From: a virus
DNA: 64,000 nucleotides
Virus record (IMG/VR): IMGVR_UViG_3300045051_000909
Coordinates: 126,001-190,000 of that record
Strand: one strand, 5' to 3'
The position numbers were made by a program, and so were the translations under genes. Every line of letters begins with the position of its first letter. The first letter of the stretch is position 1. Below the pieces are notes generated by a model. That model saw nothing but the letters and a program-made list of their open reading frames with translations, had not been told where the DNA came from and ran no database searches. Below are positions 1 to 64,000 of the stretch, piece by piece.

Positions 1-50
1 AGAAGATTCGAGACTGGAAGAATCTCAACAAAGACGCCGGTGTGTCATGA
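1..50 (+). CDS. C-terminal end of an upstream gene (partial)
   Basis: An open frame from base 3 gives about 15 residues ending in a TGA at 48-50. That stop overlaps the ATG of the next gene (ATGA, 47-50), an arrangement used repeatedly in this genome for translationally coupled genes. Too little is present to name a product. Confidence 0.4.
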   Translation, partial: KIRDWKNLNKDAGVS

Positions 51-517
51 AGAAGAAGAAGATCCTCGCGGTTACCCTGGCGATCCTGCTACCGGCTGAA
101 AGCCTGGCAGAGGGGCTACAGGCCCTGCCCAAGTGGCACATGTGTGGGCAGGAGGCCTGCTACAGCTTTGAGGAGGCAAAGCAGCTGCTGGTGCTCGACA
201 GCGAGCTCCTCATGCACCGCGACGTCAGCGCCAAGCTGAAGCTGCTCAATACCGACCTACATCTGGCAGTCGACGCCCTGAAGATTTCACTAGACCAGCA
301 GAAGGCCGCTACTCAGGTCATCCTCGACAATAACAAGATCCTCGAGGAGCAGCTCAAGACAGCAATCATCGAAAAGAACAAGGCCGAGGCGAACCGCGCC
401 CCAGGCCTGGGGTGGGCCGTCGCGGGTAGCCTAGCTCTGGTGATTGTGGGAGTCGTCGTCGGTCACTACCTGTGGCCAAAGACCGAAGTGGTGACCTCTA
501 CACCGCCCGCACAATAG
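47..517 (+). CDS. Exported coiled-coil protein with C-terminal membrane helix
   Basis: A 156-residue protein with four parts. It starts with a Lys-rich N-terminus and a hydrophobic signal peptide (residues 1-22, AESLAEG cleavage-like end). Next comes a short Cys pair segment (CGQEAC, about 33-38), then a long amphipathic helix rich in Leu, Glu, Lys and Gln (about 50-115). It ends with a transmembrane helix (about 121-143) and a short polar tail. Signal peptide, coiled coil and membrane anchor would suit a spanin-like or other envelope protein, but no family is recognised. It overlaps the upstream gene by ATGA and runs convergently into the minus-strand gene ending at 498. Confidence 0.65.
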   Translation: MKKKKILAVTLAILLPAESLAEGLQALPKWHMCGQEACYSFEEAKQLLVLDSELLMHRDVSAKLKLLNTDLHLAVDALKISLDQQKAATQVILDNNKILEEQLKTAIIEKNKAEANRAPGLGWAVAGSLALVIVGVVVGHYLWPKTEVVTSTPPAQ

Positions 518-782
518 GGTCTCCACCGAAGCCTGCCGGCTTCAGAGCGAACTCTACCCACTTCACACGACGCTGTCCCAAGAAGAACTCCACCACGAGA
601 ATCGTGGTTGAATTCATCGGGTCTTCCGCGTCGGCCTTCCAAGGCATGAGCTCGCGGACCACAACGCTGTTGAACCCAGCGTACCCCTTCGGGGAGTAGG
701 TCCCACATCCCAACGCCGCGTAGTAAGCTGCCAGGCGCAGGACGTAGGGCGTGACTCCCGCTCGTTGAATTTCGCTGGTCAT
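498..782 (-). CDS. Small protein of unknown function
   Basis: A 94-residue open frame, last gene of the minus-strand block. The ATG at 782 is preceded by GGTGA. The protein is mixed alpha/beta in composition with no Cys motif and no membrane segment. It lies 8 bases after the stop of the preceding gene, which supports it, and its end overlaps the convergent gene at 47-517 by 20 bases. A shorter plus-strand frame over the same bases was judged a shadow. No function is recognised. Confidence 0.55.
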   Translation of the reverse strand: MTSEIQRAGVTPYVLRLAAYYAALGCGTYSPKGYAGFNSVVVRELMPWKADAEDPMNSTTILVVEFFLGQRRVKWVEFALKPAGFGGDPIVRAV

Positions 783-790
783 TTGTCACC

Positions 791-1333
791 TCACATGAAC
801 GGCAACGGTGGGCCGGGCACTGGAGTAAGTCCCGAGGGGGTGGTAGTCCACACATTGGCGACGACCATATGTGTCATCGTCCAACCGTGGATCGCCGTAC
901 CCAACGCCTTTCGCTGAACGTTCTTACCGCTAGAATCTTTGATCGCCATACCGATGGCAACTGTTGCCACACCCAGTGGTACAAAGGGCGCCGGCGCAGG
1001 AATGATCGACAGTCGCTGGAACTGACCTGGCGCAGGAGGTAGGTCTTGTTTCAGACCCACAGGTGTGCCGAGCGCCGTCCAGGTCGCGCGCATCGCTGCT
1101 TCGAGCTGGGCAAAAAAAACCGGGAGGGGGTTTGCCTGAATGAGCCCGGGGAGGAGCGCGGGCACAAAGACTCCTTGTGCCAGCGCGTCCATCCCCTGGT
1201 TCAAGTGCGACATGTTCTTCGCGTACTTCCACCAGGCGTCAAACCACCGCTGTGCCGCCGAAGCTGGATTCGGCGGACAGGGTTCGTCGAGCTTCATCAA
1301 CTCGTCGATCAACGTCTGGGGGTTGAGTGCCAC
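791..1333 (-). CDS. Protein of unknown function
   Basis: A 180-residue protein starting at GTG 1333, directly after the TAA of the preceding gene. GGAG lies about 11 bases upstream. The N-terminal half is helical, with Trp- and Tyr-rich RWFDAWWKYA and an NPLPVFFAQLE segment. The C-terminal half is Pro-, Gly- and Val-rich with VPLGVATVAIG and ends PGPPLPFM. This resembles small virion or virion-assembly proteins that are soluble but hydrophobic, but no family can be named. It is co-directional with the ribonucleotide reductase block. Confidence 0.6.
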   Translation of the reverse strand: MALNPQTLIDELMKLDEPCPPNPASAAQRWFDAWWKYAKNMSHLNQGMDALAQGVFVPALLPGLIQANPLPVFFAQLEAAMRATWTALGTPVGLKQDLPPAPGQFQRLSIIPAPAPFVPLGVATVAIGMAIKDSSGKNVQRKALGTAIHGWTMTHMVVANVWTTTPSGLTPVPGPPLPFM

Positions 1334-1549
1334 TTAGAACGGTACTCCAATGATCGGCTGGTACTGCTCGTACATGAAGGTCTCGCTATCGACGAATTTC
1401 TTCACCACGAGCTTGGCGAGAGCTACGTTCTCCAGGCAGGAAGGACAGATCGCCGCTACGACGACGCCCTTCTCCCGGAGAACCATGCAGCCAGCATCGT
1501 GGTCAGCCGCGAGATCCACTTCCTTTTCACAGTTACTGCACTGATACAT
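1334..1549 (-). CDS. Small zinc-ribbon protein
   Basis: A 71-residue protein read from ATG 1549, with two Cys pairs: MYQCSNCEKE at the start and AICPSCLENV near residue 35. This is the spacing of a zinc ribbon. An upstream extension of the frame to 1780 runs through the nuclease gene and was rejected because the Cys-pair domain begins at this ATG. Its start overlaps the end of the GIY-YIG gene by 17 bases. It is one of many small zinc-ribbon proteins in this genome; a DNA-, RNA- or protein-binding role is likely but unproven. Confidence 0.7.
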   Translation of the reverse strand: MYQCSNCEKEVDLAADHDAGCMVLREKGVVVAAICPSCLENVALAKLVVKKFVDSETFMYEQYQPIIGVPF

Positions 1550-2300
1550 TACAAGTCTCCTCGAGATACTTGAAGATGTATCCCTTAGTATGAGAAAGCC
1601 TACCTTTGAGAACTGCGGAGATAGCCGAACTGTCGACCCCCAGCTGGCGTCCTGCTTCTCGTACTGAATCGTACCGATTACCAAACTGATCTGTGAATGG
1701 ACGTGCACCGCGGGCACGAGCCATGCGCAACCGTTGCTCAGGTGTATGCGGGCCGTGAATAGCTGCACGCGTACGTGCATTCGCTAATTGTCGTCGCTGA
1801 ACGATGTTCTGCATCCGCTGTTGTTGTGCGGTACGCATTCGCTGCCGCGTCTCCTCGGAAAAGACGCGTCCTTTGAACAACTGTGAATAGTACTTACGTT
1901 CGGCGGGGTCCTCAAAGCGTTTCTTCGTACTCAAGCTTAATCTGCGTTTGGTTTCTTCAGACACTTGACGACCAACACGAGAACGGGCGCGCTCCTTTGC
2001 CGAGACATTAGTCAGATTCGGATTTTGTACGCGACAGCTATCGATCCAGTATGCCTCTCTAGTAGCTAGTTGATCTTTTGACTTTACTATCTCGAGGATT
2101 ACTGGCTCAGGCAGTACTCCCGTGGCTAACAGCCCACGCAGCCAGCCACCTTTTGGAGTACCCGCGTCTCTGCTTAGTGCCCCTGGTGAATAGTGGCGAC
2201 GTGCTCGCTTTAGGCCCTGAACTGATTGACCCACGTAATAGATCAGGCCATCACGCGGGTCAATCAATCCATAAATAATCACCTGTGCTTTCACCCACAT
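1533..2300 (-). CDS. GIY-YIG homing endonuclease with NUMOD repeats
   Basis: A 255-residue protein. The N-terminus shows the GIY-YIG core (IIYGLIDPRDGLIYYVGQS, residues 6-24) with a following Arg/His-rich segment and a Glu in REAYWIDSC. Next come three Ser/Thr-Glu-Glu-type repeats of the NUMOD3 kind (about 115-205). The C-terminal NUMOD1-like DNA-binding segment contains YDSVREAGRQLG and a closing GYIFKYLEE. This is the architecture of phage homing nucleases, which cut an allele lacking the gene and spread by repair. The ATG at 2300 lies inside the last codons of the ribonucleotide reductase gene (10-base overlap), so insertion at the 3' end of that gene is likely. Confidence 0.9.
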   Translation of the reverse strand: MWVKAQVIIYGLIDPRDGLIYYVGQSVQGLKRARRHYSPGALSRDAGTPKGGWLRGLLATGVLPEPVILEIVKSKDQLATREAYWIDSCRVQNPNLTNVSAKERARSRVGRQVSEETKRRLSLSTKKRFEDPAERKYYSQLFKGRVFSEETRQRMRTAQQQRMQNIVQRRQLANARTRAAIHGPHTPEQRLRMARARGARPFTDQFGNRYDSVREAGRQLGVDSSAISAVLKGRLSHTKGYIFKYLEETCNVSVQ

Positions 2301-4918
2301 CCAGTAGTAGTACCACAAGTCAGGCACACGAAACAACTGCCTGCCCTGGCAGTGAGATTTCCACAAGAATGACACGGGGGTCCATGGAAGCTGCCCTTCT
2401 CCACCGGCTTACTGGGGAGCTCCGCCTTCTCTTCCGGGACTTCTGCCGGATCGCTGATGTGTTGCTCGAGGTACCGCGCGATGTAGTCCGCTAGCGAGCT
2501 CACCATCGGGATCTCCGGATCCCCGGTGAACCCGTGCGGCTCGAACTTCATGCCCTTGAACTTGTCGATGAAGGTCTGAAGCGGGACCCCGTACTGGAGG
2601 CCAACGCTCACACCGATGCAGGCCATGTTGAGTAGGCCGGACAACGCCGATCCTTCCTTGGAGATCTCCACGAAGAGCTCTCCGAGCGACCCGTCATCGT
2701 GCTTGCCCAGGAAGAGGTAGCCTTCCTGCCCGCCGACGGTGAACTTGTGAATAGCACCCTTACGGGTGTCCGGCAGACGCCGGCGCTCACCCCAGCCTAG
2801 GCCCTTGTGCATCTTGTGCTCGCCCTTGATTTCGGTCTTCTTGGCCGAAGCGGGCTGGCTGAGCTTGCAGCCGTCGCGGTAGATAGCGATGGCCTTGAGA
2901 CCCAGCTCCCACGCACGCCAGTAGGTCTTGGAGACGTCTTCGACCGTGGCCGACGAAGGCAGGTTGACTGTCTTGCTGATGGCGCCCGAGAGGAACGGCT
3001 GCTGCACCGCCATCATCTTGAGATGACCATCAACCGAGATGGGGTCATCCCCGAGTGCGGTCTGGAACACCTTGGCATGGCTCGCGGTAATGTGCGGCGC
3101 ATTGGTCAAGCTGCCTGTGTCAGCGATGTGCTTGAGAATCGCGGCACGCGGTGCACCCTTGTATCCGAGGACTGCGAGACCCTCTTCGACGACGTTCAAG
3201 GGCATCTTCAGCGTGCCACCCCCAATCAGCTTCTTGTACGTGATGAGACTCAATGCCGGCTCGCCGCTGGTGGTATCGCAGTCCATCATGAAGGCGATGG
3301 TGCCCGTCGGAGCAAGCAGCGTCACCTGGGAGTTACGGAAGCCGTACTGCTGACCCAGCATCGACGCCTTGAACAGCGTCGCGATGGCCTCCTGCCGGTA
3401 ATCCGTGGACGGGAGCTTGGAAAGCTCGAGGTTGTGCATGTAGGCGTCGTGGTGCATCGCCAACACCCGAAGCATCGCCTCCTTGTTGATGGCGTATCCT
3501 TCGAAGGGCCCACGAAGCGCTGCCAACTGCGCGCTAGTGTGATACGCAGCCCCGGTCATCAGCGCAGTGATGTCTGCCGCGAGAGCCCGACCTTCGTCGC
3601 TGTCGTAGGGCAGTCCAAACGCCATAAGCAGCGCCCCCAGGTTCGTGTACCCCAGCCCCAGCGGCCGGAAGCGGTGGCTGTTTGCACCGATCTCCTCCGT
3701 GGGGTAGCTCGAGGCATCGACCAGCGTCTCCATCGCTACGATAGCGATTGCACACGCATGCTTGAACGCGCTGGTGTCGAACCGTGAACCCGCCTTGAAG
3801 CGAAGCAGGTTGAGCGAGCCCAAGTTGCAGGCACTGTTGTCGAGGAACATGAACTCTGAGCAGGGATTCGATGCAGTGATCGGTCCGCTCTTCGGGCAGG
3901 TATGCCACCGGTTCACAGTATCGTGGAACTGGAGACCGGGGTCGCCGCAGAAGTGCGCAGCCTTGACGAGCTCATCCCAGAGTTCATCCGCCTGGTAGAG
4001 CCACGTCCCGTTCAGGATCTCCTTGGTCTCGTGAATTGGGTAGACGTGCCAGTCGCCCTTCTCGGCGACCTTCTTCATGAACGCGTCAGTCACGCGCACG
4101 CTGTTGTTGGCGTTCTGGAACGGGACGAGGTCGTAGACGTTGCCTGGGACATTGAACTCGGCGGTGTACTTGCCCGTCTCATACAGGTCTCGTGCGACCT
4201 GCTCCGCCTCTGCCTTGCACTTGATGAACTCGAGGATGTCCGGATGGCTGGCATTCAAGCAGACCATCTTGGCGGCACGCCGCGTGGTTCCGCCGGACTT
4301 GGTCACCCCCGCGAACGCGTCGAAGCCCCGCATGAAACTGACGGGTCCAGAAGCGTTGCCGCCACCGGAGAGCTTCTCCAGGCGCGAACGAAGATTCGAG
4401 AGGTTCGTACCGGTACCGGAACCGCCCTTGAAGACCATGACCTCCTTCTTTGCGAGATCGGTGATGGACTCCATGGTGTCTTCGACATGTTGAATGAAGC
4501 ACGCCGATGCCTGCGGCTTCGCCACTACGCCGACGTTGAACCACACCGGGCTGTTGAAGCTGAACAGCTGATTGACGAGCATGAACTCAAGCTCATCGTG
4601 AAAGATTTCAAGCTGGTCGACGGGAGATGCGGGGAAGATCCCCTGATCCATGGCAGCCTTGCAAATCGTCGATACGACGCGGTCGATCATCTGCTTGGCG
4701 GAGGTCTCCCGCTTTCCATCGACCACGCGGAAGTACTTGGATGCTACGATCTGTGCGGCGCGGTCGGACCAGAACTCCGGGATTTCGACACCGCGCTGTT
4801 CGAACATGATGGTGCCATCGGGTTCCTTGATGATGGCATCCGTCTTGCGCCACTTCACGCGCTCCAGCGGGCGAGTGTCACCCTCCTTGGTGAAGAGACG
4901 CTCAATCGTCAGATTCAT
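2291..4918 (-). CDS. nrdJ: Adenosylcobalamin-dependent (class II) ribonucleotide reductase
   Basis: An 875-residue enzyme that would make deoxyribonucleotides using a B12-derived radical. Visible features are the Asn-Pro-Cys segment ASNPCSEFMFLDNSACNLGS (about residues 345-365), Cys residues in the N-terminal domain (ASACFIQHVE) and GGSGTGTNLSNLRS. A TSCPD-type C-terminal domain (GYLFLGKHDDGSLGELFVEI, MACIGVSVG) and a zinc-binding tail (CHSC, CFVC) follow. These match NrdJ-type enzymes. The ATG at 4918 is chosen over an upstream extension because it overlaps the preceding stop as ATGA and NrdJ-like sequence begins there. It lies in one operon with the RuvC-like and primase genes. Confidence 0.95.
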   Translation of the reverse strand: MNLTIERLFTKEGDTRPLERVKWRKTDAIIKEPDGTIMFEQRGVEIPEFWSDRAAQIVASKYFRVVDGKRETSAKQMIDRVVSTICKAAMDQGIFPASPVDQLEIFHDELEFMLVNQLFSFNSPVWFNVGVVAKPQASACFIQHVEDTMESITDLAKKEVMVFKGGSGTGTNLSNLRSRLEKLSGGGNASGPVSFMRGFDAFAGVTKSGGTTRRAAKMVCLNASHPDILEFIKCKAEAEQVARDLYETGKYTAEFNVPGNVYDLVPFQNANNSVRVTDAFMKKVAEKGDWHVYPIHETKEILNGTWLYQADELWDELVKAAHFCGDPGLQFHDTVNRWHTCPKSGPITASNPCSEFMFLDNSACNLGSLNLLRFKAGSRFDTSAFKHACAIAIVAMETLVDASSYPTEEIGANSHRFRPLGLGYTNLGALLMAFGLPYDSDEGRALAADITALMTGAAYHTSAQLAALRGPFEGYAINKEAMLRVLAMHHDAYMHNLELSKLPSTDYRQEAIATLFKASMLGQQYGFRNSQVTLLAPTGTIAFMMDCDTTSGEPALSLITYKKLIGGGTLKMPLNVVEEGLAVLGYKGAPRAAILKHIADTGSLTNAPHITASHAKVFQTALGDDPISVDGHLKMMAVQQPFLSGAISKTVNLPSSATVEDVSKTYWRAWELGLKAIAIYRDGCKLSQPASAKKTEIKGEHKMHKGLGWGERRRLPDTRKGAIHKFTVGGQEGYLFLGKHDDGSLGELFVEISKEGSALSGLLNMACIGVSVGLQYGVPLQTFIDKFKGMKFEPHGFTGDPEIPMVSSLADYIARYLEQHISDPAEVPEEKAELPSKPVEKGSFHGPPCHSCGNLTARAGSCFVCLTCGTTTGCG

Positions 4919-5469
4919 GTGTTGATGCTCCTGGGTGTGTAAGAGACAAGCGCGAGCCCTGGCTCCTGTAGGAGCTTCTTCAGAACCTCGAGCTCCGCTC
5001 GCACAGTAACTGCTTCTTGGTGCTTCAGTGCGCGTGCGACCTGCGCCAATACGTAAGCGTCGCACTCATCATTCTGATCAATATGCTGCTGCCACTTCTG
5101 TGCTACTAACTTCGCTACGCCCTCCTTGTCCGCCTTGGCATTACCAGCGAACTTCTTGAGTGAGGTGGGCGGCACGGTGATGAGTGGAACTGCGTGCTGA
5201 TGGCACGCCAACTTCACCATGCCTCCCGCCTCGCCCAAGTCGAACGGCCGGTTCACGGACTCAATGGAGTATCCCTCCATCGCCCCTTGTACCGGCTTCC
5301 ACCGCTTTACTACGTAAACCACTTGATCGTAGATCATCGCCAGACGCTCACCCCCTCGAGCCTTGCCCGTGGGAACGTGCGTCAAGAAGACCGGGCGATG
5401 CGTCCCCTCTTCGAGAACGCAGATGCCGGGACTCCGAAGCGATTGGTCTACGCCCAAGTAGTACTCCAC
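4915..5469 (-). CDS. RuvC-like Holliday junction resolvase
   Basis: A 184-residue protein with an RNase H-like fold of the RuvC type. The first Asp lies in YYLGVDQSLRSPGICVL near the N-terminus. A Glu lies in GAMEGYSI (about 64), and the C-terminal acidic pair lies in QNDECDAYVLAQVARAL (about 132-148). This matches phage resolvases that process branched DNA before packaging and during recombination. Its end overlaps the reductase gene (ATGA), and it starts 2 bases before the stop of the primase-helicase gene, so it belongs to the replication operon. A related nuclease of the same fold cannot be excluded. Confidence 0.8.
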   Translation of the reverse strand: MEYYLGVDQSLRSPGICVLEEGTHRPVFLTHVPTGKARGGERLAMIYDQVVYVVKRWKPVQGAMEGYSIESVNRPFDLGEAGGMVKLACHQHAVPLITVPPTSLKKFAGNAKADKEGVAKLVAQKWQQHIDQNDECDAYVLAQVARALKHQEAVTVRAELEVLKKLLQEPGLALVSYTPRSINT

Positions 5470-5471
5470 GA

Positions 5472-8132
5472 CTACACCTCGATGTTGTTGGAAGTCTTAG
5501 GCGGCTCCGTCTTTTCCTGCCGCTCCTTCTTCCGAGCTTCCAGGTCTACCACAACCTCATCGGGGCCGCGTAGAGGGATTCCCTTCCAGGCGCGATGTTG
5601 CACGTTGCCGTAGCGAATTTTCACAGGCTGAATGTTGTGGGTCTCTGTTAGTGTCTGACCGAGACGACTCTGACCACGCGAACGCATGTTATTGCGCCGA
5701 CAGTAGTCGTTGTACACCTCTTTGAGGGTGCTGGAGAGGATGAAGTTCTCACCCTCCACCGTCACGAAGGCTTCACGCACCTTGCCGTTCTGGGCGGAGT
5801 CTACCCAGTCGTAGCTGACCGCGAGCCAGCCATCCTCAAGGATGGACTGAACAAACCGCTCATCGGAGTGCATGCTAGCTAGCATCATCGCTTCGCGTGC
5901 CTTAGAGATGTAGAGATCCCCGTACTTGATGACCGTATTGCGTGTGAGTAGGTGATCGAAGAAAGCTGCAACTTCGATCTGCGGACCAAGCAGATCATCG
6001 TAGATCTTGCTGGCCATCGCAGGGTCAAATCGTTCCGACCGGAAGACCGTGTAACGACGATCTCCACGTTCGACGATCACCGGGCGGTCGTCGTTAGACG
6101 TGAACATGATGTTGAAGTTGTTCTTGACGAGTCGCGATCCCTGGAACTTTTGCTCAATTGAGATCATTGGATCGGTGATCCAGGGCTTGACCTTATTCGC
6201 CGTTTCCATCGAACGATTGGTGGAAGAGACCACCTCGTTGGCCACGACGAACAACTTGTCCAGGAGCTCGCCGTTGAAGCGGTTGTCGAGCTCATTCTGA
6301 CCGATGGTCACCACGTTGGCGTCACCATAGATCGCCTCCATGATGTTGCCCAACGTGCCCTTGCCCGAGCCGGGCGCACCGTGGAAGACAAGCGCTGTGC
6401 CAAGCTTGTACGGGCCGCCGATACGCTTACCTGTCTGATCCTTCTTGTGCAGTTCCTGGACGGGGCGAGCGAGCCAGTCAAGAACGAACTCCGCTCCCTT
6501 GGCGTCACCGCCACAGAGATTCAAGATGAGCGCGCGGATGTGATCCCACGCACCCGGCTTGGGCTCGAGCTTGGTCGGCTTGTACGTGTTGAAGATGTTG
6601 TCCTTGGGCCCATATACGAGCTCAACACCCGGCTGGGTCCAGACAGGCTTGCGGTAGAGGAACTGCGGCACCTTGGCCTTCCAACCCTCCTGCTTCTTAC
6701 GCGGAAGACCCAGGCCGCTCAGATGCATCGAGAACGCGGCCTCGTCCATGTCGTGCCACTCGTTATCCTCGTCCTTCGACATCCACTTCGACCGCTCCTT
6801 GTCGTACAGGTACTCATCAGGGTTGTGCTTGAAGATGGTGTCCCCACCCTCACCTTCCTCATCGCTAGAAGCCGCTTCGGATGACGGACTCGAGGGCGTC
6901 GACGACGGCGTCGGCGAGGCGGGCATCTTTTTCGGCTCGTTCGAGCTCGTCTCGGAGGCCTTGGACTCGCAGCTGAGCTCCTGTGGCTTGGGCTCGGGCG
7001 AAGTAGAGGGCTGACTGTAGTCCGGGGCTGCCCCCGACTCCACCGGAGCTGCCGTAGGAGTGGGGGCCTGGACTTTTGGGTGTGCTGCCCGATCTCCTGG
7101 GCGAATCATCATACGGACGAGACCCAGCGGCGACTTGGCACCAGTTCCCAGGTCCTGACAGGCAGCCTCAGGTACACCGTTGAGTAGCAGGTGCTGGAAG
7201 GTCATCGGACCATACTGCGCGGCGGATCGGAGAGCATCCTTGAAGGTCTTTTGGGTCACGGTCCAGTCGTAGCGGCTGGGGTCAGGCTCAGAGACTTTAT
7301 GGAAGAGCTCAGCCCCCGCATCATGCATGGACTCGTCTTCGAGGACAGCGGCGGCGATGTTGGTGGCGATGCCGCGCCACGCTTCCCGGCTTACGTCGGC
7401 GGGGTGTTCCATCGCCCACTGGATGATGGGGAGTTCTTCCAGCTTCTCGAGAAGGAGCGTGGCGTCTGCTGGGCGGTAGGCCCGCCGTGCCTCAGCGGGT
7501 GCGCGGTGTGCTCCCTGGCGCTTGACCGCGCGCTCAATGGGCGTGCTCTCCGGGGGCTGGTAGTCGGCGGGAACGACGGACATAGACAGCAGCGGTCCGT
7601 CGAGAGGGCGGATCCACGCATCGGCCTTCGCTGACTCATCGGGTGCGCGCGGGAGGAAGAAGAGCCGGTCGGGGTTCTTACCGGACGGATCAGCCTTGCG
7701 CTCTGTGAGCTCGTAGAACCACCACCAGAGCCGCCGGTGATCGTTCATCGAAATCGGCTCCGCCAAGGGGAGCAGGACGCGGAACTTCGGGAACGCAGAC
7801 GTGTGGGAGTAGCTGGAGTGAGCGACGCCTTTGAAGGGTAGCTTCGCCAGGAGTGCATCGACGTCGACGCGCTCGAGGACCGTCTTTCCGTCGATCTTGT
7901 ACTTGCCGTCGAAGTCCAGCGCAAGGCCGGTGACTTCCTGGACGTTCTTCTGCTCGAGGCGTGCGCCTTCACGGAAGGTAGCGAGGATGACCGCTGTTCC
8001 ATCTTTCGGGCCTACGAGATGGCCACGTTTGATCAGCTGCTGTACGAACCCCTCCGGGGTGTTTTGGAGTGACTGATAGTCATCCTTGATCGATGCGGAC
8101 TGCGCGATGGTGAAGTGAAAAGTAGAAGCCAT
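5472..8132 (-). CDS. Primase/SF3-type helicase
   Basis: About 886 residues. The N-terminal third has motifs of archaeo-eukaryotic-type primase or bifunctional replication proteins (GLALDFDGKYKIDG, AHSSYSHTSAFPKFRVLLP, KNPDRLFFLPR). A low-complexity Pro/Ser/Glu linker (about 350-430) precedes a helicase domain. That domain has Walker A FHGAPGSGKGTLG near residue 590, acidic KLFVVANEVV, and an SF3-like sensor region IMFTSNDDRPVIVERGDRRY. It probably primes and unwinds phage DNA. The start is uncertain: ATG 8132 and GTG 8144 are in frame and neither has a clear ribosome site. A second primase-helicase lies at 26741-30166. Confidence 0.85.
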   Translation of the reverse strand: MASTFHFTIAQSASIKDDYQSLQNTPEGFVQQLIKRGHLVGPKDGTAVILATFREGARLEQKNVQEVTGLALDFDGKYKIDGKTVLERVDVDALLAKLPFKGVAHSSYSHTSAFPKFRVLLPLAEPISMNDHRRLWWWFYELTERKADPSGKNPDRLFFLPRAPDESAKADAWIRPLDGPLLSMSVVPADYQPPESTPIERAVKRQGAHRAPAEARRAYRPADATLLLEKLEELPIIQWAMEHPADVSREAWRGIATNIAAAVLEDESMHDAGAELFHKVSEPDPSRYDWTVTQKTFKDALRSAAQYGPMTFQHLLLNGVPEAACQDLGTGAKSPLGLVRMMIRPGDRAAHPKVQAPTPTAAPVESGAAPDYSQPSTSPEPKPQELSCESKASETSSNEPKKMPASPTPSSTPSSPSSEAASSDEEGEGGDTIFKHNPDEYLYDKERSKWMSKDEDNEWHDMDEAAFSMHLSGLGLPRKKQEGWKAKVPQFLYRKPVWTQPGVELVYGPKDNIFNTYKPTKLEPKPGAWDHIRALILNLCGGDAKGAEFVLDWLARPVQELHKKDQTGKRIGGPYKLGTALVFHGAPGSGKGTLGNIMEAIYGDANVVTIGQNELDNRFNGELLDKLFVVANEVVSSTNRSMETANKVKPWITDPMISIEQKFQGSRLVKNNFNIMFTSNDDRPVIVERGDRRYTVFRSERFDPAMASKIYDDLLGPQIEVAAFFDHLLTRNTVIKYGDLYISKAREAMMLASMHSDERFVQSILEDGWLAVSYDWVDSAQNGKVREAFVTVEGENFILSSTLKEVYNDYCRRNNMRSRGQSRLGQTLTETHNIQPVKIRYGNVQHRAWKGIPLRGPDEVVVDLEARKKERQEKTEPPKTSNNIEV

Positions 8133-8163
8133 GGGGTTGACCACGGGGTTACGGGTGAGTGGA

Positions 8164-8685
8164 CTACTTGTAAAGGGATGCGAGCCACTGCTTCGCGGGC
8201 ATCTTGCCCTTGCGCATATTACAGGACTTGCAGCAAGGACGGAGGTTCGAAAGGATATTCGGACCGCCGCGACAAACCGGAATCAGATGATCGAAGTTCT
8301 CAAACGGTTTTTGATGATAGTATGCGCACAGGCCGTCGTATACGAGAGCGCGTCCGAGCAGTTTATCCTGTGTGATCTGTGCGTTCGCCGGGGACTTCAT
8401 CAGCAGCGCACGCCACGTAGTGCGAGACTTGCGTGCCTGGTGTTCGATCAGCAGCTTCAACTCAGATACCGTAGGCGACCGCTTCTCTACGGCTAGCCGC
8501 TTTCTGAGTTGGCGACAGACATGTTCGAAGACAGCGGGCTGATGTAGGCAGGTCCAGCAGTGGGGGAGTGCTCGAGGAGCGGTTTTAATGCACTCCGCGA
8601 TAGCTTTGATCGAACAAGTCCCGATCACCACACCGGGTGCTGGTGTTGACAACTTAGGGGCAGGTAGGTAGTGTTGGGCGTGCAT
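8164..8685 (-). CDS. HNH endonuclease
   Basis: A 173-residue protein whose C-terminal part carries an HNH motif: FDHLIPVCRGGPNILSNLRP followed by CKSCNMRKG (about 125-160). An N-terminal Cys pair (HCWTC) lies near residue 42. HNH proteins of this size in phages are mostly free-standing homing nucleases or packaging-associated nickases. The gene is the first of the minus-strand block, next to the repeat-rich divergence region and 20-32 bases before the primase gene, depending on that start. A packaging role is less likely because it is not next to the terminase. Confidence 0.85.
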   Translation of the reverse strand: MHAQHYLPAPKLSTPAPGVVIGTCSIKAIAECIKTAPRALPHCWTCLHQPAVFEHVCRQLRKRLAVEKRSPTVSELKLLIEHQARKSRTTWRALLMKSPANAQITQDKLLGRALVYDGLCAYYHQKPFENFDHLIPVCRGGPNILSNLRPCCKSCNMRKGKMPAKQWLASLYK

Positions 8686-9254
8686 AGAGTGAACCCTCTT
8701 TCACTCGGCCGAGGCCCCGGGCGTTCCCAGCGTCGCGGGGCCATCTTTTTGGCATCTCCATGCCAGCCGACGTCCCGGTACCCTACCACACCGCTAATCT
8801 ACGCGACAAGCCTCCATCACACCTACATATACCTACTGGTACTTACACATACCCACATGTCCGTAGCTGTGTGAGACGCACGCTGAGACGCGCGTGAGAC
8901 ACGCAACCGGGGACTTGTTTTTGTAAATGATGTCATGCAGTTAGCGGGGATTTGGTGGTCGCGTGAGACACGCAACCCCTAATATCTTTACCCGGTGACT
9001 TTTACGCCACTCTTTCCACCTGTAGATCCTTCCACCCTGTCTTACTACCTTCCTTTCTCCTTACATTACCTTCAACCTTTGTGTGTCTCACTTGTCTCAC
9101 GATAAGCTAACTAGGTAATAAGATTAACGAAAGATGTAAGACATGCAGTGAGACACACGCAAAATTTGTGTGTCTCACGACCCGGTGCGTGTCTCACGAC
9201 CTCCTGGACGGCCACAGGTAACTCCTGAAGGTGGGGCAGCGCTCCAAGGCCGTC
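8686..9254. promoter_or_regulatory. Divergent intergenic region with GTGAGACAC repeats; possible origin or operator cluster
   Basis: About 570 bases without a credible gene between two divergent transcription units. It is more AT-rich than its surroundings. The core GTGAGACAC recurs in both orientations. Two direct copies of GCGTGAGACACGCAACC lie at 8892-8908 and 8961-8977. Inverted copies lie at 9081-9091, 9148-9158/9168-9178 and 9187-9197. A GC hairpin followed by five T on the plus strand (8713-8750) also lies here. Repeats of this density beside a primase-helicase operon suit a replication origin with iterons or binding sites for a regulator; which of these is unknown. Confidence 0.55.
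9148..9178. repeat. Perfect 11-bp inverted repeat with 9-bp spacer
   Basis: The arms GTGAGACACAC (9148-9158) and GTGTGTCTCAC (9168-9178) are exact reverse complements around an AT-rich 9-base spacer. They contain the GTGAGACAC core that recurs across the surrounding intergenic region. Dimer-binding operator or origin element are the main options. Confidence 0.75.
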
Positions 9255-9260
9255 TATACT
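9255..9260 (+). promoter_or_regulatory. Putative promoter element TATACT
   Basis: TATACT precedes the plus-strand genes at 9319 and 9691. No consensus -35 box is visible. The same hexamer sits just upstream of four other plus-strand genes (15837, 18875, 32183, 42289), so it is read as a -10-like element. A start of transcription about 7 bases downstream would exclude the in-frame ATG at 9262 and favours ATG 9319. Confidence 0.5.
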
Positions 9261-9318
9261 GATGTCGGTCGCAGGACGGGCCGTTTCCGGCCGCCTGGCG
9301 CGCTGCTTGAGGGACCTC

Positions 9319-9681
9319 ATGGACCTATCGCATACGCAGACTCGGAGCATCGTCGGGACCGGCTACCGCGTCCGCGACGTGGTCACCGCCACCACCGGAG
9401 GCATGAAGTCGGAGGTCTTCGTCTTCAAGGTCGCCGACGACCGCTTTAGCCGAGTCGCCTCCCCCAGCGACCTTGAGGAACTACCGGCCGCCAAGGCGGA
9501 TGCTATCGCTGCGGGTAAGGATCACTACCGCCTGGCAACGGTGACGCAGGACTTCCCGCTGCTGGTAGACGCGGTGGACTTCGGCGCCTACATCAAAGCT
9601 CGCTTGAAAGTTCTCGTCTCGGAGTACAATACTGCGGTCAGCAGTTTCGTAGGCGAAGACATCGCGACAGTTACCCCGTAG
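9319..9681 (+). CDS. Small protein, paralogue of the N-terminal domain of the next gene
   Basis: A 120-residue protein. ATG 9319 is chosen because GAGGGA lies 5 bases upstream and the putative promoter TATACT ends at 9260; an in-frame ATG at 9262 would leave no leader. The protein has a beta-rich N-terminal half (EVFVFKVADDRF) and a helical end (YIKARLKVLVSEYNTAV). By eye it aligns over its length with residues about 25-125 of the following protein (EIFVMRINA; RIDRLIADWKKYNTAF). No function is recognised; a virion or virion-assembly role is inferred from strand and neighbour. Confidence 0.65.
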   Translation: MDLSHTQTRSIVGTGYRVRDVVTATTGGMKSEVFVFKVADDRFSRVASPSDLEELPAAKADAIAAGKDHYRLATVTQDFPLLVDAVDFGAYIKARLKVLVSEYNTAVSSFVGEDIATVTP

Positions 9682-9690
9682 CGAGGGCGC

Positions 9691-10737
9691 ATGGTTCTCA
9701 CCACTATCTCGCAGCTGTGTCAGGCAGTCACTGACCTGAATGGTCAGCTTCGCTTCAAGATCGACAGCACGGTGATCCTGGTCGCCCCAGGAGACCTTCC
9801 GCATGCCGAGATCTTTGTCATGCGCATCAACGCAGCCACGGATCCGAAGGCTGATACGTTCATGCGTATCGCCACGGTCCTAGACCTGACGACTCTGCGT
9901 ACGACGCGCGAAGATGCAGTGAGCATTGGCGCCACGGCGTATCTCACCAGCACCTTCTCGGTTTCCTACCCTGATCTGAATCAGGCAACCGAAGCCAAGA
10001 AGTTGATCCAGGCACGCATTGATCGTCTGATCGCCGATTGGAAGAAGTACAACACGGCGTTCACAGCGAACAGCACCACGAATTTCCCGATGGTGCCGAC
10101 CAACATCATTCAAGCGAAGATCGACGCTTTCAGCGCTGCAAAGATCGCGCTGACGTCGGCTGACGCAACCAAAGCTGCGGCGGACGCTGACTGGACGCTC
10201 AAGGACGCCTTGGCCACCAGTGCTAACAACGCCCTGGTCACGGCGACGCAAGATAGCATCAAGTGCTCTACGCTCTCGTCTTCGCTTGGCGCGATCATCA
10301 CCGCAGAGAGCACTTTCCGTACTGCCGCCGGAACACTGCTAACAACACTCGGTACTCAGCTACCCGCGGTACGCGACATTCAGGTTCAGCTGGAAGCCAT
10401 CCCTCAAGCGTCTACACAGGCAACGGATCTCGACACAGCCTGCACTGCCCTCGAGACCGCGCAGGGGCTGTTCGCCACTGCTAAGCTTGATGAGTACACC
10501 ACAGGCGCTACGGCTCTTGCGGGTCTGAGCGCAGCCCTGAGCACCAGCTGTGGAGAGAAGACGGCAGCTCTCAACAGCGCCGCGCTGGCCAAATCAAACG
10601 CCGACGCTGCGAAGGCCACCGCCGGGACGACCAAGGCGGTCGCCGGGGCGGCAGCCTCCGCAGCGCAGGCAACGTATGACGATGCGCTTGCAGCTGTACT
10701 CGAGGTCTGCCCTACGTTCGATCCGAACAGCGTTTAA
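9691..10737 (+). CDS. Ala/Thr-rich coiled-coil protein, probable virion component
   Basis: A 348-residue protein with ATG 9691 and GAGG five bases upstream. Residues about 1-130 form a domain shared with the preceding small protein. The rest is strongly Ala-, Thr- and Ser-rich with heptad-like helical segments and short Ala/Asp runs (SNADAAKATAG, AAASAAQATYDDAL), ending CPTFDPNSV. Such composition is common in tail-fibre, tail-needle and other elongated virion proteins, but no family motif is visible. Its end overlaps the convergent gene at 10734 by 4 bases. Confidence 0.7.
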   Translation: MVLTTISQLCQAVTDLNGQLRFKIDSTVILVAPGDLPHAEIFVMRINAATDPKADTFMRIATVLDLTTLRTTREDAVSIGATAYLTSTFSVSYPDLNQATEAKKLIQARIDRLIADWKKYNTAFTANSTTNFPMVPTNIIQAKIDAFSAAKIALTSADATKAAADADWTLKDALATSANNALVTATQDSIKCSTLSSSLGAIITAESTFRTAAGTLLTTLGTQLPAVRDIQVQLEAIPQASTQATDLDTACTALETAQGLFATAKLDEYTTGATALAGLSAALSTSCGEKTAALNSAALAKSNADAAKATAGTTKAVAGAAASAAQATYDDALAAVLEVCPTFDPNSV

Positions 10738-12068
10738 CGCGGAGCCCGTTCGACTTTGATCTGGTCCACGGGCGGCGCACCGACGGCATCGAAGAACTCC
10801 GCCCAACTCGAGATGGTGCGGGTGGTCCAGATGCCGCGTCGTCCGCGCAGTCCGAGTTCGACGCCGCTGTACAACAACTTGCGGTAGCCGATCTTGTCAT
10901 AGTAGGAGCCGAAGCCCGCGGAGCGCCGGCGTAGTGTTTCATGTTCGAGAGTCGCCAGCCAGAGTGCGTAGGCTAGGTCGGAGACCGGCTTGATTTGCGC
11001 CTCCCGCTTGCGCTTGGGCAGGCCGAATGCCTCGGCGACTTGTGCGTAGGTCGGCCAATCCCTCTCCAGATCGGCTGAGGTTGCATTGCGGGATGCGGTA
11101 ATTGTGATCTTTTCACCGGAGCCCCGGTTTTCACGCCGCCAGTGATATGCCATATGCAGGTTGAAGCCATCGAGGATCACTTTACGCCGCCCAAGCTGAG
11201 TCTCCAGGCCAGACTGCTGTGCGATGAGCATGACTTGCCAGGGAGCGTAGCCACTGTCCTTGAACTGGTCCTTGCGCTCCTCAATCACCCACTCCGTGAT
11301 CTCTTCATCTGGTGGGAACCGTCCATCGCAGTACCAGTGGCGGTAGTTCCACTGACATGCTGATTTCTGCATCGGACAGTTGGCGCACTGCTCCTTTTTG
11401 AACTTGACTCGATCTGCGCGGGTCACAGCGGCCTTCTGCCGCAGCTCGACCCAACGTTGGATCTGCGTGAAGTCCTGATCAGTCCAACTGCGATTGGCCG
11501 GAGCAAAATGGTCGTACCGGTCTGACTTGGTCAGGACTGGCGAGATGTACGTGAAGCCCGCGATCTGGGTTTTTCGATTGCGAAAGCCAGTGATGACCTC
11601 TTCCTGATCCGTGTTGGTTTCGGGAGCAGCATCCTTGTAATTCTCGAGCAGCCGCCCAGCACAGGTCTTCCCTCGGTCCGGGCACTTCAAACAACCTACC
11701 GCGCGAAACAATGAAAGGCAGGTATCATAGAGTCGCCGATTGGAGAGGGGCACCAATTGCCAGCCCTTAAGACGTATGAGAACGGGTGGATCATCCAGTG
11801 TGGCGCTATCCGGCGGAGGCACTGACTCACCATCGTCGTGGACAAGGATTCGGTCCTTCTCCCCGGGAACAAAGTGGACGAAGTAACCGCGGGGAAAGAG
11901 TCCCCGGTAACTCTCATCTTGGGCGATTCGTTCCTGGTCCTCGAGCGACAATGGATATTCGTCGTCAGACCCGAAGACCAGGACCGGACTGCCGGTACGA
12001 TTCCAGTGTATTCGGTGCCACCGTGTTTCGGATGGCGGAGCTGTGTTGGCAACCGTGAAGTACTTCAT
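10734..12068 (-). CDS. Cys-rich protein of unknown function downstream of the reverse transcriptase
   Basis: A 444-residue protein whose ATG overlaps the stop of the reverse transcriptase gene (ATGA, 12065-12068), so the two are probably co-translated. Two Cys clusters stand out: GCLKCPDRGKTCAG (about 124-137) and CANCPMQKSAC followed by YCDG (about 226-250). These could hold zinc or an iron-sulfur cluster. Downstream are a helical middle (EEITEWVIEERK) and a basic C-terminal half with helix-turn-helix-like TYAQVAEAFGLPKRKREAQ. No family is recognised. Position and overlap make it the most likely effector or cofactor partner of the reverse transcriptase. Confidence 0.75.
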   Translation of the reverse strand: MKYFTVANTAPPSETRWHRIHWNRTGSPVLVFGSDDEYPLSLEDQERIAQDESYRGLFPRGYFVHFVPGEKDRILVHDDGESVPPPDSATLDDPPVLIRLKGWQLVPLSNRRLYDTCLSLFRAVGCLKCPDRGKTCAGRLLENYKDAAPETNTDQEEVITGFRNRKTQIAGFTYISPVLTKSDRYDHFAPANRSWTDQDFTQIQRWVELRQKAAVTRADRVKFKKEQCANCPMQKSACQWNYRHWYCDGRFPPDEEITEWVIEERKDQFKDSGYAPWQVMLIAQQSGLETQLGRRKVILDGFNLHMAYHWRRENRGSGEKITITASRNATSADLERDWPTYAQVAEAFGLPKRKREAQIKPVSDLAYALWLATLEHETLRRRSAGFGSYYDKIGYRKLLYSGVELGLRGRRGIWTTRTISSWAEFFDAVGAPPVDQIKVERAPR

Positions 12069-13309
12069 GTGCTGACCTCTTCATCGGATACAGCGAGCAT
12101 GTCCGGCTCGTTATTCACCTCAAAGGTCTCAGACGCCTCATGAAGTGTGCGCGCATGGCTGTAGATCAAACGTAGCTTGTTGGCTCGCTCCGGGGCCACC
12201 ATTGCGAAGTAGGCGATCTTTCCCGCGATCCAGCTGTGCAACTGCCCGACGCTTTCCTTCTTGGCCCGTTTCACCTGGGCCTGGAAACCATCCTTGACGC
12301 AGTTGTGCAGCAGCGAGCGGAACTTACGGTAGCTCTCGCGCGGGATGTTCACCTTCTGATTGAGCACGATGCCGAGAATCTTCTGTCGGCGATTGGGACG
12401 CTGGACATGCAGCTTCCTGCGGTTTACGCGGTAACCCGCGTCCACCACCACCTGGGTGATGGTCGCGATGACCTTGTCGACCTCTTCGCGGGAAAGGTTT
12501 TCCGGATGCGAGAAGTAGAGGTCATCTGCGTAGCGGGAGTATCGCCAGCCCGGCAACGCTTTCAGCAGTGGACCATCGAGTTTCCAGTCAGCGACCAGGT
12601 TGCAGATGTCACCACTGGCCAGCGAACCCTGGGGTACCCCGCTGTACTTCTTCTTGGTCTTGGGATTCTCCAGAGTCACCGTTAGCAGTTGCGCGAGCAG
12701 GCCAGAGACGTAGTGGTTGTACCCCACGACCTCATGGAAGTACTTGCGGATGAACGAGCGCCGTGTGGATGGGAAGAAGTCCTTCAAGTCCATATGGATC
12801 TTGACGCCACGTCGGGTGCAATCATGCTTGGGCACGGGCTGGCATGCCGGACAGGTAGTTGTTCCTGTTCGGATCAGCTGATACCCCTTCCCGCTGGGCT
12901 CGAGGGTAGTCTGACAGGTATGCGGCTGATCAGACTTGTCGCAGACCTCACAGCTGAACAGATGCTGTTTCGCAGTGTCGCGGGTGGACTTACCCACCTG
13001 ATAGGCACCGACGTGAGGTCCAAGCTGCTCACAGAGCGGAAGCAAGATTCGCGACCGCACTTGTTTGGTGATGAGCCGCATGATTGGAGACGGGTTGTGT
13101 ACGGTCCGCAGACCCCCGCTGGCCTTCTTGATCTTGAAGACCTTGTACTGCTTGTCGCGGTTGTTCAGGATGAACCACAGAGCCCGGCCTGTGAAGCCCA
13201 ATCGGAAGGCGAGGGTCCAGTCATCGATCACCAGCGGCAGTTTGTCGAGCTTGATTTTTGGGGGCTCGAACTCGATGCGTTCGAGCTTAGTCGTCTTGAA
13301 GGTCGCCAC
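12065..13309 (-). CDS. Retron-like reverse transcriptase with an internal Cys-rich insert
   Basis: A 414-residue RNA-directed DNA polymerase. Palm motifs are clear: RT1-like GGLRTVHNPSPIM, motif A HMDLKDFFPS (about 172-181), motif B GVPQGSLASGDICN (about 222-235) and catalytic RYADDLYFS (about 257-265). The following KILGIVLNQKVNIPRE resembles the region after the VTG motif of retron enzymes, and DTAKQH resembles their NAxxH motif. Between RT1 and motif A there is an extra segment (about 117-165) with CEVC, CPAC and further Cys and His residues, likely a zinc-ribbon-like insert. No msr-msd is visible beside it. It overlaps the genes on both sides. Confidence 0.9.
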   Translation of the reverse strand: MATFKTTKLERIEFEPPKIKLDKLPLVIDDWTLAFRLGFTGRALWFILNNRDKQYKVFKIKKASGGLRTVHNPSPIMRLITKQVRSRILLPLCEQLGPHVGAYQVGKSTRDTAKQHLFSCEVCDKSDQPHTCQTTLEPSGKGYQLIRTGTTTCPACQPVPKHDCTRRGVKIHMDLKDFFPSTRRSFIRKYFHEVVGYNHYVSGLLAQLLTVTLENPKTKKKYSGVPQGSLASGDICNLVADWKLDGPLLKALPGWRYSRYADDLYFSHPENLSREEVDKVIATITQVVVDAGYRVNRRKLHVQRPNRRQKILGIVLNQKVNIPRESYRKFRSLLHNCVKDGFQAQVKRAKKESVGQLHSWIAGKIAYFAMVAPERANKLRLIYSHARTLHEASETFEVNNEPDMLAVSDEEVST

Positions 13310-13952
13310 GGGACATCATCTCCTCGATCTCGGGTTCCTGGATATTGGGCGTCGGATCCGGCTTGTCGAGCCCATCCTTGAAGTAGTTGAACATCCCCAG
13401 GCTTAGATTCTCGTAGCAGATCTCCTGACCTGGATGACATTCCCCGTTTTGGTGGTTGATGTAGCGTGCGCACATGACACACACGGGACGGATGTTCTTC
13501 TCCGGTGTCTGGAGATAGGTGAGTGTCGGGAACGGCGAGACCCTGCCAGGCATCTTCTCACGGCCACGCCGCCCTACCCGTCTGTACTTGGTGCGGTACC
13601 ACTCAGACGCTGCGAGATAACGCGGTACCGCGTTCTTGATGAAACGGGTGAGGATCGGAACTGCCATGACCCATTCGTTCTCATCGAGCAGCTTCTGCCA
13701 TTCCTTCTGGGCCAACTTGCTCACCTCGAGCTCATCGTCATCACGCTCGAATGTGCGGTTGATGAACTCATCGGGCATCGCACTCGTGCTGAGCATCGTC
13801 TTTAGCGGGCCCTCGACAGGCATGATCAGCGCGTACCGGAATAGCTGCTTCAGGCACGCATGTTCGCCATGCTTGACGAGGTAAACGCGATCAAACGGGA
13901 AGCCGCTGCCAACGACTCCCCGTTTGATGCGTAGGGTGTAGATCTCTGCCAT
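13287..13952 (-). CDS. Protein of unknown function with Cys/His cluster, in the reverse transcriptase operon
   Basis: A 221-residue protein. It begins with a beta-rich segment (EIYTLRIKRGVVG) and has a helical middle. A conserved-looking metal site near residues 155-180 has CVMC, then His, Cys-His and Cys residues (ECHPGQEIC). The tail is acidic. The ATG overlaps the stop of the preceding gene as TAATG (13952), and its own end overlaps the reverse transcriptase start by 23 bases. This places it firmly in one operon with the enzyme. No family is recognised; nucleic-acid binding is a plausible guess from the metal site. Confidence 0.7.
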   Translation of the reverse strand: MAEIYTLRIKRGVVGSGFPFDRVYLVKHGEHACLKQLFRYALIMPVEGPLKTMLSTSAMPDEFINRTFERDDDELEVSKLAQKEWQKLLDENEWVMAVPILTRFIKNAVPRYLAASEWYRTKYRRVGRRGREKMPGRVSPFPTLTYLQTPEKNIRPVCVMCARYINHQNGECHPGQEICYENLSLGMFNYFKDGLDKPDPTPNIQEPEIEEMMSRGDLQDD

Positions 13953-14203
13953 TACGTCTCCTCGGCGCCCGGCGGCGGCCGGTATTCGCCCCAGCCCATG
14001 TGCTGGTGGTACTTCTGCTGGATTTCCGTCCAGTTCTTGCCTTCGATGGTGCAGCAGTACTTTCCCGTGTCGCCGTACATCTCGCGCATGATCTGATCAA
14101 CTTTCTTCTTGTTCTCGTCGAGCTCCGGGGTCCCGACGGGGTCGAGTCCTTCACAACCGCCGTACTCGTCGTCGGGACCCCAGCTCCAGTGCTCAGCTTT
14201 CAT
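13952..14203 (-). CDS. Small acidic protein of unknown function
   Basis: An 83-residue protein from ATG 14203, overlapping the VWA metallopeptidase gene by 11 bases and the next gene by one. It has two Trp-rich ends (HWSWGPDDEYGG, HMGWGEYRPPPG), a CC pair (KYCCTIEGKNW) and a helical middle. It may be an adaptor for its operon partners, but nothing in the sequence identifies a function. Confidence 0.65.
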   Translation of the reverse strand: MKAEHWSWGPDDEYGGCEGLDPVGTPELDENKKKVDQIMREMYGDTGKYCCTIEGKNWTEIQQKYHQHMGWGEYRPPPGAEET

Positions 14204-15812
14204 CTTCGTCGAACTCTCCCTTGATGTGGAACATTTCGATCACCCGATCCGGCGGCGTGTTGTTCATGCCCGGTGCCGGGCGGCAGTTGGGTGCGACCAA
14301 CCAGACGATGGGGCATTCTGGCCGGTACTGTGGAAAGACTTCGCCATCGATGACGACGCCACCATCAGTGAAGACGACGATGAGGTCAGGCTTCCCGGGA
14401 TGTTCCTCCGGGCGGCGGCTCGCGTTCTGCCAGTCCTGAGGTGTGTCGACTCCCAGGATGCGTTTGAACATGGGCGTGTAGACCGTCCCGCCATAGCCGT
14501 AGCGAGCGCGAGCACCCCCATCCTCAGGCGGCGCCAGATTGTCGGTGAGCTCCTCGTGCTGGCATGCGGCGTCGCCCTGGATGTGCACGAGCTCGATGAA
14601 CTTGTTGACCTTCATGAGCGAGTTGATGCACAGGCAGGCACGCGCGTATTCAGCATCGGCGACGGACCCGGAGGTGTCAGTCAGCCACCAGATCCGGAAC
14701 TTGCGGTCCAAGGTGAACCCCGGCCAGGGTTCGTAGTCCGTCCCGAACAGGGACGTGTTCGGCATGGCCATCTCCTCCAGGATCTTGGAGTGGATGGCCC
14801 CCTGGAGAGCATCGTCCAGAAGCCAGTGCCACGGGATTTGCTCGGGCGTGAGTAGGCCTTTGACCAGGCTTTCGATGCCAGCCGGAACAGTGCCCCGCGA
14901 ACGGATGGTCTGTTCGTGGGCGCTCTTCACCAGGCGCTTGGCGTGCTGCTTCATCTTGTTGCTGACGCCAGTAGCCTCTTCCGGAGACATATTGTCGGCC
15001 ATCTTGTTCCAGAGCTGATGGGCCTTCTTCGTGAGGCGTTCGAACGCGTCGGCCAGCTTATCGATGAGCTCGGGGTTATTGCGGGCGGCCGGGCCCAGTC
15101 CCTGCGGCACCTGGGGGTCATCGAGCGTGGGCTGATCCGATTCAGCCTCTCCCTTGGAGCCCTTCTTGCCCTTCCCGCCCTTGCCCGGCATGATGCCGCC
15201 CAGGCTCCCTCCGTCGATGGGTACCTCGATGCCAGCACCCCCGCTGCCACCCTGCTCCTGCTTCTCCCCGTCCTTACCCTCGAGCATCTGGTCGAGCATT
15301 TTCTCCATGTTCTCGAGGGCTTGCGGCAGATCAGCCACCAGCATGGCGATGTACTGCTCCATGCTTTTGCCCTTGGGATAGTTCATCTTTTCCGGGAGGA
15401 TCCAGGGGAACTTGCTGTCCTTGAACTCGGGCTCGTTCCGGACGATCTTGTCGTTGTCAGCGAGGTCAGCGGCGATGTTGAACACCACCATGACAGCCTT
15501 GCGCAGGGTGGGGTCGGCGAGCTGGCACTGAACGCGGAACAAGCGCTCGATGTGACGCAGTGCGATATGCCCCGCCTCATGGACGAGGACGAGCTTCTTG
15601 TCGCCGGTGGGGAGCTCGTGGAAGAAGTCATCATCCACGTTGAGGACGTAGCGACCGTTCGGGGCGACGCTCACAGAAGCCGTGCCGAAGTTCTTCTGGT
15701 AGAACTTGTCACACCCGTTGATGACACGCGCCCAGTAGTTGTCCCCGCCCCGTGCGGAGACGAGGTAGACGAGCGACCGTGAAAGTTCGGTGGTTTCGGT
15801 GGTTTCGGACAT
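14193..15812 (-). CDS. VWA-domain metallopeptidase-like protein (MoxR partner)
   Basis: A 539-residue protein. The N-terminal domain holds a zinc-peptidase-like motif VHEAGHIALRH (about residue 77). A Gly/Lys-rich low-complexity linker (about 170-215) follows. The C-terminal von Willebrand A domain has the metal site motif DTSGS (about 374) and a later VVFTDGG strand (about 480). This combination is known from bacterial and phage proteins encoded with MoxR-type AAA+ ATPases, where the pair remodels or matures other proteins. The likely ATPase partner is at 17594-18868 on the same strand. The two are separated by two plus-strand genes. Confidence 0.8.
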   Translation of the reverse strand: MSETTETTELSRSLVYLVSARGGDNYWARVINGCDKFYQKNFGTASVSVAPNGRYVLNVDDDFFHELPTGDKKLVLVHEAGHIALRHIERLFRVQCQLADPTLRKAVMVVFNIAADLADNDKIVRNEPEFKDSKFPWILPEKMNYPKGKSMEQYIAMLVADLPQALENMEKMLDQMLEGKDGEKQEQGGSGGAGIEVPIDGGSLGGIMPGKGGKGKKGSKGEAESDQPTLDDPQVPQGLGPAARNNPELIDKLADAFERLTKKAHQLWNKMADNMSPEEATGVSNKMKQHAKRLVKSAHEQTIRSRGTVPAGIESLVKGLLTPEQIPWHWLLDDALQGAIHSKILEEMAMPNTSLFGTDYEPWPGFTLDRKFRIWWLTDTSGSVADAEYARACLCINSLMKVNKFIELVHIQGDAACQHEELTDNLAPPEDGGARARYGYGGTVYTPMFKRILGVDTPQDWQNASRRPEEHPGKPDLIVVFTDGGVVIDGEVFPQYRPECPIVWLVAPNCRPAPGMNNTPPDRVIEMFHIKGEFDEDES

Positions 15813-15836
15813 GAGTGGTGGTTTCCTTTCGTGACC

Positions 15837-15842
15837 TATACT
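15837..15842 (+). promoter_or_regulatory. Putative promoter element TATACT
   Basis: TATACT stands 47 bases upstream of the ATG at 15890 in the short divergent gap after 15812. It matches the element before several other plus-strand genes. No -35 box is evident. It would drive the two genes at 15890-17597. Confidence 0.5.
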
Positions 15843-15889
15843 TGTGTCTGTTACTGTGGTTCAATGTCTCTGCCTCACAGGAGAAACCC

Positions 15890-16882
15890 ATGAGCGTGGT
15901 GGACCAGTTCAGCGACCCGGCCTTTGGCCTTCTCTTCCGGCAAGTGAACCGCATGCCGAAGCTTGAGAATTTCGTCAAGGAGGCTTCGGTCGAGTCCTCT
16001 GAGGCTCAGTCGCTCCCGGACCAGGCGTACGCATGGCCAGATGAGCGTAAGTTCCCCATCCACACGCCGCATCATGCGGCCCTGTCGTATGCCTACTTCA
16101 AGGCGGCATCCGAGCAAATGCCTCCATACGTCGAGGCCAACCTCAAGAAGGCTCTGGACGTATACCAGGTCCCCGCCGAGGTCTTCACGGAGTCCGAGGT
16201 CAAGGTGGCCGAGGAGCTGTCCGATGCCGACTACCTGATCCCAGATATGAAGCTGTTCCCGATCAAGACTGCCGCGCAGGTCAAGCGGGCACAGGCGCAG
16301 TTGGTGGATCACCTTCAGCGACTAGATCTGGAGCACCGGGCTACGGCTTGTGCCAACCTGGTGAAGAAGGCGCAGGAGTTCAGCGTTGAGCTCCATCCTG
16401 AGGTTCAGAAGCTCGCTGGGTTCGTGGTGTCGAGCACGCGTCAAGTTCGTGACTGGCTTGAGGCCCGGGCACACGTAGCTGAGCAGCCCGTTCACAAGCT
16501 CGCATACCAGACGATGGCCGACGAGCTCAGTAAGCAGCCGCAGTGGTCGAAGGACCGCGACGGCTTGCTCAAGCTAGCGAGTGTCATCGGACAGCTCGAT
16601 GAGCGCTCGGGGTTGGACCGCCACTACGACCGTAAGATCCCGGATGCCCTCCGGACGGTGTTCAATACCAAGACTGCCGCTTCTGGTATGGTGGAGCTCG
16701 GCGGCAAGCTGGTTTCGGTGGCCAAGCTGGCGAGCCTGCCGGCGTCGTTCTGGTCAGACCTGGATCCTGACATTGGCCGGGAACTGGCTCCGAACGGTGT
16801 AGTGGATCAATCCAAGCTGGCGACGGTGGTTGATACGCTGCCGCTCGATCTGAAGAACGTGGTTGCTGCGTACGTTCGGTGA
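15890..16882 (+). CDS. Conserved-looking phage protein of unknown function
   Basis: A 330-residue protein starting at ATG 15890 with AGGAG 6 bases upstream; an in-frame extension to 15815 lacks a ribosome site. It is largely helical and charged. An early block has Trp, Pro and His (YAWPDERKFPIHTPHHAA, about 47-64), and the end has LDPDIGRELAPNG and a helical VVAAYVR tail. The pattern suggests a folded enzyme-like or virion-associated protein, but no catalytic motif is recognised. It is followed 4 bases later by the next gene; the pair lies inside an otherwise minus-strand MoxR/VWA region. Confidence 0.7.
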   Translation: MSVVDQFSDPAFGLLFRQVNRMPKLENFVKEASVESSEAQSLPDQAYAWPDERKFPIHTPHHAALSYAYFKAASEQMPPYVEANLKKALDVYQVPAEVFTESEVKVAEELSDADYLIPDMKLFPIKTAAQVKRAQAQLVDHLQRLDLEHRATACANLVKKAQEFSVELHPEVQKLAGFVVSSTRQVRDWLEARAHVAEQPVHKLAYQTMADELSKQPQWSKDRDGLLKLASVIGQLDERSGLDRHYDRKIPDALRTVFNTKTAASGMVELGGKLVSVAKLASLPASFWSDLDPDIGRELAPNGVVDQSKLATVVDTLPLDLKNVVAAYVR

Positions 16883-16886
16883 TCGA

Positions 16887-17597
16887 ATGAGTATTACGGA
16901 GAAGGTCAAGGCCGCTGTTACCAAGGCGTACCAGGCATGGCAGGGCGTATCTTCTTCGTTCCAGCCCCACCGGGGCTTGTTCGAAGAAGACACATCCGCG
17001 ACCGTCCTGATGTGCGCTGCAAAGAGGCGGCTAGGCCCTGAGTTCTTGGCCTACGAGCCGGAGACGCTTTGGCTCGAGCTTGACCCCACTCCATTGAATC
17101 GAGACAAGCTGATGGCGGGGATCGCGCTGGCGACATACCCGTCCTTCTACTGGGATTACTCCGTATTCGGTCACACGGTACTCGCCTTGAACGACGAGGC
17201 GGTCTTCCCGGAGAGCCTTCCCAAGCCAACACTTGAGCAGCTGGTCTGGGGCGTCTTCGAGGCTGAGCTTATTCTGGCCCTCACCGAGGATGGTCCTATT
17301 ACCCCCGAATTCGGGGATGACATCGCGGCGTACGTAGCCGCATGCCTGCATGCACAGGGTGTTATTTACACGCCCGAGAATCTTCGATTCGCACAGCCGT
17401 ATCTGGATAAGCTGATCTCGAAGGAAGCGAAGGAGCTCCAGGCCAAGGTAAAGGACCTGTGGGCGCCGCTCGCCAGCCGCACCGCCTTCGAGGATGTGAC
17501 CCCTGAGGACGATGCGGCTGGCGTGCAGCTGACCCATCTTGTGCGAGCCCAACTTTACTTCGTAAAGCGGGCCGATGCGCTTACCTCCGCACTTTAG
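16887..17597 (+). CDS. Protein of unknown function upstream of terminase
   Basis: A 236-residue protein. ATG 16887 comes 4 bases after the preceding stop; an upstream in-frame start at 16863 would overlap that gene. The sequence is mostly helical with several aromatic blocks (YPSFYWDYSVFGH, about 80-92) and ends with a helical LVRAQLYFVKRAD. Size, position and strand would fit a small virion or neck protein made with the terminase, but no family motif is visible. It converges with the AAA+ gene, overlapping it by 4 bases. Confidence 0.65.
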   Translation: MSITEKVKAAVTKAYQAWQGVSSSFQPHRGLFEEDTSATVLMCAAKRRLGPEFLAYEPETLWLELDPTPLNRDKLMAGIALATYPSFYWDYSVFGHTVLALNDEAVFPESLPKPTLEQLVWGVFEAELILALTEDGPITPEFGDDIAAYVAACLHAQGVIYTPENLRFAQPYLDKLISKEAKELQAKVKDLWAPLASRTAFEDVTPEDDAAGVQLTHLVRAQLYFVKRADALTSAL

Positions 17598-18868
17598 CGC
17601 TTGGGCATCGGATCCGGCGCAGCCTTGCCGCCCTTGAGCGCCCGCTCGAAGTCGTTGTGCGACTTCATCAGACGATGATTGATCTCGAGCCAGAGCTTGT
17701 CGGTCTGGAGCTCGTTGGTCAACACCTTCATGTACTGCCGGTTCGAGTTCTGGCGTTCGGGGTCTCCGGACTCGGAGGCCGAACCCAGCATCGAGAAGAA
17801 CGCCTGGGCGAGCTCGTCAGGCATGTCGTGCCAGAACAACGCGAGCTGGTTGGCGATCTCCACGGGCTTGGGGCGCTCGTTGAACAGGAAGTGGGCCACG
17901 GTCTCGATGAGCTTCGGGTACTCGCCACCCGGCTCTTCCTTGAGCGACAGCACGCGCTCACGGAGCTTGGACTTCGCCTTGTACTTGAAGAGGATCTCGT
18001 CGGGCGAGATGCGCACTTCGTTGTTGCGGACGTACTCGACGACCGAGCGCGCCAGGGTCGGGTTGATCGACATGCTCAGCCGGTTCTCTGCCCGCTCGCT
18101 GGTGATGGGCTCGCCCGCGGCCTCGAGGTTGTAGAGGCTGAGCGAGACCGTCTGCCAGGTTGCAGGGCAGGCGAACTGCTTGTTGCCGTCGCGGTCGGCG
18201 TCACGGTAGAGCAGCTTGGGCTCCGTCTGGAGGAACTTCAGCACCCAGGGGTGGCAGGGCTTCGCCATGCCGTCGGTGTGGTGGAACTCATCGGTCTTGG
18301 CGTGCTGGAGCCAGTCGGTGAAGGTGGCGTAGACGTAGCACTTCATCAGCCGGCGATTGATGGCCGGGTTGGTCTCGATCTTGGAGACGTTGTACTGCGC
18401 CGTCGAAGGATTCATCAAGGCCACGATGATGCACTCGTCCGGGAGCTCGTAGTTGTAGATGCCCCGATCCTCGAGCAGCTTGAAGAACATGGCGATGGCG
18501 TGCGACTGCCCCTGGTTGATCTCATCGAAGAGGACGATGCACTTCTCGCCCTTCTTCGGGTAGTCCTCCGGGACCGCGATCTTGAAGTGCCCGGTGTCGT
18601 CCGCGCGCTGCGGCACGCCGGCGCCGATGAGGCTGAATTGGCTGGTGCGGATGTCGACGACGCGCATCTTGTACTTGCGCGCGAGTTGGTGGACGATCTG
18701 CGACTTGCCGACACCGGCTTCAGAGATCGCACAGAGAACGCCGCGCTTCTGGTTCTGCTTGATCGTGAGTTCGAGGTTCCAGGAGAACTCCCCGAGGGTG
18801 ATCTTGGGGATCCCGTACTTGTCGTAGTATGCTTCCTGCTGCGGAGCCTTGTCTTGTCCGTTAGCCAT
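17594..18868 (-). CDS. MoxR-family AAA+ ATPase
   Basis: A 424-residue ATPase. Walker A ISEAGVGKSQ lies near residue 50 and Walker B CIVLFDEINQG near 110. A sensor-like IIVALMNPS lies near 145 and an Arg-containing INRRLMKCY near 165. The C-terminal half is helical. MoxR-type ATPases act as chaperones with VWA-domain proteins, and such a protein is encoded at 14193-15812. ATG 18868 is chosen because AGGAG precedes it by 10 bases; the longer frame to 19039 runs antisense through the terminase. It is divergent from the terminase gene. Confidence 0.85.
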   Translation of the reverse strand: MANGQDKAPQQEAYYDKYGIPKITLGEFSWNLELTIKQNQKRGVLCAISEAGVGKSQIVHQLARKYKMRVVDIRTSQFSLIGAGVPQRADDTGHFKIAVPEDYPKKGEKCIVLFDEINQGQSHAIAMFFKLLEDRGIYNYELPDECIIVALMNPSTAQYNVSKIETNPAINRRLMKCYVYATFTDWLQHAKTDEFHHTDGMAKPCHPWVLKFLQTEPKLLYRDADRDGNKQFACPATWQTVSLSLYNLEAAGEPITSERAENRLSMSINPTLARSVVEYVRNNEVRISPDEILFKYKAKSKLRERVLSLKEEPGGEYPKLIETVAHFLFNERPKPVEIANQLALFWHDMPDELAQAFFSMLGSASESGDPERQNSNRQYMKVLTNELQTDKLWLEINHRLMKSHNDFERALKGGKAAPDPMPKR

Positions 18869-18874
18869 CTGGTG

Positions 18875-18880
18875 TATACT
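18875..18880 (+). promoter_or_regulatory. Putative promoter element TATACT before terminase
   Basis: TATACT lies 29 bases upstream of the terminase ATG at 18910, in the 41-base divergent gap. It is the same hexamer seen before other plus-strand operons. Transcription from it would give a short leader holding the GGGAG ribosome site. Confidence 0.5.
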
Positions 18881-18909
18881 CCTGTGGAATTTGGGTGGTG
18901 GGAGACTGC

Positions 18910-20538
18910 ATGTATCAACTACCTGCAAAACGTCTTTCAGAAATCGCAGAATCTCTTTTGTGGTTGGACGGGACGCCTTTCTCGTTCCGGGACTACCCGA
19001 TGCATAAGGCGATCTACGATGGACGTTACAAGTCCACATTGATGATGTGTGGTCGACAGGTTGGGAAGTCTACCTCCCTGGCGAACTTCATCATTGCTGA
19101 GAGCATCTCGCTGCCGCACTTCAAGGAGTACTACGTCTCTCCTACAAAGGAGCAGACGCTGATCTTTTCCAATACCCGCGTTGGAAAGACGCTCGCCTAC
19201 TCACCGCTGGTGAAGAAGCATTTCCAGTCGCCAGAACATGCCGACCGAGTCCTGCACCGCGCTTATACCAACGGTAGCGAGAATGCTTTTACGTACGCGT
19301 GTGAAGATGCGGACCGCGCGCGTGGCTTCTCGGCTGATCGCTGTTCGTTCGACGAGTTCCAGGACATGCTCGCGGACGCAGTAGTTCCCGTCGTAGTGGC
19401 CTCGATGAAGAACTCAAAGTACCGCTACGAGACTTACACCGGTACGCCGAAGACGATGGAGAACGCGATCCAGGCCTACTGGGAGAAGTCGACTCAGAGT
19501 GAGTGGGTCATGAAGTGCGAGGGGTGTGGCAAGTACAACTTCGTCGTTAGCGAGAAGTCCATCGGTAAGCGCGGGCCGATATGCCTCGGCTGCGGCAAGA
19601 CCTTGAATCCACGCACAGGGTTCTGGGTGGACATGCACAAGCCTGAGCCGCCCCCAGGTTGGGACCCGACGACTGGCGTCGATTTCCGTTACATCAAGGG
19701 ATTCCACATCCCATCCCCGATCATGCCGCTCAACGTACCTACATGCCACGAAAGCGTGGATGGGCAGCGGGGAGCGCAGGAACGCTGGAACGACATCCTC
19801 ACGGATATGGAGAAGTTTGGTCCGTCGAAGTTCCGCAACGAGGTTCTAGGTGTGTCGGATGCTATTGGCCGACGACTGATCTCGCTTGAGGAACTCAAAT
19901 CGCTTTGTACGGGGCCCGCGTGTGAACGGCGCCCCGGGCACCAGACGAACATGAAAGGTGTGTCTGTCATTGTAGCGGGTGTCGACTGGTCGGGTGGAGG
20001 TACGTCAGGAGTATCCCGTACCGTCCTCTGGCTCTGGGGTTATGTGCCAGCAGAACAAAAATTGCGCACCTTGTTCTATAAGATTTTCCCAGGACAGAAC
20101 CCAGTTGCTGATGTTAAGGAGATCCTGGAGATCCTTGCAGCGTATAGCGTGACCATCGTGGTTGGTGACGCGGGAGAAGGAGCTCTCCCTAACTCAATGT
20201 TGCGTGATGCGCTTGGCCCGCACCGGGTCACCATGGTCCAGTACGGTTCGTATCAATGGCCCTGTCGCTGGAACGGGTTGGATAGGTACAACGCTGACCG
20301 TACGACGCTTATCGACAATTACTTGATGATCCTCAAGAAACAGGGCGTCGTATACCCGCCTTACGAGGAGTGCTCCGAGCCTATCAAGGATATCCTCAAT
20401 GTGTATGAGGAAGTCACTACGCTAGGCAAAAAAGTTTGGCGTCACGCGCCAACCCTGCCTGATGATAGTCTTCACGCGCAGATCTTCGGGTGGTTCGCGT
20501 TTAAGCTGCACACGACCGATCTGAAGTTCTATGCGTAA
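18910..20538 (+). CDS. terL: Terminase large subunit
   Basis: A 542-residue DNA packaging motor. The N-terminal ATPase has Walker A CGRQVGKST (about 47-55) and Walker B DRCSFDEFQD (about 140-149). A zinc ribbon (CEGCGKYNF, CLGCGK; about 200-230) is inserted between the ATPase and nuclease domains. The C-terminal RNase H-like nuclease shows acidic residues in VAGVDWSGGG (about 355), IVVGDAGEG (about 415) and a late DDSLHAQIFG. ATG 18910 is preceded by GGGAG. No small terminase subunit was recognised. The 2 kb structured region starts directly after its stop. Confidence 0.93.
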   Translation: MYQLPAKRLSEIAESLLWLDGTPFSFRDYPMHKAIYDGRYKSTLMMCGRQVGKSTSLANFIIAESISLPHFKEYYVSPTKEQTLIFSNTRVGKTLAYSPLVKKHFQSPEHADRVLHRAYTNGSENAFTYACEDADRARGFSADRCSFDEFQDMLADAVVPVVVASMKNSKYRYETYTGTPKTMENAIQAYWEKSTQSEWVMKCEGCGKYNFVVSEKSIGKRGPICLGCGKTLNPRTGFWVDMHKPEPPPGWDPTTGVDFRYIKGFHIPSPIMPLNVPTCHESVDGQRGAQERWNDILTDMEKFGPSKFRNEVLGVSDAIGRRLISLEELKSLCTGPACERRPGHQTNMKGVSVIVAGVDWSGGGTSGVSRTVLWLWGYVPAEQKLRTLFYKIFPGQNPVADVKEILEILAAYSVTIVVGDAGEGALPNSMLRDALGPHRVTMVQYGSYQWPCRWNGLDRYNADRTTLIDNYLMILKKQGVVYPPYEECSEPIKDILNVYEEVTTLGKKVWRHAPTLPDDSLHAQIFGWFAFKLHTTDLKFYA

Positions 20539-20574
20539 AAACTATCGTCGGGCAGTTTAGACTTGCTGAGCGGG

Positions 20575-20647
20575 CACCGACTCGCCGTCGGACCGTGGTC
20601 AGTAGAGGCTAGGCTTCGGATGACCTGGGTCCGACGGTGAATCGGTG
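20575..20647. other. Long-range stem at the terminase-proximal end of the array
   Basis: CACCGA (20575-20580) pairs with TCGGTG (20642-20647), and inside it the 10-base CCGTCGGACC (20585-20594) pairs exactly with GGTCCGACGG (20628-20637). This closes a domain distinct from the repeated modules. A direct repeat, CTTCGG(G)ACTCGCTAAG, follows at 20651-20667 and 20702-20717, and a perfect 10-bp hairpin with a CCC loop at 20725-20747. Confidence 0.7.
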
Positions 20648-20754
20648 TCGCTTCGGGACTCGCTAAGATCGACAGGTAGTGCTTGAGCCGCTACCGGTCG
20701 TCTTCGGACTCGCTAAGTGTTTAGTTTTCTGGACCCCGTCCAGAAAATTACAAC

Positions 20755-22490
20755 TTCGCAGAGCTAGTAGCGGCGTTGCGCCGCCTGCGAATTTTCGATT
20801 CGCACCAAGTCCTACTTTGGGGAACTCCATACACATCACGGAGCTCGGGAAACCGTCCTACTGAGGGGTTTGTCATCGGCCGCCGGCGCGCGCTACGTCC
20901 GGTGGACCCTTAATCGGCCTACGGCCGAGGATCACAATGCCGGCGTTACGCCGGCTCTCGTTTTCAAGACTAGGACAATGGGTACTGCGTCAGATTCGCT
21001 TTGGGGGCACAGTTCTGAAGAGCTCGGCGAGATGACACAGCTTCTTCGATCTCGAGATCCCTTTGTCGGCCGAAGGCCGAGGGCCGGTGTACTGGCGTTA
21101 CGCCAGTCGCTCGTCTGAGTGCCGAATCTGTAGGCTTACTTTGAGTGCGGCTCCGGCCACGTACGTGGTCCAGTCGCTGTCTATTTGGTTCCTATGGAAC
21201 CAGAGTACGGTGCTAACGTTACGTCAGCCTCGGTTCAATGAGCTAAGCCTGTAGGATCTACTTTGGGCGGGATGTCATTAAATGCTATTTATGACTTACT
21301 ATTTCCCTTAGACGTCACTAGAAGCCATTTTCCGGTCCGAAGGCCGGCGATGGCAGCGCTGACGTTACGTCAGCCGCCGGTATGCGCGCGCTAGATCCAC
21401 TTTGTGGTTCTCTTCAGGCGGAGGACCTCGTCGACCTGCATGACTGCGTGTGTCGAGAGTTCGTACGCCAGGCTACTCCGGCGAAGCCGGTGCAGTCAAT
21501 GCCAGCGTTACACTGGCCACCGTAACTGGTGCTGGATCATTTCAAGGTTCACTTCGTGGTGCCCTTCAGTGACTGGGAGACGTCTCGAGCTGTCCGCCTA
21601 TGGCATGTCATCTGAAGCACCTAGTCGGCCGAAGGCCGACAGTAATGTTGCTGGCGTTTCGCCAGCCGTCGGTAGTTGGACGCTGAACCTTATCTAGCCT
21701 TCTTTGTGCGAGCAGCTCGCGGTGACCTGCGCAGCTCCTTAATTAGCCTAAACGCGCTACTTAAGTTTCCGGTCACGAGCTTGACATTCTTCCGGGCCGA
21801 AGGCCCGATAGCGTATTGCTGGCGTCTCACCAGCCGTCGGATTGTCGACGCAAGGCTATGTATGTTGCAGATCTTTCTTCGTTCTCGCGGGGTACCGGCT
21901 TAAGCTCGAGGTGAAATACGTATATCGAGCGCCGCCTTTATCGGAGATGGTTCGAGGGGCGGACAACCTGCGGCGCCCGTAGCGTCAGCGAGCTAAGCTC
22001 GCCGAGCTAGGCTCGTGTAGACCCTCCACTTCGCGCCGGTGTCCTGGCATGAAGTAGCGGAGGGCGCCGCAGCGTAAGTCCGATGGTCCCAATGCCAGCT
22101 TTAAGCCGGCCATCGGAAGGCGCCGATGCAAAGATCTTTCACTTGGTGATCATCTCGAAGTTCTACGAGACGAGCGAGCCATCAGCTTGAGCCGAGAAAT
22201 GCTGTGCTTTTCGATGGCGAAAGCTGTGGCGAGGTTCGTCGAGTAGTTCTTCGCTGGAACGTATGCTCGCGTTTCGCGAGCGCCTAGCGATTAGGGCTGA
22301 AAGATACTCTTCCACTTTGGGGCCGACCTGGTGTGATCCACCCGCGGGCTTCATCTCCGAGCACAGCCGTGTAGCTCGAGCTGGCGTGATCCGTAGCGAA
22401 GCGTAGGATCAGAGCTAGCCGAGCGAAACGGACTGCGCAGGAGATGCAGCCCAGGTCTCAAATACCCGCGTTACGCAGGTTCCTGTGCTG
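20755..22490. repeat. Eleven copies of a P1-bulge-hairpin module
   Basis: Inner hairpins lie at 20770-20784, 20939-20955, 21091-21107, 21212-21228, 21358-21374, 21501-21517, 21650-21666, 21818-21834, 22094-22110, 22265-22281 and 22464-22480. Outer stems include TTCGCAG/CTGCGAA (20755/20785), CCGGCG/CGCCGG (21344/21375), CGGTG/CACCG (21488/21518), CCGAC/GTCGG (21636/21668) and CCGATG/CATCGG (22080/22111). Others are CGAG/CTCG (20926/20957 and 21078/21110) and CAGG/CCTG (22452/22482). The copy at 22265 has only a weak 4-bp P1. The loop-proximal CG-TTN-CG part is the most constant. Confidence 0.8.
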
Positions 22491-22506
22491 ACAGGGCTGG
22501 AAGAGA

Positions 22507-23058
22507 TTATGCGAATAGCTTGCTATAGAGCTCCATCAACTTCAGGTAGACCAGACGGCTGGTCCGAGCTCCATTGATCGCGCGGTGCGGATCCGGCTCC
22601 TTCGCAATGCCGAAGAACTCGCACAGCGTAGCCATACTGACGTACTTGAGCTTGTTCTGCTTGAACAGAGGCCACGCCATAGCCGCATTGTCGACCTTAT
22701 GGTAATGCCAGGTCGCCTTGCGGTTGGTGCGATTCACGAACGCGAGAAGGTGGCCCTCGTCGAAGCCGATGTTCTGGCCTACCAGGGTCACCTCCCGTGC
22801 CAGCTCACAGAACTGGTCTGCTGCCTGTTCACGCGTGTGGGTGGGCGCCCAGGTCCCAGGATTGTACCCGTTGACCTCAGCTGCCTTGAGTTCGAAGTTG
22901 TCGGGAGCGATTGGGTTTACGCGCGCCTCGAACTCCTGGATGACGCGCTGCCCATCAGGAGTGGTCAAAACTGCACCAATCTCGATGAGCTCGAACCGCA
23001 TCGGGTCCAGCCCCAGTGTCTCGGTGTCGGTGAACAGCAGATTACGATGGGCGGCCAT
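22507..23058 (-). CDS. DnaQ-like 3'-5' exonuclease (DEDD family)
   Basis: A 183-residue nuclease. Exo I motif LFTDTETLGLDP lies near residue 8, Exo II GQNIGFDEGHLL near 95, and the last motif HRAINGARTSRLV (His then a position usually Asp, here Asn-Gly-Ala) near 160. The family trims 3' ends of DNA or RNA; proofreading, RNA turnover (as in RNase T or oligoribonuclease) or repair are possible. ATG 23058 is chosen over the longer frame to 23121. The start overlaps the LSm-like gene by 17 bases, and the gene ends at the edge of the structured array. Confidence 0.82.
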   Translation of the reverse strand: MAAHRNLLFTDTETLGLDPMRFELIEIGAVLTTPDGQRVIQEFEARVNPIAPDNFELKAAEVNGYNPGTWAPTHTREQAADQFCELAREVTLVGQNIGFDEGHLLAFVNRTNRKATWHYHKVDNAAMAWPLFKQNKLKYVSMATLCEFFGIAKEPDPHRAINGARTSRLVYLKLMELYSKLFA

Positions 23059-23308
23059 GTTTGCGCTTTCCTTCGTGTCGGTTGACCTCGTCAGGGGTCG
23101 CTCGGCGGAAAGTACTGACATGCGAACGTGCGATTACGGGATCATCTGAACCCTGAGCTTCCCCTTGGATGCTCAGACTCTCGTCATCGAACGAGAGCAA
23201 CCGACCCACTATAGCACGGCCGCTCTGGAGGTACACAGTCACGACCTCGCCCAAAAGGTTCTCAAGTTTTTGGATCGCGAGGTTTTTTCGCTTCCGCTTA
23301 GGCGCCAT
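23042..23308 (-). CDS. LSm/Hfq-like small protein
   Basis: An 88-residue protein with a basic N-terminus (PKRKRKN) and then an Sm-like pattern. An N-terminal helix (IQKLENLLG) is followed by VVTVYLQSGRAIVGRLLSFD (Sm1-like beta strands) and a short variable loop. A second motif IARSHVSTFRRA resembles the YKHAIST end of Hfq Sm2. Sm-like rings bind RNA and pair or protect small RNAs. It overlaps the genes on both sides by 11 and 17 bases and lies only about 0.5 kb from the structured array. The fold call rests on pattern alone, so an unrelated small beta-barrel (SH3-like) is the main alternative. Confidence 0.65.
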   Translation of the reverse strand: MAPKRKRKNLAIQKLENLLGEVVTVYLQSGRAIVGRLLSFDDESLSIQGEAQGSDDPVIARSHVSTFRRATPDEVNRHEGKRKHGRPS

Positions 23309-23828
23309 TCGAATCGGCCGCAGAGGAGGCAGCCGGCGGCGGCACTTCCTTGAGCGCCACCTTCTCGCCAGTGCTCACCGCGACCTCCTCCTGCTCGGTA
23401 GCCGGCATGGTGACCTTGGTGGCGATGACCGAGGCTTTCGGAATGAGACCGTACGCGCCCGTTTCCGCGCGTGCGACGAACTCCCCGTAGGCCTTCTTGA
23501 GCCACGCGCCGTACTCGTAGTACTGCCCCCGAACCGCCGCGTCTGGAAGCTTGTAGCGCTTCGGCTCAGGCATGAACGGAGACAGCACCGCTTGGATGTC
23601 GAACTGGTCTCCTGCTGGCTGTTGCTGGTTGTCGAGTACCGGTGTCGACCGGAAACTCAGTTGTGCGGGCCACTCCAGGTAGGTGCTGCGTCCGTCTTCG
23701 GCAACGACCCGTCCCACGAGCTTGAGCCCGCTGACGTCGAAGATGGGCAGCCCCTCCTCACCCGGCCTCGTCAAGAGAGGCGAGCTCGGTTCGGACTTCT
23801 TCTTCGGAGTACGCTTGGTCTGCTTCAC
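23298..23828 (-). CDS. Protein of unknown function between polymerase and LSm-like genes
   Basis: A 176-residue protein with a basic start (KQTKRTPKKKSEP), a beta-rich centre (LKLVGRVVAEDGRSTYLEWP) and a Pro/Ala/Ser-rich end. Its ATG lies inside the polymerase gene (71-base overlap), an unusually long overlap. This argues that it is translated together with the polymerase or that its true start is further in; no ribosome site decides this. No family is recognised. It could be an accessory factor of replication by position. Confidence 0.6.
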   Translation of the reverse strand: MKQTKRTPKKKSEPSSPLLTRPGEEGLPIFDVSGLKLVGRVVAEDGRSTYLEWPAQLSFRSTPVLDNQQQPAGDQFDIQAVLSPFMPEPKRYKLPDAAVRGQYYEYGAWLKKAYGEFVARAETGAYGLIPKASVIATKVTMPATEQEEVAVSTGEKVALKEVPPPAASSAADSNGA

Positions 23829-26757
23829 TGATGATCTCCTTTTGTTTGAGGCCCTTCATGTAGACGTCATACGGCATCAGCTCGCCGTAGTTGTCTCCCA
23901 CCTCGTAGTCCCACTTGAATGCCACGGGCAACCAGGGGCAAGTTTCCGCAGCCCGTTTCTCGAGGTGGTACTTCACGAAGTCGGGCAGCTGTGACAAGTA
24001 CTTCTTCGGGAGTTGGAACCCCAGGCTGTCATGGACAGTGAGCAACATACGACCGTGCAGGTCTCGTTCGAGTACCGGAATCGACTCGACAAGGCGGCTC
24101 AGCACGATATCCGAACTGGTGCACTGAATCTTGAAGTTGATCGCCTGCCGTTCGGCACGACTGCGCAGGTAGCCGGTAGCGCCTTTGACATTGAAACGGC
24201 GACGCCTGCCAAAATAGGTCTCAACGAAACCGAGCTGATGGAGCTCCCATCGCGTCTGATCCATATACCGAGGGATGGACGGGAAGAGAGCGAACAGCAG
24301 ATCAATCAGCGTTCTTGCCTGCTCGAAACTGATACCAATAGTCTCTGCAATTTTCTTGGGCCCGGCGCCGTAGAGGATGCCGAATACGACGCGCTTAACT
24401 GCCGTCCGGAATTTGGACAGCATCTTGCCGTACTTCTTGTTCGTCACTTCGATGGTATCGCGTGCGGCAAAATCCGCGTAGGTAAGCGGATAGCTGTTGT
24501 CGAGGCCCATGGACTCGAGCTTCTGTGCGGCGTCCGGCTCCAGTCGGACAAGCTCGACGATCTTGGAGCCGATGAAGCAGTGCGTGTCCTGACCCTCGTT
24601 CAGCGACTGGATGAGGGCGGGGTCTCGGCTATAGGCCGTGAAGATGCGGACTTCGGCCCCCTTGGCGTCAGCGTTGATGAAGGCATAACTGGTGTCATCT
24701 GGGATGAAGATGGCCTTGATTAGCTCTCCCGCCAATTCCTTCGGGATGTTCTGCATGTTTTCGTCATTGGACGATAGGCGGTAAGTGGCCGTGCCGTGCT
24801 GGTTGTAGTTGGTGTGCAGATATCCATCTAGTTCCGACAGATCCCACACATTCTGGCAGAAGGTGTTCTTAGCCTTGAATGCTTTGGAGTAGATCAGTTT
24901 CTTCGCGCTGAAGGGACACTCGTACTTGGCAACCAAGAACTTGAGCACCTTCTCAGTCGTCTGCATTTGCCCCTTGTTCGTGAAGCTGACGGGCGGGTAG
25001 TACTTGCGCTCCTTCGTCTCAGGGTGAATGAAGCCTTCCGAGAAGAGGATGTTGGCGATGGACGCAGCATGGTTTAGCTTCAGTGTGTCGGGGCTCTTCT
25101 CAGCCATTGCGTACAACGCGTTTTCAGCGTCGGCGATGACCTTTCCCAGCTTTGACTGGAGCGTTGCCAAGCGCTCCCGGTCCACTCGGATGCCGTAGTA
25201 CTCCATCTTCGATAGTTCTTTGGCGAGCGGGATGGAGTTGTTGAGCATCAGTTGCTTGAGCGGATTTGGTGTCGTACAGAGGTTTGGAACGGGGAAGCGT
25301 CGTCGGCTATCTCGACGTAGGAGATTGCGCTTCTCTGCGATCTCCTTATCTTCCTGTGCGACGCGCTGTGCTTGGCGGATGGCGATACGCCGCGTCATGT
25401 CGGTATCGATGGCGGCATAGCGCAACAGCATCGGCAGTGGGATCTTTTCGAAGCCACCGTCTTGCTGCTGCTTCTGCTTCTTCGTCAGCTTCTTTTGGAC
25501 CGGCTGTCCCAAAGTATCCGCATCCGTTTGCTGCTCCTGCTTTCGCTTCTTTCGGATGTTATCGAGTTGGGAGTCGCCCTCTTCCTTGGTGAGGAGTTCA
25601 TGTAGCGTATCGGCATACCCCGCGAACTCTGGGTATTCCGTACGGGTGATCTCTTTCAGCCCGTAGAGGCCTTTCTTGTCCTCTTCACGCAGATGCTCTC
25701 CGAGCATCGAGTCCCAGCGCCAATTGTTGAGAGTCCAACCCTTCTTCCGGTAGACCTTGAGGTCGAACTTCCCATGGTGCAGGATCTTGGGCTTGGCAGA
25801 CTCGAGTACTTGCCGGACGTACGGCACAGCGAGCTCAGGGTCGTAGGGAGTCTCGGGATGCCACAGGGGAATCGCTGCGGCTTTTCCCTTGCCCCACGCG
25901 AAGGAGACGCAGAGCAGTTTGAGCGTATCCCGATGCGGAAATTTGGTGTTCGTCTCGGTGTCGTTGGAGATGGCCCAGGCTTCCGGGGGAACGCCATCCT
26001 CCGAATAAGCAAGGATCTCCTCGCAGGTCTTGCGAACGTCCTCGACAGTAAGGGGAATACGGTATTCCTTGGTCAGTTCCTCGATAGGGATCTGATTGGG
26101 GAGTACCCCGCTATCGGCTATCTCGAATGCGCGCTTCAGGTCGGTGTAGAAGGCGTTGTAGAAACCCGCCATCGCTATCAACTGTTTGGTCGAGATTGTT
26201 ACCACCACGTTGTAGTACTTGCCGTTGAAGAGGACGCCGGGAATTACGCGGCTCTGTACTTCCTTCAACGACTTGGCCTTGATGCCCAAGGCCTTGACGG
26301 CAGACATGCCCATCGCGAGGATGGTGGGCGTCTTCTCCCCATCGCAAGCGCGCGACAGGCTGGCCTGTAGAAAGCCATTGCAACGGTCGAGTGTCGCCTT
26401 GTTGGGGTCGGCCCCGGTGCAGAGCACCGCGTAGGTCTTCTCGACCCGCAGCCCTTGGAACGACGCGTGTTCACTACGCAACGCCCCTACAGCACGACTG
26501 ACGAGTTTCCCGGCGTCGTCTTCGAAGGGGCGGTGAATGTCAGTAGCGTTGACGATGCGCGGGACTACTTGCGCTTCGGCGAGGATGACTACATCAGCGG
26601 GCTGTGTGACACGAGCATCGATGAAGTGAAAGGGTTCCTTCTGTGAACCATGCTCGCGCGGACAGCCCTGGCACCAGGTAGCTTGAAGTGCCTTCTTCGG
26701 GCAAACAGCGCACGACCAGTTGGGGATGGTCGGCGGCACATTAGGTGAAGTCCCCAT
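23758..26757 (-). CDS. DNA polymerase, family A, with N-terminal uracil-glycosylase-like domain
   Basis: A 999-residue replicative polymerase. Residues about 1-215 look like a uracil-DNA-glycosylase-like domain with a Cys cluster (CAVCPKK, CQGCP) and VVILAEAQVV. A 3'-5' exonuclease domain starts near 265 (AISNDTETNTKFPH). The polymerase has motif A INADAKGAEVRIF (about 694), motif B KRVVFGILYGAG (about 789) and motif C LLTVHDSLGF (about 907). The UDG-like plus Pol A layout is known from SPO1-type phage polymerases. The start overlaps the primase gene by 17 bases. Motif A differs from the usual DYSQIELR form but keeps the Asp. Confidence 0.92.
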   Translation of the reverse strand: MGTSPNVPPTIPNWSCAVCPKKALQATWCQGCPREHGSQKEPFHFIDARVTQPADVVILAEAQVVPRIVNATDIHRPFEDDAGKLVSRAVGALRSEHASFQGLRVEKTYAVLCTGADPNKATLDRCNGFLQASLSRACDGEKTPTILAMGMSAVKALGIKAKSLKEVQSRVIPGVLFNGKYYNVVVTISTKQLIAMAGFYNAFYTDLKRAFEIADSGVLPNQIPIEELTKEYRIPLTVEDVRKTCEEILAYSEDGVPPEAWAISNDTETNTKFPHRDTLKLLCVSFAWGKGKAAAIPLWHPETPYDPELAVPYVRQVLESAKPKILHHGKFDLKVYRKKGWTLNNWRWDSMLGEHLREEDKKGLYGLKEITRTEYPEFAGYADTLHELLTKEEGDSQLDNIRKKRKQEQQTDADTLGQPVQKKLTKKQKQQQDGGFEKIPLPMLLRYAAIDTDMTRRIAIRQAQRVAQEDKEIAEKRNLLRRDSRRRFPVPNLCTTPNPLKQLMLNNSIPLAKELSKMEYYGIRVDRERLATLQSKLGKVIADAENALYAMAEKSPDTLKLNHAASIANILFSEGFIHPETKERKYYPPVSFTNKGQMQTTEKVLKFLVAKYECPFSAKKLIYSKAFKAKNTFCQNVWDLSELDGYLHTNYNQHGTATYRLSSNDENMQNIPKELAGELIKAIFIPDDTSYAFINADAKGAEVRIFTAYSRDPALIQSLNEGQDTHCFIGSKIVELVRLEPDAAQKLESMGLDNSYPLTYADFAARDTIEVTNKKYGKMLSKFRTAVKRVVFGILYGAGPKKIAETIGISFEQARTLIDLLFALFPSIPRYMDQTRWELHQLGFVETYFGRRRRFNVKGATGYLRSRAERQAINFKIQCTSSDIVLSRLVESIPVLERDLHGRMLLTVHDSLGFQLPKKYLSQLPDFVKYHLEKRAAETCPWLPVAFKWDYEVGDNYGELMPYDVYMKGLKQKEIISEADQAYSEEEVRTELASLDEAG

Positions 26758-29700
26758 TGTCTGTGACCTTCTTTTCGGGTTCCGGCGCTGCGTGTACGCC
26801 CTGCTTCTTGACCACAGCAGGAGCGCTCTCCGCTTGTACCACAGCCTGCGGGCCCATCATGGCGATGAGCGGGGCTAGGTTGTAGCCGGTTAGATATATC
26901 GGGTTGACGGCCCCAAGCCCAGAGGCGCGTAGCCGGGCAAGCGCAGGGCTCTTCACGAGCACCTCGGGCTTCACGGCGTAGGGGTCGCGGTTAGCCAACT
27001 CCCGCATGTTGGCCATATTCGTTTCCTTAGCGTAGCGGGTGTTGGATAGGATCGTCTGCACAGCCGCAGGCCAGCTGACTACCAGGACCTTATCCTGTTC
27101 GTCCCAGAACAGCCCCATGCCGCACTTGGTAATTTCCGCGCGGGTTTCCGGCGTAGCAAGAAGCTGTAGCAGGTTGGCGCGATCCTTGTTTCCGCCATCA
27201 TCACGATGGATGAGCATCGGGCTCTGCGATAGCCAGTCGAAGAGCTCCCGGGAGTCAGTGCGCGTGGAGACGAGTCCGAAGGTCTCCTCGTTGGCATCGC
27301 AGAAGTCTTGTACGAACTTCTTGTAGTCCTTCCCCAGCATCTTCATGATCGTCATGGCGGGGAAGAGCGTTTCGAATGCGCGCGTTTCGATCTTGGCTGG
27401 CCGCGTACCGGGCTTGGAGTACTCCAGCTCGAGCTCGTCGAAAGTCTGGATGAGCTTTGCGGCATGAGGCAGCAGAGCCATAGATAGCTGGCGCTTCAGC
27501 GTCTCCAGGCCCTCTGTACCGAACTCGTTCACCAAGATGAGCTGCGGATCCAGGTGCCCGGCCTTCTTTTCCATGAAGACCGGGAGCATACGGTTAGCAT
27601 CCTGGACCTTACGTGCCTTGTTGATCGATGCGATGAAGATGAAGAAGTTGAGGTTGTACACCACGGACTCGTTCTGACGGGAGCCCATCGTGTAGTCATT
27701 TTCCTCGCCGGTGAGGCCGCGGAACATATCAAGGATCTCGGAGACGCTACGAGCCTTCTTGTCCCCGCTGCCATCATCCTCGAACTCGTCAAGACAGAGA
27801 GGCCGCGTCTTGTTGTTCATCAGTTGCTTGACGCCGGCGGGCGAGTAGCTCATCAGGCCCATCGCGGATGCGATGAGGTGGATACGCGGGTGCTGCTTTC
27901 CGCCGATGAGACCCATGACCATACGGGACTTACCGGACGAAGTATCGGCATGGAAACCAACCACGACTTGGCGACGGAAGACGCTGTTGATGGTGGTGGC
28001 CATCAAGTGCGCCGTCAGGAAGTCTACCGTGAGTGCGTGATTTTTGTAGTACCAGCCAATGTCCAGCGCGCGATGCAGCTTGTTCCAGATGTCCTGTAGG
28101 TCGAACGAGGCCGCAGCATCGAGATCCGCAGTTGTTACGATCCAGGGAGCCCACGCCTTCTCATTACGGCGCCCGGTAGTGATGTCGAAGATGATCCCGT
28201 TGTGGGCAGGGCCATCCAACTTCTTCCACTTCAGTGCGCCGTGATCGTCGAAAGACCCCCAGAAGATATCCTTCCCGTTTACGACGTAAAGCGTGGGTGG
28301 GGATCCGTCAGTGCTGCGCATAACGTGGATACCCTGACCCTTGTGATCAGCCGTGCTGTAATCGGGAGCGTTCTGAGCCATGTGGAATAGTGCCTGTCGT
28401 ATGTACCAGTTGTACTCTTTGGTCTTCTTCTGAAGGTGCCCACCCTGCGCTTTTTGCGTTGCGGAAGCTTCGAGGAAGGGCGGGATTCCGATGTGTTCTT
28501 GGAACAGCTGGTAGCTAGGCCCCAGCATGGTGTTGAGCTCTCGTTCGGCGCTGGCATCGTCCGCGAGCGAGATGTGGATTACGGTCTGCTTTTCCTTGAA
28601 CCACAGGTACAGCTTGCGGTCATTGTCATAGGCGCGCTGACCCAGGACGTGGAATAGCTGACTCAGCACGTCTGCGACGCGCAAGATGAACGCGGGTTCG
28701 TCCTCTTCTTTGGCTACGATCTCGCGCTTGAGGATGGCCGACGGAATGCCGCAGCTTTTATTGCAATCCTGGATGAACAGGTCGCAGTCGATTGTGTTCT
28801 TGAGCAGCTGACCCCACCCGCTCGCGATTTCGATGCGGTGGCGCAGGTCCTCTTCGGGAACGGCTTCGATTTCCGGTTGCGCCTGACCAAAGACCCAGTC
28901 CGGCGGGGCTTGGAAGAAGTTCTGGTTCTTGGTGTCGAGCAGCGCGTTCTGCACAGCCGTGAGCCCGTGCGTCACAACGGCCTCGTCAGGATCCCCAGAA
29001 CCCCGGAATTGATCCCAACCGGTGAAGACCTTCGTGCGCATGTTTTTGATGGTGGGAAGCCACTGCTTGATGAGCGCCTCGCCGTGCTTGGGCCCCGGTG
29101 CGTCTGCGAATAGGCAGCACTCCTCGAATCCGAAGTGATGCAGGTCGTCGATGTGTTGTGCTCCCAAGGAGCCGCCAGCGCTCACTACGAGGAAAGTAGG
29201 CCCTCCTGCTTGAACTTGCCGAGCCATGACGGAGAGGGCATCGAACTCGCCTTCAACGACGTACGGCCAGCTGTACTTCTGCTGGGCGCCGAAGAAAGGC
29301 TTGTAGAGCTCCCAGCCGAGTCCGTAGAACCCCGGGTCCTCTTCAAAGGCGTCATCCAGCATAATGACCGAACTGGAGCTTGCCCCGGCGCGCCGCAGTT
29401 TGAACCGACCGATGGTGGTGGGTGAGGTGTCGAGGCGGAAGACCACCGCACCCATCCAACCGGCCGCGTTGGTCAGGTACTTCTGTGCTTCCTGTTCGAG
29501 GGAGTCAAAGGGGATAGGCTTTTCTCCCTTTAGTGCGGACTCTGAACGACGCCGCTCGTTCTCCTCCTCAGCCTCTGTGTGCAGTGCCTCCACGATTTCT
29601 GCGGTGGGCGGGAGAACACCGATCATCGGGAGCGTCGGCAGTGCGTCTACCGGCAGTTGTCGTGTCTGGAGGAGGTAGCGTACGGCTGGCTGCGCATACG

Positions 29701-30166
29701 CATATTGCGGATCGTTCGGCTTCGCAATGGCGTTCAGCAGCGCGTTATGGCAAAGGTCGGAAATACGCCGCTTGAGCAGTTGATTACGGTCCCACTCCCG
29801 CAGCTGGGCGTTCGCGGATGCTGCGAGCCCACGCATCCCGAAGAGTTGACGAAACTCCTCGAGCGCCTCGGTCATCGTGATGCCGCAGATGTGCCCCCAT
29901 ACCTCGAGCGGATTCCAGACGAACTTGTCGCAGCCAAAACATTTGGCGTACCCCCTGTCCAGGTACATCCTGAACGAGGGGGTGGACTCGTTGTGGTAGG
30001 GGCAGCAACCGACTACTTGGTGGCCTGATGCGGACCACTTATTCTGCGGCTGGATGGCACGCAAACGTTCGACGAGGAGAGGGGCCTTGAGCTCCTCCCA
30101 GATCTTTCGAAGCTGCGCCTCGGAGAGTCTCGCCGGGCCTTTACTTCCCGTTTTCTTGCTTGCCAC
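26741..30166 (-). CDS. DnaG-type primase fused to helicase-like ATPase
   Basis: About 1141 residues. A CHC2-type zinc finger has GCCPYHNESTPSF and KCFGCDKF (about 50-80). A TOPRIM domain has VVEGEFDALSVMA (about 303) and LFADAPGPKHGE. The C-terminal half has an ATPase with Walker A ADTSSGKSR (about 743) and an acidic CLDEFEDDGSG (about 792). It would make primers and probably unwind DNA at the fork. GTG 30166 is chosen because GAGGA precedes it and it overlaps the upstream stop by only 26 bases; the longer frame to 30280 would overlap by 140. It sits next to the polymerase gene. Confidence 0.88.
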   Translation of the reverse strand: MASKKTGSKGPARLSEAQLRKIWEELKAPLLVERLRAIQPQNKWSASGHQVVGCCPYHNESTPSFRMYLDRGYAKCFGCDKFVWNPLEVWGHICGITMTEALEEFRQLFGMRGLAASANAQLREWDRNQLLKRRISDLCHNALLNAIAKPNDPQYAYAQPAVRYLLQTRQLPVDALPTLPMIGVLPPTAEIVEALHTEAEEENERRRSESALKGEKPIPFDSLEQEAQKYLTNAAGWMGAVVFRLDTSPTTIGRFKLRRAGASSSSVIMLDDAFEEDPGFYGLGWELYKPFFGAQQKYSWPYVVEGEFDALSVMARQVQAGGPTFLVVSAGGSLGAQHIDDLHHFGFEECCLFADAPGPKHGEALIKQWLPTIKNMRTKVFTGWDQFRGSGDPDEAVVTHGLTAVQNALLDTKNQNFFQAPPDWVFGQAQPEIEAVPEEDLRHRIEIASGWGQLLKNTIDCDLFIQDCNKSCGIPSAILKREIVAKEEDEPAFILRVADVLSQLFHVLGQRAYDNDRKLYLWFKEKQTVIHISLADDASAERELNTMLGPSYQLFQEHIGIPPFLEASATQKAQGGHLQKKTKEYNWYIRQALFHMAQNAPDYSTADHKGQGIHVMRSTDGSPPTLYVVNGKDIFWGSFDDHGALKWKKLDGPAHNGIIFDITTGRRNEKAWAPWIVTTADLDAAASFDLQDIWNKLHRALDIGWYYKNHALTVDFLTAHLMATTINSVFRRQVVVGFHADTSSGKSRMVMGLIGGKQHPRIHLIASAMGLMSYSPAGVKQLMNNKTRPLCLDEFEDDGSGDKKARSVSEILDMFRGLTGEENDYTMGSRQNESVVYNLNFFIFIASINKARKVQDANRMLPVFMEKKAGHLDPQLILVNEFGTEGLETLKRQLSMALLPHAAKLIQTFDELELEYSKPGTRPAKIETRAFETLFPAMTIMKMLGKDYKKFVQDFCDANEETFGLVSTRTDSRELFDWLSQSPMLIHRDDGGNKDRANLLQLLATPETRAEITKCGMGLFWDEQDKVLVVSWPAAVQTILSNTRYAKETNMANMRELANRDPYAVKPEVLVKSPALARLRASGLGAVNPIYLTGYNLAPLIAMMGPQAVVQAESAPAVVKKQGVHAAPEPEKKVTDNGDFT

Positions 30167-30965
30167 GGCTATCCTCACCCGCGAAAGGGCCAGAGCAGAT
30201 GGTACGGTAGCCGCACCAGTCGCACTTCCACTTTTCTCGCTTGTTGGTGATGGTGGCCGGCGGCTCGAGCAGCTTTTCACATGACTTCGTCAGGAATGTG
30301 ACCAGCCACTCCAGATAGGAGCTCTGGATGTCCTTCGCCCAGATGAACTTGTTCCACCGCAGGACATCCGGCATGACAAAATTGATGGCGGTCTGTACGC
30401 CGCGCAGATTCGGGATCTGCGCGATGGACATGAGGCAGTAGCCTCGAAACTGTGGGTCGTAGTAGGAGAGATCTTTCTCCTTACCCGACTTATGATCAAA
30501 GATCACAAGGTCGTTGTTGTTCGTCAAAATACCGTGGTCAACAACACCGCGGAAGAACACATCCTTAGCGAAGAACTCGCACTTCGTTCCGTCAGCCTTG
30601 ATGCCCCAACGGCGCTCAAAAAGCTCTTCCTTGCAGCCGTGCTGCTTCTTGAACTCCGTCGTGAACTTTACATAGCGCGCAACTTGATCCCAGCGCGCGT
30701 AAAGCTGCTCACTTTCGTTCTGGGTTAGCTCACCCTCGTCGGCAGCAATCATGAAGGCTTGCTTGAGAGGCGTGCCTTGTAGCGCTAGCTCGAGAGCCTT
30801 GTGGACCGCAGTACCGACGCGACTCTGCTCGAATACGGTGATCTCTTTCTGCTTGTTGGGGCCGTATTTGTAGGCGAACTGCTGTGAGCACTTTTCGGCG
30901 GTCTGCGCCTTGCTTATCGACCACGGCCCATTCTTGAGGATGTGTTCCGGGATTAGTAGAGACAT
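30141..30965 (-). CDS. PD-(D/E)XK (RecB/Cas4-like) nuclease 1
   Basis: A 274-residue nuclease. A helical start has SISKAQTAEKCSQQFAYKY, followed by GTAVHKALELAL (about 60). The catalytic core is RGVVDHGI...LVIFDHKSGKEKD (about 145-170), and QFRGYCLMS comes next. Near the end KCDWCGYRTICSG has the Cys set typical of iron-sulfur RecB/AddB/Cas4 proteins. Likely roles are processing of DNA ends in recombination-dependent replication. ATG 30965 begins MSLLIPEH; an extension to 30995 reads into a terminator-like hairpin. A second nuclease of the same type lies at 35378-36283. Confidence 0.85.
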   Translation of the reverse strand: MSLLIPEHILKNGPWSISKAQTAEKCSQQFAYKYGPNKQKEITVFEQSRVGTAVHKALELALQGTPLKQAFMIAADEGELTQNESEQLYARWDQVARYVKFTTEFKKQHGCKEELFERRWGIKADGTKCEFFAKDVFFRGVVDHGILTNNNDLVIFDHKSGKEKDLSYYDPQFRGYCLMSIAQIPNLRGVQTAINFVMPDVLRWNKFIWAKDIQSSYLEWLVTFLTKSCEKLLEPPATITNKREKWKCDWCGYRTICSGPFAGEDSRGKQENGK

Positions 30966-30984
30966 GGTGCGACCCCGCTGAAAG

Positions 30985-31016
30985 GAGGGGTCCACCCATC
31001 ATAGGATGGACCCCTC
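30985..31016 (-). terminator. Terminator-like hairpin between two minus-strand genes
   Basis: GAGGGGTCCA (30985-30994) and TGGACCCCTC (31007-31016) form a perfect 10-bp stem with a 12-base loop, 25 bases after the stop of the gene at 31041. On the minus strand it is followed by CTTTC, a weak T-tract, so partial termination or a processing hairpin is as likely as full termination. Confidence 0.55.
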
Positions 31017-31040
31017 GGTTCGCGCTACAGACCTACCCGG

Positions 31041-32105
31041 CTAGACGTTGCCGCTGCTGCCGCCAGAGTAGTCGGGGTTCGCTCCCCCCAGACCGAGCAT
31101 GGACTCGTCGGCGGTGTTCGCCGGCGTGCCCTCAGCCACGCCCGCCTCAGTGCTGCTCTTGGCGCGGTCGTAGGTGTTCGCCAGGCCCGGGAAGTAGACA
31201 TCGCAGTCCAGGACCTTGGACAGACCCACGAACAGGTCATGCAGCCCCTTGTTCGTGGCGGTCTCGCCTTCGGTGACCGGGGTCGCCTTCTGGACGAACC
31301 AGCGGCGCCCCTCCTCCTTGCGCTCCTCGGTGGAGAAGGTGATCCAGCGGTCCCAGATGTTCTCGGACTTGGTGATCACCTTGATCAGCGCATTGCCGGC
31401 GCCCTCGGAGGTCTTCGAGAAGTGCAGCTCGTAGATCCCCGTCATCCCCTTGTCGAGGAGGTAGACGCACACGTCGCGCGTGCAGCCGCCCTGGTTGTAC
31501 TGCATGTTCGCCTTCGGGCAGGTCCCGCACTCGCCATACCGGGAGCCCTTCACCCGATCCATCGAGACGCACAGCGGCACCTTGCTGCTGCCCTCGCCCT
31601 TCTGCCCCTGCGGCGGCCAGAGGATGCGGCCCTCGTAGAAGCCCAGCACGGCCCCGACGAAGTTCTTGCCGAGGGCGCGGCTGTCCGAGGTGTAGAAGTG
31701 CCCCGGCGGCAGATCGGCCGGGCGGAGCGGGTCGTCGCCGGTGCCCTGGAACAGGCGCACGATGGTGGGCGCGAAGCCGGTGCGCTCGGTGTGGGCGCCC
31801 TGCTTCTTGGGGTTCAGCTTGCGGATGAGCTCCATCATCCGCTCCTGGTCGGTCGCCGGGAGCTTCTGGACGATGCCGGCCAGCGCGCTCGGGCTCGGGC
31901 GCACCATGAGGACGACGTCGTCCTTGTAGCGCGCGGGCAGCCGCTCCGCGAGCGCCAGCATCGGGTTCGCGGGCGCGGCGAGCGCCATGTTCGGGGTGGA
32001 CTGTTCGGCGACGACGGGCTTCTGCGCCACGGCCTCGACCGGCGCGGTTTCCTGCGCGGCCGGGGCTGCGGCGTTGCTGCTCTCCTGCTTCTTATCCTTG
32101 GCCAT
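31041..32105 (-). CDS. Probable single-stranded DNA-binding protein
   Basis: A 354-residue protein. An Ala/Pro/Glu-rich N-terminal tail (about 1-50) is followed by a folded core. A zinc site YGECGTCPKAN...GGCTRDVC lies at about 192-213. The core also has aromatic strands (WDRWITFSTEER), and the C-terminal tail is flexible, Gly/Asn-rich and ends GLGGANPDYSGGSSGNV. Zinc-containing core plus flexible tail, and position at the head of the replication operon, recall T4 gp32-like proteins, but the call is an inference. ATG 32105 has GGAG upstream. The region is GC-richer than its neighbours, in keeping with high expression. Confidence 0.5.
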   Translation of the reverse strand: MAKDKKQESSNAAAPAAQETAPVEAVAQKPVVAEQSTPNMALAAPANPMLALAERLPARYKDDVVLMVRPSPSALAGIVQKLPATDQERMMELIRKLNPKKQGAHTERTGFAPTIVRLFQGTGDDPLRPADLPPGHFYTSDSRALGKNFVGAVLGFYEGRILWPPQGQKGEGSSKVPLCVSMDRVKGSRYGECGTCPKANMQYNQGGCTRDVCVYLLDKGMTGIYELHFSKTSEGAGNALIKVITKSENIWDRWITFSTEERKEEGRRWFVQKATPVTEGETATNKGLHDLFVGLSKVLDCDVYFPGLANTYDRAKSSTEAGVAEGTPANTADESMLGLGGANPDYSGGSSGNV

Positions 32106-32178
32106 GTGAATGTTTCTCCTGATTGTGTTTAGCTCTCTAGAGCGACGGTAGGCTACCCTTTTACTGGGGCGGTTGGCA

Positions 32179-32188
32179 AGTATATACT
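32179..32188. promoter_or_regulatory. Symmetric AGTATATACT element between divergent genes
   Basis: The palindrome AGTATATACT contains TATACT on both strands, between the ssDNA-binding-like gene (-) and the sigma factor (+). On the plus strand TATACT (32183-32188) lies 7 bases before the ATG at 32196, so a transcript would be leaderless or nearly so. No Shine-Dalgarno site precedes that ATG. On the minus strand it would give a leader of about 70 bases. Confidence 0.5.
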
Positions 32189-32195
32189 GCAACCC

Positions 32196-33062
32196 ATGGC
32201 AACCCCTGAACGTAACAACAACTACCGACATGCGCGCATGAGCAGCGACGACCGCGTCCTCGAAGCCTATTATGCTGATGTGCGTACTAGCGACCTGCTA
32301 TCTCCCGAACTGGAGAAGAACCTCTTCCGCTCTTACCGAACTTGTGGCAACTGCGGACACGTATACCAATTCGGAGCCGCACAGAAGACATGCCCCAGCT
32401 GCAATGCTCCGCGCGACTTCAAAGCGCGTGATCGTCTCGTCGAGGGCGCTCTGCGCTTCGTGCTTAAGGTCGCGAAGGACTACGCCAGGATGGTCAAAGG
32501 CGTTAACTACGACAGTGAGCTGCTCAAAGCGCTCACTTCAGCAGGGAATGTCGGTCTGCTTATCGCGCTAGATCGTTTTGACTCATCTCGAGGTACGCGC
32601 TTTCTTACTTACGCTGCTTGGTGGATCCGTGAAGAGATCCTCAAGGAGCTCGACAACATGGGTGTCGTGCGCGTGCCCGTGTATCGCCTCAAGGCACTAC
32701 GCGCAAAGCGCAAGCAGTGCGAGGTTGTCGAGCCGGACCCCGCCTTTGTTACGACTGAAGACCTGACCGCTGTGGATCACAAGCGGCAGGATGAACAACT
32801 TGAACGGAATCTAGTGAACACCTACGGTACCGACCTGTTGCACGACGCTATGGTTGAGATGGGTTTCAGAGGTCGGGACAAGTACATCGTTCTGGCGTAC
32901 TTCGGAGTTCGAGAAGATCCAAAGAACCTACGTCAGATCTCCAATCGTCTGAGTCTGTCCTCCGAGCGTGTCCGTCAAATCAAGAAGGATGCGCTTGAGC
33001 GCCTCAAGACGTACTTGGAAGACCGCCAGATCGAAACGGCGGATGACATCTTTACGGAGTAA
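32196..33062 (+). CDS. RNA polymerase sigma factor with inserted zinc ribbon
   Basis: A 288-residue sigma-70-type factor. After a region 1.2-like start (DDRVLEAYYADVR) there is a zinc ribbon (CGNCGHVY, CPSCNAP; about 50-69). Region 2 follows at about 78-160 with DRFDSSRGTRFLTYAAWWIREEI, and region 4 at about 225-278 with an HTH (LRQISNRLSLSSERVRQIKKDAL). It would direct RNA polymerase, either the host's or the phage's own, to phage promoters. A zinc ribbon at this site is unusual for the family. The gene stands alone on the plus strand between minus-strand blocks, with TATACT 7 bases before its ATG. Confidence 0.9.
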   Translation: MATPERNNNYRHARMSSDDRVLEAYYADVRTSDLLSPELEKNLFRSYRTCGNCGHVYQFGAAQKTCPSCNAPRDFKARDRLVEGALRFVLKVAKDYARMVKGVNYDSELLKALTSAGNVGLLIALDRFDSSRGTRFLTYAAWWIREEILKELDNMGVVRVPVYRLKALRAKRKQCEVVEPDPAFVTTEDLTAVDHKRQDEQLERNLVNTYGTDLLHDAMVEMGFRGRDKYIVLAYFGVREDPKNLRQISNRLSLSSERVRQIKKDALERLKTYLEDRQIETADDIFTE

Positions 33063-33066
33063 AAGA

Positions 33067-33090
33067 GCGCGAGGCCCGGAGGCCCCGCGC
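33067..33090 (-). terminator. Terminator hairpin between convergent sigma and ParB-like genes
   Basis: GCGCGAGGCC and GGCCCCGCGC (33067-33090) form a 10-bp stem with one A-C mismatch on the plus strand, which becomes a G-T wobble on the minus strand. On the minus strand it is followed by TCTTTT. It therefore best terminates the ParB-like operon, and may also stop sigma transcription. Confidence 0.65.
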
Positions 33091-33107
33091 CTTGAGAGAC
33101 AGAGCAG

Positions 33108-34160
33108 CTATCCGATGACTCGGAGCAGCTCCTTGAACTCGATGCCCGCGGCGATGGCGAGGCCGTGGAGGATGTTGCGGTTCTCCGCCTTGCTCTTCTC
33201 GGTCTCTGCCCGCGCGAACTTATTCGCGTAGGTCACGATCTGCATCAGCAGGTCGGTCTTCTTCAGCGGCTCGAAGCCGATCTCCTTCACGGACGAGGCG
33301 AGGTCGACTTTCGTTTCCTCCGCGCTCTTGGTGTCGTCGGTCTCGCCATCCTTCTTCTTGGGGGCGCGCTTGGTCTTCTCCTTCTCCGCCTCGCGGGCGG
33401 CCTTGGCCTCGGTCTTCTCCTTCTCTTTCTGGTTCAGGAACTCGACCTTGTTCTTGAGGTCGGTGGCCGTGTACGACGGCACGTCGGGCAGCAGCGTGAG
33501 CAGCGCCTCCTCGTTCTTCAAACGGCCGAGTTCGCGCGCTTGCGTGAAGTCGATGTGGCCGCGCTTCAACGCCACCTGCGCCTTGGTGGGCAGCGCCAGG
33601 AGGCCGAGGTACTGCGAGATGGCGCCGGCGGAGAGCCCGAGTGCATCGGCGGCCTCCTTCTGGCTCTCCATCTGCTCCTCGTCCATCATCTTCTTGATCG
33701 CGTTGGCCTTGTCGATGGCGTTCATGTCCTCGCGCTGGAGGTTCTCGATGAGCTGCATGCGGCGCCGGCGGTTCTCATCCGCCGTCTGGCCGACCACGGG
33801 CACCTCCTTCAGGCCCGCCATCTTGGCGGCGGCGTAGCGGCGGTAGCCCGCGATGAGCTCGAACTTGCCGTCGGGGCGCTGCGCGTCCGAGACGACGAGC
33901 GGCTGGAGGATGCCCTCCTTCTTGATCGTCTGGGAGAGGTCGCTGATGTTGCCCATCTCGGTGCGGGCGTTGCGCGCGGGGTCGGCGAAGATGCTGGTCA
34001 GCGGCAACGTCTGCGGCCTGAGCTCGACGGCGTTCAGCGTCTCGTGGGAGACCTTGCTGACCTTCGACTCGGTCGTCTCCTCCTTCTCGCTCGCGGTCAG
34101 CGCGGCGTTCATGGCCTCCACGTTCTTCTTGTGCTGCTCGTTCTGGATGTCGGTGCTCAT
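33108..34160 (-). CDS. ParB/Spo0J-like protein
   Basis: A 350-residue protein. The ParB N-terminal nuclease or CTPase-like domain shows SIFADPARNAR...LSQTIKKEGILQPLVV (about 55-90), GYRRYAAAKMAG (about 103-114) and RRRMQLIENLQREDMN. A helix-turn-helix follows (AADALGLSAGAISQYLGLL, about 160-178). The C-terminal third is Lys/Glu-rich with KKRAPKKK-type basic stretches and a final folded helix. Phage ParB-like proteins act in partition, DNA organisation or transcription control. ATG 34160 has GAGGAG upstream. No ParA was found in the window. Palindromes at 20.5-22.5 kb or 8.7-9.2 kb could be binding sites, which is speculation. Confidence 0.85.
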   Translation of the reverse strand: MSTDIQNEQHKKNVEAMNAALTASEKEETTESKVSKVSHETLNAVELRPQTLPLTSIFADPARNARTEMGNISDLSQTIKKEGILQPLVVSDAQRPDGKFELIAGYRRYAAAKMAGLKEVPVVGQTADENRRRRMQLIENLQREDMNAIDKANAIKKMMDEEQMESQKEAADALGLSAGAISQYLGLLALPTKAQVALKRGHIDFTQARELGRLKNEEALLTLLPDVPSYTATDLKNKVEFLNQKEKEKTEAKAAREAEKEKTKRAPKKKDGETDDTKSAEETKVDLASSVKEIGFEPLKKTDLLMQIVTYANKFARAETEKSKAENRNILHGLAIAAGIEFKELLRVIG

Positions 34161-34168
34161 TATGCTCC

Positions 34169-34540
34169 TCACGCCTGTTCGTCGAACATCTCGACGAGTA
34201 GATCGGTGTAAATGTCCTGTTGGATGCGGAGCTCCAATAGCTCCGCGTCCGGCATCTGTGTGTACTTCGCTGCTAAAATCCGTGCGCGAATTACCCTAAG
34301 CCTCAGGACAAGGCTGTGCACGTCAGGCTCATCCTCAATCAAAGAGGCGGCCGAAGTGAGAGTCTGAAGTACTTGGGCGTAGGGCCGGGCCGGCTGGTAA
34401 TTCGACAGGAGGTTCAGGCCCGCGCTGATGAGAGGGAGGATCCGTTTGAAGTTACGGATCGTGACGTAGGACTTGGTGCGAACATCTTGAATCAGCTGGG
34501 CTCGATAAGTGCCTGCGCACTCCGAGGGGCTATCCGCCAT
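34169..34540 (-). CDS. Helical protein of unknown function
   Basis: A 123-residue, mainly helical protein (NFKRILPLISAGLNLL, RLRVIRARILAAKYTQ, LLELRIQQDIYTDLLVEMF). ATG 34540 overlaps the stop of the preceding gene by 11 bases; GGAGG lies directly before it, closer than usual. It ends 8 bases before the ParB-like start. No motif is recognised. Its place upstream of the ParB-like gene suggests joint expression only. Confidence 0.6.
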   Translation of the reverse strand: MADSPSECAGTYRAQLIQDVRTKSYVTIRNFKRILPLISAGLNLLSNYQPARPYAQVLQTLTSAASLIEDEPDVHSLVLRLRVIRARILAAKYTQMPDAELLELRIQQDIYTDLLVEMFDEQA

Positions 34541-34793
34541 CCTCCATTTCCTCCATAACAATGTCTCGTTTGATCAGATTTAGTCGAAGTTCTTCTACAG
34601 GGACACCTTCGAAGATGTCGCCTACGGCATAGGCGAATTCGATGGCTACCTTCTCAAGGGGCAGCGTCATATCGCTGTACATAGCGATATGCAGCGCCCG
34701 GATTGCTTTCAGCTTGTACAGCAGATGTGCTTCGGCAGCTGCACGGCGCTGGACTCGAGCAAGGTCTTGGTCGTTGGACATTGGACGGGGCAT
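34530..34793 (-). CDS. Small helical protein of unknown function
   Basis: An 87-residue protein, helical and Ala/Leu/Arg-rich, with LARVQRRAAAEAHLLYKLKAI near the start and an acidic end (VMEEMEDGG). The ATG at 34793 follows the preceding TAG without a gap (TAGATG). A second in-frame ATG at 34781 is possible. It shares the LRLNLIKRDIVMEE-type end with the next protein's ELRIQQDIYTDLLVE, hinting at a distant relationship seen only by eye. Confidence 0.6.
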   Translation of the reverse strand: MPRPMSNDQDLARVQRRAAAEAHLLYKLKAIRALHIAMYSDMTLPLEKVAIEFAYAVGDIFEGVPVEELRLNLIKRDIVMEEMEDGG

Positions 34794-34958
34794 CTACTTA
34801 CTCGCTTGTTCGAACGGCTTAGTGCCGCACTTAGGGCACATGAGGACGCCCGTGGTAGTTGTGGGACGCAGCTTCTCGCTGCAATCAGGACAGATCTCAG
34901 TCTTCCGCATTTCGGCGGTCTTCTCGTCCTGCGCTTGCTCCACTCCGTACTTTTCCAC
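34794..34958 (-). CDS. 54-residue zinc-ribbon protein
   Basis: A short gene starting at GTG 34958 with GGAGG 7 bases upstream. The product has a charged helical start and then two Cys pairs, EICPDCSEK and LMCPKCGTK, 18 residues apart, the standard zinc-ribbon spacing. Its TAG directly abuts the ATG of the next gene. It is likely a small nucleic-acid- or protein-binding factor. Confidence 0.75.
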   Translation of the reverse strand: MEKYGVEQAQDEKTAEMRKTEICPDCSEKLRPTTTTGVLMCPKCGTKPFEQASK

Positions 34959-34978
34959 GGGCGTCCTCCTTCAGACAA

Positions 34979-35359
34979 CTACTTCTTGGCTTCGTTGGTG
35001 AGCGGGATCGGCGCCGCTGCCTTGCGCACCGGCTTCTTGCGCTCCTCGAGCTGGTCCAAGGCCGTCACCAGTTCGCTGACGCGGACGCTGCACGACCGCT
35101 TCCCCTCTTCCTTGAAGTCACAAAGCGTGGGCAGGGACAGGACCTGATACCCCGATTCAGCCCCGGCGGCGCGACGGATCACAACGAGATCCGGCATCTC
35201 GTCGGCAGGAACGGACTTCAGAAACTCCTCGATTCGCTTGGCGTGGAGTTCCCGCTTCTCACGCAGCACCTCGAGCTTCTGAGCCTGCGCGATGTCGCTG
35301 ACGACGTGCTTCACGTCGCGGCGGCAGCGGTTGCACTTCTGTTCGACAGTGATGGGCAT
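34979..35359 (-). CDS. Zinc-site protein of unknown function
   Basis: A 126-residue protein. An N-terminal Cys pair (KCNRCRRDV, about 8-16) is followed by a helical segment and later a single Cys-containing strand (LPTLCDFKEEGKRSCSVRV). It ends in a basic Pro-rich tail (KKPVRKAAAPIP). The four Cys residues could form one zinc site. It lies in a run of small genes between the RecB-like nuclease and the ParB-like gene. No family is recognised. Confidence 0.65.
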   Translation of the reverse strand: MPITVEQKCNRCRRDVKHVVSDIAQAQKLEVLREKRELHAKRIEEFLKSVPADEMPDLVVIRRAAGAESGYQVLSLPTLCDFKEEGKRSCSVRVSELVTALDQLEERKKPVRKAAAPIPLTNEAKK

Positions 35360-35377
35360 TTGCGTTTCCTTTATGCG

Positions 35378-36283
35378 TTAGCGTTTACGGCCGCGACAGA
35401 GATGCCAAAAACTGCAATGCAGGGCGTTGCAAGCCCAGTGATCGATGCACGCCATCGGGAAGACACCCTTCTTCACGAAGCCTGCTACTTCGTTGATGTC
35501 CTCCGTGAGAATCGTGACGTCTTGCGGCGTACGGACGCTCTCCCCGCGAACGTAGGTGCAACCCTTCTTTTGGGCCAGAAGCTGGTCCACTCGTACGTCC
35601 GGGGTGCCCTCAACACCTGAGTACAGCGTCAACTGGGTGTCCGTGCGGAGCTCGTGTTCACTCCACTTGGCACGCCCCGTCTTGGTGTCGGCTGTTACGC
35701 GCTTCTTGGGAGCCAGCTCCAGCTGCTCTTTGGTCATCCCCGGGGCAGCCATCGCGGGCTGCTCGTCGATGAGGTCGATCCAGCCAACAACGGGAACGTC
35801 ACCGAACTTCTTCGCGAACCCTTTCTCAACCCCAAGAGGGTTGATCTTGGGCAGTGCGTGTACGGCGAAGGCCTCGAACAGCTTCATCGCCTGGTCCTTG
35901 ATCTTCCCGGGGTCGACAGCTTGGTCGTTGTCGTCTTTACCCCAATCGAGGACATTCTCGGCTTCACGGTCGAATGTCTTACTGACAACTTCGCGCGCCT
36001 GCTCGAGTGTGAACTCCTTCTTGAGGAGCTTGGCCTTCAAGGCGTACTCGATGCCAGCATGCACCGCCGTACCGCGCGTGGTCGGTGCATAGTTGGGTGT
36101 CTTCTCTTGAAGGACGTACTTGAATTCGTACGCTTTGCCGCAGATCTTCCATGAGACGTACTGGCTGTGCGAAAAGAAGCCCTTCGGTAGGGCCGGATCC
36201 CCGAAATCGGCGGGAACCTTGAGTTCACGTAGCAGCTTCTGCGTACGCGACTCCTTCACCTGTTCGTGTTGGATGGCTTCCAT
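35378..36283 (-). CDS. PD-(D/E)XK (RecB/Cas4-like) nuclease 2
   Basis: A 301-residue nuclease. It has SHSQYVSWKICGKAYEFKY, GTAVHAGIEYALKA (about 70-83), VVGWIDLID (about 165-173) and the catalytic RVTADTKTGRAKWS (about 194-207). C-terminal Cys residues (CIDHWACNALHCSFWHLC) resemble an iron-sulfur Cas4/AddB-type site. It is a diverged relative of nuclease 1 at 30141-30965. The ATG overlaps the preceding stop (ATGA, 36283). It is probably involved in recombination or end processing beside the SNF2-type helicase encoded upstream. Confidence 0.83.
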   Translation of the reverse strand: MEAIQHEQVKESRTQKLLRELKVPADFGDPALPKGFFSHSQYVSWKICGKAYEFKYVLQEKTPNYAPTTRGTAVHAGIEYALKAKLLKKEFTLEQAREVVSKTFDREAENVLDWGKDDNDQAVDPGKIKDQAMKLFEAFAVHALPKINPLGVEKGFAKKFGDVPVVGWIDLIDEQPAMAAPGMTKEQLELAPKKRVTADTKTGRAKWSEHELRTDTQLTLYSGVEGTPDVRVDQLLAQKKGCTYVRGESVRTPQDVTILTEDINEVAGFVKKGVFPMACIDHWACNALHCSFWHLCRGRKR

Positions 36284-36792
36284 CAGCTTTCGTTCTCCGT
36301 GAAGGGAGGCATGGTGTCACTCCCAATAGGTCCATGATCGCTGCTCTTAAGACGGTTCTGCTGCGCTACCAGACCGGGGTTCTCACGATCTAGCTTCTCT
36401 TGTAGTGCCCGAGACGTGGCAATGATTCCTGCCGGACTCGCGAATTCACTGTTCTCGCTATCGAAGCCGTCCCGTCCGGGGGGCGGAACTTCGAGGGTTG
36501 CGCCCCGGTCCGCTCGTGCCCGGATGATCTCAGGGCTCGGCTCTGGCGGTAGTTCGGGAGGGGTGACGATGAACGGGCCCTCAGTGCGCGACTGAGCCGG
36601 TGGCGGCGTAGGGGCGATTACGCTGGTAGGCGGAACCGGTAGGACGGGGGCTGCCGCATCCGGCAAGGGTACTCCTGTTACTTCTACCTCAAAAGGGTCC
36701 GTACGTACGACTACCTTGCTTGCGTCCAGGGTTGCCTCCAGGTACTTCCCGATGATATTGATCAAATCCTGCTTTTCGAGCACGATCCTCAT
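36283..36792 (-). CDS. Pro-rich protein of unknown function
   Basis: A 169-residue protein. A short folded N-terminus (IVLEKQDLINIIGKYLEATL, with beta VVVRTDPFEVEVTGV) is followed by a Pro/Ala-rich linker and a charged, probably flexible tail. ATG 36792 overlaps the helicase stop as ATGA; the longer frame to 36846 has no support. It may be an adaptor between the helicase and nuclease genes on either side, but nothing proves it. Confidence 0.6.
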   Translation of the reverse strand: MRIVLEKQDLINIIGKYLEATLDASKVVVRTDPFEVEVTGVPLPDAAAPVLPVPPTSVIAPTPPPAQSRTEGPFIVTPPELPPEPSPEIIRARADRGATLEVPPPGRDGFDSENSEFASPAGIIATSRALQEKLDRENPGLVAQQNRLKSSDHGPIGSDTMPPFTENES

Positions 36793-38852
36793 TTGAGCAT
36801 CTCCGCCTTTGCGATGGTCCGCCGCGCGCTCCGCTGGTAGATACACCCCGGGTCGAACAGTTCAACCTTATTACGGAGGCATTCAAACCGCTTTTCACAG
36901 TGAATGCAAGCCAGCTTGTTAGTTAGGATTGAACTGATATCCCGCTTCTGCTCCAGGGCGGCGACCTTATACGTATCGATGGTTCCGCGTCCCAGCAGAC
37001 GATAAACCGTAACCTTGTTCGTCTGCCCCGCCCGGTAATTTCGATCCAGAGACTGTAGGTACGTCCCCAGGGACCAGTCCAGGGTGTAGTAGATCGTGTA
37101 GGTAGCAGCATTGAGGGTGATGCCAATACCTGTTGCGATCTGACCTAGGTAAACCCTACAGTCGGCGTTCTCGTTGAAGCTCTTGATCCGAGTCTGCACG
37201 TTACCGCTGTTCGACCCATCGACGCGAACGAAGCCGACATTACGGGCTTTGAGACGTTCGGCGATCATATCCATCTCGGCCTTGTAGACAGCCCAGATGA
37301 TGACCTTGTGCTTAGGGTCCACGAGGATACCGTCGAGCAACTCCTCGAGGGCATCGAGTTTCGGATTTTCCTTGAGGGTGTGTGCTTGCGTATCGGGGGG
37401 CTTAGGAGCAACAACGCAGCGGCTGGTGTAGGGCTTGACGTCCTCCGTTACGCAGCGCGCTAGGTGCGGGCACCCGTCGCACAATTTAGTGTTGCCAGTT
37501 TCCAGTACGAAGCCAGAAACTACCTGGCAGAGTTTATTGAGCAGAACTGCTGCGTTCTGTACCTCTACAAATGAATCTGGTGTCTGGAACCATGTGCTCA
37601 GGTCTGCGCCCATAGCGGACACCAGCGTGTTGTAGAGGCGTGCCTGTTCCTTCGACAAGTCGAAGTGTTGGTCGATGATCTGTCGCTCTGGAAGATCGAG
37701 ACACTCATCTTTGGTCTTCCGGATTGCGACACGCTGGATGCGTTCGTTGAGGATGTTCAGATTTTTATAGCCCGTGACAATCCGCTTGTTGTAAGGCGAG
37801 CGGACCAAGAAAAGATCAGAGAACTTGAACCAATCTTCTGGGAAGATGGCCGGTGACAAGAACTTCATCTGCGGGAACATATCCTGCGGGTTCCCCAAGC
37901 TCGGCGTGCCTGTGAGCAGGTAACGCCGAGGGGCCTTAGTAGACAGGGCCAGCATCGCTTTGGTTTGCTGAGAACTGATGTCCTTGATGCCGTGGCTCTC
38001 GTCAGCGACGATGATGTCGTAAGGAAGGTCGATAAGCCACTGAGGGGAGGCGGCGGCTTCTGCGGCAGTTTGCCGGTCAATCTCGGCAAACGTCGCCCCG
38101 TTCTTCCAGGCTTCTACATAAAACGCCTGGCGGTCAGGATCAGACACACGCCGGAGAGAGCGTACCAACGCCTTGAGACCGCTCTCCGAGATCGTCTTGC
38201 CTGCTTTCTGTGCTGCCTGGATAAGGTTGAGTGACGCGCGATGCAGACGTGGAAGTGCCATGTTGCGCGCAGTACCATAGCTGGCAACGAGGACATCATA
38301 CTTAGCGTATTCACGCATGATTTTGCGCTTACGCTTAGGGTCTCCGTCCAAGGCTACCGCGCGTAGTTCAGGTCCATGCACCTGCATTTCCCCAAGCCAG
38401 TTACGGACAGTGACAGGGGGTCCGAAGACCAGCATGCGCGTTTTCGGCAGCGCCCGCTTCAGATCGATCACTACCTTGGTCTTGGCTGTTCCCATTTCCC
38501 AGAACAGCCCTAGCCGGGGATAGTGATAAAGCCAGCTGAGACCTTCGATCTGGTGGTCGAAGGGCTTCGTGACGAATGTGAATCCTTCAGGTAGGATGCG
38601 CTTCTCAATCCGCTGTGGGATACTCTCCAGATAGCGCAGATGCTCTTGAGCTTGCGGTGAGTATACGAGATGCGGGACAACGTGCTTCAAGTCAGCGGCA
38701 ACGATCAATCCGAATGGCGGATAGGCAGGGAACAGCCACCGGCGCCGCTCGGGAACCAGTGTACCGCCGTATACTCGCGCGAAGATCGGGTGGTCGTTGG
38801 GCGACAGGAAGACGGGACTTCCGTTAATGACTTCCAGATCCAACTGACTCAT
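36789..38852 (-). CDS. SNF2-type SF2 helicase/translocase
   Basis: A 687-residue ATPase. Motifs are Q/I region PFDHQIEGLSWL and FWEMGTAKTKV (about 98-125), motif II IVADESHGIKD (about 285), motif III YLLTGTPSLG (about 312), and in the second lobe DGSNSGNVQTRIKSF and motif VI SLDRNYRAGQTNKV (about 610). A Cys-rich insert (LCDGCPHLARC, about 455) and a C-terminal Cys set (CIHCEKRFEC) likely bind zinc. The family moves on DNA to remodel forks or displace proteins. It is the first gene of its operon, divergent from the portal gene. Confidence 0.9.
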   Translation of the reverse strand: MSQLDLEVINGSPVFLSPNDHPIFARVYGGTLVPERRRWLFPAYPPFGLIVAADLKHVVPHLVYSPQAQEHLRYLESIPQRIEKRILPEGFTFVTKPFDHQIEGLSWLYHYPRLGLFWEMGTAKTKVVIDLKRALPKTRMLVFGPPVTVRNWLGEMQVHGPELRAVALDGDPKRKRKIMREYAKYDVLVASYGTARNMALPRLHRASLNLIQAAQKAGKTISESGLKALVRSLRRVSDPDRQAFYVEAWKNGATFAEIDRQTAAEAAASPQWLIDLPYDIIVADESHGIKDISSQQTKAMLALSTKAPRRYLLTGTPSLGNPQDMFPQMKFLSPAIFPEDWFKFSDLFLVRSPYNKRIVTGYKNLNILNERIQRVAIRKTKDECLDLPERQIIDQHFDLSKEQARLYNTLVSAMGADLSTWFQTPDSFVEVQNAAVLLNKLCQVVSGFVLETGNTKLCDGCPHLARCVTEDVKPYTSRCVVAPKPPDTQAHTLKENPKLDALEELLDGILVDPKHKVIIWAVYKAEMDMIAERLKARNVGFVRVDGSNSGNVQTRIKSFNENADCRVYLGQIATGIGITLNAATYTIYYTLDWSLGTYLQSLDRNYRAGQTNKVTVYRLLGRGTIDTYKVAALEQKRDISSILTNKLACIHCEKRFECLRNKVELFDPGCIYQRSARRTIAKAEMLK

Positions 38853-38874
38853 GGCCGTGCACCATACTCCATTT

Positions 38875-38893
38875 CCCTTTACTTCGTAAAGGG
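38875..38893. promoter_or_regulatory. Inverted repeat between helicase and portal genes
   Basis: CCCTTTAC-TTC-GTAAAGGG is a perfect repeat with 8-base arms and a 3-base centre in the 86-base divergent gap. It has the same 8-3-8 layout as the repeat before the RNA polymerase gene, with different sequence. An operator for a dimer or an RNA hairpin in the helicase leader are possible. Confidence 0.5.
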
Positions 38894-38938
38894 TTTCCCT
38901 GTACTAAGCTCCATCAAGCCTGACTACGAGGTCTGTCT

Positions 38939-40726
38939 ATGAGCGCCCCTGGTGATTCGTCTTTCGGTGACATTTCGGTCACAGATTCTCTGTCTTCGTT
39001 TGATCGCGCAGCCTCGCACCCGAACCCGGCTTTCGATTTTCTTACCGGCTTCGTCCCGCGTAAGCTGAAGGACCTTTTCAAGTGGTGCGAGTACCTCTTC
39101 TACAACTCGGCGCATACATACGCTGCGTTGAGGAAGTTCGGCGAGCTCGTGATCACGGATATCGAGATTCAGACGTCGAACGAGGCCTTGAAGCGCAATT
39201 ACAAGCGCCTCTTCGACAAGGTTCTCAAGGTCAAGATGAAGCTCCTCATGGGGTCCCTGGACAAGAACGTCTACGGGAACCACTTCACTTCGATCTACAA
39301 GCCCTTCATCCGGTACCTGAAGTGCCCGAAGTGCGAGAACCTGACCAATATCAATATGGTCGACTATCAGTTCGAGCTGAAGAAGCTCCAGTTCCGGTAT
39401 CGCTGCAAGCGCTGCCACACGGATGTGAACGGCAAGGTAGTGGATCGAAAGGTCCTCGCCGCCGACAAGATCCACATCATCCGCTGGGACCCGAAGCAGA
39501 TGGACATCGACCACAACCCGATTACCGGGCAGTCGGTCTACTACTACACGATCCCCCAGGACATCAAAGACAAGGTGAAGCTGGGGGCTAAGCATCTGAT
39601 CAACTCGATGCCTTACGAGTTTCTCGAGAACATCCGGGACAACAAGCTCTTCCGATTTGAGAAGGACGCGATCTTCCACGTCAAGGTCCCAGGGCCCGCC
39701 GGTATTGATCCTCAGTGGGGCTACCCGCCGCTGGCGACCACGATGAAGCTGTACCTCTACACGATGGTGCTCCGTAAGGCGAACGAAGCTATCGCTCTAG
39801 AGCACATCGTGCCTATGCGCATTCTGCACCCCGCCCAACACGGAGCGCAGGACTTCGCACAGCAAATCTCGCTGGGTCGCTGGCAGGAGGAGATGAAGTA
39901 CAACATTCGCCGTTGGCGGCGAGACCCGCTTCACGTCATGTTTGCCCCGGTGCCTGTCGGGGTCGCGAACATGGGTGGTGACGGGCGAGCGATGCTTACG
40001 CTGGCAGAAGTCCAGGAGGCCGAGAAGGGCATCATGGCCGCGCACGGCGTGCCTGAGGAATTTCTCTATGGCGGTCTGACCAAGGCGGGTATGGAGGGCA
40101 CGCTACGCCTGATCGAGAACCAGCTTCAGGGCCATGCCGACGATATGAATGACCTGCTCCAGTGGTACATCGACCAGGTCTCTAAGTTCCTTGGTTGGGA
40201 GCGTGTCAATGCCAAGCTCACTCCACTCAAGATGGTGGATGATACGGAGACCAAGGCCTTGGTTGTTCAATTGGCCACAGGCCAAGTTGGCGGCCAGGCG
40301 ACCGTTTCGATGACCACCATGATGGAGCGCCTGGGCCTGGACCCCGAGGAAGAGCGGGACAAGCGCCTCCAGTTCGCGCTGGACGAAGCCAAGCTTCAGA
40401 TGAAGATCCAGCAAGAAGTTCAGAAGCTCCAGAACACGCTGTCGCAGCAGGTCCAAGCACAACTCCAAGGCGCGCAAGGGCTCAATTACGACCAGCAAGC
40501 GGTCATCGGACAGGCCGATCAGATGGTGCAACAGATGATGAGCCTGGACGAGAACACGAAGAAGTCACAACTGCACTCTTTGCAAGTCGAAGACTACGTG
40601 ATGTACTCCGTGGTCGTGCAGCGACTCGAGGAAATGCAGAACGCCCAGCGTATGCAACTCCAGCAGGCAGTGAAGGCGCAGGGCGGTGCCCCGGATCAGA
40701 GCGGTATGCCGCCGCAGGGAGTGTAA
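38939..40726 (+). CDS. Portal protein
   Basis: A 595-residue dodecameric-ring-type portal. The fold is suggested by the N-terminal helical clip region, the conserved-type segment VPEEFLYGGLTKAGMEGTLRL (about 364-384, read here in two parts: VPEEFLYGG and MEGTLRLIENQ), and a long Gln/Met-rich helical C-terminus. A zinc ribbon (CPKCENL, CKRCHTD; about 128-160) is inserted in the N-terminal half, which is unusual for portals. GAGG lies 8 bases before the ATG. The portal is first in the plus-strand virion block and 18 kb from the terminase. Confidence 0.85.
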   Translation: MSAPGDSSFGDISVTDSLSSFDRAASHPNPAFDFLTGFVPRKLKDLFKWCEYLFYNSAHTYAALRKFGELVITDIEIQTSNEALKRNYKRLFDKVLKVKMKLLMGSLDKNVYGNHFTSIYKPFIRYLKCPKCENLTNINMVDYQFELKKLQFRYRCKRCHTDVNGKVVDRKVLAADKIHIIRWDPKQMDIDHNPITGQSVYYYTIPQDIKDKVKLGAKHLINSMPYEFLENIRDNKLFRFEKDAIFHVKVPGPAGIDPQWGYPPLATTMKLYLYTMVLRKANEAIALEHIVPMRILHPAQHGAQDFAQQISLGRWQEEMKYNIRRWRRDPLHVMFAPVPVGVANMGGDGRAMLTLAEVQEAEKGIMAAHGVPEEFLYGGLTKAGMEGTLRLIENQLQGHADDMNDLLQWYIDQVSKFLGWERVNAKLTPLKMVDDTETKALVVQLATGQVGGQATVSMTTMMERLGLDPEEERDKRLQFALDEAKLQMKIQQEVQKLQNTLSQQVQAQLQGAQGLNYDQQAVIGQADQMVQQMMSLDENTKKSQLHSLQVEDYVMYSVVVQRLEEMQNAQRMQLQQAVKAQGGAPDQSGMPPQGV

Positions 40727-40729
40727 GCA

Positions 40730-41263
40730 ATGCCGAATGAAAAAGGCGACGGCCTCGACTTCGCGTCGACGATGAGCCGCGCGTTCACGCCCCCAGAACC
40801 GGGCGGCGCGAACGGGAAGGACTTGCCCGACGGATTCCCCTTTAGCGCCCCTGGCGAGACATACCGAATGGTGGATACAGCCAAGGATCCACAGAAGATC
40901 CCTGGAGCCACAGAGTTCGATTATGTCCCACATTTCAAAGGGTTTATCGTCTACCGTCCCTGGATGACCTGTGATCGCTGTCGCCAGGCAATTGCTCAGG
41001 GCGAGGTAGTTCTTCCTGAGGACGACGGTGACCTAGAATGCCCGCACACCCAGGTGAAGCAGTTTCTGGAGGTACGGCAGCAGGTGCTTGAGGGGAAGGC
41101 GATGTGCGACCCCCCACAGCAGGTTGTCTTGAAGGACGGTACCATTGTGATGGCAATGCACTGGTATACCTTCAAGCCCAACCACAAGCGCATGCGTGCG
41201 GCGCGTAAGATCGCAATGGCTCAGGGTGCTCCGCCGGACGGGATGCCAGAATCCGATCTGTAA
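40730..41263 (+). CDS. Protein of unknown function following portal
   Basis: A 177-residue protein starting 3 bases after the portal stop, so surely co-expressed. It has a disordered Gly/Pro-rich N-terminus, a DYVPHFKGFIVYRPWMTC segment and then a Cys/His set (CDRCRQ, ECPHTQ, MCDPPQ) that could bind zinc. A basic helical end (NHKRMRAARKIAMAQG) closes it. It may be a head-vertex or connector protein; no family is recognised. Confidence 0.65.
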   Translation: MPNEKGDGLDFASTMSRAFTPPEPGGANGKDLPDGFPFSAPGETYRMVDTAKDPQKIPGATEFDYVPHFKGFIVYRPWMTCDRCRQAIAQGEVVLPEDDGDLECPHTQVKQFLEVRQQVLEGKAMCDPPQQVVLKDGTIVMAMHWYTFKPNHKRMRAARKIAMAQGAPPDGMPESDL

Positions 41264-41266
41264 GCC

Positions 41267-41305
41267 AAAAAAGCGGGTCAGGGAGACGGAATCTCCCTGG
41301 CCCGC
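41267..41305 (-). terminator. Strong terminator hairpin
   Basis: A stem of about 14 bp (41273-41286 with 41292-41305) with loop CGGAA and one unpaired position is followed on the minus strand by six T (41272-41267). It terminates the minus-strand gene at 41370-42215 and stands just after the plus-strand gene ending at 41263, where it may act in both directions. Confidence 0.8.
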
Positions 41306-41369
41306 ATCGACGTTACTTCTAGACTCCGAAGAGCGCTTTGGCGAGCAGGTGAAGGTAGCGGATGGCCAC

Positions 41370-42215
41370 CTATCCCTGCTTCGTGCTACCGGTGGCCGGC
41401 TGTGCCGATGCCACTTCGGTCCCGATGTGTGCGCCTTCGGCGTCCTTGCCGAAGTAGGTCGTCATCTCTTGCTGGAGGTTCGACGACTCGACGTTGGGCT
41501 GGTGTGCACGAACGAGCTCACCGACCGATGCGGTGAGCGGCGTTCCACGCCGCTGCTTGTTGTGCTTCTGCTTGTGCAGGGCGTTCTTCGACTGGGCGTG
41601 CTGCTGGACGTTCTGCTGGGCGTGCTGCTGGACGTTCTGCTGGGCGTGCTGCTGGACGTTCTGCTGGGCGTGCCGCTTGGCCTGGTGCGCCTTGCGGCAA
41701 TTGCGGCAGCGGGTCCACTTCATGTGGTTCCCGCGTTCTCCGACGTTCTTGGCCACGTCACCTGCCGTGACGATGATGGTCCCCAAGCAGTTGGGGCCCT
41801 TGTCCTTGCAGGTGTTCATGTAGACGCGCGTCGTCGGATCGAGCTCACGCGCCCCCACCTTCGCCGCGATCATGCCGACCTGCTGCTCCCAGTTCGGCAT
41901 GTACTCGCGGTACCCCGCTCGCGCCTCCGCCACACAGGCGCAGAGGATCGGACGGAGGTGAATCCACCCCAACTTCGCAGCCTGCTTGAACGATGCATCA
42001 TTCTCCTTACCGCAGAAGAAGCAACGCCCCTGTTTCACGCAGGCGTCCCGGACCACCGTGGCCATCCTCGACATCTTGTCGCCGCTGACCCCGAGTCGGG
42101 CTGCCATCTCCGATTCGCGGCCATCGACAACACCAACGACGGCTAGCTTGAGGTCCGGAACGGGCGCCAGGGTGGCGAGCGGAATCGCCCCGGCGCCCTT
42201 TTGTTTCGTTGCCAT
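41370..42215 (-). CDS. Cys-rich protein with tandem His-Gln repeats
   Basis: A 281-residue protein, the only minus-strand gene inside the virion block. Several metal-binding candidates are present: CFFCGKEN (about 66), ILCAC, NTCKDKGPNC and RCRNC (about 170). After residue about 175 an 8-residue repeat HAQQNVQQ occurs three times and partly a fourth, encoded by exact 24-base DNA repeats. Ser/Gly-rich tail. GGGAG precedes ATG 42215; the frame to 42278 was not used. Its separate strand and its own terminator suggest an early or independently controlled gene. The function is unknown. Confidence 0.7.
   Translation of the reverse strand: MATKQKGAGAIPLATLAPVPDLKLAVVGVVDGRESEMAARLGVSGDKMSRMATVVRDACVKQGRCFFCGKENDASFKQAAKLGWIHLRPILCACVAEARAGYREYMPNWEQQVGMIAAKVGARELDPTTRVYMNTCKDKGPNCLGTIIVTAGDVAKNVGERGNHMKWTRCRNCRKAHQAKRHAQQNVQQHAQQNVQQHAQQNVQQHAQSKNALHKQKHNKQRRGTPLTASVGELVRAHQPNVESSNLQQEMTTYFGKDAEGAHIGTEVASAQPATGSTKQG
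41593..41670 (-). repeat. 24-base tandem repeat in coding sequence
   Basis: A 24-base unit is repeated exactly at 41593, 41617 and 41641, with a partial fourth copy from 41665. It encodes the peptide repeat HAQQNVQQ in the Cys-rich protein. Exact DNA identity points to recent expansion by slippage or recombination. Confidence 0.85.
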
Positions 42216-42242
42216 CACACACTCCCTCTCAGCTGCGTTTAT

Positions 42243-42261
42243 ACCCGACAATGTGTCGGGT
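42243..42261. promoter_or_regulatory. Inverted repeat upstream of RNA polymerase gene
   Basis: ACCCGACA-ATG-TGTCGGGT is a perfect repeat with 8-base arms and a 3-base centre, ending 28 bases before the TATACT element. Position and symmetry suit an operator controlling the polymerase gene and possibly the divergent minus-strand gene at 42215. Confidence 0.55.
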
Positions 42262-42288
42262 ACATGTACTGATACCAACCAGGAGCGC

Positions 42289-42294
42289 TATACT
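42289..42294 (+). promoter_or_regulatory. Putative promoter element TATACT before RNA polymerase gene
   Basis: TATACT lies 7 bases before ATG 42302, the same distance as at the sigma gene. The only AGGAG nearby (42281-42285) is 16 bases from the ATG, too far for normal use, so a leaderless transcript is plausible. Confidence 0.5.
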
Positions 42295-42301
42295 TCTGGT
42301 C

Positions 42302-45300
42302 ATGAATCTGACCCCAGTTTTGACCGATGCCCAGACCCGGCGCTCCGAGATTCGCAAGAAGGCGGTGGAGGGCCTTGTCCAAGCCTTCCCGTTGAAGGTG
42401 CGCGAACACACTATCGAGCTGAAGGACGTCAAGGTACACGAGCGGGACTACGGCCCGAATGAGCAGAAGCAGGCCCTGCTCGAAGGCAGCTCCCTCCATG
42501 AGCCAGTGAAGGGCACACTGACGTTGCGGGGACCGGATGGGCATGTCCTGGAGACCGTGAAGAACTTCACTCTCCTACACCTCCCATACTTCACTGAGCG
42601 CCACACGTTCATCGTTGACGGCAATGAGTATCAGGTCGCTAACCAGATTCGCATGAAGCCGGGTGTCTACACCCGCCGTCGGGCAAATGGAGAACTCGAG
42701 GCGGCGTTCAACGTCGTAAAGATCCCCAACTTCAAACTGTCGCTGGAGCCGAAGCGGGGTCACCCACTGCTCGAGATCGGCACTACGACAGTGCCGCTCT
42801 ACCCGCTGCTCCGGAAGCTGGGTGTCCCACATGACGACATCGCGAAGCACTGGGGGTCTGAGGTCGCGAACACCAACGCAGCCGCATTCAAAGGTCACGA
42901 AGACAAGGCCGTAGACAAGTTCTACGGAAAGCTGCTGCACCCCTCTAAGCAGACGGCTACGACCTCCGAGATGCGGGTTGACGCGATTCAGCGCGAGTTT
43001 GATCGCTCGATCATGGACGGCGATGTCAACGAACTTACGCTGGGGGCCCAGCACAACAAGGTTTCGTCCAAGGCCCTATTGGATGCCTCGAAGAAGCTGC
43101 TCGATATCTACAAGTCTGGCGCGGATGTGGACGACCGGGATTCGTTGATCTACAAGACCTTCCACTCGGTCGATGACTTCATCAAGGAGCGTTTGGGCCT
43201 TGATTCGCGCGCAATCGCGGCGAAGGTCAAGGGGCGAGCCGCCTCCAAGACAACGATCCGGGAGCTGATGCCTGCGGCGCCTTTCTCGAGCGGCTTGCGC
43301 GCGTTCCTGACAGGCTCACAGCTGTCCTCCATCCCCACCCAGATCAACCCAATGGAGATGGTAGACCACGCTGTGAAGGTTACGAGCTTGGGCGAAGGCG
43401 GCATTTCGTCCGAGCGCGCCATTCCGATGGAGGCGCGCCAACTACACCCCACGCACTTCGGCATCCTGGACCCGGTACGTACCCCCGAGTCCTTCAAGGC
43501 AGGCGTGGACATCCGTGCGGCTCTTTTTGCCCATCGCGACGAGAAGGGCAACCTCTACACGCTCGCTAAGAACGTCAAGACAGGTAAGACCGAGCATCTC
43601 TCTGCAAAGCAGGTGTTCGACGCCAAGGTAGCTTTCCCGAATCAGAAGCTGTCGGGCATTGTGGACGCTATCTACAAGGGCCAGGTGCAGCACCTCCAGG
43701 CGTCCGAGGTACAGTACCAACTCACTAGCCCCTCGCAGATGCTCTCGCCGACGTCGAACCTGATTCCGATGATTGAGAGCATTCAGGGCAACCGTGCCAC
43801 GATGGGCAGCAAGATGCAGACGCAGGCCCTTCCGCTTGTGGAGCGCGAGGCTCCGCTGGTTCAGGTGGGTACAGGTGTCGGGGAGCACTCGAGCTTCGAG
43901 AAAGAGTTTGGTAAGTTGGTTGTTCCGACGGCACCCGTCTCTGGCAAGATCGTCAAGATCGACTCGCAGTACATCTATCTCGACCCCTCGGGCAAGAAGC
44001 ACGCAGAAGAGGCAAAGCTCGCTGGCGTTGCTAAGCGCCAGAAGACGGTCGAAGGCGTTACTTTCAAGATCGAGCTCGAGCCCGGGGATGAGCGCACGGG
44101 CACAAATCCCGAGACGGGCGAGAAGTGGTCGAAGACGATGTCCGTCTGCTACGGCTACATCCCCAAGACGACGGGTGATGATGATGAGTGTGTTGACGTC
44201 TACCTAAAGGAAGACGGCGTCTTTGAGAAGGTCTTCGTCGTCCACCAGGTGGACAAGGAAGGGAACTACGACGAAGACAAGTGCATGATCGGGTTCGCTG
44301 ACAAGGCTGAGGCCAAGGCGGCATACGAAAAGCACGGCCCCGAATGGGGCTTCGGCAACATGGACGAGTTTTCCTGGGATGAGTTCAAGGACGACTACCT
44401 GGAGGAGCGTAAGAAGGAAGCCGCCGACAAAGATCTGATCAAGATCCCTTATGAGACGAACTTCCCGTTCGCTTCCAAGACGTACCTGACGCACACGCTT
44501 AATGTGAAGGCCGGGGATCACGTCAAGGAAGATCAGCATCTCGCCGAGTCGAACTTCACGCGCGACGGCGCGCTTGCCCTCGGCAAGAACATGAAGGTCG
44601 CCTATATGGCGTACTACGGACTCAACTCTAACGACGCCGTTGTGATCTCTGAAGGTGCCGCAAAGAAGTTGACCTCCGAGCACATGTACAAGGAGCTCCT
44701 CGAGACAGAGCCCGACATGACCGTTGGTCGTGAAATCCATCGACAGTACTATGGCAGCCACTACTCGATGGATCAGTACGCGAAGCTAAGCGAGGGGGGT
44801 GTGGTCAAGCGGGGTCAGAAGGTCCTGCCCCACGACCCTCTGATCGTGGGCGTGCAGAAGTCCAAGCCCACCGCCACTGATGTACTACTCGGCAATCTCA
44901 AGAAGTCCTTGGCACGGCCTTTCAAGGAGGTTGTGCGTACCTGGGATCATGACTTCGAGGGCGAGGTGATCGACGTCTTCCAGTCCAACAAGCGCATCGT
45001 CGTGACCGTACGTACACGCGAGCCCATGCGTGTCGGCGACAAGCTCGCCGGCCGCTACGGCAACAAGGGCGTCGTATCCCGCATCGTCCCCAGTGAGCAG
45101 ATGGTGCAGGATGCTAAGGGTAAGCCTATCGACATCCTCTATACCTCGGCCGGCGTCATCAGCCGTATTAATCCGGCACAGATCATCGAAACCGCAGTAG
45201 CGAAGGTGGCTGAGAAGACGGGCAAGCCTATCGTTATCCCTAGCTTCTCGGGTCGCAACAATGTCGAGTGGGCGAAGGGCTTGCTCAAGGAACACGACAT

Positions 45301-47074
45301 CCAGGACAAGGAAACCGTCTTCGACCCGGTTTCGGGCAAGAAGATCGAAGGTGTCCTGGTCGGCCCGCAGTACACGTTGCGACTTTTTAAGACCACGGAG
45401 TCGAACTTCGCTGCGCGCGGAACCGGTAGTTACGACGTAAACCAGCAGCCGACAAAGGGTGGTGACGAAGGGGCGAAGGGCATCGGCGCCATGGAGTTCA
45501 ACGCCCTGGTGGCGCACAACGCGCGCAACGTGCTCAAGGAAACGGCGACGGTTAAGAGTCAACGCAACGACGAGTTTTGGCGAGCCATTCAACTGGGGCT
45601 GCCGCTTCCTGCCGCCCGCGCACCCTTCGCTTTTGACAAGTTCGTGGCGATGATGCACGCGGCGGGCATCCGTGTGGATAAGCGAGGCAACAAGCTGCAC
45701 CTGCTCCCCCTGACAGACGCCGATGTGAAGCGCCTGTCGTCTGGTGCCATTGAGAACGAGAAACTAGTGCGCGCCAAGGATCTCGCTCCAGAGCGCGGAG
45801 GATTCTTCGATCCCGCACTGACCGGCGGCACTACCGGCACTCGCTGGACCCATGTCGACCTAGCGGAACCCGTGCTCAACCCTGTCTTTGTCGAGCCTGC
45901 TCGGCGCCTGCTTGGTCTGAGCAACAAGGATCTCGACAAGATGCATTTTGAACTGGGTGGCGCCGCGCTAAAGCGGAAGCTCAACGCTATCGATGTCGAG
46001 GAGCGCCTGAAGGAACTGCGTACCCAGATCAAGACCGCCCGTAATTCGGCACTCGATGACCTGGTCAAGCAGATTAAGTATCTAGAGGGACTCAAGAAGG
46101 CCGGTATGCGCGCCGGGGACGCCTACGTATTGTCCAAGCTGCCGGTGATCCCACCCATCACGCGCCCGGTGCTCCCCGGACGTGGCGGCCAAGAGCTCGT
46201 CGTGGGTGATTCGAATTACCTGTATCAGAATGCGTTCATGCACAACACCACGTTGCGTCGCCAGAACGCCACGCCGGTGCTACCGCCGGAGGAACACGCA
46301 CAGCTGCGGGAGAATCTATTCCGGGCCGTTGGCGCTGTCATCGGCACGCATGAGACAGACAACCCAAAGCTCGAGAAGCGGAACGTGAAGGGCTTCCTGG
46401 AGCACCTCACAGGCAAGACTACCCCGAAGAGCTCGTTCTTCCAGAAGAAGATCATGAAGCGCCAGCAGGATTTGTCTGGTCGCGGTACCATTGCTCCTGA
46501 CGGGTCCCTGGGCATGGATGAGGTCGGCATCCCGGAAGAGATGCTCTGGAACATGTTCGGCAAGTTCGTCATCGCACGGCTTGTGCGGCGCGGCTTCGGG
46601 GCTGTTCAGGCGAAGGAGATGTACGAGAACAAGCACCCTGCCGCGCGAGACGCCCTGATGGCCGAGGTGAAGGAGCGCCCGGTCATGGTGAACCGTGCGC
46701 CTACGCTTCACCGCTACGGCATCGTCGGCGCGTACGCAGTGCCCGTCGCGGGTAAGACGATCACGGTCAACCCGTTCATTGAAAAGGGTATGAACGCGGA
46801 CTACGACGGGGACACTTTCCAAGTCCACACTCCTGTACTACCGCAGGCGGTCGAGGATGTTAAGCGAATGACGTTGTCGCACTTGATCTTTGGGGACAAG
46901 AACCGCAACGCCCTTATGGTCGCGCCGGACCACGAAGCTGTGCTCGGCGTTCACATCGCCACGGCGAAGAAGTCGGACGGCAAGGTCCACAAGTTCAAGA
47001 CTAAGGCTGACGCCATGGCTGCCTATAAAAAGGGTGAGCTCAACATCAACGACTTGGTGGAGATCAGCAAATGA
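42302..47074 (+). CDS. RNA polymerase: beta fused to N-terminal half of beta-prime, with inserted pyrophosphatase-like domain
   Basis: A 1590-residue multisubunit-type RNA polymerase chain. Beta features include GNEYQVANQIRMKPGVY, GALALGKNMKVAYMAYYG and DAVVISE (about 750-790), GRYGNKGVVSRIVP (about 920) and the C-terminal EGAKGIGAMEFNALVAHNA (about 1052). Beta-prime starts near 1165 (THVDLAEPVLNPVF) and includes NADYDGDTFQVH (about 1500), the three-Asp catalytic loop. About residues 565-705 are an extra domain (YGYIPKTTGDDDECVDVYL, VFVVHQVDKEGNYDEDK, CMIGFADKAEA) of the pyrophosphatase-like kind found in phage polyvalent proteins. The chain ends soon after the catalytic loop; the rest of beta-prime is at 48023-49822. 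ATG 42302 is chosen because beta-like sequence starts there. Confidence 0.9.
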   Translation: MNLTPVLTDAQTRRSEIRKKAVEGLVQAFPLKVREHTIELKDVKVHERDYGPNEQKQALLEGSSLHEPVKGTLTLRGPDGHVLETVKNFTLLHLPYFTERHTFIVDGNEYQVANQIRMKPGVYTRRRANGELEAAFNVVKIPNFKLSLEPKRGHPLLEIGTTTVPLYPLLRKLGVPHDDIAKHWGSEVANTNAAAFKGHEDKAVDKFYGKLLHPSKQTATTSEMRVDAIQREFDRSIMDGDVNELTLGAQHNKVSSKALLDASKKLLDIYKSGADVDDRDSLIYKTFHSVDDFIKERLGLDSRAIAAKVKGRAASKTTIRELMPAAPFSSGLRAFLTGSQLSSIPTQINPMEMVDHAVKVTSLGEGGISSERAIPMEARQLHPTHFGILDPVRTPESFKAGVDIRAALFAHRDEKGNLYTLAKNVKTGKTEHLSAKQVFDAKVAFPNQKLSGIVDAIYKGQVQHLQASEVQYQLTSPSQMLSPTSNLIPMIESIQGNRATMGSKMQTQALPLVEREAPLVQVGTGVGEHSSFEKEFGKLVVPTAPVSGKIVKIDSQYIYLDPSGKKHAEEAKLAGVAKRQKTVEGVTFKIELEPGDERTGTNPETGEKWSKTMSVCYGYIPKTTGDDDECVDVYLKEDGVFEKVFVVHQVDKEGNYDEDKCMIGFADKAEAKAAYEKHGPEWGFGNMDEFSWDEFKDDYLEERKKEAADKDLIKIPYETNFPFASKTYLTHTLNVKAGDHVKEDQHLAESNFTRDGALALGKNMKVAYMAYYGLNSNDAVVISEGAAKKLTSEHMYKELLETEPDMTVGREIHRQYYGSHYSMDQYAKLSEGGVVKRGQKVLPHDPLIVGVQKSKPTATDVLLGNLKKSLARPFKEVVRTWDHDFEGEVIDVFQSNKRIVVTVRTREPMRVGDKLAGRYGNKGVVSRIVPSEQMVQDAKGKPIDILYTSAGVISRINPAQIIETAVAKVAEKTGKPIVIPSFSGRNNVEWAKGLLKEHDIQDKETVFDPVSGKKIEGVLVGPQYTLRLFKTTESNFAARGTGSYDVNQQPTKGGDEGAKGIGAMEFNALVAHNARNVLKETATVKSQRNDEFWRAIQLGLPLPAARAPFAFDKFVAMMHAAGIRVDKRGNKLHLLPLTDADVKRLSSGAIENEKLVRAKDLAPERGGFFDPALTGGTTGTRWTHVDLAEPVLNPVFVEPARRLLGLSNKDLDKMHFELGGAALKRKLNAIDVEERLKELRTQIKTARNSALDDLVKQIKYLEGLKKAGMRAGDAYVLSKLPVIPPITRPVLPGRGGQELVVGDSNYLYQNAFMHNTTLRRQNATPVLPPEEHAQLRENLFRAVGAVIGTHETDNPKLEKRNVKGFLEHLTGKTTPKSSFFQKKIMKRQQDLSGRGTIAPDGSLGMDEVGIPEEMLWNMFGKFVIARLVRRGFGAVQAKEMYENKHPAARDALMAEVKERPVMVNRAPTLHRYGIVGAYAVPVAGKTITVNPFIEKGMNADYDGDTFQVHTPVLPQAVEDVKRMTLSHLIFGDKNRNALMVAPDHEAVLGVHIATAKKSDGKVHKFKTKADAMAAYKKGELNINDLVEISK

Positions 47075-47253
47075 ACCGACACTATGAGCAGGGCGCACAA
47101 GACGCGTGGGCGAAGTTTGGTTTCGAGACACGCGAAAAGGCAGAAGCCCGAGTTCCTGCCAAGAAGGCGGTTCCCACCGTGCCCAATGTGGGTTGGAAGG
47201 AACAGAAGACCCCGCCGGCTTCGTTGAAGAAGGGGCCGGAGTTGTTCATCTAA
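47071..47253 (+). CDS. Small protein with YEQG-FGFE motif
   Basis: A 60-residue basic protein overlapping the polymerase stop by ATGA. Its start (HYEQGAQDAWAKFGFETREKA) shares a pattern of Gly, Ala, Phe-Gly and charged residues with the starts of the proteins at 47717 and 49822. The end is Lys/Pro-rich (KEQKTPPASLKKGPELFI). Function unknown. It is the first of three small genes between the two polymerase chains. Confidence 0.65.
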   Translation: MNRHYEQGAQDAWAKFGFETREKAEARVPAKKAVPTVPNVGWKEQKTPPASLKKGPELFI

Positions 47254-47311
47254 CCGGATTGGGCTACGATTTCTCCGCACCGTAGATCGCCCTCAAGGGG
47301 AAGGAGAACCC

Positions 47312-47713
47312 ATGAACCCGTATCTCGCGACAATTCTCGATCACCTTCTGACCGTTGTGGTTTCGGTCGTCGTCCCGATTCTCGCCACCGTTCTGATTCG
47401 CTACCTCCAGAAGAAGACGAACGTGCAGCTCGACGCCGCAAAGGAAGCCGAACTCCACAATGTGCTCATGCACGCCATTGGTTATGCTGAGGAGTGGGCG
47501 CGTAAGAAGGTCACGACCACTGGCGAGAAGCCAGCGGGCGCCGTAAAGCTCGAGGAGGCGCTTAAGTGGGCGGAGGAGGAGGCGGCTCGTCGCGGCTTGG
47601 ACAAGATGGCCAAGGAGCGGCTTGAGGCTCTGTTGCTCGCCAAGCTTGGTCTGACGCGTGACCAGGCGGAAGCCCCGACGCCAGCACCCGCACCTGCTCC
47701 TGAGGTCAAGTAA
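47312..47713 (+). CDS. Holin-like membrane protein
   Basis: A 133-residue protein with AAGGAG before its ATG. One N-terminal transmembrane helix (about 8-30, LLTVVVSVVVPILATVLI) is followed by a charged amphipathic helical domain with an Ala- and Glu-rich HAIGYAEEWARKKV segment. The tail is Pro/Ala-rich. This layout resembles phage holins of the LLH type, which make membrane lesions for lysis. No endolysin gene was recognised nearby, and the place between RNA polymerase genes is odd, so a virion membrane protein is an alternative. TACGAT at 47265-47270 could be a -10 element for this gene. Confidence 0.55.
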   Translation: MNPYLATILDHLLTVVVSVVVPILATVLIRYLQKKTNVQLDAAKEAELHNVLMHAIGYAEEWARKKVTTTGEKPAGAVKLEEALKWAEEEAARRGLDKMAKERLEALLLAKLGLTRDQAEAPTPAPAPAPEVK

Positions 47714-47716
47714 TCC

Positions 47717-48022
47717 ATGGTGTTCAAGGCGGCCACGTACGACAAGGGTATTGAGGACGCCTTGAGCGCCTTCGGTGTGCGTGTCGCGTCAGAATTCATG
47801 GCGCGGCAGCGCATGCCTGAAGGACCGGAGCATCTCGGTGCGGAGCGGTTGAGCAAGCTGCTTCGCACCGAGTCCGAGGCGTATAAGCCTTCGCCAGAAA
47901 AGAAGCAGCGGCGCAACCTCGAGAACACCCCACGATGGGGTACTCCGACCAGTCTTGAGGGGGCGAGCACCAGCAGCCACAACGCCTTCCCGGGCATGAT
48001 GGGGCTGAACGGTGGAGTCTAA
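47717..48022 (+). CDS. Small protein of unknown function
   Basis: A 101-residue protein starting 3 bases after the holin-like gene's stop. The N-terminus (YDKGIEDALSAFGVRVAS) matches the motif seen at 47071 and 49822. The middle is basic and the end Gly/Ser/Asn-rich, probably disordered. It is followed without a gap by the beta-prime C-terminal chain (ATG 48023). It could be an accessory or packaging tag protein of the polymerase, by position only. Confidence 0.65.
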   Translation: MVFKAATYDKGIEDALSAFGVRVASEFMARQRMPEGPEHLGAERLSKLLRTESEAYKPSPEKKQRRNLENTPRWGTPTSLEGASTSSHNAFPGMMGLNGGV

Positions 48023-49822
48023 ATGGCACAGACGCTCGGTCAACTGCTGGTCAATGACGTTTTGCCGGCGGAGCATCGTGGCTCTGAGCCGCTGACCAAG
48101 TCCGCGCTCGTCAAGAAACTCACAGCTATCGGCAAGGAATCACCCGACAAGTATGTCGAGGTGGTTAGTAAGCTGAAGCGTGTAGGCGACGAGATCACCA
48201 CGCTTGAAGGCGTCTCCGTCGGTCTGGACGACGTCGCACCGCATTATAAAAAGCGTGACGAGATCTTGATGCCCGCAGTTGAGGCATTCAAGAAAGCGCA
48301 GACACAATCCGCGCGTGAAAAGATCATTCTCGACACGCAAGACAAGATGTTGTCGCATACGAAGGAGCACCCAGGCTCCATGGCTCCCATGGCCTTGTCC
48401 GGTGCTCGCGGTAACATCCCGCAGCTGATGAAGATCGTCGGCTCACCTGTGGCCGCGGTGGATGCCAAAGGCGTGCTGACTCCCTGGTTGATTGGTAAGT
48501 CGTATTCAGAGGGGCTCGCACCAGCCGATTACTGGGTCGCGGGTAACGAAGCACGCATTAACACGGTCAAGAGCTCTACCTCAGTTGCAGAGCCTGGTGA
48601 TCTCGCGAAGATCCTCGTAAACAACATGTACCCGCTCGTCGTCACCACAGACGACTGCGGAACAAAGAACGGTATTCCAGTTGCTACATCCGAGGGTCAT
48701 CTCATCGGGCGTTACTTGGCGCGCGATGTGGACAGCTTCAAGCGGAATACTGCGATCACGCCAGACATGGCGACGAAGCTTCGCGACAAGCACACTACAG
48801 TGATTGTCAGGTCTCCTCTTACGTGCGAGGCTCACGAAGGTGTTTGTCGCAAGTGCCAAGGCCTCGACGAGCGTGACCGCCCACACGCCATCGGCGTCAA
48901 CGTCGGCGTTCGTGCCGCACAAGCTTTGTCTGAGCCGTTGACACAGTTCTCCTTGAGCGCCAAGCACGGCGTTCGTCTCCTCAAGGGTGCATCTAAGATG
49001 CCCGAGGGTCTTCAGGGTGTCCGCCAGCTCATTGAGATCCCCGAGAGCTTCGTCCACAAGGCAACGCTGTCTGAAGTTCCTGGCAAGGTGGAGTCCGTGG
49101 TCGCGGCCCCTCACGGCGGTAATTACGTCACTGTCGCCGGTCATGAGCACTACGTCTCACCATTGCTTGAAGTTCTTGTGAAGCCGGGGCAGGCGGTCGA
49201 GGCGGGGGATGTTCTGTCCGAGGGTATCCCTAAGCCGGATGAGGTTGTGCAACACAAGGGTCTAGGTGCGGGACGTCAGTATCTTGCGGACGCGCTATTC
49301 AACGTCTACAAGGCGCAGGCGGGCGAGCTCGATAAGCGTCACTTCGAGTTGCTGGCGAAGGCCGAACTCAACCACGTCAAGATTATCGATCACTCTGAGA
49401 AGCATCCAGAGCTGTTACGTGGGGAGATTGTGTCTTACCCGGTCTACAAGAACGCGCTTGAAGGGGACACCAAGAGCCTTTCTATCGACAAGGCCGAAGG
49501 GCATTTACTCGGTAAAGAAACGCTCCATTTTACAGTGGGAACGCCGCTTACGGGGTCCGTGCTCAACACGCTCAAGATCAATGGCTACAAGACGGTGGAC
49601 GTAGCCGAGAACGCACCGCGCGCTGAATTCGTGATGAAGCCTATGGCGCGTAACCCTCTGCTGCACCCTGACTGGATGGCGCGTATGTCACACCGCTACC
49701 TCAAGGATTACGTCTTGAAGGGCGTACACTTTGGGGATGTCTCGGATATCCACGGTACGCACCCTGTTCCGGCCTATGCTTACGGTGCGGAGTTTGGATC
49801 CGGCCCTGACGGACGGTATTGA
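48023..49822 (+). CDS. RNA polymerase beta-prime, C-terminal half
   Basis: A 599-residue chain that continues beta-prime after the catalytic loop. It contains MALSGARGNIPQLMKIVG (bridge-helix region, about 118-135) and ARINTVKSSTSVAEPGDLAK (about 178, matching the trigger-loop region). It also has VVTTDDCGTKNG (about 210), the zinc-site-like SPLTCEAHEGVCRKCQGLD (about 266), and VNVGVRAAQALSEPLTQFSL (about 294). These are in the bacterial beta-prime order. Together with the 42302-47074 chain they give a near-complete catalytic pair. No alpha or omega subunit was seen. Split between the NADYDGD loop and the bridge helix. Confidence 0.9.
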   Translation: MAQTLGQLLVNDVLPAEHRGSEPLTKSALVKKLTAIGKESPDKYVEVVSKLKRVGDEITTLEGVSVGLDDVAPHYKKRDEILMPAVEAFKKAQTQSAREKIILDTQDKMLSHTKEHPGSMAPMALSGARGNIPQLMKIVGSPVAAVDAKGVLTPWLIGKSYSEGLAPADYWVAGNEARINTVKSSTSVAEPGDLAKILVNNMYPLVVTTDDCGTKNGIPVATSEGHLIGRYLARDVDSFKRNTAITPDMATKLRDKHTTVIVRSPLTCEAHEGVCRKCQGLDERDRPHAIGVNVGVRAAQALSEPLTQFSLSAKHGVRLLKGASKMPEGLQGVRQLIEIPESFVHKATLSEVPGKVESVVAAPHGGNYVTVAGHEHYVSPLLEVLVKPGQAVEAGDVLSEGIPKPDEVVQHKGLGAGRQYLADALFNVYKAQAGELDKRHFELLAKAELNHVKIIDHSEKHPELLRGEIVSYPVYKNALEGDTKSLSIDKAEGHLLGKETLHFTVGTPLTGSVLNTLKINGYKTVDVAENAPRAEFVMKPMARNPLLHPDWMARMSHRYLKDYVLKGVHFGDVSDIHGTHPVPAYAYGAEFGSGPDGRY

Positions 49823-50481
49823 TGTTCGACCACTTCCAACAACAAGGACGTGCTGCCGCCTTCTCAGCCTTCGGGTTGGAGAAGACCGCGATCAACTGGG
49901 GTAGCGTCGGGGCAGCCGTAAAACCGCATTTGCAGGAAATTGGTCAGGCCATGAAGCCTGACTGGTCTACCTTGCCAGGCCGCTTGCGCGAAGCCGTGAC
50001 CCCCGACTTTAAGTCTTGGCCGGGTCGGATGAAGAATTTCCTGGTAGGCAGCCCGACACAGTACTGGCATCAGTTGAAGAACAATCAGCTCTTCAACGAA
50101 GGCGGCATGTACCGCGACATGTTTAAGATGCCAGATTTCAAGAAGAGCCCTATCGGCGGTACGCTTAGTACCGCACTCAACTACGGCCTGCCTGCTCTAA
50201 GTATTTATCAGGCATCGCAGCTGCCGCCGGAGATGCGCGGTTCCGCTGTTGGCGGTACACTGGGTGGCATCATCGGCGGGTTCGCGGGTGCACCCCTAGG
50301 CGCTATTGGACAGCTCGGTGGGTCGATGTTGGCGGGCGGCTTGGGGCAATCTCTCGGATCTGCGTTTGATGACAAGTCGCAGCGTAGGTCCTGGTCTCCC
50401 TACATGGTCGCCCAGCAACAGGATCAGCCAGCACTGTCGGATCGGATGTCAGCCGTAACAGGAAGACCGACGCGGTTGTGA
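49822..50481 (+). CDS. Gly-rich, probably membrane-active virion protein
   Basis: A 219-residue protein whose ATG overlaps the preceding TGA by one base (TGATG). The start FDHFQQQGRAAAFSAFGLEKTA is the fullest form of the motif seen at 47071 and 47717. The C-terminal half has a glycine-zipper region (GSAVGGTLGGIIGGFAG, about 146-185) able to insert in membranes. Proteins like this occur among ejected or internal virion proteins of large phages; that role is an inference. Confidence 0.65.
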   Translation: MFDHFQQQGRAAAFSAFGLEKTAINWGSVGAAVKPHLQEIGQAMKPDWSTLPGRLREAVTPDFKSWPGRMKNFLVGSPTQYWHQLKNNQLFNEGGMYRDMFKMPDFKKSPIGGTLSTALNYGLPALSIYQASQLPPEMRGSAVGGTLGGIIGGFAGAPLGAIGQLGGSMLAGGLGQSLGSAFDDKSQRRSWSPYMVAQQQDQPALSDRMSAVTGRPTRL

Positions 50482-50500
50482 TGTTTTGAGTAGTTTGGCC

Positions 50501-50506
50501 TATATT
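50501..50506 (+). promoter_or_regulatory. Putative promoter element TATATT
   Basis: GGCC-TATATT lies in the 116-base gap before the gene at 50598. A second related GGCC-TATGCT lies closer to that gene, and GGCC-TACAAT precedes the next gene at 51936. These look like variants of the TATACT element. Confidence 0.4.
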
Positions 50507-50515
50507 CGTGTGGTG

Positions 50516-50596
50516 ATGGCACATCCTGCCTTCCCACTTTGCAAAACTGACAGCTCTGGCCTATGCTGCGGCCAGTTTCGGAATCGAGGAGACTGA
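50516..50596 (+). CDS. Possible 26-residue leader peptide
   Basis: An ATG 9 bases after TATATT opens a 26-codon frame with two Cys (MAHPAFPLCKTD start) that ends at TGA one base before the ATG of the next gene. There is no Shine-Dalgarno site for it. It could be a leaderless leader peptide or simply the 5' untranslated part of the next message. Confidence 0.25.
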   Translation: MAHPAFPLCKTDSSGLCCGQFRNRGD

Positions 50597-50597
50597 A

Positions 50598-51833
50598 ATG
50601 GGTCTGTTCAAGCGTGCAGCGGTCCGTGGCGTGGCCCACGAGCTTATTCGTCAGGGCGTGGTTGCGTTCCCGTCGAAGGAGGCAGCCGACGCTGCCGCTG
50701 ACGAGGTCGCTGACAAGATGCCCGAGCAGGCAGGCCCCCAGGGTCCGGGCGCCGGTCCTGAGGTGTCTGGTCCGCAGGGCCACTCTCCTGAGGAGGTCGC
50801 GGCGGTTGCTCAGAAGCTGATCGAGATCGCCCAGGCGCTGATGGCACAGGCTGGCGCTGGCGGTCCGCCCGCTGCGGCAGCGGCCAAGATGGGCGCCGAG
50901 ACGCTGTACAAGAGCGCCTCCGAAGTTGATGCCGATACCTACGGCGAGGTTGCGTCGAAGGTCGCGGTCGAGCTGATGGAGAAGGCCTCCGCCGAGGCGA
51001 AGCAGGCCGGCGCCCTCATCGAGGGTGGCGACAAGGGCAACAAGCCCGCGCAGGCTGCGAAGACTCACGAGATCGCCGCGCTGGACGAGAAGCAGCGTCC
51101 GCAGGGCACCTACCAGGTGCCGACTGGTGACAGCTCGTTGAAGACCATGCAGGGCCACATCGGTTCGCTCGAGAAGCACGACAAGCAGCCGAAGGAGAGC
51201 CCGTCCGGCGGCAACTCGCTGACCGAGGACCCGGGCAAGAAGGCGTCCGAGGCTCTCTACAGCGAGGTTCGCAAGATCGCCGGTGCTCTGATCAAGGGTG
51301 GCGACAAGGGCAATACCTTCGACCAGGCCGCGAAGACCACCGAGGTCGGCGCGCTGGACAAGAAGCAGCGCCCCGAGGAGTACGCCCATGTTGGCCAGGG
51401 CAACGCCAACTTCTCCGAGCCGCAGGCCGCTCGTGTTGGTCTTGAGAAGAAGCCGGATGTTACCCCGAGCCGCACCGTCTCGGGCAGCAACTCGGTGATT
51501 GAGGCGTCGAAGGCCGCCAGCTACTCGGCGGAGTTCCTGGCCCTCTTCAACAAGTGCGCGGCCGAGGTTGTTCCGCAGCTTCCCACGAACCTGAGTGATG
51601 AGCAGAAGGTCGCGGCCGTGCGCCACATGATGGGCATGGACGAGGGTGAGCGGGCCGAGTACATCACCTCGGTGAAGAAGGCGTCGGAGAACAAGCAGGG
51701 CGGCGACGCTGCCGAGGCTATGGCCGCGCTGAAGGGCAACGAGGAGACGAAGGAGCCGAAGAAGGAAGAGAAGGGCGAGAAGAAGAGCGCTCTCCTCGAG
51801 GAGATCAACAAGATCGCCACGGCTCAGAAGTAA
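50598..51833 (+). CDS. Ala/Lys-rich virion protein with internal duplication
   Basis: A 411-residue protein with GAGGAG upstream. An Ala-rich helical first third is followed by two related segments, GALIEGGDKGNKPAQAAKT (from about 137) and GALIKGGDKGNTFDQAAKT (from about 232). Each is followed by an LD-KKQRP-type motif, showing an internal duplication of about 95 residues. The last part is helical and ends in a Lys/Glu run. High GC and strongly biased codons suggest high expression. It lies in the virion block and has its own terminator downstream, but no family is recognised. Confidence 0.7.
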   Translation: MGLFKRAAVRGVAHELIRQGVVAFPSKEAADAAADEVADKMPEQAGPQGPGAGPEVSGPQGHSPEEVAAVAQKLIEIAQALMAQAGAGGPPAAAAAKMGAETLYKSASEVDADTYGEVASKVAVELMEKASAEAKQAGALIEGGDKGNKPAQAAKTHEIAALDEKQRPQGTYQVPTGDSSLKTMQGHIGSLEKHDKQPKESPSGGNSLTEDPGKKASEALYSEVRKIAGALIKGGDKGNTFDQAAKTTEVGALDKKQRPEEYAHVGQGNANFSEPQAARVGLEKKPDVTPSRTVSGSNSVIEASKAASYSAEFLALFNKCAAEVVPQLPTNLSDEQKVAAVRHMMGMDEGERAEYITSVKKASENKQGGDAAEAMAALKGNEETKEPKKEEKGEKKSALLEEINKIATAQK

Positions 51834-51867
51834 CTTCTCGGGCGACAACTTTACAGGCCCAGCAAAG

Positions 51868-51897
51868 GCCGCTTGGGCACTCGCCCCGGCGGCTTTT
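51868..51897 (+). terminator. Rho-independent terminator
   Basis: GCCGC (51868-51872) pairs with GCGGC (51889-51893), and inside it GGGC pairs with GCCC around a short loop. TTTT follows directly. It stands 35 bases after the stop at 51833 and before the next promoter-like TACAAT (51912-51917). Confidence 0.75.
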
Positions 51898-51935
51898 CTG
51901 GTTTCTGGGCCTACAATTGGATTGAGGAGTGACCA

Positions 51936-54626
51936 ATGCCAATGATGTCTCCCCGGACTCAGGCGATGGCGGCGCCGGCGCCTACCGGTGATCAAGCAAA
52001 GTCGATGTTCGACCAGGGCCTGTCGCAGATGGCCTATTCTGTCTTGATCACCAAGCTTCCTAGCATCAGCCAGGACGTAGTTACCTTCAAGATCCTGGAG
52101 AGCGACCCTGAGGCAGGTTCGGGTGTGGGCGCGTTCGTCCTGATGCGTCGTGGACAGACGATCTACGTTCCTGTGGTCATGGCGGAAAACCAGATCAAGC
52201 CACTCGATATCCTGTACTTCAAGGATCTCAACGTCTTCCTGCCGCTGACCAAGGAATGGCTCGAGGAGCTCGACAAGCTCTCGCTCGATGAGCTCGGCAA
52301 CGGGGTCAAGCAGCCGCAGACGCTGTCGACGGACGTGGACATCCGCAATACCGTGGTTCCGCCGACCACAGGTCGTTACAGCTACGCTTCGGAGAATGAG
52401 AAGCAGGAGCTCGCGGTGAAGCTGGCCGGCTGTGTCTTCGATGCCGCCAAGGACCAGCAAGAGCCGAAGCAGCTCTACTTGCACTTCTTGTCCCGGTCCC
52501 CCGACGCCGTGAAGCTCGCAGTAGCGCGGGTGTACGAGCAGAACAAGCCCCTGCTAAAGCTCGCAGTGAAGCACTACGGCAAGGAAGCGTTGCTCAACGC
52601 TCTCAAGGTTGCGGACTACGGCGGCAAGGTTCCGCTGAAGGGTGGCGCGCTCTACATCGCCGACAAGAACACCACGCCAGGCGAGTTCAAGGACATCTTT
52701 GGTCCCAAGGCGCCGCTGGCGTTCCAGGGCGTTGCCGTCAAGGGCTACTACGCCAAGGATGACCGGAAGGAACTCAATCGCCCGGTGCAGGTGCAGGTCT
52801 TCCGTGACCTGCACGAGCCGAAGGATGCCGGTGCGTATCGACTCTGGGGTCTAGACGGCAAGCCTACGCTTGCGCTCATCATTGGTAACCCGATCAACCT
52901 GTTTGCGGATACGCAGGGTAAGCGTGTTACGCCGCGCAACGTTCACTCGAAAACCAAGAACGACCTCCTAGCCCAGGGTGAGAACACCCTGCGCCTGCCA
53001 CACGTCGACCGCTACGTTGGGATCACCGAGGACGGCAAGCTCATCGACACCTCTCGCTTGATTGGCGAGCAGGTGGCCATGAGTGAGCTCGAGGGTTCGA
53101 AGGTCTACAAGGCCACGGTTGGCGATACCGCCGCAGCCGGACCTCGCAAGGGGCAGTTCGGTATCTTCGTGCAGCGCCGGGGCGCCAGTTTCGTCGCCAC
53201 GACGCCGCTATGGATCGAGGCGGTTAGCGAGTCCGACGGCAAGAAGATGATCGAGGTTCTCGGCGCTGGCGGCAAGAAGACGCTGCTCCTGAACCCCAAG
53301 TCGTCGCTGAGCAAGCTCGTTGTTCCTGCCCACAGCCACGTCGTCTACCTCCCGGCAGATTTCGTATTCCTCCAGGCTAAGGGCGAGGTCACTACTTCGG
53401 ACTTCTTCTCGAACCCGAAGGACATCCTGCACTGGACTCTTGACGCGCTTCATAAGGAAGGCGCAGAGCGGGTCATTGTGCGTAAGCCCTACGGCGACTC
53501 CTCCTGGCTCATTGACCGTCAGCCGGTCAACTTCGTCGACGGTCTGCGCAAGCTGGCAACCGAGAAGAACATCTCGGTTGAGGATGCTGAGGCAGCACTG
53601 AAGCAGGCCGAGGAACTCGGTGTGTTTGAGTTCTTTGTCCTCAGCCCCGCGAAGTACGAGAAGGTGGCCGCGCATCTGAAGGTGGCCGAGGGTGACAGCA
53701 AGCCGCCGAAGAAGAAGGACAGCGGTGCTGGCGGCGACCCTGCGGCGCAGGACCCGGCACAGGCAGCGATGGACCAGATGGCGATGGCGCAGGCCGCTCA
53801 GCAGCCGCAGCCGGTTGATATGGCCGTTGCCGAGCAGATGCAGAACATCCAGGGCCAGATGCTGGCGCTTCAGCAGCAGATGCAACTGCTGAACAACATC
53901 CAGCAGCGCACCCAACAGATTGCTACCGGGGGCGGCGCGGCGGGTAACCCGGCGGCGATGGCAGCGGCGATGGCAGGCCCGATGGACCCGTCTATGATGG
54001 GCGCGGGTCAGCCAGTCGGCGCGCAGGCTCCTGCTGCTCCTCCGATGCAGCCTGGTATGGCTCAGCAGCTAACCCCGATGCAGGGAGCGCCGCCGGTGCA
54101 GGGGCAACAGCCGCCGCAGCAGAGCCCTGTGATGGGCGCTGCCGCCCCGCAGCAGGGCATGGGCCAGATGGGTATGGATCCGAATGCGGCCATGCAGCAG
54201 CAGGGCATGGACCCGTCGCAGCAGCAACAGCAGCCGCCGATGGCGATGATGAATGCCGACGACGGCACTGTTGAGAGCCTGATGCAGCAGGTCAACCCCA
54301 GCTTCATGGAGCAGGCGGGCCAGCTCAATGATGCAGGGGTCTTCGACGCGGCTTCGCTGGCGACGATGGCGCAGACCCCGCAGCTCAAGGATCTGGTTGC
54401 GGCGTACATCCCGAACCTCGAGAAGTCGCTCGACAACATCGGGCGTGTACTGCTGTCGCTCTGGATGGACGAGAGCAACATCAAGGGCGACGTAGGGAAC
54501 GAGACTTTCATCGCCCTGGAAGACAATCTGCGTAACGTCTTCAAGGGAATGGGGGATCTGATTCTCAAGATCAACCAACAGTCCCTAGTCATCAAGGGGC
54601 CGACAGAGAACGCGGGTCAGGAGTAG
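51936..54626 (+). CDS. Large virion protein with Gln/Met-rich region
   Basis: An 896-residue protein with GAGGAG 7 bases before its ATG. The first 600 residues are folded and mixed alpha/beta (FVLMRRGQTIYVPVVMAEN; LWGLDGKPTLALIIGN). About 615-795 is a low-complexity stretch rich in Gln, Met, Ala, Pro and Gly, and the last 100 residues are folded and helical (ALEDNLRNVFKGMGDLILK). This pattern fits a large structural or ejected protein. No catalytic motif is seen. TACAAT (51912-51917) is a likely promoter element. The next gene starts 3 bases after its stop. Confidence 0.7.
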   Translation: MPMMSPRTQAMAAPAPTGDQAKSMFDQGLSQMAYSVLITKLPSISQDVVTFKILESDPEAGSGVGAFVLMRRGQTIYVPVVMAENQIKPLDILYFKDLNVFLPLTKEWLEELDKLSLDELGNGVKQPQTLSTDVDIRNTVVPPTTGRYSYASENEKQELAVKLAGCVFDAAKDQQEPKQLYLHFLSRSPDAVKLAVARVYEQNKPLLKLAVKHYGKEALLNALKVADYGGKVPLKGGALYIADKNTTPGEFKDIFGPKAPLAFQGVAVKGYYAKDDRKELNRPVQVQVFRDLHEPKDAGAYRLWGLDGKPTLALIIGNPINLFADTQGKRVTPRNVHSKTKNDLLAQGENTLRLPHVDRYVGITEDGKLIDTSRLIGEQVAMSELEGSKVYKATVGDTAAAGPRKGQFGIFVQRRGASFVATTPLWIEAVSESDGKKMIEVLGAGGKKTLLLNPKSSLSKLVVPAHSHVVYLPADFVFLQAKGEVTTSDFFSNPKDILHWTLDALHKEGAERVIVRKPYGDSSWLIDRQPVNFVDGLRKLATEKNISVEDAEAALKQAEELGVFEFFVLSPAKYEKVAAHLKVAEGDSKPPKKKDSGAGGDPAAQDPAQAAMDQMAMAQAAQQPQPVDMAVAEQMQNIQGQMLALQQQMQLLNNIQQRTQQIATGGGAAGNPAAMAAAMAGPMDPSMMGAGQPVGAQAPAAPPMQPGMAQQLTPMQGAPPVQGQQPPQQSPVMGAAAPQQGMGQMGMDPNAAMQQQGMDPSQQQQQPPMAMMNADDGTVESLMQQVNPSFMEQAGQLNDAGVFDAASLATMAQTPQLKDLVAAYIPNLEKSLDNIGRVLLSLWMDESNIKGDVGNETFIALEDNLRNVFKGMGDLILKINQQSLVIKGPTENAGQE

Positions 54627-54629
54627 CCG

Positions 54630-55322
54630 GTGCTGATGCCGCCCGATCATAGGTGCCTCGCTACACAGGAGGCACTCGCCAAGGGCGGCCCGGCCCCAAC
54701 CGACGCCCTGGAGGCCGCGTTGTATACGCGGCTTTCGGGGCAGCGTTGTCCTCTCGACACAGTGGCGTATGCGGCGGACCTTTACGAGAATGCGGACCAC
54801 CGGCCGGTCGTGGACGCTTTCTTTTTGGCCCGTACCGCCATGGACGAAATCTCGCGCGTGCTGAGCATCCCGCCCGCCGTGCTCGAGGTTTACCGCTACC
54901 TGTTCATGGACATGTCGGTGTTTCGCAACAAGCTTGAGGTGATCTCCTACGCACGGGACTACGAAGGTTCCCCGTACGGTAAAGAGCTCGTGCACACCGC
55001 AGTGTCTGTGGGCCCGACGTATCTGCGCTGGGCTTATGGCGACGGTGGCGGGGAGCTCGACACACGTTTCGTAATCCGCAAGACCATGATCGATGCTTAC
55101 TTCCGGGGCTTGGCGCATAAGGGTAATGCGCTTTCAAGCAATACCGCGAAGGAGGCTCTTAAGTGGTGGAGCACGGCGATTCGAAATGCCGAGAGCCTAG
55201 AGAAGATTGATCCGCACACCACCAAGGAAGCGGTGGATGAATTGCGGATGGCGTTGGAAGCGAAGGATGATACGCTGAAGCCTGAGCAGGCACCCGTCCC
55301 TATTTCCGACATCCTGCACTAG
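54630..55322 (+). CDS. Helical protein of unknown function
   Basis: A 230-residue, mostly helical protein. GTG 54630 is preferred to ATG 54636 because AGGAG lies 6 bases before it. It has aromatic-rich segments (VLEVYRYLFMDMSVFRN, about 91-107; VGPTYLRWAYGDGGGELD) and a charged C-terminus ending PISDILH. Tight spacing on both sides marks it as part of the virion operon. Such mid-size helical genes between portal and capsid often serve assembly. No family is recognised. Confidence 0.65.
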   Translation: MLMPPDHRCLATQEALAKGGPAPTDALEAALYTRLSGQRCPLDTVAYAADLYENADHRPVVDAFFLARTAMDEISRVLSIPPAVLEVYRYLFMDMSVFRNKLEVISYARDYEGSPYGKELVHTAVSVGPTYLRWAYGDGGGELDTRFVIRKTMIDAYFRGLAHKGNALSSNTAKEALKWWSTAIRNAESLEKIDPHTTKEAVDELRMALEAKDDTLKPEQAPVPISDILH

Positions 55323-55331
55323 GAGATTTCG

Positions 55332-56135
55332 ATGCCCTGGAATGAGTCTGAGTTCGTGGAGCGTGCAAAGGACATTGCTCTTCAGCACGTCACTACGAAG
55401 AAGAGCATCAATGAACTCTCTATGAAGGTTGCGCGGGAGAACTCGCTCAATCCTGACGAGATTCGTACCCTGGTGCGGCTGTCCAACGTGTCGACGTTTC
55501 AGGAGTGCTTCAAGCGCAAGAGTGACGGCGACAAGATGGTCGAATTCGACGTCGGCGATCCGGAACAGGTGATCCGGAAGTTCGCCGAGGAGGCGAGCGA
55601 AGTGCCCCAGTCCGCTAATATTTTCAATGACAAGCTGGCAGAGGAGATCCCCGATCTGATGCGGGAGAAGCGCCTCGGGCACAAGTTTGACGACGCGGAG
55701 AAGGTCGCTAGTGAGTTCGTCCCTGCGCCTGAAAAGCCGATGCGCCGGGACCTCGCTATCCTGGCGCTTCGCAAGCTCGCCGAAGACTTTAACGTAGAGC
55801 AGATTGCTGCCGGACGTCGGTGGGAGGACAAGATCGCCGCGCTCGCCCAGACGTTCAAGCGCGCCCCCGGTTACGGCCCTAAGCTCGATGACTTTGAGAA
55901 GGATGCGTACGCGGAGTTTGGACATGACGCAGTCCCGGAGCTAAAGCAGCTTTGGGCCGATCTTCGTCGCGGCGAATACGCAGAGCTCATCAATGAGAAG
56001 GTCGCTGAGCTTCAAGATCGCCGCGTCACTGAGGAGACCCCGGAGCTGGCCCTCTTGAAGGAAGCGGTTGATGCACGGCACGCTTACGTCAAGTTCCGCA
56101 ATGGCCTCGAGTGGATTAAGAAGCAGGGAGTCTGA
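55332..56135 (+). CDS. Helical protein of unknown function
   Basis: A 267-residue charged, helical protein starting 9 bases after the preceding stop with AGGAG upstream. An early segment (INELSMKVARENSLNPDEIRT) looks like a small helical DNA- or protein-binding unit. The later KLDDFEKDAYAEFGHDAVPE repeats the Ala, Phe-Gly pattern of its neighbours. It ends WIKKQGV one base before the next GTG. Virion or assembly role by position only. Confidence 0.65.
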   Translation: MPWNESEFVERAKDIALQHVTTKKSINELSMKVARENSLNPDEIRTLVRLSNVSTFQECFKRKSDGDKMVEFDVGDPEQVIRKFAEEASEVPQSANIFNDKLAEEIPDLMREKRLGHKFDDAEKVASEFVPAPEKPMRRDLAILALRKLAEDFNVEQIAAGRRWEDKIAALAQTFKRAPGYGPKLDDFEKDAYAEFGHDAVPELKQLWADLRRGEYAELINEKVAELQDRRVTEETPELALLKEAVDARHAYVKFRNGLEWIKKQGV

Positions 56136-56136
56136 A

Positions 56137-57060
56137 GTGCGTAATCCTATCTTCCAGAAGATGGTGGAAGACGCCTTTGAAAAGAATGCTTGGCCGTTTG
56201 ATCCGGGCCAAGTTGCTGCAAGCATGCCCGCTGATTCTGCGCATGTTGCGAATAATATTCACCGTGGAGAGCAGATCTTCTCGGGTGCTAAGCGTGTTCT
56301 AGGCGAGACGATCCCTGAGGCGTTTCACCTTGGCGGAAGCATCATCAACAAGGTGCTTGCGCCAGCAGGCACATCAGGCTTGCGTGCGCTGGGTTCAGCA
56401 GGGCAGTATCTACGCCAGAATCCGAATCTTATGCGCTTGGGCATCGGGACGGCTGTCGCGGCGCCTATACTTTGGAACGCATTCCACTCGTCCCAGCAGA
56501 AGAACGAGAAGGATCTGATGGCCATGAATCGCGACCCCAGCCGAGTCATTACTGCAAGCATCGACGAGTTTCTCGAGAAGAAGGCCGATCAGATGGGCTT
56601 CGGCTTCAACGGTCTGGGCGTGGCCGCTGTGCCGAAGTACTCTCTTGGCGGTATTCCAGGGGAAGTGCACAACAACGCTATCAAGAGCTTCCAGGAAGGC
56701 TTCGGCGGCGGGATCGGTAAGGGCGTTGCTGACCGCATCTTCTCGGGACTGGGCAGCCTGGTTGGCTCAATCCGCGATTCGGTGATCACTAATCCGGCTC
56801 GTCAGAAGATGGTCGAGTCGCTGATTCGAAGCGATCCGAGCGTTCACGATTTCGTCAACAACCACCCCGAAGGGCGCACGATGATCATGGAGGCGTTCGG
56901 TACGATGGTACGCTTTGCCCCGACGCTTTCTACGGATATCAATGCGGTTCGCTCGTTCCTTCGTGAAGTGGCGATCACTGGCTCGGGCGTCAACTACGCC
57001 ACCATCAAGAACCTCATCGAAACCGAGAAGACGCTCACGGGCGGCTTCAGCAGGAAGTAA
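56137..57060 (+). CDS. Virion-associated protein with possible membrane-active segment
   Basis: A 307-residue protein from GTG 56137, with GGGAG 6 bases upstream; an in-frame ATG at 56068 lies deep in the preceding gene. The N-terminus (NPIFQKMVEDAFEKNAW) carries the Phe/Glu-Lys/Ala pattern of its neighbours. A hydrophobic helix (RLGIGTAVAAPILWNAF, about 110-127) and a Gly-rich GFGGGIGKGVADRIFSGLGSL (in two parts, GFGGGIGKGV and FSGLGSL, about 190-210) may contact membranes. No family is recognised. Confidence 0.65.
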   Translation: MRNPIFQKMVEDAFEKNAWPFDPGQVAASMPADSAHVANNIHRGEQIFSGAKRVLGETIPEAFHLGGSIINKVLAPAGTSGLRALGSAGQYLRQNPNLMRLGIGTAVAAPILWNAFHSSQQKNEKDLMAMNRDPSRVITASIDEFLEKKADQMGFGFNGLGVAAVPKYSLGGIPGEVHNNAIKSFQEGFGGGIGKGVADRIFSGLGSLVGSIRDSVITNPARQKMVESLIRSDPSVHDFVNNHPEGRTMIMEAFGTMVRFAPTLSTDINAVRSFLREVAITGSGVNYATIKNLIETEKTLTGGFSRK

Positions 57061-57075
57061 TTTAGCGAGGCGACC

Positions 57076-57303
57076 ATGGCAATCGAAGTTCCCGAGATCA
57101 ATGTTCAGGTGCCGGAGGAGGTCAAGGAGGCGATTCGCGTCCACGGCTTCCACAAGGTCGCAGGTGCGCTTTACGGGGTCGATTTCGACAACGAGCGCGC
57201 GCTCTACGAGTACATCGGCACCAAGCTCGCGATGCAGCTAATTCAGGACACGGCCATCAAGACCGGCCTTGCAGCGCTCGAGGGGCTGAAGGAGACGAAG
57301 TAA
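57076..57303 (+). CDS. Small protein of unknown function
   Basis: A 75-residue protein with GCGAGGCG before its ATG. A beta-like start (IEVPEINVQVPEEV) is followed by two helices (LYEYIGTKLAMQLIQDTAIK). Its last base overlaps the ATG of the next gene. Likely a small virion or assembly factor. Confidence 0.6.
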   Translation: MAIEVPEINVQVPEEVKEAIRVHGFHKVAGALYGVDFDNERALYEYIGTKLAMQLIQDTAIKTGLAALEGLKETK

Positions 57304-57749
57304 TGAATCCCGCTTACGCCGATCTTTGGGCAGCGCTGAAGATGGGCGCCAGCCTCGAGAAGTGGGCCTCCGCTGAGGACCGCGAGGTTGCAACGCGCAG
57401 CCAGGTCGAGAACGCGAAGCTGTGCGACAGCGTCATCGAGCGCGCGCTCAAGGTAGCCTCTGAGCAATTCCCCCAGCGCACTTTACTCGGTAAAGAAGCC
57501 GGGGTTGCCGCGATGACTCAGCTAGTTCTGTCGCTGCGCGACACGCATGCAGCCACAGGCGAGAAGCTAGCCGCAGCACCTGAGGCCGTTGCTGATGGCC
57601 TCATCAAGCTCGCCACTGCTGTTTTCACGGATCTTGTCATTTCGGAACAGCTGACGAAGCTCTCCGGCGATGAAGCGCAGAAGGCGCGCATGACGCAACT
57701 GCTCGGCCGTGAATACATGGTCGAGGCGATTAGGAGCCTCCTTGCGTAA
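57303..57749 (+). CDS. Helical protein of unknown function upstream of protease
   Basis: A 148-residue Ala/Leu-rich helical protein overlapping its neighbours at both ends (1 base and 8 bases). It carries the KMGASLEKWASAEDREVA segment and a terminal LLGREYMVEAIRSLLA helix. Its place directly before the prohead protease and its composition suggest an assembly or core protein. No family is recognised. Confidence 0.6.
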   Translation: MNPAYADLWAALKMGASLEKWASAEDREVATRSQVENAKLCDSVIERALKVASEQFPQRTLLGKEAGVAAMTQLVLSLRDTHAATGEKLAAAPEAVADGLIKLATAVFTDLVISEQLTKLSGDEAQKARMTQLLGREYMVEAIRSLLA

Positions 57750-59754
57750 GATCATCGAGCTCGACGAGACTCTCGGTGGAGAGTCAGTGGTGCGGCCGGT
57801 ACTCCTCTGGGGTGCCAACGGTCGTCCTCTGCGCGAGCTCGACAACGTCAAGACGGCGAGCGAAGCCGGCGACTTCATCAAGAGCGTAGAGCCCAAGCCG
57901 GGAATGACCATTGTTCTCGTTTTGGCGCTCGGTGCTTACGAGTTCTACGATCTCAACCGCAACGGGGACGGGTTCAACGAGTCGCCGTACCGGATTGGAT
58001 TCAAGCCGACGTGCGGCCACTCCGAGTGTGAGCGGGGTATGGTGGACGGCTGGATCACCCAGGAAGACACCATCCCGTTCCACTACAAGTCCTTTGAGAC
58101 GATGGGCAAGAATTACATGCACCACGTCAACAAGGACCCCAAGAAGGCTGTAGGGGACATTCTCAAGTCATTCTGGAATCCGACGATGCACCGCATTGAG
58201 TTGCTCGTCGGAATCGACAACACACTCGCACCTGAGATTGTTCAGCGCATCGCTGATGGCGATTACCCCGCTGTTTCGATGGGCTGCCGTATCAAGTACG
58301 ACGTCTGCACTGAGTGCGGACACCGTGCACCTACGCGCAATCACTACTGTGAGCACCTAAAGTACGGCCTGCGCCAAGTTGGCAAGAGGGGCCTGCGGTA
58401 CGGCGCCCTCAACCCCTCTCCGCGTTGGTTCGATCTCTCCTGGGTCATCAAGCCCGCCGACCAGACCGGCTTCATGATGAAGAAGGTCGCGCACGAGGCT
58501 GCCTACGAGATTCGGGCTTCCGCTGACCTCGGGGAGTACTTGGAGGCAGTGGACGAGAAGCGTGCAGCGATTCAAAAGGTCTCCGACATCGACAAGGTTG
58601 TGCGCGGCCTGCCTGTAGATCACAAGACGTCGCCCCTGTCTGCGGGGGAAGCGCAGCTGGTTCGCAACTACCACCAGTCGATTCAGCCGGCTCTACGCAA
58701 CATGCCGGTGATGGACGACAAAACCATCGGCTCTCTGGCGCAACATCCGGTTGCCGAAGTTCTGTCCACGCTATCGGCAGCAGGAGTCGTCCTCACCACT
58801 CCGGAGTTCGTCAAGCTCATCCTCGCCAAGATGGCCCCGGGGGTTAGGGTCGACGAGACCACGCTCGATGCGATGGTCGCTCTTCAGGGCCAAATTTTTG
58901 ACTTTTTCGCGAAGAATCCCCAGGCGCTTGATCAGTTGATGCAGACGCACCTGTTCGACATCAACGCGAAAAACGTCAAGCCCGAGATTGCAGGTAAGGC
59001 GGAGAAGTACCTCGAGAAGCGGTCGACGATGATGGACTACCTCGGCCGCGCCCTCGTTCCGCCGACCCTCCGCTCCGAGGAGCCGCCGTTTACCGATACT
59101 TTCCATGTCCGGGATCCTGCAACTGGCCACAGCTACGCGACGACGCGTGGAGCCGCGACAGCAGCTCACGATGAGATTGCGCGCCGGCAGCTTGTGAAGA
59201 TGCTTGGCGGCGGTGCCATGCTTGCGGGGGCGTACAAGCTCCTGGCCCCGGGTCTTCCGGCGATGCTCCGCCCCGTCGCAGCAGGAACCGCCGGCCTTCT
59301 AGGCTACAAGTACCTACGCCCGAACTGGGGTCCCCAGTACATGACTGACGAGGGCGTTGCGATCCCAGCGTCTACTGAGCTTAGCCAGGAGCGCACCGCG
59401 AACGAGTTCGCAAGTGTCGCACTACCCGTGCTTGGTTCAGCCGCATTGGTGGCGGGACTCGGTCATGATTACGAGTCGCGTCTGAATCGCGGGGAATTTG
59501 TTAGCGACCCGAACGCCCCGATCCATACGCGTCTATTCAATAAGCTCGAGCAGCACGCACATGAACACCCGGCATTGACTATGTTGGGGTCGCTGAGCGC
59601 TTATGGCTTGGGGGCCAATGCGCTGGGGAAGTTGGCAGAGTTCTTGGGAGACGTCCTAGAACCGGCTACAGACTCAGTCCACTTGCCCGATGTGGACGTC
59701 GATAGGGCAGCCGAAAAAATAGGTACACTCCTGGTTCATGAATATGACCGATGA
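57742..59754 (+). CDS. Prohead protease with long C-terminal extension
   Basis: About 670 residues. The first 190 residues resemble prohead proteases. They have DLNRNGDGFNESPY, a His-containing SFETMGKNYMHHVNKDP, GDILKSFWNPTMHRIELLVG and a Ser-containing DGDYPAVSMGCRIKYD, which could supply the Ser and His of the active site. A zinc-like set follows (CTECGHRAPTRNHYCEHL). The remainder is helical with a Gly/Ala-rich hydrophobic stretch (about 490-530) and may be a core or virion domain. TTG 57742 is preferred because AGGAG stands 5 bases before it; GTG 57709 lacks one. The capsid gene lies 3 kb downstream. Confidence 0.78.
   Translation: MRKIIELDETLGGESVVRPVLLWGANGRPLRELDNVKTASEAGDFIKSVEPKPGMTIVLVLALGAYEFYDLNRNGDGFNESPYRIGFKPTCGHSECERGMVDGWITQEDTIPFHYKSFETMGKNYMHHVNKDPKKAVGDILKSFWNPTMHRIELLVGIDNTLAPEIVQRIADGDYPAVSMGCRIKYDVCTECGHRAPTRNHYCEHLKYGLRQVGKRGLRYGALNPSPRWFDLSWVIKPADQTGFMMKKVAHEAAYEIRASADLGEYLEAVDEKRAAIQKVSDIDKVVRGLPVDHKTSPLSAGEAQLVRNYHQSIQPALRNMPVMDDKTIGSLAQHPVAEVLSTLSAAGVVLTTPEFVKLILAKMAPGVRVDETTLDAMVALQGQIFDFFAKNPQALDQLMQTHLFDINAKNVKPEIAGKAEKYLEKRSTMMDYLGRALVPPTLRSEEPPFTDTFHVRDPATGHSYATTRGAATAAHDEIARRQLVKMLGGGAMLAGAYKLLAPGLPAMLRPVAAGTAGLLGYKYLRPNWGPQYMTDEGVAIPASTELSQERTANEFASVALPVLGSAALVAGLGHDYESRLNRGEFVSDPNAPIHTRLFNKLEQHAHEHPALTMLGSLSAYGLGANALGKLAEFLGDVLEPATDSVHLPDVDVDRAAEKIGTLLVHEYDR
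59724..59729 (+). promoter_or_regulatory. Putative promoter element TACACT
   Basis: TACACT lies 8 bases before the ATG of the endonuclease gene at 59738, inside the end of the protease gene. A second TACACT at 60172-60177 precedes the scaffold-like gene. Both are one-base variants of TATACT. Confidence 0.35.
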
Positions 59755-60157
59755 TCAAAAAGCGGCTAAGAAAGCGTATGACCACGCTTACTATCAGCGT
59801 AACCGCGATAAGATAAATAAGCGTACTCTGTCTTATCGTAGACGCCGCCGTCAGGCAGACCCGGACGCGGTACACAAGCAAGATCGTAATTGGGCTTTAC
59901 AACAACGTTACGGGATAACAGCCGCAACCTACGCCGCACTGTACGCGGCTCAGAAAGGTTGTTGTGCTATCTGCGGTTCAGTCGCCGCCAACAACGGAAA
60001 GCACGCGCATCTTCATGTGGACCACGACCACACAACTAACAAAGTTCGAGGTTTACTGTGCGGACGCTGCAACAAGGGTATCGGGCTGTTCCTGGATCGT
60101 CGTGACCTACTAGAAGCTGCTGTGGCGTATCTGCTGTCACATGGGAATTTGTCTTAG
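59738..60157 (+). CDS. Endonuclease VII/HNH-type nuclease
   Basis: A 139-residue nuclease with a very basic N-terminus. A core of the endonuclease VII type follows: CCAICGS (about 76-82), the His-rich LHVDHDHTTNKVRGLLCGRCN (in parts LHVDHDH and VRGLLCGRCN, about 95-115), and a helical end. Such proteins resolve DNA branches or act as free-standing homing nucleases. It overlaps the protease end by 17 bases and is more AT-rich than its neighbours, which favours late insertion into the capsid operon and a homing role. Confidence 0.88.
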   Translation: MNMTDDQKAAKKAYDHAYYQRNRDKINKRTLSYRRRRRQADPDAVHKQDRNWALQQRYGITAATYAALYAAQKGCCAICGSVAANNGKHAHLHVDHDHTTNKVRGLLCGRCNKGIGLFLDRRDLLEAAVAYLLSHGNLS

Positions 60158-60201
60158 TGCCGAGATTCACCTACACTTCCATCAACTGTGAGGTTACCAC
60201 A

Positions 60202-60849
60202 ATGAAGATCGACCGCATTCTTTCGGGACTAAGGGAATCGCAGAACCCCTCCGAAAAGACCGCCGCCGCCGCCATCACCGTCGCCGCCACGCCTGCCGCG
60301 AAGCCTGAGGAGAAGACCGCGTCGACCAATTCGCTTGTCTCCGCGATGAACGCTGCGGTCGCTGCCGCTCCGAGCACGCAGAAGACTGCTTCCGAGGCTC
60401 CGAAGGCAGGCCCGGTCGAGGACGTGATGAAGATCGCAGAAGATCTGGCCAGCGCCGAGAAGGAAGCGATGGTCAAGCAGGCCCAGGTGATGGGCGCCGC
60501 GTTCGCAGATGCTGTTGTGGCACGCCTCGGCAAGGATTGGACGAAGGCCGCCGCTGCGCAGCCCGCCGCTCCGGCTCCGACTCCGGCTGTCGAGAAGGTT
60601 GCTACCGGGGACGTCGAGTTCGACAAGTGGGCTTCGGAGAATCCGGAGGCCATCGAGCAGGCGAAGGCGGGCGGCTACCCGCTCAACCGCGTCGGCCTCG
60701 AGAAGATGGCCGAGGACTCCTACGTCCAGGGCTACAACAACACCGTGGTCGCGATCCACAAGACCGCTGCTCTCGAGTTCCTCAAGGGCGCGGCTGTCTG
60801 CGCGAACGTGATCGAGGCTAGCCGTCAGGCCCAGGCTGCCCAGCAGTAA
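60202..60849 (+). CDS. Ala-rich protein, candidate scaffold
   Basis: A 215-residue protein from ATG 60202 with GAGG 9 bases upstream; the frame from 60157 was not used. It is Ala/Lys/Glu-rich, with low-complexity linkers and helical segments (VEDVMKIAEDLASAEKEAMV, about 73-92). A folded end follows with NPEAIEQAKAGGYPLNRVG. Composition and place between protease and capsid fit a scaffolding or core protein, but a minor virion protein is equally possible. Confidence 0.55.
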   Translation: MKIDRILSGLRESQNPSEKTAAAAITVAATPAAKPEEKTASTNSLVSAMNAAVAAAPSTQKTASEAPKAGPVEDVMKIAEDLASAEKEAMVKQAQVMGAAFADAVVARLGKDWTKAAAAQPAAPAPTPAVEKVATGDVEFDKWASENPEAIEQAKAGGYPLNRVGLEKMAEDSYVQGYNNTVVAIHKTAALEFLKGAAVCANVIEASRQAQAAQQ

Positions 60850-60856
60850 GGTGCTC

Positions 60857-61117
60857 ATGTACGACGCTGAGATCAGGGCGACCTACGCCGAGATGTACAA
60901 GACGGCCAATGCGGGCGCGATGTCCCGCATTGGTCCGGCGTTGTCCTCCGCTGCCAGCGAACATCCGCTGATCGCTGCTGCATTGTCCGCAGCGCTCGCG
61001 GGTGGCGGTGGCTACGCACTCGGCAAGCACAATCAGAAGCACGAGGACGAGTCTAAGGTGACGTCTTGGACTAACGGCTTCAACTACGGCCACAGCCTGC
61101 ATCGTGGAGGGCTGTAA
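60857..61117 (+). CDS. Small membrane-type protein
   Basis: An 86-residue protein (ATG 60857; GTG 60851 is also possible). One hydrophobic Ala/Gly-rich helix (HPLIAAALSAALAGGGGYAL, about 37-56) is flanked by polar ends, with His-rich tail HNQKHEDE. The last base of its TAA overlaps the next ATG. Function unknown; a membrane or virion-internal peptide is plausible. Confidence 0.6.
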   Translation: MYDAEIRATYAEMYKTANAGAMSRIGPALSSAASEHPLIAAALSAALAGGGGYALGKHNQKHEDESKVTSWTNGFNYGHSLHRGGL

Positions 61118-61344
61118 TGGCGCGCGAGATCAAGACTCTAAGCAAGCTTGCTGATGAAGTTCTCTCGAAGCTTGAGAGTGAGCAGTTGGTGAAATCAGCA
61201 AACCTGTCCTATACCAATAGCAAGCTCGAGACGCAGATCGGGCAGCAGATGGTGAAGGTCGCTGAGTTGGTTCGAGAAGCTGCGAATGGCAATAAGATCA
61301 GTTACGCTGATCTAGACACGTTCCGGAAGCGCTATGGAATCTGA
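61117..61344 (+). CDS. Small helical protein
   Basis: A 75-residue helical, charged protein (TLSKLADEVLSKLESEQLVK at the start, DLDTFRKRYGI at the end). It overlaps both neighbours (1 base and 11 bases). It is one of four short helical genes before the capsid gene. Function unknown. Confidence 0.65.
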   Translation: MAREIKTLSKLADEVLSKLESEQLVKSANLSYTNSKLETQIGQQMVKVAELVREAANGNKISYADLDTFRKRYGI

Positions 61345-61486
61345 AAGCCTCCGCAAGATCGCCAACGAGCTCCGCCAGACGGCGGCGGCGTTGGAGCAGC
61401 AGAAGATGATCAAGTGCGCCCAGGCTATTCAGGCTGCAACCGCGCTCAACCTGCTTCGCGAGAAGGTGCGTGCCCATGTCCGCTGA
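61334..61486 (+). CDS. 50-residue helical protein
   Basis: A short gene from ATG 61334 overlapping the preceding stop by 11 bases. The product is a single amphipathic, Ala/Gln/Arg-rich helix (ESLRKIANELRQTAAALEQQ) with one Cys. The start resembles the KLADEVLSKLE start of the preceding protein, suggesting the two small genes are related. It ends inside the next gene's start. Confidence 0.6.
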   Translation: MESESLRKIANELRQTAAALEQQKMIKCAQAIQAATALNLLREKVRAHVR

Positions 61487-61838
61487 GTTCCTACTCAAGG
61501 TTGCCGATGTGCTCGAGCAGGCGGCCAAGGTTCTCGACGCCAACGAGGCGGAGAAGACTGCGGCTGTGAAGCAAGCTCGTGAGAGCGCTGCTCGTGCTGT
61601 CGCTGCCAAGTTTGCCGAGGTCACTGGGGAAGATCTCCCGGGGGACGTACTCACCAAGCTCGCATCGTCTGACGGTGACGTCCTGGCCACGGTGCAGAAG
61701 CTCCTCGACAAGAAGGCCGAGGAGAGCGTGGAGAGCATGGGGCATTCCAGCGACAAAGCGGCAAGCCAGGTGCCGGTGACGAGGAAGGACCGGGCGCAAG
61801 CCGCCTGGGACAACTTCGGTAGCTACATCAACTCCTAA
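61476..61838 (+). CDS. Ala/Lys-rich helical protein
   Basis: A 120-residue protein (ATG 61476; GTG 61470 possible). A helical start (FLLKVADVLEQAAKVLD) is related in pattern to the two genes before it. The end RAQAAWDNFGSYINS shows the Ala/Phe-Gly motif seen at the start of other virion-block proteins. Likely a capsid assembly or core factor; not identified further. Confidence 0.6.
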   Translation: MSAEFLLKVADVLEQAAKVLDANEAEKTAAVKQARESAARAVAAKFAEVTGEDLPGDVLTKLASSDGDVLATVQKLLDKKAEESVESMGHSSDKAASQVPVTRKDRAQAAWDNFGSYINS

Positions 61839-61873
61839 GCGCGCCGCGAGGCGACATAAACTGAGGTGACCAA

Positions 61874-62386
61874 ATGAGCCTGCTGAACTCGAAGTTCGAC
61901 ATTGTCTCTGTGGACAACCCGATGGCGCTCGCCGCGCTGGCGCAGGTCCTCGACGTCCCGAACGGCATGCAGCTTGGTGCTAACGGTACGCCGACCGCCG
62001 GCACCATTCCTCCTGGCGCCGTCGTCACGATGGACGCCAACGGCAAGGCAATCCTGGCGACCTCGGGTGACATCAGCGTTGCCGCTCAGACGGGCAAGAA
62101 GCTGGTGTTCGTGACGCTCGATGGCAACACTGATTACTCGGGCTCCTTCGTTCAGAAGCTCACCGTGCTCCACGGCGGCTTCACGATGGTGACCGACCAG
62201 TTCGACGGTGTCGCGAGCAGCTACACCCCGGGTCTGGCTGTTTCGTTCGATAGCGGCAAGGTCAAGCTGCTTTCGGCGATGGGTGATCCGACCAAGGCGC
62301 AGATCATGGGCTATGTCGGCCCCGCCGGTGGCGATGCTGTCGCAGGCACCGTCCAGATCATCGTTCCGCAGGGCTGCGGGCTGTAA
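61874..62386 (+). CDS. Probable capsid decoration protein
   Basis: A 170-residue protein with GAGGTGA five bases before its ATG. It is beta-rich with many Gly, Thr and Val residues (GTIPPGAVVTMDANGKAI, KKLVFVTLDGNTDYSG) and ends VQIIVPQGCGL. Size, beta content and place directly before the major capsid gene fit a head decoration or stabilisation protein. A perfect 5-bp hairpin (62417-62431) lies between it and the capsid gene. Confidence 0.65.
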   Translation: MSLLNSKFDIVSVDNPMALAALAQVLDVPNGMQLGANGTPTAGTIPPGAVVTMDANGKAILATSGDISVAAQTGKKLVFVTLDGNTDYSGSFVQKLTVLHGGFTMVTDQFDGVASSYTPGLAVSFDSGKVKLLSAMGDPTKAQIMGYVGPAGGDAVAGTVQIIVPQGCGL

Positions 62387-62455
62387 TTAACTCGAGGATG
62401 CTGAATCAAAATCGAACCGGGATTCGCCCGGATGAGCAGTTGGAGGACACCAAAC

Positions 62456-63370
62456 ATGACGTACAAGACTGAGACCCAGCAGGTGTCCGCCCAGTTCGTC
62501 AACGCGAACTTCGTCAAGAAGATCGAGGACGGGCGGATCAAGGAAGCGGCGGCAGAGGGCTCGGCGTTCATTCGCGAGTTCGTCCGTCAGGAGTCTTACG
62601 CGCGCGAGATCATCACGCCGGTGCTGCTGACCGACGATGAGATCGACCGCGATGAGAACACTGACGAGCCGAAGAAGATCGTCGAGAAGGAGCCGAACAG
62701 CGTTGCTACGTTTGTTCAGTTCCAGGGCGCAGGCCCCCGGACCTGGTTCCGTGGCCCCCGCTACTCGATCTTCTTCGGTAAGACCGAGTCGCAGCACTTC
62801 ACCAAGAGCAAGTTCCAGCTGATGACGTATCAGAACGACATCCGCAAGATGCTCTCGGACAACTCGGTCAAGGACATGGCCGATCAGGAAGACAAGAAGT
62901 GGCAGGAGACAATTGACATGCTCGCCGCCGCCAACGTGGCTGAGCAGGTCACCGCCGCCACTGCCTTCTCGAGCACCGACTTCAAGAAGGGCTTCCAGAA
63001 GATGGTCGACCGCCGGCGTCCTATCGGCAAGATGACCATGTGCAAGAGCCTCTACTACGAGTCGCTCGACCTCCCCGCCACCAGCGTCGGTAACGACGTG
63101 GCTTCGCGTCACTACGACGATGGCGTCGAGAACGAGGAGAAGCTGTGGGGCATCCCGGTCATCACGACCATCAAGTCCCACGTCCACAGCACGAAGAAGG
63201 CGTACGTCTACGCTCCCGAGAACTACCTCGGCAACTTCTTCCTGCTCCAGGACGCCACCCTGTACATCAAGCAGGAAGCGGACCTGATCACCTTCTGGAC
63301 CTACGCGGCGCCGGGCATCGGCATCGGCAACCGCCTGTCCTTCCAGGTGATCGACTTCAGCGCGATCTAA
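62456..63370 (+). CDS. Major capsid protein (HK97-fold type)
   Basis: A 304-residue protein from ATG 62456 with GGAGG 9 bases upstream. It has an N-terminal helical arm (KKIEDGRIKEAAAEGSAFIR). The sequence then reads like an HK97-type capsid: FIREFVRQESYAREIITPVLL, VENEEKLWGIPVITTIKS and a C-terminal APENYLGNFFLLQDATLYIK (each shown in part). It follows the protease, scaffold-like and decoration-like genes and is followed by a strong terminator, with very high GC and regular codons as expected for the most abundant virion protein. Confidence 0.8.
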   Translation: MTYKTETQQVSAQFVNANFVKKIEDGRIKEAAAEGSAFIREFVRQESYAREIITPVLLTDDEIDRDENTDEPKKIVEKEPNSVATFVQFQGAGPRTWFRGPRYSIFFGKTESQHFTKSKFQLMTYQNDIRKMLSDNSVKDMADQEDKKWQETIDMLAAANVAEQVTAATAFSSTDFKKGFQKMVDRRRPIGKMTMCKSLYYESLDLPATSVGNDVASRHYDDGVENEEKLWGIPVITTIKSHVHSTKKAYVYAPENYLGNFFLLQDATLYIKQEADLITFWTYAAPGIGIGNRLSFQVIDFSAI

Positions 63371-63396
63371 TCGCGATGAAAGTGCAGTGAACCACA

Positions 63397-63429
63397 GGGG
63401 CGCCTTCTGAAAAGGGGGCGCCCCGTTTT
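63397..63429 (+). terminator. Rho-independent terminator after capsid gene
   Basis: GGGGCGCC (63397-63404) pairs with GGCGCCCC (63417-63424) around a 12-base loop and is followed by GTTTT. It lies 26 bases after the capsid stop. Confidence 0.85.
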
Positions 63430-63451
63430 ACCTCCGTAGAGGAGAATAATC

Positions 63452-63979
63452 ATGGCCGTTCGTACAACCGCAGCTCAGAAGGCATTGGTCGGGCAATTGG
63501 CGAAGGCAGGCGAGATGCACGCTCGCATGCTGATGGATCATGACGACAAGCTTACGGCACTCGGCACCACCGATGCCAGCGGCTACGTCAAGATGGTGTC
63601 GGCATCGATCAGCCTGGCCGAGATGCAGGCGCTCGCTGGCGGTGTGAAGACCATCAGCAAGAACGTCGGCGCGGTGCTGCCGGCTAATGCGCGGCTGCTC
63701 GCTGTTAACTACACCCTCGTCCTCATCGACAACGCTGGCGACACCAGCGCCACCACCGCGAAGTGCGGCGGCACCGATGATGACGGCCTGCTCGCCTTTG
63801 CGGACGTCACCACGGGCAGCGGAACCGCGCTGCACGGCAACGGCAATGGCGCTGTGCTTGTCGGCGATTCGCTGTCGGCCCAGCAGCTCGTGCTCAACGT
63901 GACCTCGGACACCGACCTCAAGGACATGACCAAGGGCTCGCTTGCGGTTGTTGTCCTGTTCACTGTCCCGGCCGTCTAA
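63452..63979 (+). CDS. Beta-rich probable virion protein
   Basis: A 175-residue protein with GGAG before its ATG. A helical start (TAAQKALVGQLAKAGEMHAR) is followed by a beta-rich body with Gly/Thr/Asp-rich loops (ARLLAVNYTLVLIDNAGDTS) and a final KGSLAVVVLFTVPAV strand. It may be a second head protein or a tail-completion protein. Transcription to it must pass or restart after the capsid terminator. A further ATG at 63994 may begin the next gene. Confidence 0.6.
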   Translation: MAVRTTAAQKALVGQLAKAGEMHARMLMDHDDKLTALGTTDASGYVKMVSASISLAEMQALAGGVKTISKNVGAVLPANARLLAVNYTLVLIDNAGDTSATTAKCGGTDDDGLLAFADVTTGSGTALHGNGNGAVLVGDSLSAQQLVLNVTSDTDLKDMTKGSLAVVVLFTVPAV

Positions 63980-64000
63980 TCGATTCGAAAACCATGACTC

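What the first reader, a model, noticed from the sequence alone, without database searches (positions are those of the whole stretch)
20541..22500. Nearly 2 kb tandem array of structured modules with no genes, between terminase and exonuclease genes
The stretch has no believable coding frame but contains 11 copies of one secondary-structure module (outer stem P1, 8-9 bases on the 5' side, mostly 7-bp hairpin with a 3-base loop). Extra hairpins and a YACTTTG-like motif recur between copies. Hairpin positions are listed in the repeat entry. Copies differ in sequence but keep pairing. Large ornate RNAs such as GOLLD and ROOL are known from phages, but this length and the roughly 150-base modular repetition are not a pattern I recognise.
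Basis: partly seen in the sequence, partly recalled or inferred. Interest (0 to 1): 0.95.

Follow-up and report, generated by a model that had tools for sequence, protein, structure and literature searches.

The report
Phage-encoded tandem retron RNA array
A ~190-kb uncultured phage carries about ten different retron-type template RNAs in a row, seven kilobases from a gene for a retron-type reverse transcriptase, so it may make a whole set of small single-stranded DNAs where known retrons make one.

Summary
Between terL (+) and the DNA-polymerase exonuclease gene (-), window 20539-22506 holds ten full ~120-270-nt modules plus a nested hairpin. The P1/CTTYG/GC signature occurs 9 times against 0.04 in shuffles, and nowhere else in the window. 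Covariation is strong: 96.6% of cells paired against 72% shuffled, with double changes in 13 of 14 pairs.

It is not a GOLLD/ROOL-type RNA. Wobble pairs place the RNA on the MINUS strand. Read that way, each module is laid out like a retron ncRNA: a1, invariant G (usually (U/C)AGC), hairpin, 7-bp triloop hairpin, variable msd-like region, CRAAG, a2.

The same phage encodes a retron-type reverse transcriptase (12065-13309, -) with two Cys-cluster partner proteins. RT and array co-occur in this phage clade. Eight long RT-negative relatives have no array. RT and TerL divergence correlate (r=0.89). Some bacterial relatives of the RT have a single ncRNA of similar layout upstream. Distant phages carry one a1 followed by 3-9 a2 copies.

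Best reading: a retron whose template RNA has been multiplied into an array to yield many msDNAs. Reverse transcription and biological role are untested. Two RT-positive phages lack an array in this slot.

The parts
20539..22506 (-). tandem retron ncRNA (msr-msd) array, convergent intergenic region; RNA sense is the minus strand
22307..22505 (-). unit M11: a1 CTCTTCCA, GC, hairpin, triloop hairpin ACCTGCG-TAA-CGCGGGT, long msd-like hairpin, CAAAG, a2 TGGAAGAG
   Evidence: found by model R1 although not in its training set (E 2.4e-6)
22134..22305 (-). unit M10: a1 ATCTTTCA, GC, triloop hairpin GCTCGCG-AAA-CGCGAGC, CCAAG, a2 TGAAAGAT
21870..22136 (-). unit M8: a1 GATCTTT, GC, triloop hairpin GCCGGCT-TAA-AGCTGGC, CGAAG, a2 AAAGATC; encloses short hairpin M9 (22022-22064)
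21695..21858 (-). unit M7: a1 TAGCCTT, GC, triloop hairpin with AGA loop, CAAAG, a2 AAGGCTA
21544..21691 (-). unit M6: a1 AAGGTTCA, GC, hairpin, triloop hairpin GCTGGCG-AAA-CGCCAGC, hairpin with TTC loop, msd-like stem, CGAAG, a2 TGAACCTT; the clearest retron-like fold
21394..21538 (-). unit M5: a1 GATCCA, GC, triloop hairpin GCCAGTG-TAA-CGCTGGC, CAAAG, a2 TGGATC
21254..21398 (-). unit M4: a1 GGATCTA, GC, triloop hairpin GCTGACG-TAA-CGTCAGC, CAAAG, a2 TAGATCC
21131..21251 (-). unit M3: a1 AGGCTTA, GC, triloop hairpin GCTGACG-TAA-CGTTAGC, CAAAG, a2 TAAGCCT
20991..21130 (-). unit M2: a1 CAGATTCG, GC, triloop hairpin ACTGGCG-TAA-CGCCAGT, CAAAG, a2 CGAATCTG
20809..20976 (-). unit M1: a1 GTCCTA, GT, triloop hairpin GCCGGCG-TAA-CGCCGGC, CAAAG, a2 TAGGAC
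20539..20808 (-). 3' domain of the RNA: triloop hairpin (about 20769-20785) followed by three copies of GCGAGTC (plus-strand GACTCGC at 20579-20585, 20657-20663, 20707-20713); looks like the 'one a1, several a2' unit of relatives, but its a1 is weak here (6 bp with one G-U)
   Evidence: sequence; comparison with L002/L049/L009/L064; inference
12065..13309 (-). retron-type reverse transcriptase, 414 aa, RYADD motif
13287..13952 (-). partner p13287, 221 aa, C-terminal four-cysteine cluster, overlaps the RT start; found only in RT-positive phages
10734..12068 (-). partner p10734, 444 aa, two four-cysteine clusters, overlaps the RT stop; found only in RT-positive phages
14193..15812 (-). HNH endonuclease next to the RT operon; also in most RT-negative relatives, so a core gene of the wider lineage rather than part of the retron

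Best explanation
The region is a tandem array of about ten retron ncRNA (msr-msd) units, read from the minus strand, from the exonuclease stop codon towards the terL stop codon. The phage's own retron-type RT would act on it in trans. Shown: the modular structure, its covariation, the strand bias, the retron-like layout, and the co-occurrence and shared divergence with the RT. Inferred: the RT recognises the 7-bp triloop hairpin of each unit, primes on the invariant G after a1 (as in known retrons), starts at the CRAAG next to a2, and copies the unit-specific msd, giving a set of different msDNAs. The msr parts stay alike while the msd parts diverge and the unit number changes between relatives. 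The most likely role is therefore a diversified set of DNA lures or sensors, working with p13287 and p10734 in the phage's conflict with host defences or rival phages. That last step is the least certain, about 0.35.
For: Units. Covariation: 96.6% of cells paired against 71.9% shuffled, 61 double-change cells against 17.5, no slid version close. Strand: in an unbiased scan of 7-bp triloop hairpins, wobbles are A-C on plus (G-U on minus) 9:1 in the window and 4:1 in L036; more such hairpins fit in the minus sense in most slots, window 17 against 9. Promoter-like TATAAG just upstream on minus in 13 of 32 loci against 1.4% background. RT: best PADLOC models are retron RTs (RT_XIII, E 2.8e-57); the PDB hits are led by retron Ec86 and most are named retron RTs. 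Co-occurrence: RT in array-bearing phages whose contigs reach the RT position, absent from eight 105-191-kb relatives without an array. Partners only with RT. TerL/RT identities correlate, r=0.894, 0 of 2000 permutations. Bacterial RT relatives L204, L214 and L241 have a1-G..UUA-triloop hairpin..msd..a2 upstream of the RT; 8 of 64 score at least 16 against 0 shuffled. Literature: priming G after a1 in TAGC/CAGC, UUU recognition loop in the P3 stem-loop, intolerance next to a2 (PMC6868368; PMC11754653; PMC8989520).
Against: No transcript or msDNA has been seen. The array is about 7 kb from the RT gene, not in one cassette. G011 (L048) and G013 (L052) have the RT but no array in this slot, and no ncRNA was located near their RTs. 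M1 has AGT instead of AGC; M2, M7 and M8 lack the A. A model of the phage units does not hit the bacterial ncRNAs. The partner proteins resemble no solved structure. The window clade lacks the TATAAG motif, so its promoter is unknown.
Confidence: 0.86

Rival explanations
1. A large ornate structural RNA of unknown function (GOLLD/ROOL-like) that only happens to be conserved in the same phages as the RT.
For: Ornate, phage-encoded, long, strongly folded.
Against: No Rfam match; retron-like a1/G/triloop/a2 layout; RT co-occurrence; bacterial RT relatives carry similar single RNAs.
Confidence: 0.07
2. A DNA-level element (replication origin, packaging or recombination site) whose hairpins act as single-stranded DNA.
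For: Lies between terminase and replication genes at a convergent junction; hairpin-rich.
Against: Strong strand asymmetry of wobbles; promoter-like motif upstream on minus; presence follows the RT, while phages lacking it still have terL and polymerase.
Confidence: 0.03
3. Same retron array, but serving a core step of the phage cycle (for example primers or structural nucleic acid for replication or packaging) rather than conflict with hosts or rivals.
For: Inherited in step with TerL, next to core genes, and conserved down to about 45% TerL identity.
Against: msd sequences and unit number change fast while msr stays; sister phages do without it.
Confidence: 0.3
4. msd units are donor templates for editing phage or host genes, as in a diversity-generating retroelement.
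For: Reverse transcriptase plus many templates.
Against: The array has no second match in the 194-kb phage genome and only 12-17-base chance matches in the window.
Confidence: 0.04

Closest known systems
Retron-Eco1 (Ec86) ncRNA and RT
   Same: a1/a2 stem, priming G directly after a1, msr stem-loops of which P3 carries the 3-nt UUU loop used for RT recognition, variable msd, sensitive bases next to a2 (PMC11754653, PMC8989520)
   Different: Eco1 has one ncRNA in a cassette with its RT; here about ten different units lie 7 kb from the RT, triloop UAA/AAA rather than UUU
Myxobacterial retrons Mx162/Sa163, and RT relatives in PADLOC classes RT_XIII / RT_other
   Same: RT sequence class (Myxococcus RT L225 scores best as RT_XIII); CAGC priming context reported for Mx162 and Sa163 (PMC6868368)
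   Different: single chromosomal ncRNA; partners p13287 and p10734 not found near the bacterial RT relatives
Retron-Nex1 (Ne160) repeats in Nannocystis exedens
   Same: several duplicated msr-msd-like sequences reported (PMC6868368, citing Lampson and Rice 1997)
   Different: those copies have no RT within a kilobase and lie in a bacterial chromosome; here the array is phage-borne, tandem and tied to an RT across a phage clade
GOLLD and ROOL RNAs
   Same: large, ornate, phage-encoded RNAs (PMC12286853)
   Different: no Rfam similarity, different architecture

Membership tests
retron | retron-type reverse transcriptase with intact YxDD | tested here: met
   (RYADD in the window RT; three distant relatives have YSDN)
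retron | ncRNA bounded by a1/a2 inverted repeats | tested here: met
   P1 in every unit, 7 of 7 pairs with double changes
retron | conserved priming G directly after a1, usually TAGC or CAGC | tested here: met
   G invariant in all 15 units of A7; (U/C)AGC in most, GC in nearly all
retron | msr hairpins including a short-loop RT-recognition stem | tested here: met
   7-bp stem with 3-nt loop in every full unit
retron | variable long msd hairpin between msr and a2 | tested here: inconclusive
   folds show it clearly in M6, M7, M10 and M11; no covariation test possible because it is too variable
retron | msr-msd in one contiguous cassette with the RT (usual layout, not strictly required) | tested here: not met
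   array 20539-22506, RT 12065-13309, same strand, other genes between; hence filed as a variant
retron | accessory or effector proteins | tested here: inconclusive
   p13287 and p10734 co-occur with RT but match no known effector
retron | msDNA with 2'-5' branch actually made | not testable with these tools
   needs experiment
GOLLD / ROOL | match to the family covariance model | tested here: not met
   (Rfam release 15)
diversity-generating retroelement | template repeat matched by a variable repeat in a target gene | tested here: not met

The most novel reading that the evidence does not exclude
A lineage of large phages maintains an expandable array of retron templates served by one RT, in two architectures: tandem complete msr-msd units (window), and a single a1/msr followed by up to nine a2 copies that a1 could pair with alternatively (L064). 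One system would thus choose among many templates and produce a diversified msDNA repertoire.
Probability: 0.6. Interest if true: 0.92.

Novelty: new variant of a known kind. Interest (0 to 1): 0.87.

Why it matters
Known retrons are mostly bacterial, with one template RNA per RT, and guard the cell against phages. A phage clade that has made a retron part of its inherited genome, multiplied the template RNA and diversified the msd parts would turn the usual picture around and pose a testable question: what does a phage do with ten different msDNAs? It would also give natural multi-template retrons, useful for making several ssDNAs from one RT. I found no report of such an array in the papers I could search; coverage of subscription journals is poor.

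Tried and rejected
Plus-strand RNA: raw folding energy slightly favours plus in the window, but wobble evidence favours minus; energies differ by base composition. GOLLD/ROOL: no Rfam match. DNA origin/packaging element: strand asymmetry and RT co-occurrence argue against. DGR: no variable repeat. tRNA-like array: no tRNAs found. HNH endonuclease as part of the retron: rejected because RT-negative relatives have it. Kissing loops between triloops: considered, not conserved. One DNA pattern scan with a wrong gap gave chance hits. The intergenic gaps near the RT in L165-L167 turned out to be a 123-124-aa gene. My first hairpin finder allowed only A-C mismatches, so the count is biased; the strand argument rests.

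Full report
Context. The window is part of a 194-kb virus record. terL ends at 20538 on plus; the exonuclease subunit of the DNA polymerase ends at 22507 on minus, followed by polymerase and primase. The 1968 bases between are a convergent intergenic region without a credible gene.

Observation. Eleven CTTYG-type motifs each have a P1 stem; ten belong to full modules of 121-267 nt and one (M9) is a hairpin nested in M8. The exact signature P1 + CTTYG ... GC + P1' occurs 9 times against 0.04 expected, and nowhere else in the window. In 15 units from the window and three relatives, 96.6% of pair cells are standard against 71.9% when shuffled, 13 of 14 pairs show changes on both sides, and sliding the partner by 1-3 columns destroys the signal. 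A covariance model from these units (R1) finds further units left out of training (M11, E 2.4e-6; several in L036 and L039; L005 and L006 at the right coordinates), all on minus. In the window's 194-kb genome it hits only this array.

Strand. In an unbiased scan of 7-bp/3-nt hairpins, mismatches that are wobbles are almost all A-C on plus, i.e. G-U on minus (9:1 window, 4:1 L036, 5:0 L107). In most slots more such hairpins fit in the minus sense. In L002-like relatives the closing pair alternates between G-C and G-U on minus. In 13 of 32 loci a TATAAG box lies just downstream of the polymerase gene in the minus sense, 6-10 nt before the first a1 in L057 and L064; background 1.4% per tile. The window clade lacks the box.

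What it is. Read on minus, a unit is a1 - G(C) - hairpin - 7-bp hairpin with 3-nt loop - variable structured region - CRAAG - a2. This is the published layout of a retron ncRNA: a1/a2 inverted repeats, a priming G directly after a1, mostly in TAGC and in CAGC for Mx162 and Sa163, a short-loop stem recognised by the RT, and sensitive bases at a2 (PMC6868368; PMC11754653; PMC8989520). The window encodes a retron-type RT at 12065-13309 on the same strand: PADLOC RT_XIII E 2.8e-57, PDB hits led by retron Ec86. Its RYADD motif is intact. It is flanked by overlapping genes p13287 and p10734 with cysteine clusters.

Co-occurrence. The slot between terL and polymerase was examined in about 80 related loci. 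The RT is found in 23 of 40 records by protein search, and in two more (G026, G029) by profile. The array-bearing records without an RT hit are 12-35-kb fragments, which by the locus coordinates end before the RT position. Eight relatives of 105-191 kb lack both RT and array. p13287 and p10734 occur only with the RT; the neighbouring HNH gene also occurs without it. TerL and RT identities correlate at r=0.894, which suggests vertical inheritance. Exceptions: G011 and G013 have the RT but an empty slot.

Bacterial relatives. A genome scan found RT relatives at 26-39% identity in Planctomycetota, Myxococcota, Acidobacteria, Massilia and others. Some have a single upstream RNA with long a1/a2, G after a1, a triloop (UUA) stem and an msd hairpin, for example L214, L204 and L241; 8 of 64 pass the score threshold against none in shuffles. 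These RTs score highest as PADLOC retron classes RT_other, RT_outgroup and RT_XIII. Rfam does not recognise these RNAs either, so the Rfam negative for the phage array carries little weight against a retron.

Two architectures. Distant phages have one a1 (GGTACTG, then G) and several a2 copies: L009 four, L057 three, L061 three, L064 nine at roughly 60-140-nt spacing. L002 and L049 carry three tandem units plus one such composite unit, and the window's 3' domain (20539-20808) resembles it with three GCGAGTC copies, although its a1 is weak. Inference: the composite unit may be ancestral and the tandem units a later expansion in the window's clade (window ten, L036 at least nine, L039 four, L002/L003 three).

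Mechanism. Shown: structure, strand bias, RT association, msr conservation with msd divergence. Inferred: each unit is reverse transcribed into its own msDNA. Role: the mixture of stable inheritance with fast-changing msd and unit number fits a diversified set of DNA lures or sensors in conflict with hosts or rival phages, but a core replication or packaging role is not excluded. Editing of phage genes is unlikely, since no second match exists in the genome.

Limits. No expression data; shuffles were few; the literature library is partial; partner proteins gave no fold match at moderate model confidence.

Noticed in passing
window 42209-47074 (+) and 48023-49822 (+): Phage-encoded multi-subunit RNA polymerase; the 1621-aa protein matches Rpb2 and Rpb1 domains and carries an inorganic pyrophosphatase domain (Pfam InPase, E 2e-31) in the middle.
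   Followed up: no
window 33108-34172 (-): ParB-family protein (ParB_N plus HTH_ParB) in a large phage.
   Followed up: no
window 2291-5065 (-): Class II (B12-dependent) ribonucleotide reductase.
   Followed up: no
L155, L156, L157 (phages L100, L098, L101): RT relatives with YSDN instead of YxDD at the catalytic site although their slots still hold hairpin arrays; activity uncertain.
   Followed up: no
L064 RT-sense slot (5588-6740): Nine copies of (G)ACAGCAGTRCC behind a single GGTACTG a1: the extreme of the 'one a1, many a2' design.
   Followed up: partly
L084-L086 slot (178 bases): In RT-negative relatives the same slot appears to hold a tRNA gene instead of the array (sequence seen; not run through ARAGORN).
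   Followed up: no
L165-L167; G011, G013: Phages with the RT operon but no array in the terL-polymerase slot; where their template RNA lies is unknown.
   Followed up: partly
L168 (QMZE01000001.1, 78677 bases): A phage contig of this family sits in a MAG titled Archaeoglobales archaeon; its length equals that of the IMG/VR contig behind L042, so probably a mis-binned phage.
   Followed up: no
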